From: Streptomyces sp. MA5143a
Lineage (GTDB): Bacteria; Actinomycetota; Actinomycetes; Streptomycetales; Streptomycetaceae
Length of the DNA stretch: 64,000 bases
Reading direction: 5' to 3'
Assembly (NCBI RefSeq): GCF_900290235.1
Contig: NZ_OLMK01000009.1
Location: forward strand, 363,847 to 427,846
Part shown: piece by piece, positions 1 to 64,000 of the stretch
Position numbering within the stretch: the first letter of the stretch is position 1
Layout of the letters: each line of letters starts with the position of its first letter
Notes under the pieces: generated by a model
The model's database searches: none
Told to the model about the DNA's origin: nothing
Seen by the model: only the letters and a program-made list of their open reading frames with translations
Program-made: the position numbers and the translations under genes

Positions 1-736
1 CCAGGCCGGGAAGCGCGTCGGCGATGCGGCGCACCTCGTCCCGGCGGTCGAAGGTCTTTCCGCCGTAACGGTAGCCGTCGACGCAGAAGAGGACCTTCGG
101 CCTGAGCTGGCCGAACCGGTCGATGACGCCTCGCGACCCGAAGTCGGGGGAAGCGCTCGCCCATACGGCCCCGACGGCCGTCGTCGCGAGCATCGCGATC
201 GCGGCCTGGGGCACGTTCGGCAGATATCCGCAGACCCGGTCGCCGGGGCGTACGCCGAGCCCGCGCAGCCGGGTCGCCAGGATGCGTACCCGGCCCGCGA
301 AGTCCTCCCACGGAAGGCCGACGGGAGCGGCGCTCTCGGAGCCGAACACCACGGCGTCGGTGCCCGACCGTTCGTTTCGCAGGACGTGCTCGGCGTAGTT
401 CAGCCGCGCCCCGGGAAACCACCGCGCCCCCGGCATGTCCCGGCCGTCGAGCACCGAGGAGTACGGGGTCGTCGACCGAATGCCGAAGTAGTCCCACAGG
501 GCGCCCCAGAATCCCCCCAGGTCGGTGACGGACCAGTTCCACAGCTCGTCGTAGCCGTCGAACCGCAGCCCCCGTTCCCGGGACAGCCAGTCCGCGAACC
601 GCGTGACATTGGCCTCCGCGACCCGCCGCGGGCCGGGCGTCCACAGCAGCTCGCCTTCGGCCACCACGGCGGCCCTGCCGGCTGCGCCGTGTGCCCGACC
701 AGTGGCAGGGAAGCCCCCTGCTGCCTCGACGGTCAT
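1..736 (-). CDS. acetoacetyl-CoA synthetase, N-terminal part (cut by window edge)
   Basis: This is the first 245 codons of an acyl-CoA/acetoacetyl-CoA synthetase of the ANL adenylating family, which activates acetoacetate (or a similar acid) to its CoA ester using ATP in the cytoplasm. The translation has the N-terminal cap typical of the acetoacetate enzymes (RFADWLSRERGL, then PGARLNYAEHVL) followed by GYLPNVPQAAIAMLATT. The adenylation signature and C-terminal domain lie outside the window. The start at 736 is chosen because a clean AGGAGG lies just upstream on the minus strand. It is divergent from an IclR regulator and shares a 120-base promoter region with a palindrome, so control by that regulator is likely. 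Assignment to acetoacetate rather than another short acid rests on N-terminal similarity only. Confidence 0.85.
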   Translation of the reverse strand, partial: MTVEAAGGFPATGRAHGAAGRAAVVAEGELLWTPGPRRVAEANVTRFADWLSRERGLRFDGYDELWNWSVTDLGGFWGALWDYFGIRSTTPYSSVLDGRDMPGARWFPGARLNYAEHVLRNERSGTDAVVFGSESAAPVGLPWEDFAGRVRILATRLRGLGVRPGDRVCGYLPNVPQAAIAMLATTAVGAVWASASPDFGSRGVIDRFGQLRPKVLFCVDGYRYGGKTFDRRDEVRRIADALPGL

Positions 737-807
737 GTCGCCTCCTCGCGTCATGGGAGGAACGGTCTCCGACGAGCCGGGACGCGAGCAACAGTTCCCT
801 GCTAGCT

Positions 808-822
808 TTTCACCTGGTGAAA
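808..822. promoter_or_regulatory. palindromic candidate IclR operator
   Basis: TTTCACC-T-GGTGAAA is a perfect 7-base inverted repeat between the divergent synthetase and IclR genes. A related half-site, ACCAGGTGAAA, recurs at 867-877 inside the first codons of the regulator gene. The layout suits an autoregulated divergent operator. Binding by the adjacent IclR protein is inferred. Confidence 0.55.
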
Positions 823-856
823 TCCGCTCTCCATCTTCGCAGGTGAGGGTCGTCTC

Positions 857-1669
857 ATGCGGCAGTACCAGGTGAAAACGATCAGCTCTCTCGAGCGTGG
901 CCTACAGGTGCTGAAGGCCCTGGAGGAGATGCGTGCTGCCAGCCTGCACGACCTGCACCAGGTCACCGGCATCCCCAAAGCCACCCTGATCCGCATCCTC
1001 CATACCTGCAACCAGGAGGGCCTGGTCTGGCAGCGGCTCGCCGATGGGGCTTTCGTCGCGAGCCTCAGACCCCAGAGGGCCCCGTACAACGACGTCGAGT
1101 GGCTCGGCGAGCTGGCGTCGTCGGTCCTGGAGGAGCTGTGCGAGCGCGTGATGTGGCCGTCGGTGCTGACCGTGCCCCGGCTGGACTACATGGAGACGAT
1201 CGACACCAACAGCCCCAAGGCGTACTTCGACGAGGTGGTCCCCGTTGCGCCCATCGGTTTCCGTTCGCACATGCTGCTCGGCGCCTCGGGCCGGGCCTAC
1301 ATCGCCTTCTGCGCCGAGCGGGAGCGGGAGGCGGTCCTGCGCCGCCTGCGCGAGCACGACGCTCCGGGCAACGCATACGCCCACGACCCGGGCTGGCTGC
1401 GGCGTCTGCTGGCGACCACCCGGTCCCGCGGCTACAGCGTGCGCGCACCGGAGTACGACTTCGACGGTCGCAACTCGATCGCCGTACCGATCCGCCTGCA
1501 CGGGGAGGTCCTGGGATGCGTCAACGTGACCTGGCGCAAGACGGTCATGTCCGCGCAGGAAGTGGCGCGGCGCCACCTGGACGACCTGCGGGCCGCAGTG
1601 CACCGGATCGAAGAGCGGGCTTCGGCGGCCGTCCCGCAACGACACGGGCCCGGCGGCGACGAGATCTGA
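857..1669 (+). CDS. IclR-family transcriptional regulator
   Basis: This 270-residue protein has the length and layout of an IclR regulator: an N-terminal winged helix (SLERGLQVLKALEEM, then GIPKATLIRILHTC) and a C-terminal effector-binding domain (roughly residues 80-250). The latter includes FRSHMLLGASGRAYIAFC and RNSIAVPIRLHGEVLGC, which are typical of the family. IclR proteins usually control adjacent catabolic genes in response to small acids. Here the divergent neighbour is an acetoacetyl-CoA synthetase, so acetoacetate or a related ligand is a reasonable guess. AGGTGAGGG lies about seven bases before the ATG. The palindrome at 808-822 and a half-site inside the gene suggest autoregulation. 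Confidence 0.9.
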   Translation: MRQYQVKTISSLERGLQVLKALEEMRAASLHDLHQVTGIPKATLIRILHTCNQEGLVWQRLADGAFVASLRPQRAPYNDVEWLGELASSVLEELCERVMWPSVLTVPRLDYMETIDTNSPKAYFDEVVPVAPIGFRSHMLLGASGRAYIAFCAEREREAVLRRLREHDAPGNAYAHDPGWLRRLLATTRSRGYSVRAPEYDFDGRNSIAVPIRLHGEVLGCVNVTWRKTVMSAQEVARRHLDDLRAAVHRIEERASAAVPQRHGPGGDEI

Positions 1670-1726
1670 AGACGAGGAAAAAGAGACCATACGCCGTCTT
1701 CCAGTCTCCACCAGCCACCGGAAAGG

Positions 1727-1965
1727 CTATGCGCCAGGCCCCTGTGGAGCAGCCGAGTGGTCCCTGCGATACTCACGCGGGCTGACGCAGTGGCGGCTCT
1801 TTGAGGCGCGGGCGAAGTGTGAGGTGTCCTTGACGCCGACCGCGTAGGCGATGTCCGTGACACTCCGGCCCGTCCGGACTGGGTCGGCGGGCAGCCTGGC
1901 GGCGATGTCGATCCGCTGCTGCGCCCCGAACAGCAGCAGCACCCTGTCACGGGCGCAGTCGTGGG
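1727..1965 (-). pseudogene. AraC-family regulator, C-terminal remnant
   Basis: Only the second helix-turn-helix of an AraC/XylS regulator remains: VTDIAYAVGVKDTSHFARA followed by SPREYRRD. The open frame runs upstream as RDRVLLLFGAQQRIDIAARL but then meets the end of the neighbouring XRE gene, and no sensor domain is present. It is best read as a degraded gene rather than a small functional protein. A GTG at 1942 could in principle start a 71-residue product. Confidence 0.7.
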
Positions 1966-2880
1966 TCAGTCGCTGTGCTCGACGGCACCGGCGGCGGTGG
2001 CATCTGCGCCCCAGCTCGCGAGCATGTGCATCGCTTCCGCAGAGGGCGTGTGCGGCTCGGCGTGGAAAGTGATCAGCACCTGCCCGGAGTCACGTGCCGC
2101 GCGGAAGGACTCGAAGGACAAGGTGATCTCGCCGACCAGCGGGTGATGCATCCGCTTGACCCCGAAGCCCTTGTTCTGGACCTCATGCCGGGCCCATATG
2201 CGCCGGAACTCCTCGCTCTTGACCGAGAGCTCCCCCACCAGCGCCGACAGTTGCAGGTCTCCGGGGTGGCGCCCGGCATCCATCCACAGGTAGCTGACGA
2301 CCTCCGACGCCTTGTGCTCCCAGTCGACGAACAAGTCCCGGTAGCCGGGGTCCAGGAAGATCAGGCGTGCCCAGTTGCGCTCGCGCGCGGGCAGCTGTGA
2401 CCAGTCGCCGAAAAGTGCCGCCGCCATCCCGTTCCACGCCAGTATGTCGGCGCGGCTCCCGATGACACACGCGGGGACGCCTGTCATGGAGTCGAGCAAG
2501 TGGCATAGGCTGCTGCGCACTCTTCGCGGCCTGGTCGCAGGCCTCTTGCGGAAGGGCCTCTTCGGCCCGGCGAGATGGGTGAGGTGAAGGCTTTCTGCCT
2601 CGCTCAGCTGAAGGACGCGTGCGATGGCATCGAGGATCTCCAGCGATGCATTGTGTACATGTCCCTGTTCCAGGCGCGTGTAGTAGGCCATGGACACGCC
2701 AGCCAGCTGGGCCAGCTCCTCACGGCGCAGGCCGGGCACCCGCCGGTAGCGGCTGTGGTCGACAAGCCCCACGTCACTGGGTTTGAGTCGGGCGCGGCGG
2801 CCGCGAAGGAATTCGCTCAGCTCGGCACCGCGCTCCTGGGCCACGCCGGCGTCCACAGCGGGATCGGGCTCTTGGATCAT
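1966..2880 (-). CDS. XRE-family regulator with MmyB-like ligand-binding domain
   Basis: This 304-residue protein has an N-terminal helix-turn-helix (LRREELAQLAGVSMAYYTRL) and a C-terminal MmyB-like domain, which binds small or fatty ligands in characterised relatives and is recognised here by GSRADILAWNGMAAALFGD and WARLIFLDPGYRDLF. In actinomycetes such regulators commonly sit beside a short-chain dehydrogenase, and one lies 317 bases upstream on the same strand. There is no obvious ribosome-binding site before the ATG. CATACT ends seven bases before it, so the transcript may be leaderless. A 10-base inverted repeat at 2908-2940 lies just upstream. Confidence 0.9.
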   Translation of the reverse strand: MIQEPDPAVDAGVAQERGAELSEFLRGRRARLKPSDVGLVDHSRYRRVPGLRREELAQLAGVSMAYYTRLEQGHVHNASLEILDAIARVLQLSEAESLHLTHLAGPKRPFRKRPATRPRRVRSSLCHLLDSMTGVPACVIGSRADILAWNGMAAALFGDWSQLPARERNWARLIFLDPGYRDLFVDWEHKASEVVSYLWMDAGRHPGDLQLSALVGELSVKSEEFRRIWARHEVQNKGFGVKRMHHPLVGEITLSFESFRAARDSGQVLITFHAEPHTPSAEAMHMLASWGADATAAGAVEHSD

Positions 2881-2907
2881 GGGGTTCAGTATGAGCAGGC
2901 ATGGTCG

Positions 2908-2940
2908 GCGCTTCCTGTCCCTGTCAGTGTCAGGAAGCGC
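2908..2940. promoter_or_regulatory. 10-base perfect inverted repeat upstream of XRE regulator
   Basis: GCGCTTCCTG and CAGGAAGCGC are separated by 13 bases and lie 28 bases upstream of the regulator start at 2880, where an autoregulatory operator would be expected. The remainder of the 317-base gap up to the dehydrogenase stop contains no open frame or repeat that I would defend. Confidence 0.5.
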
Positions 2941-3197
2941 TTACTCGTACGGTCCGGAGGCGGACCCGGCAGCTGTTACTCCCATGCAACCTCACGCGCC
3001 AGGGCTGTACTCAAGCGCGGCGTGTCGATCATCATCAGGTTTCCGGCCGGCTGGCGCAGTAGGTAAAAGTTCGCGCCTGCGGTGCGCGGCGAGTTGTGCC
3101 CGCACAGGTACACGTGCTCGGCAAGGCTAGGGGAAAGGGATCAAGTGCCGGGTGCGGTCCGCGCGTGCCGTGCCGGATCGATCGGGTGTGGCACACG

Positions 3198-4049
3198 TCA
3201 GTTGTTCGCGGGCACGTACTTCCCGGGCACGCCGGTGGCGCGGCGCATGAAGGCGTCGAAGGTGCGATTGGGCAGCGTGTTGTGCAGGAAGATCATGGGC
3301 TTGGCGCCGAAGCCGACGGCGTAACGCGTCTTGGGCCGGCGTGCCCGGACGGACTTGACGATGGTCTTGGCGATCAAGTCCGGCGACGACATGCGGCGTT
3401 CGTTGGCCTCCGAACTGAGCGAGTCGGCCACAGCGTTGGCCTGCGGGGCGTACGGGCCGGTGCCGGAGACGGCGCGAGCCTTCTGCGCGGCGATGCCGCC
3501 CCACTCGGACTTGACCCCGCCCGGTTCGATCACCACGACGTCGATCCCGAAGGGCTTGAGCTCCATGCGCAGGCAGTCGCTGAGCGCTTCCAGCGCGAAC
3601 TTCGTGGCGTGGTACCAGGCTCCCAGTGAGGTGCACATGCGGCCACCGACCGAGGTGATGTTGACGATGGTTCCCGAGCGCTGCGCCCGCATGTGCGGCA
3701 GGACCAGCTGGGTCAGGCGCGCTGCGCCGAACACGTTGACCTCGAACTGTTCCCTGGCCTCCTGCAGGGGGACGTCCTCGACGGCGCCGTAGGAACCGTA
3801 GCCGGCGTTGTTGACGAGGACGTCGAGCCGGCCGGTGTCGGCGATGAGCTTCTCGACGCCTTCCCGCATGGAAGTGTCGTCGGTGACGTCCATGGCCAGC
3901 AGCCGGATCCCCAGCTCGGTCAGGTGTTGCATGCGCTGCACGCGCCGCGCCGCGCCGTAGACGGTGTAGCCGGCCTCGCGCAGCTTGAGCGCGGTGGCCT
4001 CGCCGATCCCGGACGAAGCTCCGGTGACGAGTGCGACCTTGGTGGTCAT
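3198..4049 (-). CDS. short-chain dehydrogenase/reductase (SDR)
   Basis: This 283-residue classical SDR is an NAD(P)-dependent oxidoreductase of the cytoplasm. The cofactor motif TGASSGIG is at residues 9-16 and NNAG at about 85. The catalytic serine lies in VNITSVGG and the Tyr-Lys pair in YHATKFALEAL. The C-terminal extension beyond residue 190 is longer than the minimal fold, as in many SDRs of unknown substrate. It is divergent from an AraC regulator and upstream of an XRE-MmyB regulator; either could control it. The substrate cannot be read from sequence. Confidence 0.92.
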   Translation of the reverse strand: MTTKVALVTGASSGIGEATALKLREAGYTVYGAARRVQRMQHLTELGIRLLAMDVTDDTSMREGVEKLIADTGRLDVLVNNAGYGSYGAVEDVPLQEAREQFEVNVFGAARLTQLVLPHMRAQRSGTIVNITSVGGRMCTSLGAWYHATKFALEALSDCLRMELKPFGIDVVVIEPGGVKSEWGGIAAQKARAVSGTGPYAPQANAVADSLSSEANERRMSSPDLIAKTIVKSVRARRPKTRYAVGFGAKPMIFLHNTLPNRTFDAFMRRATGVPGKYVPANN

Positions 4050-4125
4050 GGTGGTGATCCTTTCGGTGGACGTGGTGACGTTTCGCTGTGAACGCTAGAA
4101 GTGGATCTGCGGCCTGGCACTAGCG

Positions 4126-4194
4126 TGGCGCGCCAACTCACTTGCGTATGACGCCAGCTTTCGATGGCGCGCTTGGCGAGAGGAATGGCGCCAT
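4126..4194. promoter_or_regulatory. repeated GGCGC palindromes in the SDR/AraC divergent region
   Basis: Three related elements lie in the intergenic region: TGGCGCGCCA (4126-4135, perfect palindrome), ATGGCGCGCT (4164-4173) and ATGGCGCCAT (4185-4194, perfect palindrome). They may be binding sites for the AraC regulator that starts at 4236. This is positional inference, and in G/C-rich DNA such short motifs also arise by chance. Confidence 0.35.
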
Positions 4195-4223
4195 CTGCTG
4201 GTGTCAGGCATGCCGGCGGCCGT

Positions 4224-4236
4224 TACGCTCCCGTCG
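4224..4236 (+). promoter_or_regulatory. candidate leaderless promoter of the AraC gene
   Basis: TACGCT (4224-4229) is followed by exactly six bases and then the GTG at 4236. This is the arrangement of actinobacterial leaderless transcripts, in which the -10 hexamer places the first transcribed base at the start codon. No ribosome-binding site precedes that GTG. Confidence 0.5.
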
Positions 4237-5237
4237 TGAGCACCGGACGATTCATCCTGGATCCCAGCATCAAAGCCCTGCTGAAGGACCTCGGCGTGTC
4301 ATCCACCCGGGTGCTCCGGCGCGCTCAGCTGCCTGCCGACCTGTTCGGCCGCGGCCCGGTCGCCCTCCCTCTCGAGGAGTACTTCCGGCTGTGGGAGGCG
4401 CTCGAGGCCGAGAGCGGCGATCCGGACCTGGCTGTCGCGATCGGCCGGTCGATTTCGGTCGAGATGTTCAACCCGCCGATCTTCGCCGCCCTGTGCAGCC
4501 CCGATCTGCGGACCGCAGCTGAGCGCATCGCCATCTACAAGCCCCTCATCGGACCCCTGCACCTGCGGCTCGACAACGGCGACGAAGGCTTGACGATCAG
4601 CTTCCGGTGGCCGCCGGACACGCCCCCGCCCCCGCCCCAGCTGGCCGCCGCCGAGATGGTGTTCTGGGTCGCTCTGGCCCGGATCGCGACCCGCCACGAC
4701 GTCCGGCCGGTCCGGGCCGTCGATCCCTGGCTGTCTGCCGAGCACGCCGGCCTGGACGACTACCTCGGCGTAGAAGTCCACAAGGGACGGACGCACGCGA
4801 TCAGCTTCGCGCCCGCCGACGCGAACCGCCCGTTCCTCACCGAGAACGAGCAACTCTGGCGGTTCTTCGCCCCGGAACTCCGCCGACGCCTGTCCGACCT
4901 GCAGGCGACGGCCAGCGTCGCCGATCGGGTGCGGGCCGCGCTGCACGAAACCCTTCCCGCCGGCGGAAGCTCCATGACCGCAGTCACCCGTCACCTCGCC
5001 GTCAGCAATCGCACGCTGCAACGACAACTGAAGCTCGAAGGAACAAGCTTCCAGGAAATCCTCGCCACGACCCGCGAAAACCTGGCCCGCCACTACCTCG
5101 GCAACAGCACTATGCGCATCGCCGAAATCGCCTACCTACTCGGTTACGACGACACCAACTCCTTCTACCGCGCCTTCCGCACCTGGACCGGAACCACTCC
5201 CGACGCCCTCCGGACCGCAGCAGTCGCCGGAGTCTGA
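4236..5237 (+). CDS. AraC-family regulator (arabinose-binding-domain type)
   Basis: About 333 residues. The N-terminal half (FILDPSIKALLKDLGV through the middle) matches the sensor domain of the OruR/VirF-like AraC group. The C-terminal 100 residues carry the double helix-turn-helix: AVSNRTLQRQLKLEGTSFQE and IAEIAYLLGYDDTNSFYRAF. It is divergent from the SDR and probably regulates it. The start is set at the GTG at 4236. An ATG at 4164 is in frame, but its 24 extra codons resemble no family member and would place the -10 element inside the gene. Confidence 0.88.
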   Translation: MSTGRFILDPSIKALLKDLGVSSTRVLRRAQLPADLFGRGPVALPLEEYFRLWEALEAESGDPDLAVAIGRSISVEMFNPPIFAALCSPDLRTAAERIAIYKPLIGPLHLRLDNGDEGLTISFRWPPDTPPPPPQLAAAEMVFWVALARIATRHDVRPVRAVDPWLSAEHAGLDDYLGVEVHKGRTHAISFAPADANRPFLTENEQLWRFFAPELRRRLSDLQATASVADRVRAALHETLPAGGSSMTAVTRHLAVSNRTLQRQLKLEGTSFQEILATTRENLARHYLGNSTMRIAEIAYLLGYDDTNSFYRAFRTWTGTTPDALRTAAVAGV

Positions 5238-5935
5238 ACGGGCCGTCGCGGGACCTCGACCGGCTCGCTCATGCGGCCCATCAGATCGCGAGCGACGAGA
5301 TGGCGGCGGAGTCATCAACGAGATCAGGCATGCCGCGTGAGGTGCACCGATGACTTATCGAGCGGCGCATGATCGGGCGACCTCGTCCACCTTCCGGGAG
5401 CAGGGGTGCCGACCTGGCCTGTCACTCAGCAGGGCTCGGAACCTCCGGTACCGGGAGCAGGCGTGTTGCAGCAAAGACTCCTCCAGATCGATCAAAATGG
5501 CCTCATTGCCGGCGGCGGAACTCGGCAGGGTATGCCACGGGATTGCCGAACAATCCTGGGTTCGGCCGACGCACTGTTCCAGCACGATATCGGTCATACG
5601 TTTCCCGGAGTTGCGTGGCCGTCATTGTTGTCGATAGGCATGCCCAGCCATAACTTCGCCTTCTCTCGAGCCTCCCCGTCAGTGCACCCAGGGCCCGGAC
5701 TCAGGTTATGGAATTGACCGAATCGACTTCCAACGTTAGCCAGACTCCTGAATTCGGGATGTATCTGGCCGGGGTGGGGGAAAATGCGCGATTAGTGGAT
5801 GTCTCGTTAGAGGAGACCAAAAGAATCCAAGAAGTCGGCCCACAACGACGAAGACATCGCTTCGCCGCTGGGGCCAGCCGATCATCAGCGGTGGCGAACG
5901 CTCGAAAAGGCTTGATATTCGCCTGTTTCGGCATG
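5238..5935. other. gene-poor stretch of atypical composition
   Basis: Nearly 700 bases without a gene I can support. Short open frames exist on both strands (for example a minus-strand frame from about 5597 to 5355), but none shows a recognisable domain or convincing start site. From about 5700 the DNA has clearly more A and T than the flanks, with runs such as GAATTCGGG. It may be the edge of an acquired segment that continues to about 8.7 kb. Confidence 0.4.
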
Positions 5936-6502
5936 TCAGGGTCGATCGTAGAAGCCGCCAATCCGTGCGCGGGCCAATGCCTGACCAGCCTCCAGGACAG
6001 CCTTCGGCTTCGCCGAGGCCACCGGTTTGCCTGCCACTGTGGAGATTGGTTCGGCGAGTGCGAACAGCTGGAACGCATAGCGGTGCGGGCCATGACCTTT
6101 GATCGGTGCCGGGCCCTGATAGCCGCGCCCTTGGCTCGACCGCAAGATCTGCACGCCCGCGTCGAGCGCGCTCGAATCAAGTGCGTTGCACGGTAACTCG
6201 GTCACTGCGGGGTCCAGCAGTGCCGCCGCGTGCACCAGCGGGCTTCGCAGCGGTACGTCGGGATCTTCGACCACGAGCAGCAACTGCGCGGTCTCGGCCG
6301 GTGGCAGCGCCCAGGCCAGCGCCGGCGAAAGATTCTGCCCGCCGAGTCTCTTCACCACATGCCGAACAGGAAGCGTGGTTTCGTGGTCGAAATTGGGACT
6401 GGTGATGTCGAAGGTGGCCGCAGCGGCCAGATTCGATCGGTGCCAGGCCAGGGTCTGTTCACCGGCGCGCCGATTGACAAGCAGTTTGCCGATCAGAGAC
6501 AT
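5936..6502 (-). CDS. YbhB/YbcL (Raf-kinase-inhibitor-like, PEBP) family protein
   Basis: This 188-residue protein is in the usual size range for bacterial phosphatidylethanolamine-binding-protein relatives. Family landmarks are FDITSPNFDHETTLP near residue 30, LAWALPPAETAQLLLVVEDPDVP (the conserved D-P-D ligand-pocket region) and GPHRYAFQLFAL near residue 140. The family binds small anionic ligands, and bacterial members have no settled function. Its start overlaps the end of an aldehyde dehydrogenase remnant, and an aldo/keto reductase lies upstream on the same strand. Codon use is less G/C-biased than in the rest of the window. Confidence 0.85.
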   Translation of the reverse strand: MSLIGKLLVNRRAGEQTLAWHRSNLAAAATFDITSPNFDHETTLPVRHVVKRLGGQNLSPALAWALPPAETAQLLLVVEDPDVPLRSPLVHAAALLDPAVTELPCNALDSSALDAGVQILRSSQGRGYQGPAPIKGHGPHRYAFQLFALAEPISTVAGKPVASAKPKAVLEAGQALARARIGGFYDRP

Positions 6503-6666
6503 CGCACTCCGTCGTTGTCGGTCGAGGCAGCATCACCCGCGATGACAGTGCCGTCGAGCAACCCCAGCGCGCGGGTGCCATCGGCGGAGTCGGCCACGGC
6601 GACCTCGGTCAGCACCTGGCCATCGGCCGGATCGAACATCGGAAACGTGCGTCCGTCGATGGCCGG
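6493..6666 (-). pseudogene. aldehyde dehydrogenase (succinate-semialdehyde type), N-terminal remnant
   Basis: One minus-strand frame reads IDGRTFPMFDPADGQVLTEV followed by a segment ending DSADGTRAL. This corresponds to the first 50 or so residues of NAD(P)-dependent semialdehyde/aldehyde dehydrogenases. It then departs from the family and stops at 6493-6495, inside the first codons of the PEBP gene. No Rossmann segment, catalytic Glu or Cys follows. It is an internal-deletion remnant between two intact genes. Confidence 0.65.
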
Positions 6667-6805
6667 CACCTGTTCACCACCACAGCCCGGTCGGAACCGA
6701 TGCGATGACTGTGTCCCTGTCGGGCCTTTCTTCTTCTCCTGGTCGGATGATCACCGAATGGATGGTGTTGTGGTGCGCGGCCCGGCGGGGCAGCGGCGGG
6801 AGGAC

Positions 6806-7786
6806 TCAGATGATTCCGTTGCGGACCAAGGTGTTCGCCGCTTCGAGCTTGGTGATCTCCTCGGTGGTGAGTTCGAGTTCGAGACCGGCGACGGCGTCGT
6901 CGATATGGCGTTCCTTCGTGGCACCCACAATCGGCGCGGCCACCGGGGATTTATTCGCCACCCAGGACGCCGCGACCTGCGCCATCGGCACCCCGCGAGC
7001 CTCGGCGACTTCCTGCACAGCGGTCACGACCCGCTTGTGCGATTCCTCGTCGCGGGTATACAGCTGTGGAGACAGTGTGTCGTTGGCTTCACGCCCGGAC
7101 CCTTCCGAACCCCACGGCCGGGTGAGCCGTCCGCGTGCGAGCGGGCTCCAGGGCAGAATTCCCATGCCTGTGGCTTCGGCATAGGGCGCGACCTCGCGTT
7201 CCAGATCCCGCGCCAGCAAGTTGTAGTGCAGCTGATTCGACACGAACTTGGTCCACCCGTGTCGGTCTGCCGCGTTCTGCATGAGCGCGAGCTGCCACAT
7301 CAGGAGATTGCATGCGCCTATATAGCGGGCTTTGCCAGCCTTGACCACGTCGTGCAGTGCTTCCATCGTCTCTTCGATCGGTGTATTCGGATCGAAAGCA
7401 TGGATTTGATAAAGGTCGACGTAGTCGGTACCAAGGCGGCGCAGCGAGGCGTCGATCTCGTGCATGATGGCGACCCGGCTCAGGCCGGAGCCGTTGCGAG
7501 ACGGGCGTTGATGCCCGTACACCTTCGTCGCGATCTGGAACTCTTCGCGGGGACCCAACTCTCTGGTCAGCGTGCCCAGGATTTCCTCACTTGTGCCGCT
7601 GGAATATACGTTGGAGGTGTCGAAGGTCGTGATACCCGCCTCGTAGGCGCGGCGGACGAACGGACGGGCCTCATCGAGGCCGATGGTCCACGACGGGTAG
7701 CCCTGCTCGGGGTCACCGTAGGTCATCATGCCCAGGATGACGCCGCTCATCTCCAGGCCGCTCTTGCCCAGTCGGACAGTTTTCAC
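6806..7786 (-). CDS. aldo/keto reductase
   Basis: This 326-residue protein is a full-length NADPH-dependent aldo/keto reductase with a TIM barrel. The catalytic Asp and Tyr are in FDTSNVYSSGTSEEILG and the Lys in QIATKVYG. GTDYVDLYQIHAFDP and the C-terminal nucleotide-binding IVGATKERHIDDAV are also present. The start is a GTG at 7786 with AAAGGAA seven bases upstream. It follows the MBL hydrolase by 22 bases, so the two are probably co-transcribed. The substrate is unknown. Composition suggests an origin outside the surrounding chromosome. Confidence 0.9.
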   Translation of the reverse strand: MKTVRLGKSGLEMSGVILGMMTYGDPEQGYPSWTIGLDEARPFVRRAYEAGITTFDTSNVYSSGTSEEILGTLTRELGPREEFQIATKVYGHQRPSRNGSGLSRVAIMHEIDASLRRLGTDYVDLYQIHAFDPNTPIEETMEALHDVVKAGKARYIGACNLLMWQLALMQNAADRHGWTKFVSNQLHYNLLARDLEREVAPYAEATGMGILPWSPLARGRLTRPWGSEGSGREANDTLSPQLYTRDEESHKRVVTAVQEVAEARGVPMAQVAASWVANKSPVAAPIVGATKERHIDDAVAGLELELTTEEITKLEAANTLVRNGII

Positions 7787-7808
7787 CTGTGATTCCTTTC
7801 ATGTGCGT

Positions 7809-8636
7809 TCAGTTCGTGTGGATTCGGTTGCTCGGGATCGGCTGCCACTGCCGTGAGCCCTGCTTGTCACGGATGATGCGGCCGCCCTGGGTCCCCGGGA
7901 AGTGTGCGCCGAGACCGATAGCTCCGGTACGTTCCATCTCTTGCGCGAGCCGGTCGCGGGCCCTGGCCGCCGCGGCGCGATCTTCGTCCAGGCGGTCGGT
8001 CCACCCATCCTCGACCAGGAGTACGGGGTGATGCGCGGTGTCCCCCAGCAGCAATACTCGTGCTTCGCCGGTCTCGATCTCGCCGACGCAGTTGCCGGGC
8101 GTGTGACCGGCGAACAGCCGCAGCGCGACCGAATCCGCGATCTCCGTTCGCTCCCCCTCGGCTAGGCGGAGAAGGTCGGAAACGGCATGGATGGTATCGG
8201 TCACCCGGGCCGTGGCAGGGTTGCTGCCGGGATCAGCACGCATCCAGTCGTAATCAGCGCGGTGGCAGTGGTGCCGGGCGTGAGTGAAGATCGGTTCACC
8301 CGCAGGAGCGACCCAGCCGACGTGGTCCAAGTGCAGGTGGGTGAGCACGACATCGGTGATCTGCTCGGGTGTGACGCCAAGATCGGCGAGCGAGTCGAAC
8401 AGCTTTCCGCGCGTTTCGACGATATCGATGTTCGGTCCCAGTCCCGCGTCGACCAGGATCGTCCGGTCTCCCGATCGCAGCAGGAAACCGCCCATCGGCA
8501 TGATCCAGCCCGCCCCGTCGAACCACGGCGGCGCGGTCTGCCAATCTTGGCCCGCGCCGGGCGGAGGGTCGAAGAATTCGCCCGGCGGTACGGGATGCTG
8601 AGCATCGAGTACGGGATCGATGCTGGTAACGACCAC
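7809..8636 (-). CDS. MBL-fold metallo-hydrolase
   Basis: 275 residues of the metallo-beta-lactamase fold. The metal-binding signature HLHLDH is near residue 105. Later ligands are the His in FAGHTPGN, the Asp in LLLGDTAHH and a His near the C-terminus in GLGAHFPG. This arrangement is seen in lactonases and related hydrolases that bind two metals. It has no signal peptide. The following aldo/keto reductase starts 22 bases downstream, suggesting a joint carbonyl or lactone step. The precise substrate cannot be assigned. Confidence 0.9.
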   Translation of the reverse strand: MVVTSIDPVLDAQHPVPPGEFFDPPPGAGQDWQTAPPWFDGAGWIMPMGGFLLRSGDRTILVDAGLGPNIDIVETRGKLFDSLADLGVTPEQITDVVLTHLHLDHVGWVAPAGEPIFTHARHHCHRADYDWMRADPGSNPATARVTDTIHAVSDLLRLAEGERTEIADSVALRLFAGHTPGNCVGEIETGEARVLLLGDTAHHPVLLVEDGWTDRLDEDRAAAARARDRLAQEMERTGAIGLGAHFPGTQGGRIIRDKQGSRQWQPIPSNRIHTN

Positions 8637-8828
8637 AAGGTCCTCCTCGGCGTTGTGTGGCGTGCACCGTGGGCGCCGGCAGTCGGCGGTGCAGCGGCGA
8701 CGGCACGGGCTTGGACGGCCTCATCGGTTCGCAGATCGTCCCCGCGGTGATGTCGTCACGGTTTTGTCGGGTGCAGTGCTGCGGGACCTCCGTGCCCGCG
8801 AACGAGGGGTGGAGCCGGATGAGAGGGC

Positions 8829-9935
8829 TCAGAAGGTGAAGACGGTTCGCAGGCCGGTGCCCGACTTCAGGTCGGCGATGGCCTCGTTGATCTCGGCCAG
8901 GGGACGACGCCGGGTGATGAGCTCGTCGAGCTTGAGGGTCCCTTCGAGGTACTCGCGCACCAGAACGGGGAAGTCGCGGGCCGAGTAGCCGCTGCCCATC
9001 AGCGAGCCGGTGATCACCTTCTCCTGGAGGATGATGTCGGCGATGTTGTCAAGGGCGAGTGCGGAGGAGCTGGGCGCCATGCCCAGGAGGACCGCGGTTC
9101 CGCCCGGGCGGATTGCGGAGACGGCCTGCACCATGCAGTCCGTCAGACCGGTGCTCTCGAACGTGAAGTGGGCGCCGAAGGGGCCGGTGACGGCGCGGAC
9201 GGCGTCGGGTACCTGCACGTGGCGGGCGTCGATGACGTGGGTCGCGCCGAACGCGGTCGCGGCCGCCAGCTTCTCCTCACTGACGTCGACCGCGATCACG
9301 CTGCCGGCGCCCGCCCGTCGTGCCGCCTGGACGATGTTCAGGCCCACTCCGCCGCAGCCGAGGACCGCGACGTGGTCGCCGGGCCGTACCGTGACCCGGT
9401 TGCGGACGGCACCCACTCCCGTGGAGACCGCGCAGCCGATGAGGCACGCGAGGTCCAGCGGCATGGCCTTGTCGATGGCGATGGCGCATTCCGCGGGCAC
9501 GATCGTCTCCTCGGTGAACGTGCCGAGGGGGCCGAAGGGGGTCACCGGGGTGCCGTCGACCGACAGGGCGGGGCCGTTCCCCGTGCGCGGGTCCGCCAGC
9601 TGAAGGCTCCGCAGGCACAACGAGGGATGATCGTCCGTACAGAACTCGCACGTGCCATCGTGCCCCAAGGCGGAGAGGATCACGTGGTCGCCGACGGCGG
9701 GGCCCAAGACGCCCGGGCCGACCTCGGTCACCACGCCGGCGCCCTCGTGTCCGGCGACCGCCGGTGGCGGCATGGTCATGCTGGCGACGCCGCCGTAGAG
9801 GGCCTGCACGTCCGTGTGGCACAGGCCGGCGGCGGCCATCCGGACACGGACTTCTCCAGGACCTGGCGGCCGGACGTCGACCTCGATGAATTCGACGGGG
9901 CCGTCTGCCTTTAATTGCACGGCTGCCTTGGTCAT
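8829..9935 (-). CDS. zinc-dependent alcohol dehydrogenase (MDR family)
   Basis: This 368-residue medium-chain dehydrogenase oxidises alcohols to aldehydes with NAD or a tightly bound nicotinamide. The N-terminal GroES-like domain has the catalytic-zinc ligands in GLCHTDVQ and GHEGAGVV. The Rossmann domain has VAVLGCGGVGLNIVQAA near residue 190. The structural-zinc loop is unusual: GHDGTCEFCTDDHPSLC has three cysteines, with Asp where the first is normally found. It lies 82 bases after another alcohol dehydrogenase, at the far end of the P450 gene series. Confidence 0.92.
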   Translation of the reverse strand: MTKAAVQLKADGPVEFIEVDVRPPGPGEVRVRMAAAGLCHTDVQALYGGVASMTMPPPAVAGHEGAGVVTEVGPGVLGPAVGDHVILSALGHDGTCEFCTDDHPSLCLRSLQLADPRTGNGPALSVDGTPVTPFGPLGTFTEETIVPAECAIAIDKAMPLDLACLIGCAVSTGVGAVRNRVTVRPGDHVAVLGCGGVGLNIVQAARRAGAGSVIAVDVSEEKLAAATAFGATHVIDARHVQVPDAVRAVTGPFGAHFTFESTGLTDCMVQAVSAIRPGGTAVLLGMAPSSSALALDNIADIILQEKVITGSLMGSGYSARDFPVLVREYLEGTLKLDELITRRRPLAEINEAIADLKSGTGLRTVFTF

Positions 9936-10017
9936 GTCTGTTTCCTTTCGTGTTGCTGATGTTGCTGGTGATCTCGTCGGCTGGAGTGCCCCGCTCCCGG
10001 CAGCGCGGCGGGAGGGT

Positions 10018-11037
10018 TCAGGGCCGCAGAATGGTCTTGACGAAGTCGCGTGCCATGAACGACTGGTAGGTCTCGGCGGCGGCGGACAGGGGGGCTTCGT
10101 GGTCGATGACGATGCCCGGCTCGATCCTCCCCGCGGTGATCATGGTGGTGAGGTTGTCGTTGGCCGCGTACGGGTTGCCGGTGACCGGCACGATGGTCAC
10201 CTGGCGTCCGAACAGGTTCTGCGCGGTGACCGGCAGGTCGCCGTCGAGCAGGACACCGACGAGACCGACGGTGCCGCCGAGGGCCACACACGCCAGGGCG
10301 GTGCTGATCGCAGGGATGGCGCCGACGGCGTCGATGGCCACGTCGACGCCGTTCCCACCGGTCAGTTCGAGAACGCGTTCGGCGGCACCCTCACCGCCGG
10401 GCACCGGCACCGCGCCGAGCTTCTCCGCCTGCTTCAGGCGACGCTGGTCCAGGTCCACGAGGTAGACGGCGGCCGCGCCGCGGGCGAGGGCCAGTTGCGC
10501 GATGAGGAGGCCGACCGGGCCGGAGCCGACGACGCCCACGGTCGCACCGCTCTGGAAGCGGGTCTTGACGAGCGCCTCCCAGGCGGTGGGGAGGATGTCG
10601 GTGAGGACGAGCGCGTCCTGGTCGGACACGGAGGCGTCGAGTTCGCTGAGTGTGAAGTCGGCGCGAGGGACGCGGACGTACTCGGCCTGGCCTCCGTCGA
10701 GGATGCCTCCGCCGAAGAGCCGGTATTCGGCGCACCGGGGCTGGTTCGCGGTGCGGCAGGGTTTGCACCGTCCGCAGGCGACGAACATCTTCGACAGCAC
10801 CCGCTGCCCCTCGGTCACATGGTGTACCTGGGTGCCCGTCTCGACGACGGTGCCGATGAACTCGTGCCCCAGCGTGAGGGTGGGCGGCAGGAAGGGGTGC
10901 CGGACGAAGTGCAGATCCGTCCCGCACACGGCGGCCGCGCTCACCTTGACGATCACGTCATCGGGTTCCACGACAGTGGGCTTGGGAGCATCCGTCACTT
11001 CGACGGTGCCATTGCCCTGGGTAACGACAGCGAGCAT
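10018..11037 (-). CDS. zinc-binding dehydrogenase (MDR family)
   Basis: About 339 residues. The catalytic zinc site is in AAVCGTDLHFVRHP and GHEFIGTV, and the full structural-zinc set of four cysteines is in CGRCKPCRTANQPRC. The Rossmann motif VGVVGSGPVGLLIAQLAL follows. The layout is that of threonine/sorbitol/formaldehyde dehydrogenase relatives. The start at 11037 is preferred because AAAGGAACCAGGA stands directly before it; an in-frame ATG 48 bases upstream has no such site. It follows the toroid-like gene by 52 bases and is probably part of the same transcript, where it could oxidise the alcohol made by the P450. Confidence 0.9.
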   Translation of the reverse strand: MLAVVTQGNGTVEVTDAPKPTVVEPDDVIVKVSAAAVCGTDLHFVRHPFLPPTLTLGHEFIGTVVETGTQVHHVTEGQRVLSKMFVACGRCKPCRTANQPRCAEYRLFGGGILDGGQAEYVRVPRADFTLSELDASVSDQDALVLTDILPTAWEALVKTRFQSGATVGVVGSGPVGLLIAQLALARGAAAVYLVDLDQRRLKQAEKLGAVPVPGGEGAAERVLELTGGNGVDVAIDAVGAIPAISTALACVALGGTVGLVGVLLDGDLPVTAQNLFGRQVTIVPVTGNPYAANDNLTTMITAGRIEPGIVIDHEAPLSAAAETYQSFMARDFVKTILRP

Positions 11038-11089
11038 TCCTGGTTCCTTTGCCGACGCACGTCCGTCTTTGGCCGTGCGAATCAATGCG

Positions 11090-12166
11090 TCAGGCGGGGG
11101 TGGTGCCGGCGCTCGTGGAGCGCAGGGCGTGCTCGATGTAGGACAGTTCCATCACGTGCTCGGCCGTCTTCCAGTACAGGTCGAGCATTCCGGGCCTCGG
11201 GGTCGCGAACGACGACGGTGCCCAGGCGCCGTCGTGGCGCTGGCGCTGTACGAACCACTCGCCCATCCGGACCGTCCAGGGGAGGTGGCCGCCGTCCGGG
11301 TCGGCCGTGAGCATGGCGGCGGCGCCCCAGCCGAACTTGCAGATCTGCACCGACGTCGGGTCGTCGTACTGCTCCTCGGTGCCGCGTGTGGTGAGGGTGA
11401 GGTACTCACGGCCCAGCCGGAGCGCGGAGGCGTCGCTGGTCTGTCGTGCGTATCCGGCGAGGAAGGCGGCGGCGATGCCGGGGTGGAAGTACGCCTGCCG
11501 GGGCGCCCGGAAGTCGACCACGCGGAGGAAGGCCGTCTCGTCCGGGAAGTCGGTGACCAGGGTGTCGCCGCGGCGGCTGGTGAACAGCCGGTGGGGCAGG
11601 TCGGGCTGGTCGGCGAGGTTGCGATTCAGCCACCGGTGGACGCCGTCGGCGGTGTGACGGTCACCGGTGACCAGCGCGGAGAAGCCCAGTTGGGCGGTCT
11701 TGAGGTTGTCCTCCAGGGGGTCCTGCGCGAAGTCGCGGAGGTCGTAGGCTCCGCCGGTGTCGGGGTTCTGGAAGCGTGCGAGCGTGGTGTTGATCGCGGT
11801 CGCGGTGTCGTAGCGGCCGAGCAGCCAGGAGGCGATCGCGAGGGGGGAGAGGTGGTAGACGGGGCTGGTGCCGCCGGGGGCGTCGTAGGGGCCGGAGCGG
11901 AGGTCGCCTTCGTCGGTGAGGGCCTCGCGTTCGGCCCAGCCCATCATCGCGGCGGCGGCGTCCGGGGCTCCGCCGACGCACAGGGCCCAAGGGGCGCGCC
12001 ACCACGAGTTGGCGGTCTCGGCGCCTTCGGGGCGGCCGTCGTCGGCAATGCGGTCGCGCAGCCAGGCCACCCCTTTGGCCCGTGCCTGGCTGATCCGGGT
12101 CAGCAGGTCGGGGGTGGGTTCGGTCGGCCAGGGGGCCGTTTCCGTGTCCGACGCGAGGGTCGTCAT
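11090..12166 (-). CDS. uncharacterised protein with an alpha-toroid-like sequence
   Basis: I do not recognise a named family for this 358-residue cytoplasmic protein. It is mostly helical, with several repeats of an aromatic, Gly- and Asp-rich turn between helices: FQNPDTGGAYDLRDF, TADPDGGHLPWTVRMGEWF and QRQRHDGAWAPS. This pattern is typical of alpha/alpha-barrel proteins such as six-hairpin glycosidases, terpene cyclases or prenyltransferases. No QW or DXDD motif is evident. Its ATG overlaps the stop of the HtaA-like gene as ATGA, so the two are translationally coupled and probably act together. It may be a catalytic or ligand-handling partner in the P450 pathway. Confidence 0.75.
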   Translation of the reverse strand: MTTLASDTETAPWPTEPTPDLLTRISQARAKGVAWLRDRIADDGRPEGAETANSWWRAPWALCVGGAPDAAAAMMGWAEREALTDEGDLRSGPYDAPGGTSPVYHLSPLAIASWLLGRYDTATAINTTLARFQNPDTGGAYDLRDFAQDPLEDNLKTAQLGFSALVTGDRHTADGVHRWLNRNLADQPDLPHRLFTSRRGDTLVTDFPDETAFLRVVDFRAPRQAYFHPGIAAAFLAGYARQTSDASALRLGREYLTLTTRGTEEQYDDPTSVQICKFGWGAAAMLTADPDGGHLPWTVRMGEWFVQRQRHDGAWAPSSFATPRPGMLDLYWKTAEHVMELSYIEHALRSTSAGTTPA

Positions 12167-12684
12167 GGTGTCTTCTCCAGGGCGGTTGTGGAGGACGGAG
12201 TGAGGAGGAGGGTCAGGTCGTCGAACGGTTCGTCCACGGGGTAGACCCCGTTGAAGAGTTCGGATCCCTGAGCAGTCAGCCGGACGTGCGTGCCGAGGCA
12301 AAAGTCGGCGTGGTCCGTCGGATCGGCGGTCCGCAGGTGGAGGGAGGTCAGGGGGATGCGCTCGGGTGACTGGCCGGGCGGTGCCGCGATGGTCAGGGTT
12401 CCCGCGCCGCCGGTGACGGACAGCCAGGGGTCGGCGATGCGGAGGAAGAGCAGCCCGTAGTGGGCGGCGAAGCGTACGTCTCCCCGGAACTTCAGCAGGC
12501 CGGTGACCGTGTCGGCGTCGAATGCCGACGCATCGTCCGGGCTGAAGAGGAACATGTGCTCGTCGACGACCGAGGCGCCGTCGGTGACCGAGCAGCGGCC
12601 CTCTGGAGAGCGGGCGATGTAGCGCAGGAACGGGACTTTGACGCTCCATCGCAGTCCGGGCAGGGTGGCCGGGCCGGCGGTCAT
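12163..12684 (-). CDS. HtaA-like domain protein without signal peptide
   Basis: The 173 residues form essentially a single HtaA-type domain. An opening LRWSVKVPFLRYI is followed by SVTDGAS and then the most characteristic part, FRGDVRFAAHYGLLFLRIAD, with WLSVTGGAGTLTI after it. In corynebacteria, HtaA domains are secreted or membrane-anchored haemoglobin/haem-binding modules that use conserved Tyr and His. Here there is neither a signal peptide nor a transmembrane anchor. The gene overlaps both neighbours by ATGA and sits between a ferredoxin reductase and a toroid-like protein. A cytoplasmic role in handling haem or a hydrophobic substrate for the P450 is possible but unproven. Confidence 0.7.
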   Translation of the reverse strand: MTAGPATLPGLRWSVKVPFLRYIARSPEGRCSVTDGASVVDEHMFLFSPDDASAFDADTVTGLLKFRGDVRFAAHYGLLFLRIADPWLSVTGGAGTLTIAAPPGQSPERIPLTSLHLRTADPTDHADFCLGTHVRLTAQGSELFNGVYPVDEPFDDLTLLLTPSSTTALEKTP

Positions 12685-13973
12685 GCCACTGCCTGCCGGG
12701 GATCGTCGGCGATGAGCTTCTTCAACGGCACCGTGGTGTCAGTGGCCGCTTCGGGCGGGATGGTCCGGCCCGCGGCCAAGGCGGAGCGTACGGCGAGGAA
12801 GTCGGCCGGCCGGTTGACGAAGTCGCCGGCGACCAGATGTCCGCCGCGGTAGTAGAGGACGGCGAACTTCTCCGTGTCCGGCTCGCCGCGTACGACGTAC
12901 CGGTCATGGCCGGTCGACAGGCCGGCGACCTGGAGTTTGAGGTCGTACTGGTCGGACCAGAACCAGGGCACGGCCCCGTAGGGGACCGGCCTGTCGGCGA
13001 GCAGGGCGGCGGCGGTCTTCGCCTGTTCGATGGCGGTGTTCACCGACTCGAAGCGGATCCGGGCCGGGCCGTCGGGGAGGTCCACCGGCGGGGGGCAGGC
13101 GACGCAGTCGCCCGCGGCGACCGTGGTGCCGTCGGAGGTGAGGCCGTACTCGTTGACGACGATGCCGTTGTCGACGGTCAGTCCGAGCTGCTCGGCGAGT
13201 TCGGTGCGGGGCACGGCGCCGATCCCGACGACCACCAGGTCGGCCGTCAGCGCGCTGCCGTCGGGGAGTTCGGCGCCACGGACGCGCCCGTGACCGTCGT
13301 CCAGGAGGCGTACGGGCGGCGCTCCGAGGTGCACTCGCACCCCGCGCCGGATGTGGGCGTCGAGGAAGAACTCGCTGGTCGGGACCCCTACGGCACGTTC
13401 GAGCAGTCGGTTGTCGGCGAGGGCGACGGTGACCTCGCAGCCGAGCCCCCGGGCACTGGCCGCGACTTCGAGTCCGATGAAGCCACCGCCGATGACCAGG
13501 ACGTCGACCGCCTCTGCCAGGGCCGCACGCAGGGCGAGCGCGTCGTCGGCGTCCCGGAGGTAGTGGACGCCGGCCAGATCGGCGCCGGGGACGGGCAGTC
13601 GTCGTGGGTGGGCGCCCACGGTGAGCGCGAGCCGGTCGAACGCGAAGCTACGGCCGGAGTGCGCGTACGCGACCCCTGCACCGCCGTCGCCCCGGTCGAC
13701 CCGGATGATGCGTTCCCCGAGGACCAGCCGGATGCCCTGGTCGGCGTAGAACGCCTCCGATCGCAGTGTGATCGCGTCGGGCGACGTCTCCGCGTGGAGG
13801 AGGGTCTTGGAGAGCGGTGGGCGCTGGTAGGGCGCGTGCTGTTCGGCGCCGACCACGGTGATCGGGGCTGTGTAGCCGTACTCGCGGAGGGAACAGGCCA
13901 GCTGGATGCCGGCCTGGCAGGCGCCCACCACGAGCACGCCGGTGTCGCGCGGGGCGACGGCGGTGCTGTTCAC
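12681..13973 (-). CDS. FAD-dependent ferredoxin reductase
   Basis: This 430-residue protein is of the rhodocoxin/putidaredoxin-reductase type. It transfers electrons from NAD(P)H through FAD to the adjacent ferredoxin. The first Rossmann motif is degenerate but recognisable (VLVVGACQAGIQLACSL). PYQRPPLSKTLL follows, then the NAD motif VLVIGGGFIGLEVAASARGL and the second FAD segment TVAAGDCVACP. The C-terminal dimerisation domain ends near residue 410. It lies six bases after the ferredoxin and overlaps the HtaA-like gene, completing a class I bacterial P450 electron chain. Confidence 0.93.
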   Translation of the reverse strand: MNSTAVAPRDTGVLVVGACQAGIQLACSLREYGYTAPITVVGAEQHAPYQRPPLSKTLLHAETSPDAITLRSEAFYADQGIRLVLGERIIRVDRGDGGAGVAYAHSGRSFAFDRLALTVGAHPRRLPVPGADLAGVHYLRDADDALALRAALAEAVDVLVIGGGFIGLEVAASARGLGCEVTVALADNRLLERAVGVPTSEFFLDAHIRRGVRVHLGAPPVRLLDDGHGRVRGAELPDGSALTADLVVVGIGAVPRTELAEQLGLTVDNGIVVNEYGLTSDGTTVAAGDCVACPPPVDLPDGPARIRFESVNTAIEQAKTAAALLADRPVPYGAVPWFWSDQYDLKLQVAGLSTGHDRYVVRGEPDTEKFAVLYYRGGHLVAGDFVNRPADFLAVRSALAAGRTIPPEAATDTTVPLKKLIADDPRQAVA

Positions 13974-13979
13974 GAGGTG

Positions 13980-14303
13980 CTACTCCTGGGCTTCCGGGGT
14001 GGTGACGCGCAGCTCGCCGAGCCCTTCGGAGAGCTTGATCTGGCAGGACAGCCGGGAGTTGGGGCAGCGGTCGACGACCGTGCCGTCGAGCATCTCGTCC
14101 TCCAGGCCGCTGACCGGTTCCAGCCGATCCAGGTCGGTTTCGTCCACGAAGACGTGACAGGTGGCGCAGGACAGGACGCCGCCGCATTCGCCGGTGATGC
14201 CGGGGACGCCGTTGCGGACTGCGGTCTGCATCACCGAGTCGCCGACCAGGCCGTCGACGACGCGGACCTCACCGGCGTCGGACACGTAAGTGACCTTGGG
14301 CAT
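13980..14303 (-). CDS. 2Fe-2S ferredoxin (adrenodoxin/putidaredoxin type)
   Basis: 107 residues, full length. The cluster ligands lie in CGGVLSCATC and in RCPNSRLSCQIKL, giving the Cys-x5-Cys-x2-Cys spacing and distal Cys of vertebrate-type P450 ferredoxins. It delivers electrons from the neighbouring FAD reductase to the P450, which ends five bases upstream. Such tight spacing suggests matched stoichiometry. The start is the ATG at 14303. Confidence 0.95.
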   Translation of the reverse strand: MPKVTYVSDAGEVRVVDGLVGDSVMQTAVRNGVPGITGECGGVLSCATCHVFVDETDLDRLEPVSGLEDEMLDGTVVDRCPNSRLSCQIKLSEGLGELRVTTPEAQE

Positions 14304-14308
14304 GTTCG

Positions 14309-15571
14309 TCACACCTCCGTCGGGGTCGAAGTGGGAGTGAAGGTCGCGGGGACCGAGATGTAGCCGTGCGCGCCCCCGATGCTCGGGTAGCCGACCACGG
14401 CGTCCGGGTCGATGCGCAGGCCGGGCAGCCGGGTGAGGATCGTCTCCAGCATGGCGTCGAGTTCGGCCTTGGCCAGGGGCGAGCCGAGGCAGCGGTGGTG
14501 TCCGGTGCTGAAGGAGACGTGGTCGCGCGCGTTGTCCCGCTCCAGGTCGAGCCGGTCCGGGTCGGGGAACTTCAGCGGGTCGCGGTTGGCGCCGGCCAGC
14601 CACATGTAGACGCTCTCCCCACGGGCGATCGGCTGCCCGAGGATCTCGGTGTCCCGTACGGCGGTACGGGCGATGCCGGTCCCCGGTGGCCAGAACCGCA
14701 GGAATTCCTCGATGGCGTTCTTCCGGTACGCGGCGTCCGTGCGCACCCGCTCCGCCTGGTCCGGGTGCTGGGTGAGATGGATCAGCGCACTCGCGGTCGC
14801 GGCGGTAGTGGTGTCGAAGCCGCCGAAGACCAGCGCGTTCACCATGCTCTCGGCCACCTCGAGACCGAGCGGTTCGCCCCGCACCGTACCGGTGGCCAGG
14901 GCCGAGAGGACGTCACCGGCCGGGTTCTGGCTGCGGGTGGCCAGCATGTCGCGGAAGCGGACCCGGAGCCGTGCCTGTGCCTCGTGCGGGTAGCGGGGAT
15001 CGTCCGGCAGCAGGTACACACCCTCGTGCGCGGCGTAGGCGGCGTCGTGCCAGTCGTCGGCGTCGTATCCGAGGACGTAGAGCGTGGTGCGTGCCGTGGT
15101 CGGGATGATCACGTCGTCGATCAGCTCGGCTTGCCCCCGCCCCGCCACCTTGTCGAGGGCCTCGTCGAGGTACTGCCGGGCGACGGGAGCCCACTGGCGC
15201 AGGGCTTTCGGGGTGAAGAACGGCGCTTCGATGCGGCGGCGTTCGGTGTGCAGCGGCGGGTCGGACTCCCCGAGGTGCAGCCGGTAGGGCATCTGGGGGA
15301 TGAGCTGGCCCTTGCCGCCGTTCTCGGTGCCGGTCAGGTCGTTGACGGAGGTGAAGGTCTCCCAGTCGGAGCCGATGCGCTGCACCTCCTCCCACGAGGC
15401 CACCACCCAGTAGCCGCCGTGGTGTTCGGTCCAGGCGATGGGGCTGCCGGTGGCGTGGAACCGGGCGGCGAGTTGCTTCCAGGTGTCGCGGTAGGCGGGC
15501 GAGTGGTGGTCGAAGTCGATGACCGGCCTGCCGGTGGCCGACCGCCGGACGAGGTCGTGGGTGACACTCAT
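14309..15571 (-). CDS. cytochrome P450 monooxygenase
   Basis: This 420-residue soluble bacterial P450 has all hallmark segments. The I-helix oxygen-binding region is FGGFDTTTAA, the K-helix ExxR is in EEFLRFWPP and the haem-ligand loop is FSTGHHRCLG with the axial Cys. It uses the ferredoxin and reductase encoded immediately downstream. Early residues QMPYRLHLGESDPPLHTERR are the C-helix region typical of catabolic actinobacterial P450s. The start at 15571 is chosen because AAAGG lies upstream and the next gene ends 31 bases before it. The substrate is unknown. Redox partners and dehydrogenases in the same series favour catabolism of a hydrophobic compound over antibiotic tailoring. Confidence 0.95.
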   Translation of the reverse strand: MSVTHDLVRRSATGRPVIDFDHHSPAYRDTWKQLAARFHATGSPIAWTEHHGGYWVVASWEEVQRIGSDWETFTSVNDLTGTENGGKGQLIPQMPYRLHLGESDPPLHTERRRIEAPFFTPKALRQWAPVARQYLDEALDKVAGRGQAELIDDVIIPTTARTTLYVLGYDADDWHDAAYAAHEGVYLLPDDPRYPHEAQARLRVRFRDMLATRSQNPAGDVLSALATGTVRGEPLGLEVAESMVNALVFGGFDTTTAATASALIHLTQHPDQAERVRTDAAYRKNAIEEFLRFWPPGTGIARTAVRDTEILGQPIARGESVYMWLAGANRDPLKFPDPDRLDLERDNARDHVSFSTGHHRCLGSPLAKAELDAMLETILTRLPGLRIDPDAVVGYPSIGGAHGYISVPATFTPTSTPTEV

Positions 15572-15602
15572 GTCGTACGGGCCTTTCTTCGCGGGAGCGG
15601 CA

Positions 15603-16898
15603 TCAGGACTGGCCGGCGGAGGCAGCTTTGGCGATGACCTCGTCGAGGATCGGGACGATGGCGTCGCCGAACCCGATGGGGTCGTCGCAGGGGGCGAAGT
15701 GCCCGAGCCCGGCGACCTTGATGAACTTGGCGCCGGGGATGAACTTCTCCACGGCCGGGCCGCCGTTGACGTCGTCGTCGCTGGCCGGGTCGTACTCGCC
15801 GGTGACGACGTAGACGGGCTTCGCGTGGGCGTCGATCTTGTGCCCGTTCTCCTTGAGGTCGTGCTCGTAGGCGAAGTAGTCGTTGTCGCCTGCGTAGATG
15901 CCGGGGAACGCCGAGCGGTAGATCCAGTACGTCTCGTGCGCGTTCGGCTCGGGTGCCTGGGGCGCGGTCGCACCGAAGTTGAGCGCGGGGGCGTAGCTGT
16001 CGGCGATCGACGGGGTACGGAACATGTCGTTGGAGAAGCCGTCGAACAGCGGCGGGTTGCCGTACCAGCCGTTGAGGGAGATGAACGCGCCGAAGCGGTC
16101 GCCGCGTTCGGCCGCGAGGTCGAGGGCGAGCTGGCCGCCGACCGAGCAGCCCATGAAGTACGGGTTGTCCAGGCCCAGGGTGTCGGCGATCGCGACCACC
16201 CAGTTGATCAGGCCGTCGCGGCCGGGGCGGTAGGTCTCCTCCCACCAGCGCACCCCGATCGGAGGCAGCGACTTGCCGTGGTAGGGCAGGTCGTAGGCGT
16301 ACATCGTGAAGCGTTCCTGCATCCGCGGGTCGGCCAGCAGGTGGCGGTATTGGCGGCCGTCGGCGCCTGCGGTCGCCTGCAGCAGCAGCGGGATCGGGCC
16401 GTGGCCGGAGGTCTCGTAGTAAATCCGTGCCTCCTGGCCGTTCGCGGAGACGTAGACGTACCGTCCGACGGCGTTGTCCGTCTCGCGGAAGGGGTCCTGG
16501 AAGGGCTTGCGGACCGGCGCGCCGGCCACCGTCTCGCGCACCACCTGGTACAGGCGGGACCAGCCGCTCTGCCAGGGGGCGACGGTGCCGCCGAAGTCGC
16601 CGACGATCCTCAGACCGCGGGTCATGCCGACGACGCAGCTCTCGTAGCCGGCCGGGGGGACAGCAGCGGAGAACGCGGTCGACCAGAACTCGGCCGGCGC
16701 GGAGAAGGTCACATCGGCGGCGAGGTCCGCGTGCACCTCCTCGGCCCTGGCGGGGACACCGTCCTCGACCACCAGGTCGAACGCCCCCTCGGGCAGATCG
16801 AACCGGACGCGGCCGGAGTAGGTGCGCAGCTTGTAGGCCAGTTCCTTGTCGGAACCGGCCGCCGCGAGGATCTTCTGTCGATCGACGAGAGCAGTCAT
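15603..16898 (-). CDS. alpha/beta hydrolase with N-terminal SCP2-like domain
   Basis: 431 residues in two parts. Residues 1-130 resemble a sterol-carrier-protein-2 fold (YSGRVRFDLPEGAFDLVVED) and probably bind a hydrophobic ligand. Residues 150-430 are an alpha/beta hydrolase with nucleophile elbow MGCSVGGQ, oxyanion region PLLLQATAGADG, an acidic residue in VVTGEYDPASD and terminal His in GLGHFAPC. It is the first gene of the P450 series and lies directly behind the TetR operator region. It could open a lactone or ester formed in the pathway, or release the P450 substrate. The start at 16898 has a GGAAG upstream; an earlier in-frame ATG at 17012 would run through the operator. Confidence 0.85.
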   Translation of the reverse strand: MTALVDRQKILAAAGSDKELAYKLRTYSGRVRFDLPEGAFDLVVEDGVPARAEEVHADLAADVTFSAPAEFWSTAFSAAVPPAGYESCVVGMTRGLRIVGDFGGTVAPWQSGWSRLYQVVRETVAGAPVRKPFQDPFRETDNAVGRYVYVSANGQEARIYYETSGHGPIPLLLQATAGADGRQYRHLLADPRMQERFTMYAYDLPYHGKSLPPIGVRWWEETYRPGRDGLINWVVAIADTLGLDNPYFMGCSVGGQLALDLAAERGDRFGAFISLNGWYGNPPLFDGFSNDMFRTPSIADSYAPALNFGATAPQAPEPNAHETYWIYRSAFPGIYAGDNDYFAYEHDLKENGHKIDAHAKPVYVVTGEYDPASDDDVNGGPAVEKFIPGAKFIKVAGLGHFAPCDDPIGFGDAIVPILDEVIAKAASAGQS

Positions 16899-16969
16899 GG
16901 GAGCCCGCTTCCTTGCGTGCCGGGAGGGGAGAGAAGCGGCCGACGGGCCATGCCGTACGGCCGTCCATT

Positions 16970-17014
16970 TCGTGTCACACTGTGACTCGAAGTCGGTGTC
17001 ACCGTATGACACGA
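16970..17014. promoter_or_regulatory. compound inverted-repeat operator between P450 series and TetR
   Basis: Two adjacent dyads share one core. GTCACA-C-TGTGAC lies at 16974-16986, and GTGTCA-N5-TGACAC at 16996-17012. The outer ends, TCGTGTCA (16970) and TGACACGA (17014), also pair perfectly. The spacing of the two dyads, about two helical turns, suits a pair of TetR dimers repressing both directions. Confidence 0.65.
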
Positions 17015-17098
17015 ACCTGGGTGTGGCAAGAGGTGGGGAAACGTGATGGAAATCAATGGCGGTCGAACGCCTGAACAGTCGCCTGTCGCCGGATTCGC

Positions 17099-17111
17099 TA
17101 GCCTGGCCCGG
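17099..17111 (+). promoter_or_regulatory. candidate leaderless promoter of TetR gene
   Basis: TAGCCT (17099-17104) precedes the GTG at 17111 by exactly six bases, and no ribosome-binding site is visible. The geometry is the same as at 4224-4236 and 39504-39516. Confidence 0.45.
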
Positions 17112-17812
17112 TGAGGGACGAGAGCTGGGCCACCGGAGCGAGCGCCGCGCTGCTCGCCGCCGTACAAGGAGTCGCGGCGGTCACCGAGGAGCGGCGCGGA
17201 ACGACCCTGCGCGACACCAGGAGCATCGCGCGCAGGCTCGGCACGAGCGCAGTCGCGCTCTTCGCCCAACGGGGCTTCGACGACGTGAAGGTCAGCGAGA
17301 TCGCCGCGCACGCGGGGGTCACGTCACGGACGTTCTTCCGGTACTTCCCGTCGAAGGAAACCGTGATCCTCGACATCTGGGACCAGACGAACGCACGTCT
17401 CATGGAGCTGATCGAGACGGTGGGGCAACCCGAGGCCGAGGTGCTGCCGACGCTCACCGAAGCCGTCGTGGCCTGGTGTCGCGAATACGGGGACCTCTTC
17501 CGCGCCCTGGCTCCGATGACCGAGCAGTCCGAGACCCTCATGGCGGCTGTCAACCTCCGCACTGTCGTCTGGGAGGACCATCTCGCGGACGCGCTGCGTG
17601 TGCGGTACCCGGAACTCGACGAGATGGACGCCAAGGTGTGGAGTTCCACGACGATGGCCCTGCTCCGCCTCTTCCAACGCAACGCCGTCGCCCACGGCCT
17701 CAGTTACGCGGAGGCCGCCCAGGACGTCTTCGACCGGCTCGCCGCCCTGACGTCAAGGAGCTCGTCGCATCGGATCACAGCCGGCTCCCGTCGCCCCAGC
17801 GACATCGCCTGA
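17111..17812 (+). CDS. TetR-family transcriptional regulator
   Basis: 233 residues. The helix-turn-helix lies at residues 38-85: ALFAQRGFDDVKVSEIAAHA then TSRTFFRYFPSKETV. The C-terminal ligand-binding region includes AMTEQSETLMAAVNLR. It is divergent from the hydrolase-P450-ferredoxin series across a 212-base gap holding a strong compound dyad, so it is the probable local repressor, and the P450 substrate or product its probable ligand. It starts at the GTG at 17111, apparently without a leader. Confidence 0.92.
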   Translation: MRDESWATGASAALLAAVQGVAAVTEERRGTTLRDTRSIARRLGTSAVALFAQRGFDDVKVSEIAAHAGVTSRTFFRYFPSKETVILDIWDQTNARLMELIETVGQPEAEVLPTLTEAVVAWCREYGDLFRALAPMTEQSETLMAAVNLRTVVWEDHLADALRVRYPELDEMDAKVWSSTTMALLRLFQRNAVAHGLSYAEAAQDVFDRLAALTSRSSSHRITAGSRRPSDIA

Positions 17813-17829
17813 CGCCCCAACTCCGGGCT

Positions 17830-18223
17830 CTAGCCCTCTGCCCAGTGACGGTCGAGGGGCTCGTTCAAGCACTGCAGGGCCTGCTCGCGCAGCTGGGCCA
17901 GATCCTCCGCCGTGCCCCGGGGAAGAGCCGCCCAGCGGTGATGGGCGGCGCGCAGCGCCGTGCCGACCGCGCCGACGGCGAGAAAGGGGCGCAGGTCGGT
18001 GTCCGGGTCGACGCCCTCGCGCTCGGCGAGCTTGCGCGCGAGACGGTCCTCGATCGACAGGAGGCGCTGGAAGTAGGCGGCTAGCAGCGGCGGGGAGTTC
18101 TCCAGCAGCCACACGATGCGCGTCCACAGTTCGCCGGTGCCGTCGTCGGCCTGCATCAGCCGCTCCACGACGGTACGGGCCGCGTTGGCGAACGCGGTGA
18201 CCGGCGGCTCCTCGGCCGGGCGT
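17830..18223 (-). pseudogene. TetR-family regulator, C-terminal remnant
   Basis: This frame keeps about 130 residues of the effector domain of a MftR/AcrR-like TetR protein (TRIVWLLENSPPLLAAYFQR, LRPFLAVGAVGTALRAAHHR) but no DNA-binding domain. Upstream the sequence passes directly into a fragment of a different gene, an MFS transporter. A 38-base piece (18086-18123) recurs in inverted orientation at 25487-25524. An internal ATG at 18168 could give a 112-residue product, but it would lack the DNA-binding half. Confidence 0.7.
18086..18123 (-). repeat. TetR-fragment repeat, left copy (38 identical bases)
   Basis: These 38 bases are identical, on the opposite strand, to 25487-25524. They encode TRIVWLLENSPPL in the TetR remnant. 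Together with the pair 18475-18612/25208-25346 they form mirrored arms around the 18.6-25.2 kb interval. Confidence 0.8.
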
Positions 18224-18274
18224 GCCGTGCACGTTCTGCAGGTAGAAGGTCATGTAGAACATGGCCCCGAACAG
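18224..18274 (-). pseudogene. MFS transporter fragment (EmrB/DHA2 type)
   Basis: Seventeen codons read LFGAMFYMTFYLQNVHG, a stretch closely resembling a transmembrane helix of 14-TM drug exporters. The frame is lost on both sides, and the TetR remnant joins right after it. Such exporters are commonly adjacent to TetR genes, so this may be what is left of one exporter/regulator pair fused by deletion. Confidence 0.6.
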
Positions 18275-18474
18275 ACACGAGTGTCGGACGCAAGGAAAAA
18301 GTTCAGTACCCGCGGCCCTGATTCCGGAACGCGTTCGTGGTTCCGCGGGACTGCACATCGTTTGACAGACCCCCTGATCCTCAAGCAGAACGCGGCTGGG
18401 AGGGAGAGCTGCAGGGACACGACGCAGGCGCATCTCGGTTCCCGCCGCGACACCGGAGTCGCTCCCGGTGATGG

Positions 18475-18612
18475 TCGATCGGCTCGGCGTCCTCTGCCGT
18501 TCGGCGGGGGTGGTGCGGAAGCTTGGCAGACGCGTCTAGGCGTCCGGACCGGCGACGTTGTGCGCATGACTCAGACAGAGTTCTCGCACGAAACGCCACC
18601 TCCATGGCACGC
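18475..18612 (+). repeat. promoter-plus-start repeat, left copy
   Basis: About 140 bases match the inverse of 25208-25346 at roughly nine positions in ten. The matched segment covers the upstream region, the ATG and the first dozen codons (MTQTEFSHETPPP here, MTQIEISHETPPP in the other copy). It supplies the promoter and N-terminus of the S15 peptidase. Confidence 0.85.
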
Positions 18613-20611
18613 GATCATCGCGCCCGTGCCCGCGGTCGTTGGGCCGCCTCCGCGTACGGGGAAACGCACGCGTTTCACGATCTACAGAACGTACGCGACC
18701 GCCTCCGTGGCTGCCCTGCTGGCCACCTTCCTCACCCCGGCGGCGGCCCGGGCCGCCCCCGCCCCGAAGGAGAGCCGACCGGTCTACTCCTACGCCCATG
18801 CCGTCCGTGAGTCCGTCTGGGTGGACACCGGCCTCGACGGCGATGGCGACGGCAGGAACGACCGCGTCGCCGCCGACATCGTCCGGCCCCGCGAACCCGC
18901 CCGGCTGGGCCGCAAGGTCCCCGTCATCATGGACGCCAGCCCGTACTACTCCTGCTGCGGGCGCGGCAACGAGAGCCAGAAGAAGACGTACGACACTCGC
19001 GGTCGCGTCGGCCGGATGCCGCTGTTCTACGACAACTACTTCGTTCCCCGCGGCTACGCCTTCGTCGGCGTCGACCTCGCCGGCACCAACCGCTCCGACG
19101 GCTGCGTCGATGTCGGCGGCCGCAGCGACATCCGGTCCGCGAAGGCCGTCGTCGACTGGTTGAACGGCCGCGCCAGGGCCTACACCAGCCGGCGCGGCGG
19201 CACCGCCGTCAAGGCGACCTGGACCAACGGCCGCACGGGCATGATCGGCAAGAGCTGGGACGGCACCATAGCCAACGGCGTCGCCGCCACCGGCGTCAAG
19301 GGCCTGAAGACGATCGTTCCGATCAGCGCGATCTCCTCCTGGTACGACTACTACTTCGCCAAGGGTGCCCCGTTTTCGGAGTTCGGCCCCGACTGGCTGT
19401 CCTTCGCAGTGCAGAGCGACGACGCCTCCAGGCGCTGTGCGGCCATGGAGCGCAAGCTCGTCGACGGGGCCCCGCGCAGCGGTGACTGGACGCCCCTGTG
19501 GACTGAGCGCGACTACGTCAAGGACGCGGCGAAGGTACGCGCGAGCGTGTTTCTCGTGCACGGGATGCAAGACCTCAACGTCCGCGCCAAGCATTTCGGG
19601 CAGTGGTGGGACGCCCTCGCGAAGAACGGCGTCGAGCGCAAGATCTGGCTTTCCCAGACCGGTCACGTCGACCCCTTCGACTTCCGGCGCGCCGACTGGG
19701 TCCATGCCCTGCACCGCTGGTTCGACCACGAACTCCTCGGCTACGACAACGGCATCGACCGTGAGCCCATGGCCGACATCGAGCGGCACCCCGACCAGTG
19801 GGTCACCTCGAACGTGTGGCCGCCGCGCGACACGCACACCACCACCCTTCACCCGGCCATCGGCAGTCGGCCGGGCGTGGGGACCCTCGGCCTGAACAAG
19901 GGCACCGGCACCGAGACGTTCACCGACAACCGCGCGCGCGGCGAAACCGACTGGCCGGCGCGGATCGGCAGCACGACGCCCGAGAAGGCCGGCTTCGTGA
20001 CCAAGCCGCTCTTCCGTGACCTGCGTCTGTCCGGCTCCTCCAAGGTCACCGTCACCGCCACCCCGACCACGTCGACGGCCCATCTGTCCGCCGTCCTCGT
20101 CGACCTCGGCCCCGACACCATCCGGGACCACGCCGACAAGGCCGAGGGCATCACCACCCTCACCAACCGCACCTGTTGGGGCAGCAGCACCAAGCGGGAC
20201 AGCGCGTGCTTCAAGGCAACGCGGGCGAAGAAGAGGTCCGTCGACTACACCGTGTTCAGCCGCGGGTGGGCCGACCTCGGCAACCACGCCTCCGACCGCA
20301 AGGGGGTCCCGCTCACCCCGGGCAAGGCCTACACCATCACGCTCGACCTCGCGGCCACCGACCACGTCGTCCCCAAGGGCCACCGCCTGGCTCTGATCGT
20401 CGCGGGCACGGACAAGAACCTCATCGAACCGCCGTCCACCACCCCGACGCTCACCCTGGACCTGGCCCGTACGTCGGTTCGCGTCCCGCTTCTCGGCGGC
20501 GCCGCCGCGTTCACCCGCGCCACCTCGGGCGGCACGTCCGCCGCACCCGAGGCCAGGGTCCTGGAGGGCGTGCGGGCACCGCACACCGCACAGCGCGTCC
20601 CCGGCAACTGA
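18566..20611 (+). CDS. secreted X-Pro dipeptidyl-peptidase-like S15 hydrolase
   Basis: 681 residues from the ATG at 18566. The catalytic alpha/beta domain of peptidase family S15/CocE has the nucleophile in GMIGKSWDGTIANG, the Asp in HGMQDLNVRAKHF and the His in SQTGHVDPFDF. A C-terminal jelly-roll X-Pro domain follows from about residue 430. The true secretion signal begins near residue 33 (KRTRFTIYRTYATASVAALL to AAARA). It is preceded by 32 residues that do not look like a signal n-region; the first 13 copy the start of the DUF418-like protein. So the gene appears to have acquired a foreign promoter and first codons. A strong terminator follows five bases after the stop. Confidence 0.88.
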   Translation: MTQTEFSHETPPPWHAIIAPVPAVVGPPPRTGKRTRFTIYRTYATASVAALLATFLTPAAARAAPAPKESRPVYSYAHAVRESVWVDTGLDGDGDGRNDRVAADIVRPREPARLGRKVPVIMDASPYYSCCGRGNESQKKTYDTRGRVGRMPLFYDNYFVPRGYAFVGVDLAGTNRSDGCVDVGGRSDIRSAKAVVDWLNGRARAYTSRRGGTAVKATWTNGRTGMIGKSWDGTIANGVAATGVKGLKTIVPISAISSWYDYYFAKGAPFSEFGPDWLSFAVQSDDASRRCAAMERKLVDGAPRSGDWTPLWTERDYVKDAAKVRASVFLVHGMQDLNVRAKHFGQWWDALAKNGVERKIWLSQTGHVDPFDFRRADWVHALHRWFDHELLGYDNGIDREPMADIERHPDQWVTSNVWPPRDTHTTTLHPAIGSRPGVGTLGLNKGTGTETFTDNRARGETDWPARIGSTTPEKAGFVTKPLFRDLRLSGSSKVTVTATPTTSTAHLSAVLVDLGPDTIRDHADKAEGITTLTNRTCWGSSTKRDSACFKATRAKKRSVDYTVFSRGWADLGNHASDRKGVPLTPGKAYTITLDLAATDHVVPKGHRLALIVAGTDKNLIEPPSTTPTLTLDLARTSVRVPLLGGAAAFTRATSGGTSAAPEARVLEGVRAPHTAQRVPGN

Positions 20612-20615
20612 CCGA

Positions 20616-20647
20616 GGCGGGCGGCCGGGCATGCCCGGCCGCCCGCC
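20616..20647. terminator. perfect 32-base palindrome, terminator
   Basis: The sequence GGCGGGCGGCCGGG...CCCGGCCGCCCGCC is a fully self-complementary 32-base palindrome starting four bases after the S15 stop. It has no trailing T-run, as is usual in Streptomyces. Confidence 0.85.
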
Positions 20648-20649
20648 TT

Positions 20650-21060
20650 CCGGGCGACGGCGCTCACCTGGTCCTCGTAGCTTTGTGAGGTGCGCTGTGG
20701 GGCAGTGAGGTCGACGCCCCGCAGCGCGCGGCCGAGGAAGTAGCCGTCCTCGATGGACATACCGGCTCCGCAGGCGGCGTACGGCGAGGTCGGGTGTGCT
20801 CGGCGTCGCCCTGTGATGGTGAATCCACCGAAGATGTGCAGCCGATGCTCCTGCTTGGGGCCCCACAGCGTGCGTCGGGCCAGCGAGTCGATGCCGTCGG
20901 CGCCGACCAACACGTCGTGCTGCGACGTGGTGCCGTCGGCGAAGTGCCCAGTGACCGGCGGGTATTCGCCGACACCAGCCGGTGGGCAGACCTGCCCGCG
21001 GCCGAACTCGTCCGCGCGGCAGTGGCCGAAACGGTCGGCATGTTTCGGTCCTGAGGGCGG
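20650..21060 (-). pseudogene. FAD-dependent monooxygenase remnant
   Basis: The minus strand keeps FADGTTSQHDVLVGADGIDS and LHIFGGFTI, then jumps directly to AHPTSPYAACGAGMSIEDG. In intact aromatic hydroxylases these segments are separated by the substrate-binding middle of the protein and the GD motif. The N-terminal GxGxxG is absent and the reading frame is interrupted. It is a deletion remnant, one of several between 17.8 and 21.1 kb. Confidence 0.7.
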
Positions 21061-21448
21061 TGGAAGCCCTCAGCTCCCCGACAGCGAGACCGCGGTTCGC
21101 CACTGCTTCAGCACCGTCTTCGCCGCGTCGGTCATCCGTGCAGTCACCTCCACCAGCCGCCGATTCCGCCGGTTCGGCCACCACCGGCGGCCGCACGCCG
21201 CTCCGGGGGCAATCATCACGTTCCGGGTGACCGACTCGACATCAGCCACTCGGGCCGACCGTGACCTGGAGGCGGGGAAATTGCCGTCAGACCAGCCTGA
21301 AGTGCCGCACTTTGCCGTTCGGTGTGCGTCGCCATGCCGTCCGTCGATAATTGGGTGCCAACGCCTGCGGCACTCGCCGCGTTCTGACCGGAGTCGGCTC
21401 GCGCGTCGGCCGTCGGGGATGTCGCGGCTGACTGAGTGGGGTGGCAGG
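21061..21448. other. non-coding gap before response regulator
   Basis: About 390 bases in which I see no supported gene. It includes the promoter region of the response regulator. GAGTCGGCTCG and similar short pieces give no clear hairpin, and no repeat from the flanking arms recurs here. Confidence 0.4.
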
Positions 21449-22114
21449 GTGATTCGGGTGCTGTTGGCCGACGACGAGGCACTGATCCGCGCCGGGATCC
21501 GGTTCGTGCTCGACGTCGCCGATGACATCGAGATCGTGGCCGAGGCGGACAACGGTGCCGGCGCCGTCGAGCTCGCTCGCAAGCACCTCGTCGATGTGGC
21601 GCTGTTGGACATTCGGATGCCCGGCGTCGACGGGCTGGCCGCGGCCGTCGAGATAGGGAAGGTGGCGCCGCGGACGAGCGTGGTCATGCTGACCACCTTC
21701 GGTGAGGAAGAGTACGTCACCCGGGCGCTGCGCTGCGGCGCTGCGGGGTTTCTGCTCAAGGACACCCCGCCCGACGACCTGATCAGGGCTGTCCGGGTGG
21801 CGGCCGCCGGTGAGCCCGTCCTGTCGCCCCGGGTCACCAAGCAGTTGATCGATCGCCACGTCAACCGGGACGTGAGCCAGGCCGACGAGGCGCGGCGCCG
21901 CGTGGCGGCTCTGACCGACCGTGAGCGCGACGTGCTGTGCCTGCTGCGTGAGGGCTGCTCGAACGCTGAGATCGCCAAGGCGCTGCTGATGAGTGAAGGC
22001 ACCGCCAAGTCTCACGTCAGTCGCATCCTCTCCGTCCTTGGCTGCACCAACCGGGTTCAGGCGGCGATCCTGGCGCACGACGCCGGAGTTCTTCCGCCAG
22101 GCAGCCGTTCCTGA
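21449..22114 (+). CDS. NarL/LuxR-family response regulator
   Basis: About 221 residues. The receiver domain begins VIRVLLADDEALIRAGIRF, has the phospho-acceptor Asp in VALLDIRMPGVDG and the conserved Lys in GFLLKDTPPDDL. The C-terminal LuxR helix-turn-helix is in LTDRERDVLCLLREGCSNAE and SEGTAKSHVSRIL. The partner is almost certainly the histidine kinase encoded convergently at 22519-23739. The start is the GTG at 21449, with GGGG seven bases upstream; an ATG ten codons earlier (21419) is an alternative. Confidence 0.92.
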   Translation: MIRVLLADDEALIRAGIRFVLDVADDIEIVAEADNGAGAVELARKHLVDVALLDIRMPGVDGLAAAVEIGKVAPRTSVVMLTTFGEEEYVTRALRCGAAGFLLKDTPPDDLIRAVRVAAAGEPVLSPRVTKQLIDRHVNRDVSQADEARRRVAALTDRERDVLCLLREGCSNAEIAKALLMSEGTAKSHVSRILSVLGCTNRVQAAILAHDAGVLPPGSRS

Positions 22115-22160
22115 TCCGCCTCGTCGAGCCCACGCGAAGCGTCGGCTTGCCGGGTTCCGC

Positions 22161-22451
22161 CTACGACGTCCGGATCTCGACCTTCTGCGCGAGCTTGGCG
22201 TCGTGGAAGCAGAACCGGCCCGCTGTGCGGGCGGTCATGCTGTCGCCGCCGGTCAGCTCGCGCACCGTGTCCTGGGTGTCGCCGATCTTGATTTGCTGGT
22301 AGGTCAGTGGCGAGACGGCAGACTCGAAGTAGGAACAGACGCTGAAGCCGAGGCCGCCGCAGACCGCAACGGCGGCTCCGGCGAGGGCGGGGAAGGCCGT
22401 CTTGGTCTTCCTTCGTGGTGCGTCGTAGTGGGGCCCGTCTTCGGCCCGCAC
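22161..22451 (-). CDS. small membrane-anchored or secreted protein of unknown function
   Basis: 96 residues with a basic N-terminus (RRKTKTAFPALAG) and one hydrophobic segment (AGAAVAVCGGLGFSVCSYF). A short extracytoplasmic part follows (QQIKIGDTQDTVRELTGG) that resembles the helix-turn core of BamE/SmpA-like domains. It lies between the response regulator and the kinase on the kinase strand, so it may be a target or sensor accessory. The start is a GTG without a ribosome-binding site, so the N-terminus is uncertain. Confidence 0.6.
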   Translation of the reverse strand: MRAEDGPHYDAPRRKTKTAFPALAGAAVAVCGGLGFSVCSYFESAVSPLTYQQIKIGDTQDTVRELTGGDSMTARTAGRFCFHDAKLAQKVEIRTS

Positions 22452-22518
22452 TGGAGGGGAGTATCTGCGCGTCGGCCAGGGCGGGTTGATCGATGGTCGG
22501 GCTCATGGTGCCCGGGCT

Positions 22519-23739
22519 TCAATGGCGCAGGGGGAGGGTGGCGGTGAGGGTGTGGTTGCCGGTGAGCGGGTCTGTGCCGGCGGTGAAGTCGCCGCCGGCC
22601 AGGCGGGCGCGTTCGCGCAGGCCGGCCAGTCCCAGGCCGCTGCTGGGCGGCGGGACGGCGGGCGGGCGTGCGACGTTGCGTACGTTGATGGTGAGTTTTT
22701 CGGTGTCGACGGTGACGGTCAGCCGGGTTGGCGCGCCCGGGGCGTGTTTGTGCACGTTGGTGAGGGCTTCGCGCACGATGCGGTTGACCGCTCGGCGGAT
22801 GCCGGTGTCGGCGTCGGTGAGGTCGCCGCCGCTCCAGGACAGGGTGAGGGGCAGGCCCGCATGCTGGGCTTCGGCGACCAGGTTGGTGACATCCTCGCGC
22901 GTGCCGACCGCCGATTCGGTGCCGTCCGGTGGTTCGGCGCCGTCGAGGCGCAGGATGCCCAGCACGGTGCGAAGCTCCTCGAGTGCGGTCCGGGAGGTGG
23001 ACCGCAGCAGGTCGGCCTGCTCGTTGATCTCGGGGGCCGCGGTGCGGGTGCGCATCTCCAGGGCCCCGGCGTACAGGACGATCAGGCTGAGCCGGTGCCC
23101 GAGCAGATCGTGCATCTCGCCGGCGATGCGCGCCCTTTCCTGCATCCGGGCCTGCGACTCACCGAGCAGGTTGGCGCGTTCCAGCAGGGCGTTGCGCTCG
23201 TGCAGGGCATCCATGGCCAGGGCTCGTTCCCCCTGCCGCATGCCGATGGCGCCCGGCAGTACCACCAGCAGCACATTGATGACGACGATGCGGCCGACAT
23301 CCTCCAGGTCAACCGTCAGCCCGGCGAGCTCGACGAGGCTGGCCGCGGATTGCACGCCGGTGGCGAGCGTCAGAGCGGCCACGGCGAGGCGAGTGTCCGG
23401 GACCTGGCGGCCCACCGCATAGGCGAGCATCACGCTCACCGGCCAGATAAAAGCCAACAGGGTCGTGCTCTGCAAGATCAACGCCACTGCCGCGACGCCG
23501 GTCCCGGCCAGCAGCGAGGTGATCGGCCAGGTGAACCGGCACAGCAGGGCGAGTGCGGCGGCCAGCAGGCCGATCGCTGTTGCGGGCTGCCCGGGCACGT
23601 TGATGACGGCCGTGACGATCGCCGTGGCGGGCAGGAACAACCACCACGCCAGCAGCAACCTGCCCTGTCGTGTCAGGTGCTGCCAGGTCGTCACCGCCCC
23701 GGCGGTGACGACCTCGGCGAGTTTCGCCCAACTAGCCAC
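22519..23739 (-). CDS. two-component sensor histidine kinase (HisKA_3 type)
   Basis: About 406 residues. Residues 20-180 hold five to six membrane segments (RLLLAWWLFLPATAIVTAVI onward). A dimerisation/phospho-acceptor helix follows (ARIAGEMHDLLGHRLSLIVL, His in EMHD) and then a HATPase domain with REALTNVHKHAPG and GLGLAGLRERARLAGG. It is the expected partner of the NarL-type regulator at 21449. The genes are convergent rather than in the usual operon. The start at GTG 23739 is preferred for its GGAGG. An ATG at 23910 would add 57 residues of low-complexity basic sequence. Confidence 0.88.
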   Translation of the reverse strand: MASWAKLAEVVTAGAVTTWQHLTRQGRLLLAWWLFLPATAIVTAVINVPGQPATAIGLLAAALALLCRFTWPITSLLAGTGVAAVALILQSTTLLAFIWPVSVMLAYAVGRQVPDTRLAVAALTLATGVQSAASLVELAGLTVDLEDVGRIVVINVLLVVLPGAIGMRQGERALAMDALHERNALLERANLLGESQARMQERARIAGEMHDLLGHRLSLIVLYAGALEMRTRTAAPEINEQADLLRSTSRTALEELRTVLGILRLDGAEPPDGTESAVGTREDVTNLVAEAQHAGLPLTLSWSGGDLTDADTGIRRAVNRIVREALTNVHKHAPGAPTRLTVTVDTEKLTINVRNVARPPAVPPPSSGLGLAGLRERARLAGGDFTAGTDPLTGNHTLTATLPLRH

Positions 23740-23978
23740 GGCACCTCCACGACGACGGCGGTGGCCGCCGAGCCGGGCGGTCGCCCGACCGATGAGCGCA
23801 GCCGCCTCCGGGCCACGCCGACCGGGGTCACCAGCCGCAGCAGTGCAGCGGTGATGACCGGTAGCCCGTGATCGGCGCCGACCGTACCCGATGACGGGGG
23901 CCGTGGTCATCGTATCCGGGCTCAGCCAGGGCCGACCTCGTTCGGGCGAAGGGCGAACGGGCCCTGACACGCCGCGTC

Positions 23979-25247
23979 TCACCGGACGAACTTCGCCAGT
24001 TTGGTGGTGCTGTTGAGCAGGTGCTCCAGCGGTCCGCGGCGGAAGAACCGCGACCAGATCGTGGCGAACACGATCGCCCCGGCGATGAACCCGAGCAGCG
24101 GCACCAGGGTGCCGGTGGCTCCGTCGGGCAGCATGGTGTAGGCGGCGACGTGGGCGACGTAGAGCGTCAGGGACATGGTGCCCACGGCGATGAGCGGGCT
24201 CGCCAGCCGGCGCAGCCACGCCAGCCGGGCCATGGCCACGGTCGCGCAGACGAGTACGGTGATCGCCACGCCGAGGCCGCCGATGATCTCGAAGGTCGTA
24301 CCGCTGTGCGGCTCGGCTCCCAGCAGCGACGAGGCCAGGTTCGCGCTGTCCGTGACCTTGTTGTGGATGTAGTCGAAGGCCGGCGATCCCGGTCGCAGGG
24401 ATTCGATGGAGTTCGGATCCAGGTTCGCGAAGGCTTCCTTCAGAGCGGCCTTGTCCGCCTGAATGGGCGGATACAGCCTTGCCGTCAGCCAGGCGGTCCC
24501 GTATCCGAGCGCCATCAGCGCGGCGCCGAGCGCGGCCAGCCGCCGTTGCACCGCGCCGGCGGCCAGGTCGAGCCGGGCCAGTGCCATGCCGGCGATCACG
24601 AACGGCATCCAGGTGATCGCGGGGTAGTAGCCGTGGAGCAGCAGGCCCAGCAGTCCGTCGCCGCCGAGCCTGCCGATCGGGTCGTAGGTGTTGATGATCT
24701 TCGCCGTCGACTCGCCCAGCAGCCACTTCAGGCCGAACGCCGCCTGCGGCCCGACGACCGCGAGCACGGCCGCGATGATCGCGAGGGTTCTGGCCCGCAG
24801 TCGGATCAGGGGCAGTGCCAGCAGGAAGTACACCCCGTAGAAGGCGAGAATCACCAGGATCCCGGTCTTGAGCATCGTCAGCACGGTGCCCAGTGCCAGC
24901 AGGACCACAGCCCGGATCACGATCCGGGCCTTCGCCTGCCGGCCGGCCAGGCCGGTCTTCGGCTCCCGGCGGCCGGCGATCAGCATCAGCGAGAACCCGG
25001 CCAGGGTGGCGAACAGGATCGACGACCGGCCCTCAGTCAGTTCCAGCAGCCAGCCGCCGAAGCCACCCACGTCCTCGGCAGGTGGGGCGACGTGGACAGC
25101 GAACATGCCGAACACCGCCAGCGCGCGGGCCACGTCCACCCCGACCAACCGCCCCACCGACGGCCCCTGCTCGACCACGCCCGCGGGCTCAGCCGGTGCC
25201 CCGTGCCGCGGAGGTGGCGTTTCGTGCGAGATCTCGATCTGAGTCAT
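23979..25247 (-). CDS. DUF418-like multi-pass membrane protein (acyltransferase-related)
   Basis: 422 residues with about ten transmembrane helices. It opens with RLVGVDVARALAVFGMFAVH, the motif shared by DUF418 proteins and heparan-alpha-glucosaminide N-acetyltransferase relatives. A DUF418-like C-terminal half follows (SPLIAVGTMSLTLYVAHVAA, then FRRGPLEHLL). Such proteins are thought to move acyl groups across or at the membrane, but few are characterised. The ATG at 25247 follows GACGTT by six bases, a leaderless-type start. The promoter and first codons recur upstream of the S15 peptidase at 18475-18612. It lies upstream of the kinase gene on the same strand, 239 bases away. Confidence 0.85.
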   Translation of the reverse strand: MTQIEISHETPPPRHGAPAEPAGVVEQGPSVGRLVGVDVARALAVFGMFAVHVAPPAEDVGGFGGWLLELTEGRSSILFATLAGFSLMLIAGRREPKTGLAGRQAKARIVIRAVVLLALGTVLTMLKTGILVILAFYGVYFLLALPLIRLRARTLAIIAAVLAVVGPQAAFGLKWLLGESTAKIINTYDPIGRLGGDGLLGLLLHGYYPAITWMPFVIAGMALARLDLAAGAVQRRLAALGAALMALGYGTAWLTARLYPPIQADKAALKEAFANLDPNSIESLRPGSPAFDYIHNKVTDSANLASSLLGAEPHSGTTFEIIGGLGVAITVLVCATVAMARLAWLRRLASPLIAVGTMSLTLYVAHVAAYTMLPDGATGTLVPLLGFIAGAIVFATIWSRFFRRGPLEHLLNSTTKLAKFVR

Positions 25248-25346
25248 GCGCCCAACGTCGCCGGTGGGGACGCCCTGACGCCTCTGCCAAGCTTCCGGAC
25301 CACCTCCGCCGAACGGCCAAGGACGCCGAGCCGATCGACCATCACC
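25208..25346 (-). repeat. promoter-plus-start repeat, right copy
   Basis: This is the original-looking copy of the repeat described at 18475-18612. Here the ATG and first codons continue into the complete DUF418-like gene. Orientation is opposite to the left copy. Confidence 0.85.
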
Positions 25347-25486
25347 AGAAGCGACTTCGGTGCTGCGGTCTTGACTCGCGGTCGCTGTCGCGGCCGGTGC
25401 GGGCGGCCGACGTCGCCGACGCGGCCCCTGTGCTTGTCGATGAACGCCACGAGCAGGTGTGTGACCGGTCGAGCTCAGAGATTCCG

Positions 25487-25524
25487 ACGCGCATCGTGTG
25501 GCTGCTGGAGAACTCCCCGCCGCT
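25487..25524 (+). repeat. TetR-fragment repeat, right copy
   Basis: 38 bases identical in inverse orientation to 18086-18123. The frame reads TRIVWLLENSPPL and then stops after PAGDN, so only this scrap of the regulator gene remains. Confidence 0.8.
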
Positions 25525-25595
25525 ACCGGCTGGGGACAACTGACTCGGACACGTGGCGTGACGTCGGGACTTTCAGCCGCACCACGATGCCAGGT

Positions 25596-25672
25596 ACGGC
25601 ACTGAACAGTTTACCGCGCTATTGAACTGACCGCTGAACTCTTTCGTGCGCAACTGAACTCTTCAGTGCCGT
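25596..25672. repeat. interspersed TGAACTCTT/TTCAG repeats with 11-base inverted ends
   Basis: ACGGCACTGAA (25596-25606) and TTCAGTGCCGT (25662-25672) are perfect inverse copies. Between them CTGAACTCTT occurs twice and TGAACTGA once. The block sits just after the stop of the TPP enzyme gene. It could be a weak terminator, a binding-site array or the end of a lost element. Confidence 0.5.
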
Positions 25673-25678
25673 TCAACA

Positions 25679-27481
25679 TCACTTCTTGCTCTTCGGCTTC
25701 GTGTTCGGCAGGAACTCCTGCATCTTCGCCTTGAAGCCCTGCTTGATCATGGAGCCCCGGTCGGCGTCGCCCTTGAGGATCGAGGCGGCCGTGGCCTCCA
25801 TCTGCTCCCAGGTGGCGTGCGGTGGGATCGGTGGGACCGCCGGGTCCGTGAGGAACTCGACGACGGCGGGGCCGTCCGCCTCCAGGGCCGCCCGCCAGCC
25901 CGCCTCGACATCCTCCGGCTTCTCGACCCGGATGCCGGTCAGCCCCAGGGAGCGGGCGAACGCGGCGTACTGGACGTCCGGCAGCTCCTGCGACGGCAGG
26001 AAGGACGGCTCGCCTCCCATCGCCCGCAGCTCCCACGTCACCTGGTTCAGATCACGGTTGTTCCAGACGCCCACCACCAGCCGGGGATCCTCCCAGCCGT
26101 CCTTGTACTTGGCCGCCGTGATCAGCTCCGCCAGACCGTTCATCTGCATCGCCCCGTCCCCGACCAGCGCGATCGCCGGACGGTCCGGATGGGCGAACTT
26201 CGCGCCGATCGCGTACGGCACCCCGCAGCCCATCGTCGCCAGCGTGCCCGACAGCGACGACCGCATGCCGTCCCGCAGGGTCAGATGGCGGGCGTACCAG
26301 TTCGCCGCCGAACCGGAGTCCGAGGAGATGATCGCGTTGTCCGGCAGCAGCGGATCGAGGGCGTGGGCCACGTACTCCGGGTTGATCGGATCGGCCGACA
26401 GCTCCGCGCGCCGCGTCATCACCTCACGCCAGCGCGCCACACCCGCGCACACCTCGTCGAACCACTCCCGGCCCCGCTCCGGGTCGATCATCGGGATCAG
26501 CCGCTCCAGCGTCGCCTTCGCGTCGCCGACGAGGTTCACCTCGTACGGGTAGCGCATCCCGACCATGTGCGGGTCGATGTCGATCTGGACCGCCCGCGCC
26601 TTGCCGTACTCGGGCAGATACTGCGAGTACGGGAAGGACGAGCCGATGGTCAGCAGCGTGTCGCAGTCGCGCATCAGCTCGTACGAGGGGCGCGTGCCCA
26701 GCAGTCCGATCGAGCCGGTGACGTACGGCAGCTCGTCGCTCAGCGCGTCCTTGCCGAGGAGGGCCTTCGCGACCCCCGCGCCCAGCAGCTCGGCCACCCG
26801 CTGGACCTCGGCGCGGGCCCCGGCGGCGCCCTGACCGACCAGGACGGCGACCTTGTCGCCGGCGTTCAGGATCTTTGCCGCCCGCTCCAGCGACTCCTGC
26901 GAGGGGACCGTCGTCCAGGAGCCGCTGCCCAGGCTGGAGGGGACCATCTTGAAGTCGTGGGTGGGCGGCGAGTAGTCCAGTTCCTGCACATCGCCGGGGA
27001 CGATGATCGCGGTGGGTGCCCGGCGGGCGTAGGCGGTGCGGATCGCCCGGTCCAGGACGTTCGGCAGCTGCTCGGGCACGGTCACCGTCTCGACGAAGTC
27101 CGAGGCCACGTCCTTGAACAGGGTGTGCAGGTCCACCTCCTGCTGGTACGAGCCGCCCATCGCGCTGCGATGGGTCTGGCCGACGATCGCGAGCACCGGC
27201 ACATGGTCCAGCTTGGCGTCGTACAGGCCGTTCAGGAGATGGATCGCGCCGGGCCCCGACGTCGCCGCGCAGACCCCGATCCGGCCCGAGAACTTGGCGT
27301 AGCCGACCGCCTGGAACGCCGACATCTCCTCGTGCCGTGACTGGATGAACCGCGGCCGGTCCTCCGCCCGGCCCCAGGCGGCGAGCAGCCCGTTGATGCC
27401 GTCACCGGGATAGCCGAAGACATGTTCGACTCCCCACGCGCGCAGCCTGCGCAGGATGTGATCGGCGACATACGTGCCCAT
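25679..27481 (-). CDS. thiamine-pyrophosphate-dependent enzyme (pyruvate oxidase-like)
   Basis: 600 residues in the three-domain layout of the POX/ALS family. The N-terminal PYR domain has the catalytic Glu in QSRHEEMSAFQAVGYAK and GYPGDGING. The middle domain has VLVGQGAAGARAEVQ. The C-terminal PP domain has the ThDP signature, GDGAMQMNGLAELITAAKY to WNNRDLNQVTWE. It probably decarboxylates pyruvate to acetate or a related 2-oxo acid. FAD dependence cannot be decided by eye. A GGGAGG stands before the ATG. It is divergent from a SigB/F-type sigma factor, and a GTTT-N14-GGGTGA element lies 37 bases upstream, consistent with general-stress control. Confidence 0.88.
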   Translation of the reverse strand: MGTYVADHILRRLRAWGVEHVFGYPGDGINGLLAAWGRAEDRPRFIQSRHEEMSAFQAVGYAKFSGRIGVCAATSGPGAIHLLNGLYDAKLDHVPVLAIVGQTHRSAMGGSYQQEVDLHTLFKDVASDFVETVTVPEQLPNVLDRAIRTAYARRAPTAIIVPGDVQELDYSPPTHDFKMVPSSLGSGSWTTVPSQESLERAAKILNAGDKVAVLVGQGAAGARAEVQRVAELLGAGVAKALLGKDALSDELPYVTGSIGLLGTRPSYELMRDCDTLLTIGSSFPYSQYLPEYGKARAVQIDIDPHMVGMRYPYEVNLVGDAKATLERLIPMIDPERGREWFDEVCAGVARWREVMTRRAELSADPINPEYVAHALDPLLPDNAIISSDSGSAANWYARHLTLRDGMRSSLSGTLATMGCGVPYAIGAKFAHPDRPAIALVGDGAMQMNGLAELITAAKYKDGWEDPRLVVGVWNNRDLNQVTWELRAMGGEPSFLPSQELPDVQYAAFARSLGLTGIRVEKPEDVEAGWRAALEADGPAVVEFLTDPAVPPIPPHATWEQMEATAASILKGDADRGSMIKQGFKAKMQEFLPNTKPKSKK

Positions 27482-27517
27482 ACTGGACCTCCCAGGGTGT
27501 TTTTCCTCAAGCCCGAG

Positions 27518-27541
27518 TCACCCTGTGGGGAGGAGGAAAAC
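27518..27541 (-). promoter_or_regulatory. candidate SigB/F-type promoter of the TPP enzyme
   Basis: Reading leftward, GTTT (27541-27538), 14 bases, then GGGTGA (27523-27518), close to the GTTT-N14-16-GGGTAY pattern of actinobacterial stress sigma factors. It lies 37 bases upstream of the TPP gene and near a gene for such a sigma factor. Confidence 0.45.
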
Positions 27542-27712
27542 CTGCGTGTGTTTGCCGCGCATGAAGCGGGGCAGGCGCACCCCAGTGCTTCGGACAGAAG
27601 GCACGTCCGTGGGATCGGCGATCCATCCATCACGGGTGTGCCCCATATGTGCACGTCCGCGCCCCCCACGGTGACCGCCCCCCAGAGCACATCCAGGGAG
27701 TTGCGACGCACC

Positions 27713-28519
27713 ATGCGTACTCAGGCAAGCGCGAAGCACCACCCGCACGACGACGCCCCCGACACCGCCGAGGCGTTCCGAAAGCTGGCGACACTACCCC
27801 CCGGCCCGGAGCGGGACGCTCTCCGGGCACACATCGTCGAGGCATGGCTGCCCATGGCCGAACGGCTCGCCGGTCGGTTCCGCAGCCGCGGCGAGAGCTA
27901 CGAGGACCTGCGCCAGGTCGCGGCGCTCGGCCTGGTCAAGGCCGTCGACCGCTACGACCCCGAGCGCGGCAACGCCTTCGAGAGCTATGCGGTACCCACC
28001 GTCACCGGTGAGATCAAGCGGCACTTCCGGGACCACATGTGGACCCTGCACGTGCCGCGCCGGGTCCAGGACCTGCGCAACCGGGTTCGGTTCGCTACCC
28101 AGGACCTGTCCCAGACGATCTCGGGCCGAAGGCCCACCGTGGCCGAGATCGCCGCACACGCCAACATGAGCGAGGAAGACGTCCAGGTCGGACTGGAGGC
28201 CCTGGAGAGCTTCACGGCCTTGTCCCTGGACGCCGAACTGCCGGGGAGCGAGGACGGCTACTCGCTCAGCGACGCGCTGGGCGCGCCCGACCCCGCGCTC
28301 GACACCGTCGTCGACCGCGAGGCGGTCAAGCCGCGGCTCGCGGCGCTTCCCGAGCGGGAGCGGGCGATCCTCTACATGCGGTTCTTCGGCGACATGACGC
28401 AGAGCCGGATCGCGGAGCAGTTGGGCATCTCGCAGATGCATGTCTCCCGGCTGATCAGCCGGTGCTGCGACCGACTGCGCGACCAGGTGATGCAGGACGC
28501 CGGTGGCCCCTCCGACTGA
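27713..28519 (+). CDS. RNA polymerase sigma factor, SigB/SigF family
   Basis: 268 residues, the length of group 3 stress/sporulation sigma factors. Region 2 is evident in RGESYEDLRQVAALGLVKAV and ERGNAFESYAVPTVTGEIKR, region 3 in HVPRRVQDLRNRVRF. Region 4 with its helix-turn-helix is in LPERERAILYMRFFGDMTQS and IAEQLGISQMHVSRLISRC. Family members are normally held by anti-sigma factors, but none lies adjacent. The ATG at 27713 gives the family-typical N-terminus; an ATG at 27647 would add 22 residues. Confidence 0.92.
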   Translation: MRTQASAKHHPHDDAPDTAEAFRKLATLPPGPERDALRAHIVEAWLPMAERLAGRFRSRGESYEDLRQVAALGLVKAVDRYDPERGNAFESYAVPTVTGEIKRHFRDHMWTLHVPRRVQDLRNRVRFATQDLSQTISGRRPTVAEIAAHANMSEEDVQVGLEALESFTALSLDAELPGSEDGYSLSDALGAPDPALDTVVDREAVKPRLAALPERERAILYMRFFGDMTQSRIAEQLGISQMHVSRLISRCCDRLRDQVMQDAGGPSD

Positions 28520-28547
28520 ACCCCGCCCGTCCACGCGGCCACCGACG

Positions 28548-28590
28548 CGACCGGCCGGCCGACCCCCCCCGGGGCTCGGCCGGCCGGTCG
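28548..28590. terminator. bidirectional terminator, 15-base perfect stem
   Basis: CGACCGGCCGGCCGA and its exact inverse complement at 28576-28590 flank a 13-base loop of C8 and GGGGC. It lies between the convergent sigma factor and PAS-protein genes and so can serve both. Confidence 0.9.
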
Positions 28591-28594
28591 TTCC

Positions 28595-29733
28595 TCACTG
28601 AGGGGTGACGCCGTCCGCGGGGACCCCCGTCGGTCGCCCGCGGGCGTCCATCGCCAGGGCGATGTGGCGGGACATCGTGTCCATCGCCCGGGCCTCCGCC
28701 ATCGAGAAGGCCGGCCGGGCGCCCGAACGGAAGAGGGTGAGGACGCCTTACCGTCGGGGGCGGTCAGCGGGACCGACAGGAGTGAGGTGACGTCGGCCCG
28801 TACGAGGACGGGGGCGCCCGAGGTGTCGTGGCCGAAGGCGTCGGGATCCGGTGGGCGGACCTGGAGGGCGGCGGAGCCGCCCCGGCCGACGGCCACGACC
28901 AGGGGGCAGGTGGCCGGGTCCTGCTCCGCGAGGAGACCCGGCTCCTTGCCGGAAGGGGGCAGCACGGTCGTACGGTTCAGCGTGGGGGACGCCGTGTCGG
29001 CCACGACCCAGTCGGCGAAGCGGCCGTGCAGCACCCGGGCCGCGCGGTCGAGGGCCTCGGCGGCGGGCGCGGTGAGCAGGGCCGTCGTCATGGCGTCCAG
29101 CAGATCCATGAGCGCCGCGTGGCGGGTCGTCTCGGCGAGGTCGGGCAGGGGGCGGGCGGAGCTCTCGACGGCCGGCATGCGGTGCCCCGCCGGCTGGACC
29201 ACGACCAGCACGGTGGTGCGGGGCTCACCGCTGGGGCGCAGCGCCGTCAACGTCGCCCGGACCGGCACGACGGGGCGCTGCTGGAGGTGCACGGTGAGAC
29301 TGCGGTCGCCCTCACCGCGTGCCACCGCCGCCACCTGGCCCCGGAACGCGCTCCGGTCGGCGTGCGCCAGGAACCCGGCGAGCGGGCGGCCGGTCGCGTG
29401 CCCCGCCCGCACGCCGGTGAACGCGCTCGCCGCCCGGTTGAGGCGGCGCACCACCGTCTCCCGGTCCAACAGGGCCACGGGCAGCGGCAGATGATGGAAA
29501 ACAGCCTTCAGCAACTGGTGTTCCCGCGCGGCCGACGAGGTCCCACCGGGCGGTCGGGCCGTGAGCCGCTCGTACCGCGGCCACAACTGGTCCGCCACAT
29601 GGTCGAGTTCGAAGATCGCCGCGTCGAGCACCGTCGGCAGATCGTCGGCCGGCACCGACCTGGCCGTCTTGAGCTCCGCGACGCGGCGTACGAAATCCGC
29701 CGGCTCCTCGCCGAATTCGTCCGTCTGAGCCAT
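28595..29733 (-). pseudogene. PAS/GAF-like sensor protein with a frameshift near its C-terminus
   Basis: The frame from the ATG at 29733 encodes a PAS domain (LLKAVFHHLPLPVALLDRET, LNRAASAFTGVRAGHATGRP) followed by a GAF-like domain (ARVLHGRFADWVVADTASP to SLLSVPLTAPDG). At 28744-28747 the frame is lost. Shifting by one base restores VLTLFRSGARPAFSMAEARA and a clean end at TGA 28595. GGTAAGGCGTCC in place of GGTAAGGGCGTCC explains it, a one-G loss. Either the gene is recently broken or the base call is wrong. The start is leaderless: TACGTT, six bases, ATG. It is divergent from an ANTAR gene that also has a frameshift. It probably signals to stress regulators through an unidentified partner. 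Confidence 0.8.
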
Positions 29734-29813
29734 GCGACGAACGTAACGCGGGAGAGGCGTTCACGGGGATGGCGTGGCACACCGCACGACGTCGGTCCTC
29801 CACCTCACTTCTC

Positions 29814-29853
29814 TCTCGCGCGGAGGGGCCGCTCTTTCGCGCGGAGGGTCCGC
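29814..29853. repeat. two tandem 21-base repeats in divergent promoter region
   Basis: TCTCGCGCGGAGGGGCCGC (29814) and TTTCGCGCGGAGGGTCCGC (29835) are spaced 21 bases apart, two helical turns. A weaker third half, TTTCCGCGCGG, follows. They lie between the PAS and ANTAR genes and look like paired operator sites. Confidence 0.55.
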
Positions 29854-29911
29854 CGTGTCCGTTTTCCGCGCGGGCGAACGGGAACGCGCCCCACGAGAGG
29901 AGGCGCGCAGC

Positions 29912-30624
29912 ATGCCGGAACCCGAACATGTCGGCCTTCCGCCCGGGGAATCGCCCGAGTCGGCCCTTCCGGCGAGGAGGCTCTCCCAGCTCGTCGAACA
30001 CGCCGCCCGCTGCACCAGCGACTGCTGCGGGGCGAGCGGCATCTGGACGACGGGGCGGAGCGGCCCGCCGCCGTCACCCACCCCGACCTCGCCGGGCTGG
30101 TCGCGGTCCAACTCCGCTCGGGCGAGGGGCCGATCCCTACGGCGTTGGAGCGCGGGGAGCCGGTCGACGCGGCGGATCTCCTGAGCGACGAACGGTGGCC
30201 GGACTATCGGGCCGTGGCCCTCGACGCGGGCGTACGGTCCAGTGTCACCCTGCCGTTCCGGCGGTCGGGGCTGACCGTCACGCTCAGTCTCTACAGCTTC
30301 CGCGCCGGAGCGTTGGGGGACGCGCCGCACGGGCCGGCCCACGCGCTCGGGGATCTCACGGCGACGTGCATCGTCCGTGACCGGTCGTACCGGGCGGCGC
30401 TCACGGAGCTCGACCAGCTCGGTGCGGCGCTGCGGACGCGGCCGGTGGTCGATCAGGCGTGCGGGATCGTGATGCACGTCCTCGGCTGCGACGCGGAGGC
30501 GGCGTTCGCGGTGCTGCGGCGTGTCTCGCAGGGCACGAATCGTAAGTTGGCGGAGGTGGCTTCGGCGGTGGTGGAGAAGCGGGGGAGGGGGCTGGAGCGG
30601 GAGTTGATGTCCCTTTCCGGGTGA
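29912..30624 (+). pseudogene. GAF-ANTAR RNA-binding regulator with a frameshift
   Basis: From the ATG at 29912 (GAGGAGG upstream) the frame reads LSQLVEHAARCTSDCCGASG. It must then shift by one base at about 30043 (ATCTGG for an expected ATCCTGG) to continue as DDGAERPAAVTHPDLAGLVA. The rest is intact: GAF-like RSSVTLPFRRSGLTVTLSLY and the ANTAR helices LGAALRTRPVVDQACGIVMH and AAFAVLRRVSQGTNRKLAEV. ANTAR proteins act as antiterminators by binding paired hairpins in RNA. The break is a single missing base, as in the divergent neighbour, so sequencing error is a serious alternative to true loss of function. Confidence 0.8.
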
Positions 30625-30802
30625 GGGGGAGGGCGCCTCCCACGCGCCCCCCGCGCCTCAAACGTGCCGTCACCCGGTCGGCGGGGGTGGTCCCGCTAAT
30701 GGGGCTCGGTGGCGGGCGGGGGGTCGGGGTGGGGGGTCTGATGGGGAGGGCGGGGCGCGGTGGGCGTGTCCCGAGTCGGAGTCGGCCTAAGGAGCCCCGC
30801 CC

Positions 30803-31495
30803 ATGCGCCGCAGAGCCCGTGTCCTGTCCGCAGCCGTCCTCGCCGGTGCCGTGCTCGGCGTCACGGCCCCGGTCGCGTCCGCGGATCCGGCGGCCGAGGT
30901 CGTCCCGAACGAGGCCGCGCCGGGCGAGACCGTCACGATCTCCGTCTCCTGCGACCCGACCGACGGCCCGGCCCCGGAGAACATCGACGCCAGCTCCCAG
31001 GCGTTCGAGCAGGGCACCGTCACACTGCAACGGATCCCGGGCGACGACGACCCCGCCGGCGGGCCCTCCTACCAGGGCACCGCCCGTATCGCCCAGGCCG
31101 CCGACTTCGAGACCGGCCCGGACGCGGCGGGCGGTTCCACCGAGTGGGGCGGCGACGGCGTCTGCCCGGCCCCGCCCGGCGCCGAGCAGAAACAGTGGAG
31201 CGCCGCCTTCGCCGTCGACCTCGGCGGCCACCACCCCACCGACCAGCCCACCCACGAGCCGACGTACCAGCCCACCCACGAGCCGACGTACCCGCCCACC
31301 CACGAGCCGACGCACCAGCCCACCCACCACGACACCCAGCGTCCCGCGCCCGTCCAGCGGGGCGTGCACGCGGGCAGCGGCGGTGCCTTCACCGACTCCG
31401 TGCCGGCCATGGTCGCCGGCGGCCTCCTCATCGCCGGCGCGCTCGGCGCCGCCGTCCACCGGCTGCTGCACCGCCGGGGCCGGTGGGCGCCGTGA
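30803..31495 (+). CDS. secreted, membrane-anchored protein with His/Pro/Thr repeats
   Basis: 230 residues. A Sec signal peptide (MRRRARVLSAAVLAGAVLGV to ASA) is followed by a roughly 120-residue Ig-like or carbohydrate-fold domain (GETVTISVSCDP to CPAPPGAEQ). Then comes a repeat linker of four 8-residue units, QPTHEPTY, and a C-terminal membrane helix (AMVAGGLLIAGALGAAVHRL) with a basic tail. The design is that of a cell-surface protein held on the outer face of the membrane. The His-rich linker could bind metal. AAGGAG lies eight bases before the ATG. No named family is recognised. Confidence 0.8.
   Translation: MRRRARVLSAAVLAGAVLGVTAPVASADPAAEVVPNEAAPGETVTISVSCDPTDGPAPENIDASSQAFEQGTVTLQRIPGDDDPAGGPSYQGTARIAQAADFETGPDAAGGSTEWGGDGVCPAPPGAEQKQWSAAFAVDLGGHHPTDQPTHEPTYQPTHEPTYPPTHEPTHQPTHHDTQRPAPVQRGVHAGSGGAFTDSVPAMVAGGLLIAGALGAAVHRLLHRRGRWAP
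31244..31339 (+). repeat. 24-base tandem repeat, four units, inside surface-protein gene
   Basis: Units begin at 31244, 31268, 31292 and 31316, each encoding PTHEPTY/H plus Gln or Pro. The first two are identical and the last is degenerate. Unit number may vary between strains. Confidence 0.85.
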
Positions 31496-31686
31496 CCGCC
31501 CGCCGTGGTGACCGGCGCGACCCGACGCGGTGCTCATGAGGCGCGTGAGCCGGGGTACCGGCAGGCCGAGGGCGTGGAACACGCGTCACGGGGTACGAAG
31601 GAGCACGCGCGGGAACGGCGGAGCACCATGGACAGCGCGGGAGCGCTGAGCACCGGACAACGCGAGGACACGGCGCGGAGGCACAG

Positions 31687-32916
31687 ATGCGGCGGACGGA
31701 ACCGGGAAGAGGTCCGGTGGGGCACGGCCCCGTCCGCTATGGTCCGCCCCTTCCCGACCAGGGACTGCCGCTCCTGCCCGAGCTGACCGCCGTGCTCTCG
31801 GCCGCCGCCGGCCGCCCCGACGCCGTACCCCTCGGCGGTTCCCCCGCGCTCCTGGACTCGGCCTGCGGCTACTGGGACCGGCGCGGGCTGCCCACCACCC
31901 CCGACCGGGTCGCGGCCGCCCCCGGCGCCCCCGCCCTGCTGCTGGCGCTGACGGCCGCGATCGGCGGCGACGTGCTGCTCCCGCGACCGTGCGCCGCCTG
32001 GTGGGAGCCCGAGGCGCGGGCGCTCGGCAGATCCGTCTTCCACGTCCCGACACCCGCCGAGTGCGGCGGTGTACCGGACTCGTACGCGCTGCTGGAGACC
32101 GTGCGCAGGATCCGCGACGAGGGCGGTGACCCCCGGCTGCTCGTGCTGTGCGTCGCCGACGACCCGACCGCCACCGTGGCCCCGCCCGAGCTGGTCCACG
32201 AGACTGTGGAGGCCGCCGCGGGGGAGGGTCTGCACCTGGTCAGCGACGAGACCTGGCGCGACACCCTGCACGACCCGCACGACCCCGTGCTGCTCAGCCC
32301 CGCCGAGATGCTGCCGGACCGGGTCACCGTCGTCACCGACCTCGCGGGCCCCTTCCTGCCGCCGGGCTGGCCCGCCGCCGTCGCCCGCTTCCCGGCCGAC
32401 GGCATCGGCGGCGGACTGCGCGACCGGGTCCTCGACGTGCTCACCGCGCTCGGCGCCCGTGTCGCCACCCCGGTCGCCGCGGCCGCCGCGTACGCGCTCG
32501 ACGAGCCCGGCCCCGTCACCGAGCGGCTCGCCGGTGCGGTCCGGCTGCACGCGCGGCTGGCCACCGCCGCGCACCGGGCCGTGATCGCCGCCGGGGCGCT
32601 CGCCCTGCCCCCGCGCGCGGGCCGGCACCTCTACGTCGACCTGGCCCCGCTGCGCCCGGCGCTCACCGCGCACGGCGTCGGCGACGCCCAGGAACTGGAG
32701 GACTTCCTCACCGCCCGGCTCGGTCTGCCCGCGCCCGGTGGGCACCGCTTCGGGGACGACCTCGGGGCGCTGCGGTTCCGCCTGTCGACGGGGCTGTTCC
32801 TCGGCACCGCCGACGAGGAGCGGGCGCAGGCCCTGGCCGCCCCCGACCCACTTGAACTCCCCCATGTGGAAAGCGCGTTGGCCCTGTTCGGATCGGCTCT
32901 GGAGGATCTCCGATGA
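31687..32916 (+). CDS. aminotransferase-fold protein, probably without PLP lysine
   Basis: 409 residues in the layout of class I/II PLP enzymes: an N-terminal arm, a large domain with APGAPALLLALTAAIGGDVL, and the strand-Asp segment LHLVSDETWRDTLHD, where the family has DE-Y. The place where the Schiff-base lysine should be reads VVTDLAGPFLPPGWPAA, which has no Lys (usual form SLSK-x3-PGWR). The small domain continues to the end with RLSTGLFLG. It is either a non-catalytic relative or uses an unusual chemistry. GGAGG stands six bases before the ATG. The MBL hydrolase follows on the same strand. Confidence 0.72.
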   Translation: MRRTEPGRGPVGHGPVRYGPPLPDQGLPLLPELTAVLSAAAGRPDAVPLGGSPALLDSACGYWDRRGLPTTPDRVAAAPGAPALLLALTAAIGGDVLLPRPCAAWWEPEARALGRSVFHVPTPAECGGVPDSYALLETVRRIRDEGGDPRLLVLCVADDPTATVAPPELVHETVEAAAGEGLHLVSDETWRDTLHDPHDPVLLSPAEMLPDRVTVVTDLAGPFLPPGWPAAVARFPADGIGGGLRDRVLDVLTALGARVATPVAAAAAYALDEPGPVTERLAGAVRLHARLATAAHRAVIAAGALALPPRAGRHLYVDLAPLRPALTAHGVGDAQELEDFLTARLGLPAPGGHRFGDDLGALRFRLSTGLFLGTADEERAQALAAPDPLELPHVESALALFGSALEDLR

Positions 32917-33025
32917 CGAGGGAGCCCCGGGCCACCGGATCGTGTCCGCACCGATCGGACGACCGCCAGCGGTCCGGTCCGCGACGACGATCCCTCGACG
33001 ACGCCCGGCGATGGGAGCCTCCTCG

Positions 33026-34144
33026 ATGACGCAGCAGTCCGAGTCGACCCCCTCAGCGGCCTCCTCGTCGCCCGTCTCCGCGCCCCCCGAGGACACCGAC
33101 GATCCGGCGTCCCCGTCCGGCCTCGGCGCCCTGGAGCCGAGGCCCACATCGCCCTTCGCCGTTCCCCTGCGGCCCCCGGAGCCCGCCGAGCCCCGCCCCC
33201 TCGGCGAGCGGCGCCGCTGGCCCGCGTCCTTCGTCGGCCGGCTGACCACCCCCCTGCCCGGGCTGCGGGCGTTCGCGCGCTTCGCCCGCGAGGGCTCGGT
33301 ACGGCCCGGCCCCGAGGGTCTCGTCGACATCCCCCGACTGCCGTACGAGCCCGGCCCGTTGCCCCGCGTCGACGCGCGTACCGTCGCCGTCACCTGGGCC
33401 GGGCACGCGAGTTGGGTGGTGCGGATCGGCGGGCTCACCGTGCTCACCGACCCGGTCTGGTCCCGCCGCATCCTCGGCACGCCCGCCCGGATCACCCCGG
33501 TCGGCGTGGCCTGGGAGGCGCTGCCGCGCGTGGACGCGGTCGTCATCAGCCACAACCACTACGACCACCTGGACGCGCCCACGTTGCGCCGACTCCCGCG
33601 CGACACGCCGGTGTTCGTGCCCGCCGGTCTCGGCGGCTGGTTCCGCCGCCGCCGCTTCACCCGGGTCACCGAGCTGGACTGGTGGGAGGCGGCCGAACTC
33701 GACGGCGTCCGCTTCGACTTCGTACCGGCCCACCACTGGTCGAAGCGCACCCTCACCGACACCTGCCGCTCCCTGTGGGGCGGTTGGGTCCTCACGGGGT
33801 CCGACGGGAAGCGGGTGTACTTCGCGGGCGACACGGGCTACGGCCACTGGTTCTCCCTCATCGGCCGCCGCCACCCCGGTATCGACCTCGCTCTCCTGCC
33901 GATCGGCGCGTACGACCCCCGCTGGTGGCTCAGCGACGTCCACTGCGACCCCGAGGAGGCCGTCCGCGCCTTCCAGGACCTCGGCGCCCGCCGTATGGCC
34001 CCCATGCACTGGGCCACGTTCGTCCTGTCCGCCGAACCGGTCCTGGAACCCCTCACCCGCGTACGGACGGCCTGGGAGGCGGCAGGACTCCCGCGCGAGA
34101 ACCTGTGGGACCTGCCGATCGGAGCGTCCCGGATCCTCACCTGA
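33026..34144 (+). CDS. MBL-fold hydrolase (NAPE-PLD/UlaG-like)
   Basis: 372 residues. After a Pro/Ser-rich N-terminal 70 residues, the fold begins at VAVTWAGHASWVVRIGGLTV. The metal site is SHNHYDHLD, further ligands lie in PAHHWSKRT and YFAGDTGYGH, and the last His in APMHWATF. The pattern is that of the NAPE-phospholipase-D-like branch, which hydrolyses phosphodiester or lactone bonds. The start at 33026 has GGGAG nine bases before it. It stands 109 bases after the aminotransferase-like gene and may share its transcript. Confidence 0.88.
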   Translation: MTQQSESTPSAASSSPVSAPPEDTDDPASPSGLGALEPRPTSPFAVPLRPPEPAEPRPLGERRRWPASFVGRLTTPLPGLRAFARFAREGSVRPGPEGLVDIPRLPYEPGPLPRVDARTVAVTWAGHASWVVRIGGLTVLTDPVWSRRILGTPARITPVGVAWEALPRVDAVVISHNHYDHLDAPTLRRLPRDTPVFVPAGLGGWFRRRRFTRVTELDWWEAAELDGVRFDFVPAHHWSKRTLTDTCRSLWGGWVLTGSDGKRVYFAGDTGYGHWFSLIGRRHPGIDLALLPIGAYDPRWWLSDVHCDPEEAVRAFQDLGARRMAPMHWATFVLSAEPVLEPLTRVRTAWEAAGLPRENLWDLPIGASRILT

Positions 34145-34189
34145 GGACGGCGACGGCACACACCTGTCCGTCGAGGGGACGCGGATCTC

Positions 34190-34804
34190 TCAGCGGACGA
34201 ACCGTCGCCACAGGCTCGGCGCCACGCTGATCAGCAGCGTCAGCAGGACCGCCGCCAGCACCCCTTCCCAGGGCTCCGCGAACAGTGACCCCCCGAGGAT
34301 CCCGATCAACTGGTACGTGACCGCCCACGCGAGGCACGCCGGCAGATTGCCCCGGGCGAACCGCCGCAACGGCATCTCCGCCAGCAGGCACGCCAGCATC
34401 ACCGGGAGCCGGCCGGCCGGCACCAGCCGGGACAGCACCAGGACGGCCACCCCGTGCCCGTCGAGCTTCCGCTGGGCCTGGGCCAGCCGGTCCTCCGGTG
34501 CCCGGCGGCGGATCGCCTCCAGCCAGCGCGAACCGTTCTTCGAGCCCATACCGCGCCGCCCCAGCCAGTACAGGGCGATGTCCCCGAGGAACGCGGCCAC
34601 CGACGCCACCACGAACACCATCAGCAGCGCGAACGGCGCCGTCTGGTGGAACGCCACCACGGCCGCCGAACTGACCAGCGCCCCCGTCGGCACCACCGGC
34701 AGCAGCGCCCCCGCCAGCACCAGCAGAAACAGCGTCGGATAGCCGATCGCCTGCTGCGTCGACTCGTAGGGCAGGGGAGTGGCCGCGACGGACAGCACTA
34801 TCAC
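34190..34804 (-). CDS. DedA-family membrane protein
   Basis: 204 residues, about five membrane helices. Diagnostic segments are LPVVPTGALVSSAAVVAF, FLGDIALYWLGRRGMG and RLVPAGRLPVMLACLLAEM with the conserved R-x3-G-R. DedA proteins are implicated in lipid-carrier flipping and membrane homeostasis in other bacteria. It starts at GTG 34804 with GGAGGG six bases upstream and follows the MBL gene by 34 bases on the same strand, so the two form an operon. It is convergent with the upstream MBL gene. Confidence 0.88.
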   Translation of the reverse strand: MIVLSVAATPLPYESTQQAIGYPTLFLLVLAGALLPVVPTGALVSSAAVVAFHQTAPFALLMVFVVASVAAFLGDIALYWLGRRGMGSKNGSRWLEAIRRRAPEDRLAQAQRKLDGHGVAVLVLSRLVPAGRLPVMLACLLAEMPLRRFARGNLPACLAWAVTYQLIGILGGSLFAEPWEGVLAAVLLTLLISVAPSLWRRFVR

Positions 34805-34838
34805 CGGGCGCCCTCCGCGGCCCCGCTCGACCGGCGTC

Positions 34839-35612
34839 TCATTCCGCCACCCCCGGCCGTACGCTCTCCCCGTGCTCCAGCCGGTGCACGGCCACCTCGG
34901 GCGCGCGCAGCGCGGCGAGGCGTACGAACTCCGCACCGGGCGCGTGGAATTCATGGGGTCGCACGGCGTCCATCCCGATCGGCCAGTACGTGCCGTAGTG
35001 CACCGGGATCGCGCTGTGGGGCGCGAGCAGCGCGAGCGCCTCCGCCGCGCGCCCCGCATCGAGATGCCCCTCGCCGAGGCAGGGCCCCCAGCCGCCGACC
35101 GGCAGCAGCGCCACGTCGACCGGCCCGACCTCCTTGGGCATCGACTCGAACAGCCCGGTGTCCCCGGCGAAATAGGTCCGCGCCTCACCCTCGACGACGA
35201 ACCCGAGCGCCGGTGAGCGGTGCGGCCCGACCGGCAGGCGCCGCCCGTCGTGGCGGGCGGGCACGGCACGGACGACCAGGTCACCGACGCCCACCTCGTC
35301 CCCGGGCGCCACCTCGCACAGCCGCAGATGCCGCAGCCCGCGCAGCCCCCGCACCTGGCGCGGCGCCCCGCGCGGCACCACCAGCCGGGTACCCGGCGCG
35401 AGCCGGGCCAGGGACGGGACATGCAGATGGTCGGCATGCAGATGGGACACCAGCGCCACGTCCGCGACCGCCGCCTCGGGCGGGGGCGGCGCCCCGCGGC
35501 GCCTGCGCAGATGCGCGAGCCGGCGCGTGAACAGCGGGTCGGTGAGCACGCGTGTGCCCGAGTCCTCCACCGTGCAGGTGGCATGACCCCACCAGGTGAC
35601 CTCCACCGGCAC
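34839..35612 (-). CDS. MBL-fold hydrolase (UlaG-like)
   Basis: 257 residues. Family landmarks are MPVEVTWWGHATCTVEDSG, the metal-binding SHLHADHLH, YFAGDTGLFE and VHYGTYWP near the end. It is shorter than the protein at 33026 and lacks its N-terminal extension, so the two are distinct paralogues of the beta-lactamase-like phosphodiesterase/lactonase group. It is the first gene of a two-gene operon with dedA. Confidence 0.88.
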   Translation of the reverse strand: MPVEVTWWGHATCTVEDSGTRVLTDPLFTRRLAHLRRRRGAPPPPEAAVADVALVSHLHADHLHVPSLARLAPGTRLVVPRGAPRQVRGLRGLRHLRLCEVAPGDEVGVGDLVVRAVPARHDGRRLPVGPHRSPALGFVVEGEARTYFAGDTGLFESMPKEVGPVDVALLPVGGWGPCLGEGHLDAGRAAEALALLAPHSAIPVHYGTYWPIGMDAVRPHEFHAPGAEFVRLAALRAPEVAVHRLEHGESVRPGVAE

Positions 35613-35698
35613 TTCTTTCGCCTCCTTCGCGCTACTCCCCCGAGCCTACGGGCTGGAGTAGGGTCTCAGGCTCTGGACCCGGAGGTGAGGGGGACGCC

Positions 35699-36181
35699 GT
35701 GGGAGACAACAGTGACGCCTTCGCCCTGTCCTGCCAGGAGATACCCCGTGAGTGCCCAGGGCGGACGGCGGGACGCGGAGCGGTCGTGCGGGTCGCCGCC
35801 ATCGCCAGCCTGACACCCCTGGAGGAGCTGGAGGCGGACCCCTTCCTGGTCGACTCCCGCAGCCAGCACGCCATGTGCGCCCGCTGGGCCGCCGAGCGCG
35901 GCTACGTGGTCACGCGCGAGCTGCTCGTACGCGGCCTGCGCCCCGACCACTGCGCCCTGTGGGCCGACGTCGACGCCGGCCATGTCGACCTCTTCGTCGC
36001 CCCCAGCCGACGCGTCCTCGAACGCGCCCTCGCCTCCGTCGACGACTTCACCGCCGAGTGCGCCCGCCGCGGTGTCCGCGTCGAGACCGTCGGCCGCGCC
36101 GAACCCGCCTACGACGCCCAGATGAAGGCCAGCGTCCACCGCCGACTGTCGATGCCGACAGCGGGCTACGACGGCCGCTGA
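35699..36181 (+). CDS. serine-recombinase-like protein lacking a full catalytic set
   Basis: 160 residues. The middle follows the resolvase N-terminal fold: SQHAMCARWAAERGYVVTRE, LWADVDAGHVDLFVAPSRRV and LERALASVDDFTAECARRGV align with the Q-xx-C, VxxGxVD and L-R-x-L segments of serine recombinases. The usual YxRxS opening is reduced to AAIASLT, and the G-S-x-x-R segment is absent. There is no DNA-binding domain. It is likely a domesticated non-recombining relative of unknown role. It starts at GTG 35699. Confidence 0.65.
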   Translation: MGDNSDAFALSCQEIPRECPGRTAGRGAVVRVAAIASLTPLEELEADPFLVDSRSQHAMCARWAAERGYVVTRELLVRGLRPDHCALWADVDAGHVDLFVAPSRRVLERALASVDDFTAECARRGVRVETVGRAEPAYDAQMKASVHRRLSMPTAGYDGR

Positions 36182-36368
36182 CCGCCCAGCCGCGCTCCAT
36201 GCCCACCGGCCGCCGGTGCGGCCGGCTCCACCCCGCCGAGGGCCGCGCCCGGCCCCTGCCCCCCCCGGGTGCCCCGTCCCTGCCTCCGTGCCACCCCTCG
36301 GTACCACCCCGGCTCCCCGGCCCTTGTGACAGGCTGGGCGCAGGAACGGGACGTGAGGGTGGCCGGAC

Positions 36369-38525
36369 GTGGGCGGTGAGCGTTGGCGGAGGGTGCTGAG
36401 CGGGTTCTGGCGGATGCTGGCCGTATGGGCGGTGTCGACGCTGACGATGCTGGTGCTCGCGGGCGCCCTGCCCGACTTCCGGCTCCAGGCCGGCACCGGC
36501 GAGAGCTCCACCCAGATCGCCGTCACCGCCGCCCTCGGCGCGGGGGTCTTCGGTCTGCTGTCCTCCCTCGTGTGGCCGCTGCTCGTAAGGGCGTTGCTGC
36601 TGGTGCCCGCCCTCGTCCTCGGCCTGCTCGTCTTCTTCCTCAACGGCTCGCTGCTCCTCATCGCCCTGTGGATCAACCCCTCCGGTCAGGGTGAGGCCGC
36701 GCCCGAGACCGCCGTGGTCGTGGCCGCCGTGATGTCCGCGGTCGCCTCCGCCACCGGCGGCGCCCTCGCCGTACGCGACGACGACGCCTACCGGCGCCGG
36801 CTGTACCGGCTGGCCGACCGCCGCCGCAGACACGCCGACGGGCCGCCCGGCCCCGTCGGACCCGGCACCGTCTTCCTCCAACTCGACGGCGTCGGCCACG
36901 ACGTGCTGGAGGCGGCCGCCGCGAAGGGCCTGATGCCGACCGTCGCCGCCTGGCTCGGCGCGCCCGCGCCCGGCACCGGGCACGTCCGCGCCACCCACCG
37001 GCTCACCCCGTGGCGCACCGACTGGTCCAGCCAGACCGGCGCCAGCCAACTCGGCATCCTGCACGGCAGCAACCACGACGTGCCCGCCTTCCGCTGGTAC
37101 GAGAAGGAGAGCCGGGAGGTGATGGTCTGCAACCGCCCCTCCAGCGCCGCCGAACTCCAGCGCCGCGCCATCGAGCGCACCGGCGACGGGGGCCTGCTCA
37201 CCGTCGACGGCGCGAGCCGCGGCAACCTCTTCAGCGGCGGCGCCGACCAGCTCGCGCTCGTCCTGTCCATCGCGGCCCGCCGCGGCAAGCGGAACCGGTC
37301 CCGCGCCGGGTACTTCGCCTACTTCTCCGACCCCGCCAACGCGGTCCGCACCGCCATGTCCTTCGCCGCCGACGTCTTGCGCGAGATCGGCCAGTCCACC
37401 CGCGCCCGCCTTCGCGAACAGCGGCCCCGCGTCAAACGCGGCGGCCTCTACCCGTTCATCCGCGCGTTCGCGACCGTCGTCGAACGCGATGTGGTCGTCG
37501 CCGCCGTCATCGGCGACATGTTCGCGGGACGCGCCGCGATCTACGCGGACCTCGTCGCCTACGACGAGGTCGCCCACCACTCCGGGCCCCACAGCCGGGA
37601 CGCGGAGAGGATCCTCGAACGACTCGACCGCTCCATCGCGTTGATCGCGCAGGTCGCCGAACACGCCCCCCGCGCCTACCGCATCGTCCTGCTCTCCGAC
37701 CACGGGCAGAGCCCCGGCGAGACCTTCCTCGGCCGGTACGGCCTCACCCTCGGCAACCTGGTCCGCGCCGGCTGCGGTCTGCCCGTGCCGCGCAGGGCGG
37801 AGCGCACCCACAGCGGCGCCGAGGCCCGCTCGGCGGTCCGGGCCGCGCTGCGCATCCCCGTCGAGGAGGGCGTCGAGGAGCACCGCCCGGCCCCCCGCTC
37901 CGAGCCGGTCGTGCTCGCCTCCGGCAACCTCGGCCTGGTGTCCTTCCCCGACGTGCCGCACCGGATGAGCCGGGAGGAGATCGACGCCCGCCACCCCGCC
38001 CTGCTGTCCACCCTCGCCAACCACCCCGGCGTCGGCTTCGTCCTCGTCCGCAGCGACGAGCACGGCGGCCTCGTCCTCGGCGCGCACGGCGAGGAGACCC
38101 CCGTCGACGAACTGAGCGACGACCGTCCCGGACCGCTGGCCGACTTCGGCCCCGGCGCCGCCGACGCCGTACGCCGCACCCACGGCTTCCCGCACACCGC
38201 CGACATCATGGTCAACTCCTGGTACGACCCCGAGGAGGGCGAGGTCCTCGCCTTCGAGGAACAGATCGGCTCCCACGGCGGCCTCGGCGGCTGCCAGTCC
38301 CGCCCCTTCCTCCTCTCCCCCCTGGCCCTGTCCGCACCCGTGGAGGAGAACGAGGAGCTGGTCGGAGCGGAACACGTCCACCGGGTCCTCAGACGTTGGC
38401 TGAGAGAGGCGGACGGCCCGCAGATACCGGTGGGGGCGCAGGCGCCCCGTAGGGGCGCGGGGAACCGCGCGACCAGCCTCGACGAACCCGCACCCGCCAA
38501 CCCACAGGACCCGGCAGACGCATAG
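36369..38525 (+). CDS. membrane-anchored alkaline-phosphatase-fold protein
   Basis: 718 residues. Residues 10-140 contain four membrane helices in the layout of small holin-like proteins (WAVSTLTMLVLAGALPDFRL, LLLVPALVLGLLVFFLNGSL). From residue 165 a phosphodiesterase/nucleotide-pyrophosphatase-like domain follows: FLQLDGVGHDVLEAA (metal Asp), TGASQLGILHG (nucleophile region), YDEVAHHSGP and LLSDHGQSPG. The enzyme probably cleaves a phosphoester or phosphodiester near the membrane. The last 30 residues (APRRGAGNRATSLDEP) come from a dispersed DNA repeat read through in frame. The start is GTG 36369. Confidence 0.85.
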   Translation: MGGERWRRVLSGFWRMLAVWAVSTLTMLVLAGALPDFRLQAGTGESSTQIAVTAALGAGVFGLLSSLVWPLLVRALLLVPALVLGLLVFFLNGSLLLIALWINPSGQGEAAPETAVVVAAVMSAVASATGGALAVRDDDAYRRRLYRLADRRRRHADGPPGPVGPGTVFLQLDGVGHDVLEAAAAKGLMPTVAAWLGAPAPGTGHVRATHRLTPWRTDWSSQTGASQLGILHGSNHDVPAFRWYEKESREVMVCNRPSSAAELQRRAIERTGDGGLLTVDGASRGNLFSGGADQLALVLSIAARRGKRNRSRAGYFAYFSDPANAVRTAMSFAADVLREIGQSTRARLREQRPRVKRGGLYPFIRAFATVVERDVVVAAVIGDMFAGRAAIYADLVAYDEVAHHSGPHSRDAERILERLDRSIALIAQVAEHAPRAYRIVLLSDHGQSPGETFLGRYGLTLGNLVRAGCGLPVPRRAERTHSGAEARSAVRAALRIPVEEGVEEHRPAPRSEPVVLASGNLGLVSFPDVPHRMSREEIDARHPALLSTLANHPGVGFVLVRSDEHGGLVLGAHGEETPVDELSDDRPGPLADFGPGAADAVRRTHGFPHTADIMVNSWYDPEEGEVLAFEEQIGSHGGLGGCQSRPFLLSPLALSAPVEENEELVGAEHVHRVLRRWLREADGPQIPVGAQAPRRGAGNRATSLDEPAPANPQDPADA
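38435..38505. repeat. dispersed Streptomyces-type repeat with GCGCCCC hairpin
   Basis: The segment contains GCGCCCC-GTA-GGGGCGC (38442-38458), then GGGGAACCGCGCGACCAGCC and CGAACCCGCACCC. This resembles an intergenic repeat familiar from many Streptomyces chromosomes, usually found between genes. Here it forms the 3' end of the phosphatase-like gene and directly precedes a truncated gene. Confidence 0.7.
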
Positions 38526-38546
38526 GCACCCGGCACGGCCCCCTGA

Positions 38547-39365
38547 CTGCTGTACGACCCCGCGCTGAAGGGCCTGTCCGCCGAGGAGGTCTACGACCGC
38601 ATCGCGGGCGACCTGCGCCGCAAGCGCCGACTGTCCACCCTGCGCGGCAAGGGCACGGGCGACATCCTGAGCGGCCCGCTCGGCACCCCCGGCGACTACG
38701 TCGACCTCGACGAGTTCTACCGGCGGGGCCTCGGCCGGGGCCTGGACCTGCACCAGCGGCAGGAGCGCGGGTACCTGCCGGGCGGCCTGGTCGAGGAGAT
38801 CCGCGCCCTCACCCACCCGCCCCTGCCGTGGGACGCTCGACTGGCCCGCTGGTTCGACGAGTTCGTGCCCCGCCCCGAGCCCGTACGCAGCTACGCCCGC
38901 CCCTCGCGCCGCCAGTCCGCCACCCCCGACATCCCCCGCGCGGGACGGTACTTCCCGCCCGAGGAGGTCGCCCGCTGCACCTTCGGCGTCGTCCTCGACA
39001 CCTCCGGCTCCATGAACCGGGTCCTGCTCGGCAAGGCCCTCGGCGCCATCGCCTCCTACGCCGAGGCCCGCGACGTACCGGCCGCACGGGTCGTCTTCTG
39101 CGACACGGCCCCGCACGACGCGGGCTACGTCCCGGTCACGGAGATCGCCGGGCGCGTCCGCGTCCACGGGCGCGGCGGCACCGTACTCCAGCCCGGCATC
39201 GACCTGTTGCAGCGGGCCGACGACTTCCCGCCCGGCGCGCCCCTCCTCGTCATCACCGACGGCTGGTGCGACCCGCTGCGCGTACGCCGGGAGCACGCCT
39301 ATCTGATCCCGCAGGGCGCCCGCCTGCCGTTCACCGCCCGCGGCCCGGTGTTCCGCGTGCGGTGA
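38547..39365 (+). pseudogene. vWA/DUF2201-like protein, 5'-truncated
   Basis: An open frame of about 272 codons reads LYDPALKGLSAEEVYDRIAG and continues into a vWA-type domain: CTFGVVLDTSGSMNRVLLGK (MIDAS DxSGS), GRGGTVLQPGIDLL and LLVITDGWCDP. No ATG or GTG occurs until 38865, directly before the vWA domain, while clear coding sequence begins at 38547 immediately after a stop. Family members usually carry a longer N-terminal metallopeptidase-like half and sit beside a MoxR-type ATPase; both are absent. A product from GTG 38865 (166 residues) would be an isolated vWA domain. Loss probably occurred by recombination at the adjacent dispersed repeat. Confidence 0.75.
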
Positions 39366-39503
39366 CCGGAACCGAAGGGGGCCACACGGTGAAGCAGGAC
39401 CGCGCGGACGTGCGGGCGGAAGGCGACGACGCCCGTGCCGCTTCCCCGTGCGCCGCCTCCCCCACCCGGACCCGCTCACCGAGCCCGTCCGTGACCGCCG
39501 TCC

Positions 39504-39516
39504 TACGCTCGGGGCA
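39504..39516 (+). promoter_or_regulatory. candidate leaderless promoter of RNB nuclease
   Basis: TACGCT (39504-39509) is followed by six bases and the ATG at 39516; no ribosome-binding site is seen. Confidence 0.45.
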
Positions 39517-40973
39517 TGAGACGCCGCCCGATGCACATGTCCGACGAGGCCCTGGACACCCTGCGCGCGGGGCTGGTGGAACTTCGGACGGAGCTGAAGG
39601 TCCCCCTCGCCTTCCCCAAGCGCGTACTCAGAGCGGCCGACAAGGCCGCGGGCGAGCCGATCCTGCCCGACAAGGACGCCAGGCACCTGCCGCTCTTCAC
39701 GATCGACCCGCCGACCTCGAAGGACCTCGACCAGGCCATGCACCTGGAGCGGCGGCCCGGCGGCGGCTACCGCGTGTACTACGCGATCGCGGACGTGGCG
39801 GCCTTCGTCAAGCCCGGCGGCCCGCTGGACGTCGAGGCGCACGACCGGATCGAGACGCTGTACTTCCCCGACCTCAAGGTGCCGCTGCACCCACCCGTCC
39901 TCTCGGAGGACGCGGCCAGTCTGCTGCCGCGCGAGAACCGCCCCGCCCTGCTGTGGCGGCACGACCTCGATGCCCTCGGCAACCTGACCGACTCGACCGT
40001 GAGCCGGGCCCTGGTCCGCAGCCAGGCCCAGCTCGACTACGCGACTGCCCAGCAGAAGCTCGAGAACGGCACGGCCGGGGAGTCCCTCCTCCTGCTGCGC
40101 GAGATCGGCAAGCTGCGGGAGGCCGTCGAGGTCGCGCGCGGCGGCATCTCGGTGAACCTGCCGGACCAGGAGGTCACGGTCAAGGACGGATCGTTCCGGC
40201 TGGGCTACACGGCGACGCTTCCGGTGGAGGGCTGGAACGAGCAGATCTCCCTCATGACCGGCATGGCCGCGGCCCGGATCATGCTCGACACCGGTACCGG
40301 GATCCTGCGGACCCAGAAGGAACAGGCCGACCAGAACGTGGTCAAGCGCCTGCACGACATCGCGAAGGCCCTGGGAATCGTCTGGCGGCCCGGTACCTCG
40401 TACGCGACGCTGGTCCGCTCGCTCGATCCCGACCGCCAGACCCACATGGCCTTCCTCAACGAGGCCACCAGCACGATGCTCAAGGCAGCGGAGTACACCG
40501 TCTTCCGCGACAACCAGAAGCCGGCGCACACGACGCACGCGGCGATCGCGGCCCCGTACACCCATTGCACGGCTCCGCTGCGGCGCCTGGTCGACCGGTA
40601 CACCGGTGAGCTGTGCGTGGCGGCGTGCGCGGACAAGGCCCCGCCGACCTGGGTGCTCGACGCCCTGCACTGCCTCCCGTGCGACATGGCACGGGGAAAG
40701 AGCGGCCTGGCGGACCGGCAGACCGTGGACCTGGCCGAGGCCGCGGTGCTCATGCATCGCGTGGGCGAGGTGTTCGACGCCGCGGTCATCGACACCGACG
40801 CCGAGTGGGGCAGACCACGCGAGGGCAGGGTGTTCCTGGCCGACCCCGCCGTGCTGGCCAAGGTCGAGTCGACCAACGGCCTGGACCTCCAGCTCGGATC
40901 CAGCGTCAGGGCCACGCTCCAACGGGCGAACCCCTCCGCGGACGGGGACAAGGTCCTCTTCACCGTGCCCTAG
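39516..40973 (+). CDS. RNB-domain ribonuclease (RNase II/R family)
   Basis: 485 residues. The RNB catalytic core begins at FTIDPPTSKDLDQAMHLERR, which carries the conserved Asp residues of the Mg site, and continues through YRVYYAIADVAAFVKPGGP and LYFPDLKVPLHPPVLSEDAA. The C-terminal half has THAAIAAPYTHCTAPLRRLV, the usual RNB ending. N-terminal cold-shock domains and a C-terminal S1 domain are lacking, so this is the compact actinobacterial type of 3'-5' exoribonuclease. It acts on RNA in the cytoplasm and stands alone on its transcript. Confidence 0.92.
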   Translation: MRRRPMHMSDEALDTLRAGLVELRTELKVPLAFPKRVLRAADKAAGEPILPDKDARHLPLFTIDPPTSKDLDQAMHLERRPGGGYRVYYAIADVAAFVKPGGPLDVEAHDRIETLYFPDLKVPLHPPVLSEDAASLLPRENRPALLWRHDLDALGNLTDSTVSRALVRSQAQLDYATAQQKLENGTAGESLLLLREIGKLREAVEVARGGISVNLPDQEVTVKDGSFRLGYTATLPVEGWNEQISLMTGMAAARIMLDTGTGILRTQKEQADQNVVKRLHDIAKALGIVWRPGTSYATLVRSLDPDRQTHMAFLNEATSTMLKAAEYTVFRDNQKPAHTTHAAIAAPYTHCTAPLRRLVDRYTGELCVAACADKAPPTWVLDALHCLPCDMARGKSGLADRQTVDLAEAAVLMHRVGEVFDAAVIDTDAEWGRPREGRVFLADPAVLAKVESTNGLDLQLGSSVRATLQRANPSADGDKVLFTVP

Positions 40974-41186
40974 AGCCGTCCGCGTGCGGACCAACCTTGC
41001 CGTGCCTCAGAGGACTTGGGAAGGTCCGACCACGTCCGGGACAGTACGGCCTCCCCGGGACGAACGTCAGGCGAACGATCGGTCGACCGCGGCGGGAGAC
41101 CGTCCCGTCGGCTGGGTGCGAGGCGGCTCGGTGTGATCGGATGGGTCCGACCCCGTTGGAACGGGACCCACGTGAAAGGAAGAACC

Positions 41187-41615
41187 GTGGCTACCACGCG
41201 CTCCGCACACACCGTATGGGAAGGCAACCTGCTCGAGGGCAACGGTGTCGTCACCTTCGACTCGTCCGGCGCCATCGCCGAGCAGCCGGTGACGTGGGCC
41301 GCTCGCACGCAGGAGGCGAACGGCAAGACCAGCCCCGAGGAGCTGATCGCCGCCGCCCACTCCAGCTGCTTCTCGATGGCGTTCTCGCACGCCCTCGCCG
41401 GCGCCGGCACGCCGCCCACCAAGCTCGTCACCTCCGCCGACGTGACGTTCCAGCCCGGTGAGGGCATCACCGGCATCCACATCACCGTCGAGGGCGAGGT
41501 ACCCGGTCTCGACGAGGCGGGCTTCGTCGCGGCGGCCGAGAACGCCAAGGTGAACTGCCCCGTCAGCCAGGCCCTGAAGGCCGTGCCGATCACCCTGTCG
41601 GCCAAGCTGGCCTGA
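41187..41615 (+). CDS. OsmC-family peroxidase
   Basis: 142 residues. Two redox cysteines occur in the expected contexts, HSSCFSMAFSHAL and KVNCPVSQALKAV. The opening reads AHTVWEGNLLEGNGVVTFDS. OsmC/Ohr proteins reduce organic hydroperoxides using a reactive Cys; this one is closer to OsmC by its length and N-terminus. It starts at GTG 41187 with AAAGGA six bases upstream. A small CCCGTT-GG-AACGGG hairpin lies in the leader just before it. A strong terminator follows. Confidence 0.92.
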   Translation: MATTRSAHTVWEGNLLEGNGVVTFDSSGAIAEQPVTWAARTQEANGKTSPEELIAAAHSSCFSMAFSHALAGAGTPPTKLVTSADVTFQPGEGITGIHITVEGEVPGLDEAGFVAAAENAKVNCPVSQALKAVPITLSAKLA

Positions 41616-41630
41616 CCCGCGGCCCCACGG

Positions 41631-41671
41631 CGGCCGGACCGGTCGCCCCCTCGGGGGCGATGGTCCGGCCG
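41631..41671. terminator. long hairpin terminator after osmC-like gene
   Basis: CGGCCGGACC (41631) pairs with GGTCCGGCCG (41662), and the interior TCGCCCCC pairs with GGGGGCGA, giving a nearly continuous 18-pair stem. It begins 16 bases after the OsmC stop and ends 48 bases before the patatin gene. Confidence 0.85.
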
Positions 41672-41718
41672 TCGGCGTCCCGGATGCGCGAGTCGTCGGG
41701 GGCGAGCACATTGGGTGC

Positions 41719-44460
41719 ATGAGTGACGACGGACAGTCATCGGTGCCCGACGCGGAGCTGAGAATCGCCGTCGCCTTCACCGGCGGCCTCAGCCTCGCCG
41801 TCTGGATGGGCGGCGTGGCCCGAGAGCTGAACCTCCTGACGACCGCCGCGCGCGCCGACGCGTCCGGTACGCCCGCCGGGCTCGTGCGCGCCCGCTACAA
41901 GCGGCTGCTCGACCTGCTGCGACTCGACGTCAGCGTCGACGTGCTCTCCGGCACCAGCGCCGGCGGCATCAACGCGGCCCTCCTGGGCCTCGCCACCGTA
42001 CGCGGCTGCGACCTGGGCGGACTGCGGTCGCTGTGGCTGGACGAGGGCGGGCTCGGCACCCTCCTGCGCGATCTGGACGAGCCGCGGCCGCCGTCCCTCC
42101 TCCGGGGCGAGGAAAGGCTGCTGCGTGGTCTGGAGACGGGGCTGAAGACGGTCTTCGACGACCAAGTGAAGGGCCTCGACCGAGAGAAGGGCCTCGACCG
42201 AGAGAAGGGCCTCGACGGGGAGAAGGGCCTCGACGGGGAGAAGGGCCTCGACACCGGCGGGGACGCGACGCCGGGGCTCGCCCCCTCGCCACGCTCCGAC
42301 AGCGACCCCGACCCCACCCAAGTCTTCATCACCACCACCTTCCTCGGCGGCATGCCGCACCCCTTCCGGGACGACTACGGCAGCACTGTCCACGACCGTG
42401 ACCATCGGGGGCTGTTCCGGTTCACCGCCGATGCCCTCCGGCGCCGCGAGACGATCGGGGCACTGGCCCGGGCGGCCCGGTCCAGCGCCTCCTACCCGGT
42501 GGCCTTCGAACCCACGTTCATTCCCGTCGGCGAGCCCACCCACCGGCGCCCCGACATGAGCCCCCACCTGGTCCGGCCGCCCGCCACGCAGTTCTGCGCC
42601 GACGGGGGCCTGCTGGCCAACCGGCCGATCGGGCCCGCCCTCCAGGCGGTCTTCGACCGTCCGGCGACCCGCCAGGTCCGCCGGGTGCTGGCCTACGTCG
42701 TCCCGTCCGCCGACGGCGCCGCCGAGCCGACCGTCCCACCGCCCCTGCCCGACGACGTGCCGTCGCTGGGGCCCGTGCTGCTGAAGGTCTTCGGCGTCGT
42801 CACCTCTCAGAGCATCAGCGCCGAACTGAGCGCCCTGGCCGCGCACAACGAGCGGGTCAGGAGCCGACTGCGGGCGGAGACCCGGTTGGCCCGGATGGCG
42901 GTTCGGGGCGCCGACCTCGGCGACGAGGAGCTGCGCCAAGAACACCGTGGGAAGCACATCCGGTCGCTGGCCCGGGCCGTCGCCGAGGAGACCCTGGGCC
43001 AGATGATCGCCTGCGGCGCCGGCCCCGACGACCGCCCGGTCGGGTTCGGCCCCGACCTGGACAGGCTCACCGCCGGTGCGGTCACCGTGATCGAGAGCGC
43101 TGCTCCGCCCCCGGAGGCCCTCCCCGAGGGCGCGGCCGTCTTCGACGCGCTGGCCCGCTTCGGACGGCCGCTGCTCGACGGGGGCAAGGCCACCGTGCTG
43201 CGGCTGCTGCGGGAGAGCGCCGCGCAGGCACCGGCCGACATCCGTACGGCCCTGGAGGAACAGGTCGGGAAGGTGCACGCCGCGATGCCGCAGCGCAGCG
43301 CCCCCGACCTGCGGGGCGCGGTACGGCCGGTCGTCGAGGCGGTGCTCGGTCGCGTCCCCCCGGACGACGATCCGGTGGGCACCGTGATCCGGTCGCCCGG
43401 CTGGGGCGACGCGATCACCGGCCAACTGCCCGCCGCGGGGGAACTGCCGGCGCTGGCGGACGCCTGGCGGACGATGGCGGGCGCGGTCCTCGACACCCGG
43501 CGGCTCTTTCCCGGCGACGGGCGGGGCGAGAACGACCAGGACGCGGAGTGGCCGGTTCTTCTGGCGTATCTGGTCGGCGACCGCACCGGGGTCCGGCCCG
43601 AGGGCGAGCCGGGCGATCCGCCGGCGCCCGACGCCGTCGCGCGGCGGCTGTTCGACCTCCTCGCCGCCCAGCGGGTGATCTTCCCGGACGAGCAGGCCGC
43701 CAGACAGCGCGTGGAACTGATCCAGATGAGCGCCGACACCCGAACCCTGCTCGACGACCGCCAGACCGCCGCACAGAAGCTCACCGGGTTGCAGCTCCAT
43801 CACTTCGGGGCGTTCTTCAAGCGGTCCTGGCGGGCCAACGACTGGATGTGGGGACGGCTGGACGGCGCCGGCTGGCTGGTCCACGTCCTGCTGTCCCCGC
43901 AGCGCCTGAAGCAGCTCGCGGACGAGGGCGTGCCCGTGGGGAAGCGGCTCAGGGAGATCGCCGGCACCGACGCGCCCCGCGGAGTCCTCACCGCCGGGCC
44001 CGGTGGTGAGCCCGCCGAGCTGGCCTTCCTGACGGCCGACGTCGCGCCGGGGCTGCCCGCGAGTCTGCCCCAGACGTCGATGTGGGTGGCGCTCGGCCTC
44101 CAGCGGCTGATCGCGGCGGAGGAACTGCCGTGTGTCGCCGAGCAGGCCGAGGCGGACCAGAAGGCGGGCGGCGCCCTGGCCGCGGCCGACTTCCTCCAGC
44201 GCTTCCGGCGGCGCTACCCCGACCCCCGGCAGCCGGTCGACCCGGACACCGTCGACGAGTTCCTGCGCGCCTGCCGGATCTCGGAGGAGACCTTCCGGCG
44301 GGAGAAGGACAGCAGGCTGTTGAAGCACACGGTGTCGCACGCCGCCGTGGTGACGGCCAACGCCGTCCGCGCGACGGTCGACCGGTGGTCCTGGCGCCTG
44401 CTCTTCGGCGGTGTGAGCCGGGCGCTGCGCCTGGCGCACGCGGTGCGCAGACGCATCTAG
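41719..44460 (+). CDS. patatin-like phospholipase with DUF3376-like C-terminus
   Basis: 913 residues. The patatin domain opens with [20 protein letters not shown] (oxyanion Gly-rich loop). It has the nucleophile in [17 protein letters not shown] (GxSxG) and the catalytic Asp in [13 protein letters not shown] (DGG). It should hydrolyse acyl ester bonds of lipids. The long C-terminal part (residues 340-900) follows the DUF3376 layout found with such patatins in actinobacteria. A low-complexity insert [12 protein letters not shown] at residues 151-178 lies in a loop of the patatin domain. There is no signal peptide. The next gene is a second DnaK on the same strand, 180 bases downstream. Confidence 0.88.
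42169..42252 (+). repeat. 18-base tandem repeat within patatin gene
   Basis: Four and two-thirds units of AAGGGCCTCGACCGAGAG/GGGGAG encode [28 protein letters not shown]. The repeat keeps the frame at any unit number, so length variation would alter only a loop. Confidence 0.9.
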
Positions 44461-44520
44461 CCCGCACCCGGCCGCACCGGCCAGGCCCCGTGCCCCGGCG
44501 GAGCACGCCCCCCGTGCCCC

Positions 44521-44550
44521 ATTGACAAGAGCCCACTCAAGTTTTGTGCT
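44521..44550 (+). promoter_or_regulatory. promoter with HAIR-like HspR site upstream of dnaK paralogue
   Basis: ATTGACA-N7-ACTCAAG (44521-44541) matches the HspR inverted repeat CTTGAGT-N7-ACTCAAG: the right half is exact and the left keeps TTGA. TTGACA also serves as a good -35. A weak -10, TGTGCT, follows after 17 bases (44545-44550). Repression by HspR with release on heat shock is the likely logic. Confidence 0.6.
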
Positions 44551-44640
44551 GGTGGTGGGAGCCATGGGTCGGCGGGCAGGCGTGCGGGCGCGGGAGCCAC
44601 GGGCGCGACCCGGGCGGAACCTTGCGGGAAGGGGACGACG

Positions 44641-46503
<1,863 letters not shown>

Positions 46504-46570
46504 CGGAACGGTCGGCCCCGTGCCGCGCGGCCCGCCCCTTGCGCGGCCCCCCGTCACGAGGCGGCGGCGC

Positions 46571-49500
46571 TCAGCCGCCGACCGTGCCGCCCCGCTCCGA
46601 CGTGTCGCCGCCTCGTTCCCGGTCCCAGGCCGCCGCGAACATCTCGTGCAGGGGCGTCGGCGGCAGGATGCGGCCGAAGAGGGAGACGAGCTGGTTGCCC
46701 CACAGCGGGCGCACCCCGTACGCGTGCAGCTTCACGGTTTCGAGGGGCAGATGAGGGGCCTTCAGCTCGGTCCAGCCCCCGGGCAGGAACAGGGACCGGC
46801 CGGCGCGCGCCCGCTTGGCCGCGACGACCGCGCCGGTGCCGAGCAGTTCCTCCCGGACCTGCGCGTGCCGCTTGGTCGACCAGCCGTTCCACCGTCGTAC
46901 GTCCCGGTCGGTGGGCGCGGCCAGCGTGGCCAGCTGGAGGTACAACGCGGCGGCGTCCGCGCCGACCGCGAGTTCCCTCGACGCACGTGCGACCAGCTCC
47001 GGGCAGGACCGACGTGGATCCGCCTCGTACGCCCCGGCCGGAACCGCTCCCGAGGACGACCGGTCCCTCATTCGCTCCAGGCCGCCCCCCACCAGCAGGG
47101 GCGCCACCCGGTCCAGAGCCTCGGCCAGGCCGGTGATCCCCCTCACCCGCCGCCACACGCCCGGGTCGGCGACCTCGCACGGGCGCAGGAACGCGTCCCC
47201 GCCGGGCGCGCACACGACGAGGGGGCCGGAGTCGTAGGCGGTCACCGGGACCGGGCCCTCCGCCTTGCGCCGGTCCGCCGCCACCGGCAGCCGCTCGGGA
47301 CCGAACCGCTCCGCGATGCGCGCCGGGGTGTCCTCGACCCGGCCGCCGGGCAGCGCCAGCAGCAGGTCCGGCCGGTCCAGTTCGGCCCGCAGCCGCTCGT
47401 ACAGGGCCCGCGCGCCCGCCACGGCCGGATCACCGACGGGCCGGTCCGTCCAGGCCCACACCAGAGCGGCGCAGGCGCTCCGGACGTCGAGGCCCACCGG
47501 GGTGCCGTAGGGCAGCTCGGTCTCCGCCGACACGGCCCGCACCTCCACGCCATGGCCGTACGGGGTCGCCGCCAGCTCCCAGCCCGCCGCCTCCACGGTC
47601 GTGTCCGCCGCTGCCTCGTAGCCACCCGCGAGCCGCCGGGCCCAGACCTCGGACAGGCCCGGCCCGGCCTCCAGGGCGTCGGCGGCCTCGTCGTGCACGA
47701 CGGGCTCGGCCCCCATGCGTTCCCGCCACACCTCTGCCATCCGCTCCGCGGCCGCCTCGACACCGCCGGGCCGCCACAGCTCGGTCGGGTCGTCGGGCAG
47801 AGCGGCCGTCAGAACCGCCCGGCCTCCCTCGGCCCCGAGCCGCTTCCGCAGCCCGTCGTAGGACTCGGCGGTGAACGGGGAGGCCCGGTAGGGGGCCTTC
47901 CGCACCAGGGCACGGTCCTCCTCGCGGTCGGGCCGGCCGACCAGACCGGCGACGACGAGCCGGGCGACGGCCCTCCGTACGCCCGTCAGATCGGCGAAGC
48001 GCGCGGCCGCCGCCTCGGTCACCGGAACCGGGCCGTGCGCCTCGACAGCCGTGACCAGGGCACGCATCCGGGCGGCGTCGTCCCGCCGTACCCGGACGTG
48101 GCGTGCCCCCGGGACCGCCGCGCCCACCGGGTCGTCGTGCGGATCGTCGGCGGCGGCCGCCACGAACCAGCACTCCCGCCCGTTGGCGCGACAGGTCCCC
48201 GAAGCCACCGCGATCCCGCGCTCACGCAGGCCGTCCAGGACCTCCGCCGGGGCGCGGCCCACCCACCACCGGCCGCCGGCGCGGGCGAACGGCTGGTCGG
48301 CCCACGTGTCGAGCAGCGCCACCAGGGCGGCTCGTGCCGTGTCCGGGGTGGGTGCCACCGCGGCCCGCCAGGCCACCGCGTCGATCGCCCCCATCAGTTG
48401 CGACCAGTCCCGCGGCGGTGCCGGGGGCGAGAGCCGTCGTACCTCCTCCGGGATGGTCCCCGCCAGGCAGGCGCCGTCCGCGGCCAGCGCGCTCAGCGTC
48501 GCCGGCAGGGCGATGCCGGGGCTGCTCCGCCGCGGCTCCCGACCGCCGTCCGCGACCAGTCCGAACAGCGCGGGCAGCAGCGCGGTGTCCGGCGCTGACC
48601 GGCGCGGCGGTGCCGGCGGCGCCTGCGCGAGCAGGGTGACCCTCCGGTGCAGGGCGAGCCTGCGCTCCTCCACCCGGGCGGCCCGCTCGGCGACCGCGAC
48701 GACCGCCTGGACCAGCACCGGGTCGGTGACGCCGGGCAACTCCCGCGCCACGGCGGCGCGCAGTGCCGCCCCGTCGGTGCGGGCGGCCGTCAGCAACACC
48801 TGCGCCGTCTCCCGCCCGACGGACCGCAGGACCCGGGACCCGGCCTCGTCCCGGGTGCGCAGCAGGTACCAGAAGGCGGGTGGCGGGGCCACCCCGCCCG
48901 AGACGGTGGCCGCCCGGGTCCGCCGCCCTCGCGGATGCCTCGGTGAGCGATGTCCGTCCACCTCCCACAGCAGGGTCCCGTCGGCGCTGTACGCGCGCAC
49001 CCCTGTCCTGGTCTCCGCCTCGGCGAGGACCACGTCCTGCGCCGCACCCCCCGGTGGCGCCCACAGGCCCCACGGCTCCTGGCCGGGCCGGTCGATGTCG
49101 AACCTGGCCGTGCGCCCGTCCACACTCTCCACCAGGTAGTGGTCGGGCGCGTGATCGCGGTGCCGGGTGCGGAACAGCACCCGCGTCCCGACCAGCCCGT
49201 CCCGGCTGCCCAGCGGCGAGTCGGCCGAGGAGGCGGGCAGCGGTGCCAGCTGGAGGGCCTCGACGGCCAGGGACATGCCTGCCTCGGACGGCTCCGTGCC
49301 CGGAGCGGAGCCCGGCGCGCGACCGGGGAAGTCCGGCAGCGCGACCTCCCCGCGGGGCTCCCCGGTGACCCCGTCCACCACCTCCCAGGGCCGTCCCCCG
49401 AAGACGGCGTTGGTCCAGATCCGGGCACCGTCCCCGAGCTGTAGCTCGTCGCGGTCGATCCCCTCCCGGCCGCCCGGCCGCAGCACCCGCCGGCCACCGT

Positions 49501-51352
49501 GCCGCCCGCCCCCGTCGGCGGTCTCGAACTGGAAGCCGTACGCCCCGTCCAGGCTGCCGCCGAAGGGCACCAGACCGCCCACCTCGTCCGGTGCGAACGG
49601 CTCGTGGGGCCGGTCGGCCCAGACGGCGGTGTCGCAGTGGTACGGGTCCCGGGCGAGGGTCCAGCTCACCAGGAAGGAGCCGCCCACGTAGTGGACGGCG
49701 AACATGGTCGCCTCGTCGGGCACGGTGAACCGGCAGGACCCCCGTACCCCGTCCGGGGCGACGGCGACCGCGCGGTCCCGCCCGAACACCGTCAGCACCG
49801 GCCATGTGGCGGTCACGCCCAGCACCCCCGGCAGGGCCTCGCCCGCCGCCTGCTCCGGCCCCTGACGGGGCTCGTCGCGGTCGAACTCCGCGTACACCGA
49901 CTCCAGGGCCGGCCAGGCCAGTTCCTCCGGCAGACCGGCCCTCAGCGAGCGCCGCAGCGCACCGGCCGCGCCCGCCCCGGCGAGGGCGTCGGAGATGCCG
50001 TCGAGGGCCGCCACCGTGGGCCGGTCGAGGAGTACCTCCAGCTCGGCCACCGCTTCCTCGGCCCCCGCCATCCCGCCGCCCGCCACGGTGTCCACGAGCC
50101 TGCCCACCCGCCCGGCGACCTCGTGGGCGATGCCCTCGACCCCCGGCAGCAGCGTCACCGCCGATCCGGCCCGGCGGCGGCCTGCCGGTGACCGGCCGGG
50201 CACCAGGTGCGCGTGCACGGTGCCCTCCAGCCGCGGACCGAACACCGGGTCGGCGGCCAGTGCCGCCAGGTCCCGCCGGGACCGCTCGCCCCAGAACCGC
50301 ATCCGGATCTCCGGGCCGGGGTCGACGACGGCGACCCCGGCCGCCAGACAGGCGTCGAGCACGTCCGCGTCGAAGCCCTGGTAGTGGTACCGGGTGCTGT
50401 GCAGGGTCACCGGGCCGCCCTCCGCCCGCAGCCGCGGCCCCAACCGGCCCACCAGGTCGAGGAATTCCACCGGGAGCGGCTGACGCGCGACCCCGCCGCC
50501 GGACTGCTCCGCGTACTGGTACATGTGCGTGAAGTGGCCCACCCAGTGGTGCGGTCCGCCCTCGGGCACCACCCGACCGGATGCCATGGCCTCCGTCGCC
50601 CCGCAGCCGATCAGCAGGCGCAGCCAGGCCCCGCCGTCGGTGACGCCCTGCGGGAAGATCTCCACCAGTCCGGAGGCGATCGTGTCCGTCGGCGGATGGG
50701 CCGTCAGGATCGGTTCGGCGGCGGCCAGCAGCGAGTCCGGCACCGTCTTCTTCCGTGCGACGGACAGGATCGCGCCGACCGCGCGGGCCACGTCGTCGTC
50801 CCCGTGCCCCGCCGCCTTGGCGGACGCCCGAACCCGCCGCACCAGATCCGCCGGCAGGTCCGCCGGCGAGTTCGCCCACGCGAGCAGGAAGTCCTCCAGC
50901 GCGGTGTGCGCGTCCGCCGGCGGGAATGTCTCGGCGAGGAACCGCTGGTGGGCGCCGAACTCCTTGGCCGGCATGACCCCGCCCGCCGCGAACAGCAGCG
51001 CGTTGGCCCGGCGGTAGCCGGGATCCACCGGCAGTCCGTGCTCCGCCTCGGCCGCCCGAGCGGCCGCGTAGGCCCTCCCGCCGGGCCTGCTGCCGTAGCC
51101 GATGAGCCGGTGGCCCACGGTGTCCCAGAACCACGGCAGATGCGCCGGCGGCAACCGCCGTGCGCGCGCCGCCATCGCGTCGACGAACCGGCCGGGCTTG
51201 GTCCAGGTACGGCCGAGTTGGGTGCGCATGTCCTCGATCGACTCACGTGCGGCCGCGGCGGCCGCGGGGTCGTGGGCGGCGGCCCAGTCGGCGTACGTGG
51301 TCGAGGCGTGCGGACCCGTCGTCGGCAGCAGCGACTCCAGAGAGGCGATCAT
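46571..51352 (-). CDS. very large protein (1593 residues) of unknown function
   Basis: I do not recognise a catalytic domain. The protein is soluble, with no signal peptide or membrane helices. The first 450 residues are helical (RRLPPAHLPWFWDTVGHRLI, PGYRRANALLFAAGG). Residues 560-830 are beta-rich with Trp/Gly/Asp turns (ATMFAVHYVGGSFLVSWTLA, FGGSLDGAYGFQFETADGGG), suggesting a propeller or SPRY-like fold. Residues 1000-1593 are again helical with possible winged-helix pieces (VTEAAAARFADLTGVRRAVA). Similar giant proteins in streptomycetes are often placed near MoxR/vWA genes. It is convergent with dnaK. The start is ATG 51352, preceded by GACGAT at six bases; a GTG at 51403 would add 17 residues. 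Confidence 0.8.
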   Translation of the reverse strand: MIASLESLLPTTGPHASTTYADWAAAHDPAAAAAARESIEDMRTQLGRTWTKPGRFVDAMAARARRLPPAHLPWFWDTVGHRLIGYGSRPGGRAYAAARAAEAEHGLPVDPGYRRANALLFAAGGVMPAKEFGAHQRFLAETFPPADAHTALEDFLLAWANSPADLPADLVRRVRASAKAAGHGDDDVARAVGAILSVARKKTVPDSLLAAAEPILTAHPPTDTIASGLVEIFPQGVTDGGAWLRLLIGCGATEAMASGRVVPEGGPHHWVGHFTHMYQYAEQSGGGVARQPLPVEFLDLVGRLGPRLRAEGGPVTLHSTRYHYQGFDADVLDACLAAGVAVVDPGPEIRMRFWGERSRRDLAALAADPVFGPRLEGTVHAHLVPGRSPAGRRRAGSAVTLLPGVEGIAHEVAGRVGRLVDTVAGGGMAGAEEAVAELEVLLDRPTVAALDGISDALAGAGAAGALRRSLRAGLPEELAWPALESVYAEFDRDEPRQGPEQAAGEALPGVLGVTATWPVLTVFGRDRAVAVAPDGVRGSCRFTVPDEATMFAVHYVGGSFLVSWTLARDPYHCDTAVWADRPHEPFAPDEVGGLVPFGGSLDGAYGFQFETADGGGRHGGRRVLRPGGREGIDRDELQLGDGARIWTNAVFGGRPWEVVDGVTGEPRGEVALPDFPGRAPGSAPGTEPSEAGMSLAVEALQLAPLPASSADSPLGSRDGLVGTRVLFRTRHRDHAPDHYLVESVDGRTARFDIDRPGQEPWGLWAPPGGAAQDVVLAEAETRTGVRAYSADGTLLWEVDGHRSPRHPRGRRTRAATVSGGVAPPPAFWYLLRTRDEAGSRVLRSVGRETAQVLLTAARTDGAALRAAVARELPGVTDPVLVQAVVAVAERAARVEERRLALHRRVTLLAQAPPAPPRRSAPDTALLPALFGLVADGGREPRRSSPGIALPATLSALAADGACLAGTIPEEVRRLSPPAPPRDWSQLMGAIDAVAWRAAVAPTPDTARAALVALLDTWADQPFARAGGRWWVGRAPAEVLDGLRERGIAVASGTCRANGRECWFVAAAADDPHDDPVGAAVPGARHVRVRRDDAARMRALVTAVEAHGPVPVTEAAAARFADLTGVRRAVARLVVAGLVGRPDREEDRALVRKAPYRASPFTAESYDGLRKRLGAEGGRAVLTAALPDDPTELWRPGGVEAAAERMAEVWRERMGAEPVVHDEAADALEAGPGLSEVWARRLAGGYEAAADTTVEAAGWELAATPYGHGVEVRAVSAETELPYGTPVGLDVRSACAALVWAWTDRPVGDPAVAGARALYERLRAELDRPDLLLALPGGRVEDTPARIAERFGPERLPVAADRRKAEGPVPVTAYDSGPLVVCAPGGDAFLRPCEVADPGVWRRVRGITGLAEALDRVAPLLVGGGLERMRDRSSSGAVPAGAYEADPRRSCPELVARASRELAVGADAAALYLQLATLAAPTDRDVRRWNGWSTKRHAQVREELLGTGAVVAAKRARAGRSLFLPGGWTELKAPHLPLETVKLHAYGVRPLWGNQLVSLFGRILPPTPLHEMFAAAWDRERGGDTSERGGTVGG

Positions 51353-51459
51353 GCCGGGATCGTCGCACGACCCACTGACAGGCCCGCCGTCGGAGCGGTC
51401 CACGCGCTGCCGGGCCCGGTCGTCCCTCCGCCGCCGGCCCGGATCGCCCGTGGACGGGC

Positions 51460-52323
51460 TCAGTACCTGTCGCGGTAGCGCCGCAGGATCTCACGGGTGC
51501 GCTCCGCGGAGGCCGCGTGCGCGGCCATGTGGTCGAGGACCTCCAGATGGAGGGCGACCTCACGGCGCGAGTCGAGGTAGAGGGCGCCGGTGAGGTACTC
51601 CGTGTAGACCATGTCGGGCAGTTCCGGCTCCGCGAAGCGGAAGAGGGCGAACGGGGCGTACGTGCCCGGATGGGGGCCGGCGGCGAACTCGGCGACCTGG
51701 AGGGTCACATGGTCCTTCTCGGTGATGTCCAGCAGCCGGTCGATCTGGTCGCGCATGACCTGGGAGCGGACGCTCACCGGCCGTCCGAGCGCCGTCTCCT
51801 CCATGATCACCCACAGGTGCGGCGGGTGCTCGCGGGTGAGGAGCTTCTGCCGGGCCATACGCAGCGACACATGCCGTTCGATGGTGTCGGGGCCGGTCTG
51901 CCCGAGGGTCCCCGCCTCCATCACGGCCCGCGCGTACTCCTCGGTCTGGAGCATCCCGGGCACGAAGTGCGGCTCGTACTGCCGGATCAGATGGGCCGCG
52001 CCCTCCAGGCTCACGTACAGGCTGAACCAGTCGGGCAGCACATCGTGGTACCGCTGCCACCAGCCGGGTTTGTTCGCCTCCTCGGCGAGCTTCACGAACG
52101 AGGCGACCTCGTGCTCGGCGACGCCGTACGTGGTGAGCAGGACCTGTACGTACGGGATCTTCAGCGCGACGTCGGCGGTCTCCATGCGCCGTACGGTGGC
52201 CGGCGCGACCCGCAGGACGCGCGCGGCCTCCTCGCGCTTGAGCCCGGCGGCCTCGCGCAGTTCCTGGAGCCGTCTGCCGAGCACCACCTGACCGACGGTG
52301 GGCGCGGGCCGCCGCTCACTCAC
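51460..52323 (-). CDS. XRE-family regulator with DUF5753 domain
   Basis: 287 residues. The N-terminal helix-turn-helix is in LGRRLQELREAAGLKREEAA and VAPATVRRMETADVALKIP. From residue 90 the DUF5753 domain follows: WFSLYVSLEGAAHLIRQYEP, VPGMLQTEEYARAVM and GPHPGTYAPFALFRFAEPE. These regulators are abundant in Streptomyces and are often paired with a small DUF397 protein; none is visible nearby. It starts at GTG 52323 with GGGGAGG eight bases upstream. An ATG further up would give an unlikely basic N-terminus. Confidence 0.9.
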   Translation of the reverse strand: MSERRPAPTVGQVVLGRRLQELREAAGLKREEAARVLRVAPATVRRMETADVALKIPYVQVLLTTYGVAEHEVASFVKLAEEANKPGWWQRYHDVLPDWFSLYVSLEGAAHLIRQYEPHFVPGMLQTEEYARAVMEAGTLGQTGPDTIERHVSLRMARQKLLTREHPPHLWVIMEETALGRPVSVRSQVMRDQIDRLLDITEKDHVTLQVAEFAAGPHPGTYAPFALFRFAEPELPDMVYTEYLTGALYLDSRREVALHLEVLDHMAAHAASAERTREILRRYRDRY

Positions 52324-52721
52324 GCCACGCCTCCCCACGCGCCGAAGTACGCGTCCAAGTCTGTCATGTTCCGGTGCACATCTCATGAGGTCGAGCGGAA
52401 CGGGAAGCCCCCGGTTCCGGTTCGACCACGACGACGCCGTGGCGGAACACGCCACGGCGACACCGAAGAGTAAAGGACGCATCCGCAGAGTGAGCAACGG
52501 TTCCCCAGCGTGACATCCGTCATGGCCCCTCGAACCCGCCCGCCCGGCCCCATGACCTCCGAGGTAATCGACCGCCGCGCCCCGTACGCGGCAAGGTGAG
52601 GGCAGCGGGTTCCGGGCCGGCGCACTCCGGCCCGGGGCCCGGCCCCGGCGGTCCGTACGGCCGTCCCCGGCCGACCCGCTTCCCAGCCGACCGACTCCAC
52701 CTCGACGGAGGGTGATGCCCC
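52324..52721. other. intergenic region with a stem-loop
   Basis: About 400 bases between the divergent XRE-DUF5753 gene and a small membrane-protein gene. It contains GCCGTGGCG-GAACA-CGCCACGGC (52436-52458, perfect 9-base stem), which may be an operator or terminator. No open frame with a start site and a recognisable product is seen. Confidence 0.45.
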
Positions 52722-53138
52722 ATGTCCGCGACCCCGCTCGCCGCTCTCGCCCGGACCACCGACCCCCGGACCATGCTGCGCCGCTTCCTGGCCGCGGACG
52801 CCGCCGTGACCGGGGTGAACGGGCTCGCCTACCTCCTCGCCGCCGGGCCGCTCGGCCGGTTCCTCGGGGTCGGGCCGGGTCTGCTCGCCGCGCTCGGCGC
52901 GTTCCTGACGGTGTACGCGGCGGGCGTGGGCCTGCTCGCCGCGCGCGGGCGTCCGCCGGCGCGGCTCGTGCACGTGGTCGTCGAGGCGAACCTGGCCTGG
53001 GCCCTCCTCAGCCTCGTCGCCCTCGCCCTGTGGCTCACGCCGAGCACGGCGGGCGCGGTGTGGACGGTGCTCCAGGCGCTGACGGTCGCCGGGTTCGCGG
53101 CGGCGCAGTACACCGCCCTGCGGGCGAGCGGTGACTGA
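52722..53138 (+). CDS. small integral membrane protein
   Basis: 138 residues with four predicted membrane helices: FLAADAAVTGVNGLAYLLAA, VGPGLLAALGAFLTVYAAGV, LVHVVVEANLAWALLSLVAL and AGAVWTVLQALTVAGFAAAQ. GGAGG lies about ten bases before the ATG. No family with known function is recognised. It ends eight bases from the stop of the convergent XRE gene, and the two may be a regulator and its target. Confidence 0.8.
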   Translation: MSATPLAALARTTDPRTMLRRFLAADAAVTGVNGLAYLLAAGPLGRFLGVGPGLLAALGAFLTVYAAGVGLLAARGRPPARLVHVVVEANLAWALLSLVALALWLTPSTAGAVWTVLQALTVAGFAAAQYTALRASGD

Positions 53139-53145
53139 CCGGGCG

Positions 53146-53979
53146 TCACACGGCCAGTGACTGGAGGTACTCGACCGTCGCCGGGTCGGCCGGGAGGAAC
53201 GTCTCGATGGCCAGCTCGGCCACGGTCACGTCCATGGGCGTGTTGAACGTGGAGATCGAGGAGATGAAGGACAGCACCCGGCCCGCGTGCTCGATGCGCA
53301 TCGGCAGCGCGAAGGACACCCCCGGCTCCTCCTCGGGCTCCTCGTCCGCCGTGCCGGGCGGCAGCGGATACGCCGCGACCTCCTCGTACAGGGCGCGCAG
53401 CGGCTCCGAGCGGCGCAGGGCGATCTGGCGTTCCATCTGCTCCAGCAGATGACCGCGCCAGGCCCGCAGATTGCGGATGCGGGGTGCCAGGCCCTCCGGG
53501 TGGAGGACCAGCCGCATCGCGTTCGACGGCGGCACCAGCAGCGACTCGGGGACGCCGTCCAGCAGCATCGCGATGCCCCGGTTGGCGGCCACCACGTGGT
53601 ACGTCGCGTCGAGCACCAGCGCCGGGTACGGCTCATAGCCCTGGATCAGGCGCTCCACGCCCTCGCGGAGGGCCGCCATCGACGGGTCGTCCAGCGGGGT
53701 CTGCGGAAAGCGGGGCGCGTAACCGGCGGCCAGGAGCAGCGCGTTGCGGTCCCGTACGGGCACGTCCAGGTGCTCGGCGAGCCGCAGCAGCAGCTCCTCG
53801 CTGGGCCGCGAGCGACCGGTCTCCACGAAGCTGATGTGCCGCGCCGACGAACCGGCCCGCAGCGCCAACTCCAGCTGGCTGACCCTCCGTTGTTCCCGCC
53901 ATGCGCGCAGCAGCGGGCCGGCGCCCCGGTGGGGAGGGGCGCCGGGACGACTCGTGGTGCCGGACGGGACAATGGTCAT
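53146..53979 (-). CDS. XRE-family regulator with MmyB-like domain
   Basis: 277 residues. The helix-turn-helix reads VSQLELALRAGSSARHISFV. The MmyB-like ligand domain follows with LVLDATYHVVAANRGIAMLL and NAMRLVLHPEGLAPRIRN. A TACGTT hexamer ends seven bases before the ATG, giving a leaderless-type start. The beginning of this gene lies within 40 bases of the divergent ADP-ribosylglycohydrolase start, so a bound regulator would affect both. Confidence 0.9.
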   Translation of the reverse strand: MTIVPSGTTSRPGAPPHRGAGPLLRAWREQRRVSQLELALRAGSSARHISFVETGRSRPSEELLLRLAEHLDVPVRDRNALLLAAGYAPRFPQTPLDDPSMAALREGVERLIQGYEPYPALVLDATYHVVAANRGIAMLLDGVPESLLVPPSNAMRLVLHPEGLAPRIRNLRAWRGHLLEQMERQIALRRSEPLRALYEEVAAYPLPPGTADEEPEEEPGVSFALPMRIEHAGRVLSFISSISTFNTPMDVTVAELAIETFLPADPATVEYLQSLAV

Positions 53980-54016
53980 ACGTCAGAACGTAGCCGAGGC
54001 GATCGAGGAGTGGCGC

Positions 54017-55084
54017 GTGTACGACCCGTGGAACCCGTCCTGGGAGGCGACGGCGGTGTACCGGGCGCGGGTGCGGGGATGCCTGCTGGGCGGGGCGGTC
54101 GGCGACGCGCTCGGCTACCCCGTCGAGTTCGCCTCGCTGGCCGTCATCCGCTCCGCACACGGCGACCGAGGGGTGACCGGCCTCGTCCCGGACGTGGACG
54201 GCGCGGTCGGACGGATCAGCGACGACACCCAGATGACCCTCTTCACCGTCGAGGGACTGCGGCAGGCACACGAGCGGGCCCGGCTCAAGGGCATCGACGG
54301 CGCCTGGCCCCAGCTCGTCCGGGAGGCCTACGGCCGCTGGCTCGACACCCAGCGGCAGCCCGGCCCCGATCCGCGCGTGACCTCGGGGCTCGCCGCGCTG
54401 CCCTGGCTGTACGCCCGCCGCGCCCCCGGCAACGCCTGTCTGTCCGGCCTCGCCCAGGTCCACCACCCTGACCCGGCCACCCCCCTGGGGCGCCCCGGGC
54501 CCGTCAACCCCGACTCCAAGGGCTGCGGCACCGTCATGCGCTCCGCCCCCTTCGGGCTGGCCCGCGTCCCGGCCGGGGCCGCGTTCGACATGGCCGCCCG
54601 CTGCGCCCGGATGACGCACGGGCACCCCACCGGCGGGTACGCGGCGGGCGCGCTCGCCGCGATCGTCGCCCACCTGGTCGCCGACGAGTCGCTGGAGGGT
54701 GCCGTCCTGCGCACCCTGCGGCTGCTGTCCCGCCACCCCGGACACGAGGAGACCAGCACGGCCCTGAACCGTGCCCTCGACCTGGCCGCCGAGGGCGCCC
54801 CCACGGCCGAGAAGGTCGAGTCGCTCGGGCAGGGCTGGGTCGCCGAGGAGGCCCTCGCCATGGGCGTCTACTGCGCCCTCGCCACCCACAGCGTCAGCGA
54901 GGCCCTCCTCCTCGCCGTCAACCACTCCGGCGACAGCGACTCCACCGGCTCCATCTGCGGCAACCTCCTCGGCGCCCACTACGGCGACCACGGCCTGCCG
55001 CACGACTGGCTGGCCGCGACCGAGGGCCGCGCCGACATCACCGTCCTGGCGGACGACTTCGCGACGGAGAGCGTACGGAAGTGA
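54017..55084 (+). CDS. ADP-ribosylglycohydrolase
   Basis: 355 residues, all-helical DraG/ARH fold. Metal-binding motifs are clear: CLLGGAVGDALGYPVEF near the start, GRISDDTQMTLFTVEGLRQA and the C-terminal AVNHSGDSDSTGSICGNLLG. It should remove ADP-ribose from proteins, nucleic acids or small molecules. The GTG at 54017 is chosen for GAGGAG six bases upstream. An in-frame ATG at 53972 would overlap the start codon region of the divergent XRE gene by eight bases. No ADP-ribosyltransferase is visible in the window. Confidence 0.92.
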   Translation: MYDPWNPSWEATAVYRARVRGCLLGGAVGDALGYPVEFASLAVIRSAHGDRGVTGLVPDVDGAVGRISDDTQMTLFTVEGLRQAHERARLKGIDGAWPQLVREAYGRWLDTQRQPGPDPRVTSGLAALPWLYARRAPGNACLSGLAQVHHPDPATPLGRPGPVNPDSKGCGTVMRSAPFGLARVPAGAAFDMAARCARMTHGHPTGGYAAGALAAIVAHLVADESLEGAVLRTLRLLSRHPGHEETSTALNRALDLAAEGAPTAEKVESLGQGWVAEEALAMGVYCALATHSVSEALLLAVNHSGDSDSTGSICGNLLGAHYGDHGLPHDWLAATEGRADITVLADDFATESVRK

Positions 55085-55234
55085 CGGCCCGGTCCCCTCG
55101 GCGCGCGTCCCCGCGACGAGCGCGGCGCCCCGCTCGGGGACCGCGTGCGCCGTGACCAGGACCGCGGCGGTCCCGCTGTGGCACGCTGAGAGGGACCGCA
55201 CGTCATGGAGGGGACGTCACGGAAGGAGCGGGCC

Positions 55235-55540
55235 ATGCCCGTCGAACCCTTGTCGCAGAAGGAGATCGGGGACCGGATCGCGGAACTGCCGGGCTGGTCG
55301 CTGGACGGCGACCGGATCGCCCGCACCTACCGGCTGGCCTCGCACTTCGCGGCGACCGCGATGGTCGTGCACATCGCCCGCACCCAGGAGGAGCTCGACC
55401 ACCACTCCGACCTCACCCTCGGCTACAACACCGTCTCGCTGACCGTCCACACGCACAGCGCGGGTGGCGCCCTCACCGAGAAGGACTTCGAACTGGCCCG
55501 GCGGGTGGAGGAGCTCGCCCCCGGCCACGGGGCGAGCTGA
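55235..55540 (+). CDS. 4a-hydroxytetrahydrobiopterin (pterin-4a-carbinolamine) dehydratase
   Basis: 101 residues, the normal length. The active-site region has HIARTQEELDHHSDLTLGYN and VSLTVHTHSAGGALTEKDFE, with the conserved paired His. The enzyme dehydrates the carbinolamine formed by pterin-dependent hydroxylases so that the cofactor can be recycled. GGAAGGAG stands seven bases before the ATG. The methyltransferase gene starts five bases after the stop, so they are probably co-transcribed. Confidence 0.95.
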   Translation: MPVEPLSQKEIGDRIAELPGWSLDGDRIARTYRLASHFAATAMVVHIARTQEELDHHSDLTLGYNTVSLTVHTHSAGGALTEKDFELARRVEELAPGHGAS

Positions 55541-55544
55541 GCCG

Positions 55545-56285
55545 GTGCTCGACTACGACAAGGAGGCGGACGACTACGACGCCCTGCGCGGCGGCGAACC
55601 CCGTGCCGAGGCCGCCGCCGACGCCGTACTCGGACTCGTCCCCCGGGGCGCGCGCAGCCTGCTCGACGTCGCCTGCGGCACCGGCATCGTGACCCGGCGG
55701 TTCGCCGCCGCCCGCCCCGGGACGCGGGTGACGGGCGTCGACCTCACGACCGCGATGGCGCGCCGGGCCGCCGCCCGCCTCCCCGGTGCGATCGTCCTCG
55801 GCGACAGTCGTCGACTCCCCTTCCCCGACGACGCGTTCGACGCCGTCACCAGTGTGTGGCTCCTCCATTTGCTCGCGGACCCGGACGACGTTCGAAGGGT
55901 CGTCGGTGAGTGCGCCCGTGTGCTGCGTCCGGGCGGTGTGTACATCACCACCGTCGACAAGGGGGCCGCCCACAACGTCGGCAGCGACATCGACGCCGTC
56001 CTCGCCACCCGCCCCCGCAGCCCCGCCACGGACACCGCGGCGGCCGTGGAGAAGCATGCCGACGAGCACGGGCTGCGCCCCGCCGGCGAGGCCCGCTTCC
56101 CGGGCCGCGGCCAGGGCCGGAGCCCCCGCCGCGCCCTCAGGGACCTGCGCCGCGGCTGGTTCGTCACGCTCCCGCCCGGCGATCCCCTCGCCGACGACTT
56201 CGCCGTACGCCTCGCGGCCCTCCCCGACCAGGACCGGCCCCGCCCGGACCCGGAGTTCTCGCTCCGGGCGTTCCGCAAGAGATGA
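55545..56285 (+). CDS. SAM-dependent methyltransferase (class I)
   Basis: 246 residues. The SAM motifs are LLDVACGTGIVTRRFAAARP (motif I), VTGVDLTTAMARRAAARLPG and RLPFPDDAFDAVTSVWLLHL (motif II/III), giving a UbiE/Methyltransf_11-type fold. The C-terminal part is short, rich in Arg and without a known substrate domain. It starts at GTG 55545, four bases after the dehydratase stop. The substrate is unknown. Confidence 0.88.
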   Translation: MLDYDKEADDYDALRGGEPRAEAAADAVLGLVPRGARSLLDVACGTGIVTRRFAAARPGTRVTGVDLTTAMARRAAARLPGAIVLGDSRRLPFPDDAFDAVTSVWLLHLLADPDDVRRVVGECARVLRPGGVYITTVDKGAAHNVGSDIDAVLATRPRSPATDTAAAVEKHADEHGLRPAGEARFPGRGQGRSPRRALRDLRRGWFVTLPPGDPLADDFAVRLAALPDQDRPRPDPEFSLRAFRKR

Positions 56286-56380
56286 CCCGGGGCGGCGGTC
56301 AGGTCACCGCCGGCCGCCGGAACTCCATGGTCCAGTCGGCCTGCCGGCTCTGCCAGGTCTGCCCGCCGTCGAGCGAGCGC

Positions 56381-56860
56381 TCATGCCCGGCCCCCGGTGG
56401 TCCCGGCGGGCAGGGAATCAGTCAAGTAGGCCTCCAGGTCGGGGAGTCGGGGGGCGAGCATATGGCGCACCCACGCGTCGCGTTCGTGCGCGATCGGCGG
56501 CAGCTCCCAGACGCAGCCGATCCACGGCCGCCCCGTGGCCACGAAGTGCGCGGGATCGCGGTCGGGGCAGCCGAGGACGGGCTGGCCCGCCGCCGCGCCC
56601 CCGAAGTGCAGGACGTTGTCCCACACCCAGCTGTACGCGTTGAGGTAGGCCCCGTCGTCCCCGCCCCGGTGCAGCACGACGAAGGTCACGGGCGGTGTCC
56701 CGTCCGGCTCCGGCAGCAGCTCGGGAAGGACCGCGTACGCGGCCTTCTCGACCTCGGGCGCGATGCCGGCCGGGTCCGCGGTGACGTGGTAGCGCTTGAT
56801 GTGCCGGCCGGCCACCTCGACGGGCGGCGGCACGGTCAGCAGTTTCTCGCTGAAGGACAT
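56381..56860 (-). CDS. conserved protein of unknown function
   Basis: 159 residues, soluble, no signal peptide. The sequence contains TFVVLHRGGDDGAYLNAYSW and DPAHFVATGRPWIGCVWELP, giving the impression of a compact alpha/beta stress-related fold. I do not know the family. It is divergent from a WYL regulator with only 39 bases between starts, so its expression is likely controlled by that protein. Confidence 0.72.
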   Translation of the reverse strand: MSFSEKLLTVPPPVEVAGRHIKRYHVTADPAGIAPEVEKAAYAVLPELLPEPDGTPPVTFVVLHRGGDDGAYLNAYSWVWDNVLHFGGAAAGQPVLGCPDRDPAHFVATGRPWIGCVWELPPIAHERDAWVRHMLAPRLPDLEAYLTDSLPAGTTGGRA

Positions 56861-56899
56861 GACGCGACGCTAGGACCGCTTCCCTGTCACCCTGTGTCA

Positions 56900-57880
56900 G
56901 TGAAGTCCAGCCGTCTCGTCGCGATCCTGCTGCTGCTCCAGACCCGGGGCCGCATGACGGCCGCCCGGCTCGCCGAGGAGCTGGAGGTGTCGGTCCGCAC
57001 GGTCTACCGGGACATGGAGGCGCTCGCCGCCGCCGGCGTCCCGCTGTACGGCGACGCGGGCCACGCCGGCGGCTACCGCCTCCTCGACGGCTACCGCACC
57101 CGGCTCACCGGCCTCACCGGCCAGGAGGCCGAGGCCCTGTTCCTCGCGGGCGCCCCCGGCCCCGCCGCCGAACTCGGCCTGGGCGCGGTCCTCGCCGCCG
57201 CCCAGCTGAAGGTGCGCGCCGCCCTCCCCGACGCGCTGCGCCCCCACGCCGACCGGGTCGCGGGCCGGTTCCACCTGGACGCCCCCGGCTGGTACGCGGA
57301 CGCCGACGACACCCCCTTCCTGCCCGCCGTCGCGGACGCCGTCCGGAACGGCCGGGTCCTGCACGTGCTCTACCGCCGCTGGGCCGAGCCCACCGACGTA
57401 CGGCGCCGCCTCGAACCGTACGGGCTCGTCCTCAAGGCGGGCCGCTGGTACGTCGTCGCCGGGCCGGGACCGCGCACCTACCGGGTCGACCAGATCCTCG
57501 AACTCGACGCCACCGAGGAGGGGTTCACCCGCCCCGAGGACTTCGGGCTGGCCGCGTACTGGGCGGCGTACCAGCGCGACTTCCACGACCGGCTGCACCG
57601 CGCCGAGGCCGTCGTCCGCCTGGCGCCCGGCACCCGGCTCACCGGCCCGCAAGGACGCGCGGTGGACGCGGGCGGCCGCCTGGACGACGACGGCTGGACC
57701 CGGGCCACCGTCCCCGTGGAGTCCCTCGACCGGGCGCACGACGACTTCCTGCGGCTCGGCACCGCGGCGGAGGTCCTGGAGCCCGCCGAACTGCGCGAGC
57801 GCATCGCCCGGACGGTCGCCGAACTCGCCGCGAGATACGCACCGCGGGGCGGCAACTCGGGTGCGACCGGCGGCGACTGA
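56900..57880 (+). CDS. WYL-domain transcriptional regulator (DeoR-like HTH)
   Basis: 326 residues. The N-terminal winged helix reads RMTAARLAEELEVSVRTVYRD, followed by AAAGVPLYGDAGHAGGYRLL. The WYL domain spans residues 130-215 (VLHVLYRRWAEPTDVRRRLE, LVLKAGRWYVVAG). A C-terminal WCX extension follows. Such proteins respond to nucleotides or damaged nucleic acids in characterised cases. It starts at GTG 56900; a GTG two codons upstream is possible. The dyad-like TGTCACCCTGTGTCA just before the start may be an operator. Confidence 0.9.
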   Translation: MKSSRLVAILLLLQTRGRMTAARLAEELEVSVRTVYRDMEALAAAGVPLYGDAGHAGGYRLLDGYRTRLTGLTGQEAEALFLAGAPGPAAELGLGAVLAAAQLKVRAALPDALRPHADRVAGRFHLDAPGWYADADDTPFLPAVADAVRNGRVLHVLYRRWAEPTDVRRRLEPYGLVLKAGRWYVVAGPGPRTYRVDQILELDATEEGFTRPEDFGLAAYWAAYQRDFHDRLHRAEAVVRLAPGTRLTGPQGRAVDAGGRLDDDGWTRATVPVESLDRAHDDFLRLGTAAEVLEPAELRERIARTVAELAARYAPRGGNSGATGGD

Positions 57881-57917
57881 GGAGGCGGAACCCGTCTGTC
57901 CTCCCGGGAGGTACCCC

Positions 57918-59801
57918 GTGCAGCACCCGCACGCGCACCACAGACGTACGATCCGCAAGGCCCGCAGGACGATCACCACGCTGGCGGCGGTCGCGCTGAC
58001 CGCCGCCGGGCTCACCACGTTCGGCGCGCAGCCCGCCGCCGCGGCCGGCGCACGCCAGGTCGAGAAGCTGGACCGGGGCGTGGTCAGCGTGCACACCGAC
58101 GCCGGCAACCTGGTCGGCTGGCGCTGGCTCGGCACCGACCCGGACACCGTGGCGTTCAACGTGTACCGGGCCGGCACGAAGGTCAACGCGGCCCCGATCA
58201 CCGGGTCCACCAACTACTTCCACTCCGGCGCGCCCGCCCAGGCCGACTACACCGTGCGCGCCGTCGTGAACGGCGTCGAGCAGGGCGACTCCGCGCACGC
58301 CGTGCAGCTGCGCACCGGCTACACGGACGTGCCGATCAGTCCACCCGCCGGCGGCACCACCCCGGACGGGGTGGCGTACACCTACGAGGCCAACGACGCC
58401 TCCGTGGGCGACCTCGACGGTGACGGCGCCCTGGAGTTCGTCCTCAAGTGGCAGCCGACCAACGCCAAGGACAACTCCCAGTCCGGCTACACCGGCAACA
58501 CCGTCGTCGACGGCATCAAGCTCGACGGCACCCGGCTGTGGCGCGTCGACCTGGGCCGCAACATCCGCTCCGGCGCCCACTACACCCAGTTCCAGGTGTA
58601 CGACTACGACGGCGACGGCAGGGCCGAGGTCGCCATGAAGACCGCGGACGGCACCCGGGACGGCACGGGCGCCGTCATCGGCAGCGCCTTTGCCGACCAC
58701 CGCAACTCCAGCGGCTACGTCCTGACCGGCCCCGAGTACCTGACCATGTTCGACGGGCAGACGGGCAGGGCCATGCAGTCCGTCGACTACGTCCCCGGCC
58801 GCGGCACGGTCTCCTCCTGGGGCGACAGCTACGGCAACCGCGTCGACCGCTTCCTCGCGGGCACGGCGTACCTGGACGGCGCCCGCCCCTCGCTCGTGAT
58901 GGCCCGCGGCTACTACACGCGTACCGTGATCGCCGCCTGGGACTGGCGGGGCGGCGCCTTCACCCGCCGCTGGACCTTCGACACCAGCTCCTCCACCAAC
59001 AGCGGCAAGGGCTACGACGGCCAGGGCTCGCACAGCCTGTCCGTCGGCGACGTCGACGACGACGGCCGGGACGAGATCGTGTACGGCGCGATGGCCGTCG
59101 ACGACAACGGCAGCGGCCTGTGGACCGCCAGGACGGGCCATGGCGACGCCCAGCACCTCGGAGACCTCGACCCCGCCACCCCCGGCCTGGAGTACTTCAA
59201 GGTCTCCGAGTCCACCACGCAGCCCGCCGCGCTGTACATCGACCCCGCGAACGGAGTGGTCCGCTGGAGGCTCGCCGCCTGCTGCGACAACGGCCGGGGC
59301 GTCGCCGGGGACATCCACGCGGGCAACGACGGCCCCGAGATGTGGTCCGCCTCCGACACCTCCCTCCGCGACCGGGCCGGAGCCACGAAGGGCCGGGAGC
59401 CGTCCTCCGTCAACTTCCTGTCCTGGTGGGACGGCGACCCCGTCCGGGAACTCCTCGACGGCACCCGCATCGACAAGTACGGCCCGTCCGGCGACACCCG
59501 CCTGCTGACCGGCTCCGGGGTCTCCTCCAACAACGGCACCAAGTCCACTCCCGCCCTCTCCGGCGACATCCTGGGCGACTGGCGCGAAGAGGTCGTCTGG
59601 CGCACCAGCGGCAACACCGCCCTGCGGATCTACTCCACCCCGGTCGAGACCGGCACCAGGATCACGACCCTGCTCCACGACACGCAGTACCGCACGGGCC
59701 TGGCCTGGCAGAACACCGCGTACAACCAGCCCCCGCACACCAGCTTCTTCATCGGCGCCGGGATGCCCACGCCACCCCGGCCGGTGGTCCACACACCCTG
59801 A
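57918..59801 (+). CDS. secreted rhamnogalacturonan lyase (PL11)
   Basis: 627 residues. A signal peptide with twin-Arg-like and basic n-region (RRTIRKARRTITTLAAVALT to AAAAG) is followed by an eight-bladed propeller typical of polysaccharide lyase family 11. Ca-binding loops recur as VGDLDGDGALEFVLKWQP, YDYDGDGRAEVAMKTADG and VGDVDDDGRDEIVYGAM. The C-terminal SGDILGDWREEVVWRTS is characteristic. It cleaves rhamnogalacturonan I of pectin outside the cell by beta-elimination. It has no carbohydrate-binding module. GGGAGG lies six bases before GTG 57918. It neighbours the GH74 and GH48 genes convergently. Confidence 0.92.
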   Translation: MQHPHAHHRRTIRKARRTITTLAAVALTAAGLTTFGAQPAAAAGARQVEKLDRGVVSVHTDAGNLVGWRWLGTDPDTVAFNVYRAGTKVNAAPITGSTNYFHSGAPAQADYTVRAVVNGVEQGDSAHAVQLRTGYTDVPISPPAGGTTPDGVAYTYEANDASVGDLDGDGALEFVLKWQPTNAKDNSQSGYTGNTVVDGIKLDGTRLWRVDLGRNIRSGAHYTQFQVYDYDGDGRAEVAMKTADGTRDGTGAVIGSAFADHRNSSGYVLTGPEYLTMFDGQTGRAMQSVDYVPGRGTVSSWGDSYGNRVDRFLAGTAYLDGARPSLVMARGYYTRTVIAAWDWRGGAFTRRWTFDTSSSTNSGKGYDGQGSHSLSVGDVDDDGRDEIVYGAMAVDDNGSGLWTARTGHGDAQHLGDLDPATPGLEYFKVSESTTQPAALYIDPANGVVRWRLAACCDNGRGVAGDIHAGNDGPEMWSASDTSLRDRAGATKGREPSSVNFLSWWDGDPVRELLDGTRIDKYGPSGDTRLLTGSGVSSNNGTKSTPALSGDILGDWREEVVWRTSGNTALRIYSTPVETGTRITTLLHDTQYRTGLAWQNTAYNQPPHTSFFIGAGMPTPPRPVVHTP

Positions 59802-59939
59802 CCGGGATGACGACGCAGACACGAACGGATGTCTTTTCGGCCGTCCTGCTGACGTCGGCCGGTCCGGGCGGGATCATCGTCCGGCCCGCCCCGTCCAGCA
59901 CGCCGTCACCTCCAGGGCAGCGGCCGAGAAAGACCGTCG

Positions 59940-60041
59940 ATGACCTTGTCCCGTGTCGTCACCGCCGCACCGGCGATCATCATGCTCGTCGCCGCCACGG
60001 TGATGCTCCTGTGGTGGATCCGGCACCGTGACGACGAATGA
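59940..60041 (+). CDS. candidate 33-residue single-span membrane peptide
   Basis: The frame starts at ATG 59940 and encodes an N-terminal TLSRVVTAAP and a hydrophobic segment AIIMLVAATVMLLWWI with a charged RHRDDE tail, the typical make-up of small membrane proteins. It ends three bases before a strong terminator. GAGAAAG about nine bases upstream is a weak ribosome-binding site. The rest of the 290-base gap between the PL11 and GH74 genes shows nothing else. Confidence 0.5.
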   Translation: MTLSRVVTAAPAIIMLVAATVMLLWWIRHRDDE

Positions 60042-60043
60042 AT

Positions 60044-60075
60044 GAGGGCGCGCGCCGTGACCGGCGCGCGCCCTC
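60044..60075. terminator. bidirectional terminator, 13-base perfect stem
   Basis: GAGGGCGCGCGCC-GTGACC-GGCGCGCGCCCTC lies between the convergent pectin-lyase side and the GH74 gene. Confidence 0.92.
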
Positions 60076-60094
60076 GTCGCGTCCCGCTCGGGTG

Positions 60095-62791
60095 TCAGGT
60101 CACCGTGCAGGACTGGTCACCGAGCCGGAAGGCGGTCGGTCTGCCGTTCGTCCCCGACCAGCTTCCGGTGAAGCCGAAGCTCACCGACGATCCCGCCGCG
60201 ACGTTCGCGTTCCAGGCGATGTTCTTCACCGAGACCGCCGCACCCGACTGGGTGTGGGCCGCGTTCCACAGCTGTGTGACGCTCTGGCCGTTCGGGAAGG
60301 ACCAGTTGAGGGTCCAGCCCGACCAGGCGCTGGTGCCGGTGTTGGCCAGCCGCACATCGGCCTGGAAGCCGCCCGACCACTGGTTGGTGATCTTGTAGGT
60401 CACCGCGCAGGCGCCCGTCGGCTGCGGTTCCGGATCGGGATCCGTACCGCCGCCCCCGCCGCCGCCCGTGTCGGAGGTGTCGCCGTAGATGACGCCGCGA
60501 CCGTTGGTGGAGAGGTACACCCGGCCGTAGACCCGTGGATCACCCGTGATCGCCGCGCCGGTCCAGCCCCACTGGTGGGCGTCGTCGTTGATCCGCGTCC
60601 ACGTGGCGCCCTTGTCCGTGGAGCGGAAGATGCCGCGCACCCCGCCGATCCTGGCGCTGGTGTAGAGCGTCTGGTACGAGGCGCCCGCGGCCGCCTTGCC
60701 GAAGCCGATGGTGTCGGCCTGCGCGACGTTCGACAGCTTGGTGAAGGTGGCGCCGCCGTCGGTGGAGTGCCACAGCCCGTACGCGCCGCCCGTCTCCCCG
60801 CCCGCGAGCCACACATCGCCCTTCGTGCCCGGCAGCGCCTTGAAGCGGACGCTGTCACCGCTCGGCAGGCCACTCGCGTTCGACGCGGTGAAGGTCGCGC
60901 CGCCGTCCGTGCTGACGTAGAACTTCCCGGACTTGAAGCCGTAGAAGGTCTTCGGGTCGACCCGGTCGGACTCGACGATCGCGCCGGACGGTATCCCGCT
61001 CGACTCCTGCCACGACGTCCCGAAGCCCGTGGTGTACCGCACGCCGGTGCCCGCCGGGCTCCACACGAAGCGGCTGCTGTCCGCGCCGGCCGCGACCGTG
61101 CCGCCGCCGCTCACCCCCGAGGGGTCGGTGCCCGCGAACCAGTTGGCGCCGTTGTCCGTGGAGAACGCGATGTGCGGCCCCGAGTCCAGGTCCCCCACCC
61201 GGACCACGGTGTTCGGGTTGGTCTCGGCGAAGTCCAGGCTGGTCGTCGTCGTGAAGTTCGGCTGGGTGAACATCATCGACGGGACCTTCGTCAGATCCGT
61301 GTGCCGGAAACCGCCGATGTCACCGAGCGCGCTGAGCAGCGGGGCCCCGGACGGGGGAGAGGCGAGGTCGTTGACGGCCGTCTCCTCCAGGCCCCGCACC
61401 ATGGGCTGCACGGTGAACTTGGTGCCGCTGTCCCAGTTGGCGAGGTTCTCGGTGCCGTAGATCGTCGCGCCCGTCCCGTACATCATGCGGTTCGAGTCGA
61501 ACGGGTCGATCTCCAGCGACTCCGTCATCCAGCCCAGCTTCGGCGTCTGTTCCGGCGGCGACGGGTTCGCGCCCCACGTCAGCCAAGGCGACGACGAGAC
61601 GTCCATGGTGAAGCGGTTCTCACGGTTGGGGTACGAGGTGTAGTCCCACGCCTTCGTCCAGGTCGCGCCCTTGTCGGTGGAGCGGAAGATCTGGGTGTCC
61701 GGCCACCAGGAGCTGTACGCCGTCGCCATCACCGTGCCCGGCTTCTGGCGGTCCAGCGTGAGCCCGCTGAAGCCGAAGTACGTGTCGGCCTCCGCCACCG
61801 GGCTGATGTTCGTCCAGGCCCCCGTCGCCGTCGCGTACCGGTAGAGCCGGCCCTTGCCGCCGTCGTACGGGCCGCCCGTGTCGCTGTACGCCACGTACAG
61901 ATGGCCGTTCACCGCGTCCAGGACGCCCTTGTGGGCCAGTTGCCCGGTGGGCTGCCCGGCCACCCGTGACCAGGTCGCGCCCGCGTCCGTCGACCGGTAG
62001 ACCGCGTTCTCCTTGTCGGCGACACCCACGTAGACCGTCTTCGTGGCCGTGCCCGCGCCGCCCGTCGACTCGTCGAAGGTGACCCAGACGATGCCCTGGT
62101 TGTCGCTGGAGTACCCGCTCGTGTCGGACGGGTCGGCCACGTAGTTCCCGACGTTCGGGAAGTTCGTCACCTGCGACCAGGTGGCCCCCGAGTCCGTGGA
62201 CCGCCACAGCCCCTTTCCGCTGGGCGCCCCCAGATACAGCACGCTGTTCTTGTGAGGGTCCACCGCCAGCCGCTCACCCATGCCGCGCCCCGGCATGTTC
62301 CCGCCCAGCTTGAACGGCAGACTCGCCTTCTGCCAGCTCGCCCCCCGGTCGGACGAGCGGTAGATCGCGCCGTTTCCCGGGTCCCAGCTGTTGGTGTAGG
62401 TGCCGGCCGCCACGTACACCTTGTCCGGGTCGACCGGGTCGGAGGCGAGGCTCACCACACCCGTGTGACCCCAGTCGTCCCAGCCGACGGAGTCCAGCAG
62501 CGGCGTCCAGGTCTTCGACGACTCCACCCACCGGTACGCCCCGCCGATGTCCGTGCGGGCGTACGCGAGGTTCTTCTCCTTGCGGTTGAACACGATGCCG
62601 GGCACGAACCCGCCACCGTCGATACGGGCGTTCTTCCACGTGTACGTGTCGGCGGCGATCGACACCTTCGCGCCGGCCCGCTCGGCCTGCTCCGCCCGGT
62701 CGGCCCGCTCGGCGGCCAGCGCGGGTGGGGAGCCCGCGAGGAGGCCGGCCGCGAGGGCCAGGACGGTGGTGAGGATGCGGGTTCTTCGCAC
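60095..62791 (-). CDS. secreted xyloglucanase (GH74) with C-terminal CBM2
   Basis: 898 residues. The signal peptide reads MRRTRILTTVLALAAGLLAG to ALAA. Residues 45-760 form the tandem seven-bladed propellers of family GH74, shown by repeated Asp-box-like motifs: YRSSDRGASWQKAS, WRSTDSGATWSQV, FRSTDKGATWTKAWD and VSTDGGATFTASN. A Gly/Pro-rich linker leads to a CBM2 (CAVTYKITNQWSGGFQADVR to the final Cys) that binds cellulose through Trp residues. It cleaves xyloglucan in plant cell walls outside the cell. It lies downstream of the GH48 gene on the same strand, with hairpins between them. Confidence 0.95.
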   Translation of the reverse strand: MRRTRILTTVLALAAGLLAGSPPALAAERADRAEQAERAGAKVSIAADTYTWKNARIDGGGFVPGIVFNRKEKNLAYARTDIGGAYRWVESSKTWTPLLDSVGWDDWGHTGVVSLASDPVDPDKVYVAAGTYTNSWDPGNGAIYRSSDRGASWQKASLPFKLGGNMPGRGMGERLAVDPHKNSVLYLGAPSGKGLWRSTDSGATWSQVTNFPNVGNYVADPSDTSGYSSDNQGIVWVTFDESTGGAGTATKTVYVGVADKENAVYRSTDAGATWSRVAGQPTGQLAHKGVLDAVNGHLYVAYSDTGGPYDGGKGRLYRYATATGAWTNISPVAEADTYFGFSGLTLDRQKPGTVMATAYSSWWPDTQIFRSTDKGATWTKAWDYTSYPNRENRFTMDVSSSPWLTWGANPSPPEQTPKLGWMTESLEIDPFDSNRMMYGTGATIYGTENLANWDSGTKFTVQPMVRGLEETAVNDLASPPSGAPLLSALGDIGGFRHTDLTKVPSMMFTQPNFTTTTSLDFAETNPNTVVRVGDLDSGPHIAFSTDNGANWFAGTDPSGVSGGGTVAAGADSSRFVWSPAGTGVRYTTGFGTSWQESSGIPSGAIVESDRVDPKTFYGFKSGKFYVSTDGGATFTASNASGLPSGDSVRFKALPGTKGDVWLAGGETGGAYGLWHSTDGGATFTKLSNVAQADTIGFGKAAAGASYQTLYTSARIGGVRGIFRSTDKGATWTRINDDAHQWGWTGAAITGDPRVYGRVYLSTNGRGVIYGDTSDTGGGGGGGTDPDPEPQPTGACAVTYKITNQWSGGFQADVRLANTGTSAWSGWTLNWSFPNGQSVTQLWNAAHTQSGAAVSVKNIAWNANVAAGSSVSFGFTGSWSGTNGRPTAFRLGDQSCTVT

Positions 62792-62841
62792 GGTGAAGTC
62801 CTCTCCAGGAATGTGGGGGGAGGGATGGACGGGGCGCGAAC

Positions 62842-62911
62842 GGCCGGGCGGCCCCCTGTGCGGGTGGGGACCGCCCGGCCCAGGTCCTGCCCCCGCCGGA
62901 GCGCAGGACCT
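62842..62911. terminator. two hairpins between GH48 and GH74 genes
   Basis: GGCCGGGCGG (62842-62851) pairs with CCGCCCGGCC (62871-62880), with CCCC/GGGG extending the stem. AGGTCCTGC (62882-62890) pairs with GCAGGACCT (62903-62911). They follow the GH48 stop in the leftward direction and probably attenuate or end its transcript before GH74. Confidence 0.8.
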
Positions 62912-62935
62912 CGTACCCGGAGCTTCAGCGGGGAC

Positions 62936-64000
62936 TTATTCGAGGAGCTCCGCGTACGCACCCATGGCCAGGGCGATGTCCGCCTGGGCCCAGAACCGGT
63001 GGTACGTGAACGACGGCGCGGCGCCACCCGCCAGATACGCCTCGATCTTCGACCAGGCCGGGTCGTCCTCGTAGAACGACCGGATCGACTCGAACGTCGA
63101 CGACGAGTTGATCGCGTCACCGTTCGGCATCGTGCCCGTCCACCCGCTCGGGATGTACACCCGGTCGTCGAACCGGTTGTAGTCCGTACGGGTCTCCGGG
63201 ACGGCGACCCCGAGCGCGTCCTGGTGGTGCTGCCACAGGCCGTCGAGCAGCGCCTTGGCGACCCGGGCCGCGTCGGCGTCACCGGAGCGGTCGGCGTAGT
63301 ACGTCAGCGTCTTGGCGTACGAGCCCGCCACGCCGACGTCGTCGGTGTAGTCGGCGACGGTGACGTGCAGCCCGCTGTTGGAGCCGGGGCTGGACGGGTT
63401 CCAGGTGTTCGGGGCACCGGACCACTGGAGCGTGGAGGGGATCCGGTACGTCCCGTCGGGGTTGATGGTGGTCTTGGACAGCGCCCACTTGACCCACTTG
63501 TCGAGGACCGTCTTCGCGGCGGCGTTGCCCGTCTGCTGGTAGTACTCGGCGACCCGCTCCATGGACCACGTCTGGAAGCCGAACCACTGGTTGGACGGCG
63601 GGTCGTGGTACACGGGCTTCTCGTCGTAGTACATGCCGTAGAAGGTCGGCGTCCCGGCCGGGGGAGTGGCGTACCGCCCCGCCCAGCTGTTGGTGGCACC
63701 GCCCGCGATGGCGCCCTCGTTCGACTGGAGCCAGCGGTAGAACTCGACCTGGCGGTCGAGGGACTTGGCCCAGTCCGCCTGCCCGGTCGCCGACTTCGGC
63801 TTCAGCGGGGCGTAGTTGGCCAGCGCGTACGCGGCCATCGGGTTCTGGTAGCCGCCGTGCGCGTGGCTGGAGCCGATGCGCCAGGCCCAGCCGGCGTTGG
63901 TGTCGGTGGCGCCGCCCCACGCGTAGTACCAGGAGAGCAGGTAGAAGGAGGCGTCCTTGCCGGTGCCCGCGGGGCAGGTGGTCGGCCCCACGCAGTTCCC
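62936..64000 (-). CDS. GH48 cellobiohydrolase (reducing-end), C-terminal part
   Basis: The last 355 or so codons of a family GH48 cellulase, running off the window. Family-typical segments are [76 protein letters not shown] and [20 protein letters not shown] at the very end. No binding module follows the catalytic domain, so any CBM must be N-terminal and outside the window. The enzyme processively releases cellobiose from crystalline cellulose outside the cell and is usually the most important actinobacterial exocellulase along with GH6. Confidence 0.95.

What the first reader, a model, noticed from the sequence alone, without database searches (positions are those of the whole stretch)
11090..17812. 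Regulated P450 pathway of unusual composition
A TetR-controlled leftward series joins an SCP2-like/alpha-beta hydrolase fusion, P450, ferredoxin and ferredoxin reductase to an HtaA-like protein and a toroid-like protein. Seen: tight spacing, two ATGA overlaps and a compound operator. Known: P450, ferredoxin and reductase form a class I electron chain. Inference: the two odd proteins serve the same oxidation, perhaps holding the substrate or haem, and the dehydrogenases downstream finish it. I know of no described pathway with this set.
Basis: partly seen in the sequence, partly recalled or inferred. Interest (0 to 1): 0.75.

Follow-up and report, generated by a model that had tools for sequence, protein, structure and literature searches.

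The report
P450 operon with unusual aldolase-like enzyme
A rare set of genes, found in several actinobacteria and in part in one Sphingobium, puts an oxygen-adding P450 enzyme beside a hydrolase and a relative of an antibiotic-making aldolase that would cut a carbon-carbon bond, and in most of the actinobacterial copies examined beside a protein of the haem-grabbing HtaA family that would hold or deliver haem inside the cell; it is likely a pathway for breaking down a compound not yet known.

The parts
17111..17812 (+). TetR-family regulator, divergent
   Evidence: TetR_N E 1e-15; kept beside the operon in Streptomyces loci and Paractinoplanes (64% id)
16969..17015 (.). tandem operator: two imperfect palindromes 24 bases apart
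   Evidence: single place in own genome at up to 1 mismatch
15603..16898 (-). alpha/beta hydrolase with an N-terminal extension that is at best SCP2-like; Ser252-Asp370-His400
   Evidence: Abhydrolase_1 E 2.8e-13; the three residues invariant in 17 of 17 rows; SCP2 only weak
14309..15571 (-). cytochrome P450
   Evidence: PF00067 E 1.1e-23; FSTGHHRCLG, GGFDTT and EFLR motifs
13980..14303 (-). [2Fe-2S] ferredoxin of putidaredoxin type
   Evidence: Fer2; C-x5-C-x2-C...C; ferredoxins 4ltu, 3hui, then putidaredoxin, best in PDB
12681..13973 (-). FAD ferredoxin reductase of putidaredoxin-reductase type
   Evidence: Pyr_redox_2, Reductase_C; putidaredoxin reductase 1q1r E 9.6e-76
12163..12684 (-). 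HtaA-like (CR domain) protein without evident signal or membrane segment; Tyr22, His75, Tyr148
   Evidence: PF04213 77.8 bits, cut-off 24
11090..12166 (-). AprG-like alpha/alpha-toroid protein, predicted aldolase-type enzyme; Lys277
10018..11037 (-). zinc-type alcohol dehydrogenase 1
   Evidence: among P450-bearing loci only in Streptomyces
8829..9935 (-). zinc-type alcohol dehydrogenase 2, nearest NCBIfam model the NDMA-dependent type (below its cut-off)
   Evidence: among P450-bearing loci only in Streptomyces; a 40% relative lies beside the P450-free toroid of L042
7809..8636 (-). metallo-beta-lactamase-fold hydrolase
   Evidence: PF00753; same Pfam family next to the toroid in Paractinoplanes (26% id), near the AKR in Sphingobium, next to it in Lentzea (92% id)
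6806..7786 (-). aldo/keto reductase
   Evidence: PF00248; 46, 56 and 97% id in Sphingobium, Paractinoplanes, Lentzea; second-best PDB match DepB
6565..6684 (-). remnant of an aldehyde dehydrogenase gene
   Evidence: 50% id over 40 residues to the Paractinoplanes ALDH, E 1e-5; longer remnant in S. torulosus (L010)

Best explanation
This is a TetR-flanked, likely substrate-induced catabolic operon in which a P450 with its own putidaredoxin-type ferredoxin and reductase is predicted to hydroxylate a still unknown compound, the AprG-like toroid protein would then split a carbon-carbon bond by a retro-aldol step, and the HtaA-like protein would hold or deliver haem for the P450. Steps, with their status. 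(1) A ligand likely releases TetR from the tandem operator (operator shown; binding and ligand inferred). (2) The alpha/beta hydrolase and the metallo-beta-lactamase-fold enzyme likely open an ester or lactone (fold and triad shown; substrate inferred). (3) The P450 would add oxygen with electrons from NAD(P)H through reductase and ferredoxin (components shown by homology; reaction inferred). (4) Alcohol dehydrogenases or the aldo/keto reductase would set the alcohol/carbonyl pattern that a retro-aldol needs (inferred). (5) The toroid protein, through Lys277 as a Schiff base, would cleave the beta-hydroxy-carbonyl intermediate (homology to AprG shown; lysine role and direction inferred). (6) The aldehyde released would be oxidised, by the aldehyde dehydrogenase found in the relatives and by other dehydrogenases here (inferred).
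Against: No substrate, transcript, enzyme assay or inducer. I found no paper on AprG's catalytic residues, so the role of its Lys263 is unknown to me, and AprG works in the joining direction. Toroid and AprG are only 22% identical, and 33 of 60 family-conserved positions differ. Outside Streptomyces and Paractinoplanes (75%) the P450s are only 35-42% identical to the window's and may act on other compounds. HtaA is missing from the Nocardia and Sphingobium loci, so it is not essential to the chemistry; the Dietzia result shows haem removal from P450, the opposite of delivery. In the window HtaA, Ser is Pro at position 18 and Gly is Ala at position 74. Three toroid loci (Rhodococcus plasmid; two in G563) have no P450 match.
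Confidence: 0.44

Rival explanations
1. The toroid protein is an isomerase or epimerase of the AGE/cellobiose-epimerase style, or a cyclase/dehydratase of the squalene-hopene-cyclase style, acting on the P450 product without C-C cleavage.
Confidence: 0.3
2. The operon is biosynthetic or tailoring (a specialised metabolite), not catabolic.
For: The nearest characterised relative of the toroid, AprG, belongs to the apramycin pathway; the operon is rare (4 of 392 Streptomyces genomes with any toroid match, own included, one a short match).
Against: No synthase gene among the operon genes or the neighbours scanned (not every window gene was scanned); part of the set also sits in Sphingobium with EthD, SDR and ALDH; dedicated putidaredoxin-type redox partners.
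Confidence: 0.2
3. The HtaA-like protein does not supply haem: it binds the hydrophobic substrate or product, senses haem, or takes haem back from spent P450.
For: Absent from two P450 loci; a Dietzia HtaA protein extracts haem from cytochrome P450 in vitro (PMC8027190, passages); other Streptomyces HtaA genes lie in a haem transport cluster (PMC10060970, passages).
Against: The three main haem-site residues are invariant in 15 of 15, which speaks against a pure substrate binder; no haem uptake or degradation family was seen among the operon proteins.
Confidence: 0.38
4. The pathway detoxifies a trichothecene-like mycotoxin.
For: The AKR resembles DepB (8hwn, E 1.6e-52); DepB reduces 3-keto-DON, and a Sphingomonas P450 with ferredoxin and reductase hydroxylates DON (PMC9726736, passages read).
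Against: The top AKR match is another enzyme (4xk2); DdnA itself was not compared; AprG-like and HtaA-like proteins are not in the passages read.
Confidence: 0.05

Closest known systems
Class I catabolic P450 systems (P450cam, CYP199 and similar)
   Same: P450 with a dedicated putidaredoxin-type ferredoxin and FAD reductase, TetR-family gene alongside (TetR control of camphor genes is recalled)
   Different: Adds an AprG-like enzyme and an HtaA-like protein; no Baeyer-Villiger monooxygenase among the operon proteins scanned
AprG, apramycin pathway of Streptoalloteichus tenebrarius (PDB 9lfi, 9c95)
   Same: Fold, length, 27 of 60 conserved positions, shared lysine
   Different: 22% identity; lies in an oxidative gene set, not an aminoglycoside pathway; AprG builds a C-C bond, here cleavage is inferred
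HtaA/ChtA CR-domain hemophores of Corynebacterium; DtHtaA of Dietzia
   Same: Beta-sandwich fold, axial Tyr, helper His, propionate Tyr
   Different: Single small domain without evident signal or membrane anchor, linked to its P450-operon neighbours by ATGA overlaps; Ser and Gly of the site replaced in the window copy
Deoxynivalenol catabolism (DdnA-Kdx-KdR P450 chain; DepB)
   Same: Three-part P450 chain and a DepB-like AKR
   Different: Different gene set; no evidence for this substrate
EthD-associated P450 systems (EthRABCD, recalled)
   Same: In Sphingobium an EthD-domain gene lies between hydrolase and P450
   Different: No EthD gene among the called genes of the window operon, none matched in the other Streptomyces loci

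Membership tests
Class I bacterial P450 system | P450 with haem-thiolate motif | tested here: met
   PF00067; FSTGHHRCLG at 354
Class I bacterial P450 system | [2Fe-2S] ferredoxin and FAD reductase alongside | tested here: met
Class I bacterial P450 system | electrons pass from NAD(P)H through these two proteins to this P450 | not testable with these tools
   needs purified proteins
PF04213 (HtaA / CR domain) | Pfam family above curated cut-off and CR fold | tested here: met
   77.8 bits against 24; 6jsa by Foldseek
PF04213 (HtaA / CR domain) | axial Tyr, helper His, propionate Tyr | tested here: met
   Y22, H75, Y148 in 15 of 15 rows, which hold 13 of the 31 hits; roles from PMC12494546
PF04213 (HtaA / CR domain) | binds hemin | not testable with these tools
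   needs titration
Haem-uptake hemophores (HtaA, ChtA) | propionate Ser in helix 1 and Gly before the helper His | tested here: not met
   window has Pro18 and Ala74; Ser in 9 of 15, Gly in 12 of 15
Haem-uptake hemophores (HtaA, ChtA) | secreted or membrane-anchored | tested here: not met
   no hydrophobic segment in 15 of 15 by a plain hydropathy scan; no signal predictor was used
AprG-like aldolase family | sequence homology and common fold | tested here: met
AprG-like aldolase family | shared candidate catalytic lysine | tested here: met
   K277 in 42 of 42 rows, aligned to AprG K263; its catalytic role is inferred
AprG-like aldolase family | aldol or transaldol activity | not testable with these tools
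   needs assay
Squalene-hopene-type cyclases | DxDD protonation motif (recalled) | tested here: not met
   0 of 42 rows
AGE / cellobiose 2-epimerases | pair of catalytic histidines (recalled) | tested here: inconclusive
   one conserved His, H337, in 90% of rows; no residue-level structural alignment was available
SCP2 sterol-transfer domain | Pfam PF02036 match in the hydrolase | tested here: inconclusive
   none for the window protein; 5 of 17 members, best E 0.005

The most novel reading that the evidence does not exclude
The operon defines an undescribed oxidative degradation route in which a new alpha/alpha-toroid family of Schiff-base retro-aldolases, relatives of AprG, cleaves the carbon skeleton after a P450 step, and in which a cytosolic HtaA protein is a haem chaperone dedicated to one P450, a role I found described for no HtaA protein.
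Probability: 0.23. Interest if true: 0.82.

Novelty: new variant of a known kind. Interest (0 to 1): 0.6.

Why it matters
It ties a protein family that bears only names such as 'hypothetical protein' in the entries listed to a defined gene set and to a solved relative with a named reaction, so its chemistry can be tested directly. It places an HtaA domain, apparently inside the cell, next to a P450: a concrete candidate for how a bacterium handles haem for one oxidase, a step for which I know of no dedicated protein (recalled). If right, carbon-carbon cleavage in degradation would join epimerisation, glycan cleavage and terpene cyclisation among the reactions of toroid folds.

Tried and rejected
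Toroid as squalene-hopene-type cyclase: DxDD is in 0 of 42 rows. A wider sample for context gave little: 1 of 249 and 1 of 251 genomes in the families of the Sphingobium and Nocardia genomes, in each case the starting genome. A first mapping of AprG onto the family alignment was off by one column and was corrected by consensus agreement, 263 of 328 against 29 of 328. HtaA in 12 of 296 actinobacterial genomes (own included): the other 11 were not inspected for P450 neighbours, since the loci held were only about 3.5 kb; the hydropathy comparison on them used plus-strand frames only and is crude. A search with the hydrolase in 198 genomes found 10 besides the own at 31-41% identity, several covering only the hydrolase part; their neighbours were not read, so the hydrolase family may well be wider than this gene set. 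Family alignments hold part of the hits: A1 41 of the 120 toroid proteins listed, A2 13 of 31 HtaA, A4 14 of 120 hydrolases.

Papers: searches listed no description of this gene set; only open-licence PMC papers are covered. PMC12494546, PMC9726736, PMC10060970, PMC11033246 and PMC8027190 were seen as passages only, all others as listings.

Full report
What is there. The window lies in a 9.8 Mb genome whose closest loci are named Streptomyces. Reading leftward from a TetR gene at 17111-17812(+), the genes are: alpha/beta hydrolase 15603-16898, P450 14309-15571, ferredoxin 13980-14303, reductase 12681-13973, HtaA-like 12163-12684, toroid 11090-12166, then two alcohol dehydrogenases 10018-11037 and 8829-9935, a metallo-beta-lactamase-fold hydrolase 7809-8636 and an aldo/keto reductase 6806-7786. 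Reductase/HtaA and HtaA/toroid overlap by ATGA. No terminator-like site was found in 6500-17900.

Operator. Between TetR and the hydrolase gene lie two imperfect palindromes, 24 bases apart. Paractinoplanes, whose TetR is 64% identical, keeps both at the same spacing while the rest of the gap has changed more. With up to one mismatch the pattern is found at one place only in the own genome.

The unit in other genomes. The search for related loci gave nine loci; two more came from 392 Streptomyces genomes (G104, G350), one from a plasmid, and two places in one genome, G563, of an actinobacterial sample of 396. With the window this makes 15 near-full toroid loci (L014 is broken into two frames). 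Twelve of 15 carry a P450 homologous to the window's, or part of one: window, L009, L010, L011 (3' part), L012, L013, L014 (remnant), L015, L016, L017, G104, G350. Identity is 93% or more in the Streptomyces loci apart from the L014 remnant (73-83%), 75% in Paractinoplanes, and 35-42% in Lentzea, Nocardia and Sphingobium. The three without a match are the Rhodococcus plasmid (L028) and both G563 places. HtaA is in 9 of 15; it is missing from Nocardia, Sphingobium, L014 and the three P450-free loci. The Lentzea HtaA is only 29% identical. Many Streptomyces copies are nearly identical, so the independent evidence is five lineages: Streptomyces, Paractinoplanes, Nocardia, Lentzea, Sphingobium. 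Further fragments or short matches (a second place in L017, L046, L047, L025, L041) were not counted.

A check that does not rest on these loci: of 72 toroid proteins whose longest contig is at least 5 kb, 21 share the exact contig length with a hydrolase entry (20 of 54 at 10 kb), 22 pairs in all, against a mean of 0.14 pairs, largest 3, in 1000 jittered controls. HtaA entries share a contig length with a toroid entry in two cases, one of them with neighbouring locus tags in Streptomyces sp. MNU77. For 24 toroid/hydrolase pairs the distance matrices correlate at r 0.863, reached by none of 5000 permutations; shared descent of the hosts may contribute.

What varies. Paractinoplanes, Nocardia, Lentzea and Sphingobium have an aldehyde dehydrogenase close to the toroid, P450 or reductase gene. 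The intact Streptomyces loci have the two alcohol dehydrogenases instead, and a short aldehyde dehydrogenase remnant follows the aldo/keto reductase in the window (6565-6684) and in S. torulosus. A 40% relative of the second alcohol dehydrogenase lies beside the P450-free toroid of L042. Sphingobium adds an EthD-domain gene and an SDR and shows no ferredoxin or reductase match nearby. Lactamase-fold and aldo/keto reductase genes recur in Paractinoplanes, Sphingobium and Lentzea (the Paractinoplanes lactamase-fold protein is only 26% identical), not in the Nocardia stretch, so they likely belong to the pathway.

The HtaA-like protein. PF04213 at 77.8 bits, predicted fold closest to the HtaA C-terminal domain. 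In the corynebacterial CR domains hemin is held by an axial Tyr, a helper His that is preceded by Gly, and Ser and Tyr at a propionate (PMC12494546, passages). Tyr22, His75 and Tyr148 are present in 15 of 15 rows; Ser is present in 9 of 15 and Gly in 12 of 15, and the window copy lacks both. The proteins show no signal or membrane segment in a hydropathy scan. It is the only PF04213 match found in the genome; other Streptomyces HtaA proteins lie in haem transport clusters (PMC10060970, passages). A Dietzia HtaA protein takes haem out of cytochrome P450 in vitro (PMC8027190, passages): this shows that the two kinds of protein can exchange haem, but the direction seen there is removal. A haem-holding role for the P450 is the simplest reading. 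Nocardia and Sphingobium lack the gene near their P450, so it would be an aid, not a catalyst.

The rest. The ferredoxin and reductase are of the putidaredoxin type, the style of catabolic P450 chains (recalled). The hydrolase keeps Ser252, Asp370, His400 in 17 of 17 rows. Its N-terminal part is at best a diverged SCP2 domain. The aldo/keto reductase has DepB, a mycotoxin-reducing enzyme, as second-best solved match; this is a lead on chemistry, not on substrate.

Verdict. The unit and its co-occurrence are well supported (about 0.9). An enzymatic, AprG-type role of the toroid is likely (0.7), aldol-type cleavage less certain (0.5). Haem binding by the HtaA-like protein is likely (0.65), service to the P450 less so (0.45). 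Catabolism over biosynthesis 0.75. Substrate unknown.

Noticed in passing
window 17830-18316 (-): Remnants of a second TetR gene (MftR-type C-terminal part, no N-terminus) and of an MFS transporter; both are intact in S. afghaniensis L009 1916-4338.
   Followed up: partly
protein hits P0228, P0230, P0233: Fungi (Aspergillus spectabilis, Fonsecaea) have hydrolases 53-57% identical to the window's over 96-97% of its length, suggesting transfer between bacteria and fungi.
   Followed up: no
L045 17062-19995; L048 3958-6395; L047 2280-4771: A different, second P450 set with its own reductase lies near the aldo/keto reductase or beside toroid fragments in other genomes.
   Followed up: partly
L014 9083-11040; L011 7365-11490: Decayed copies of the operon in S. 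coeruleorubidus and Streptomyces sp. DSM 15324, with broken frames and missing genes.
   Followed up: partly
protein hits P0135-P0150: Small HtaA-domain proteins of about 161 residues, one named as Candidatus Nanopelagicales; the four aligned keep the haem-site residues and lack membrane segments; context not seen.
   Followed up: partly
L028 11941-24984 (Rhodococcus rhodochrous plasmid pGD02.2.1): A 38% identical toroid without a P450 match sits among SDR, hydrolase, CoA-ester lyase, MmgE/PrpD, CaiB and acyl-CoA dehydrogenase genes, another degradative setting for the family.
   Followed up: partly
window 46571-51352 (-): A called frame of 1593 residues without any Pfam match at E 1e-5; may be a wrong frame.
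   Followed up: no
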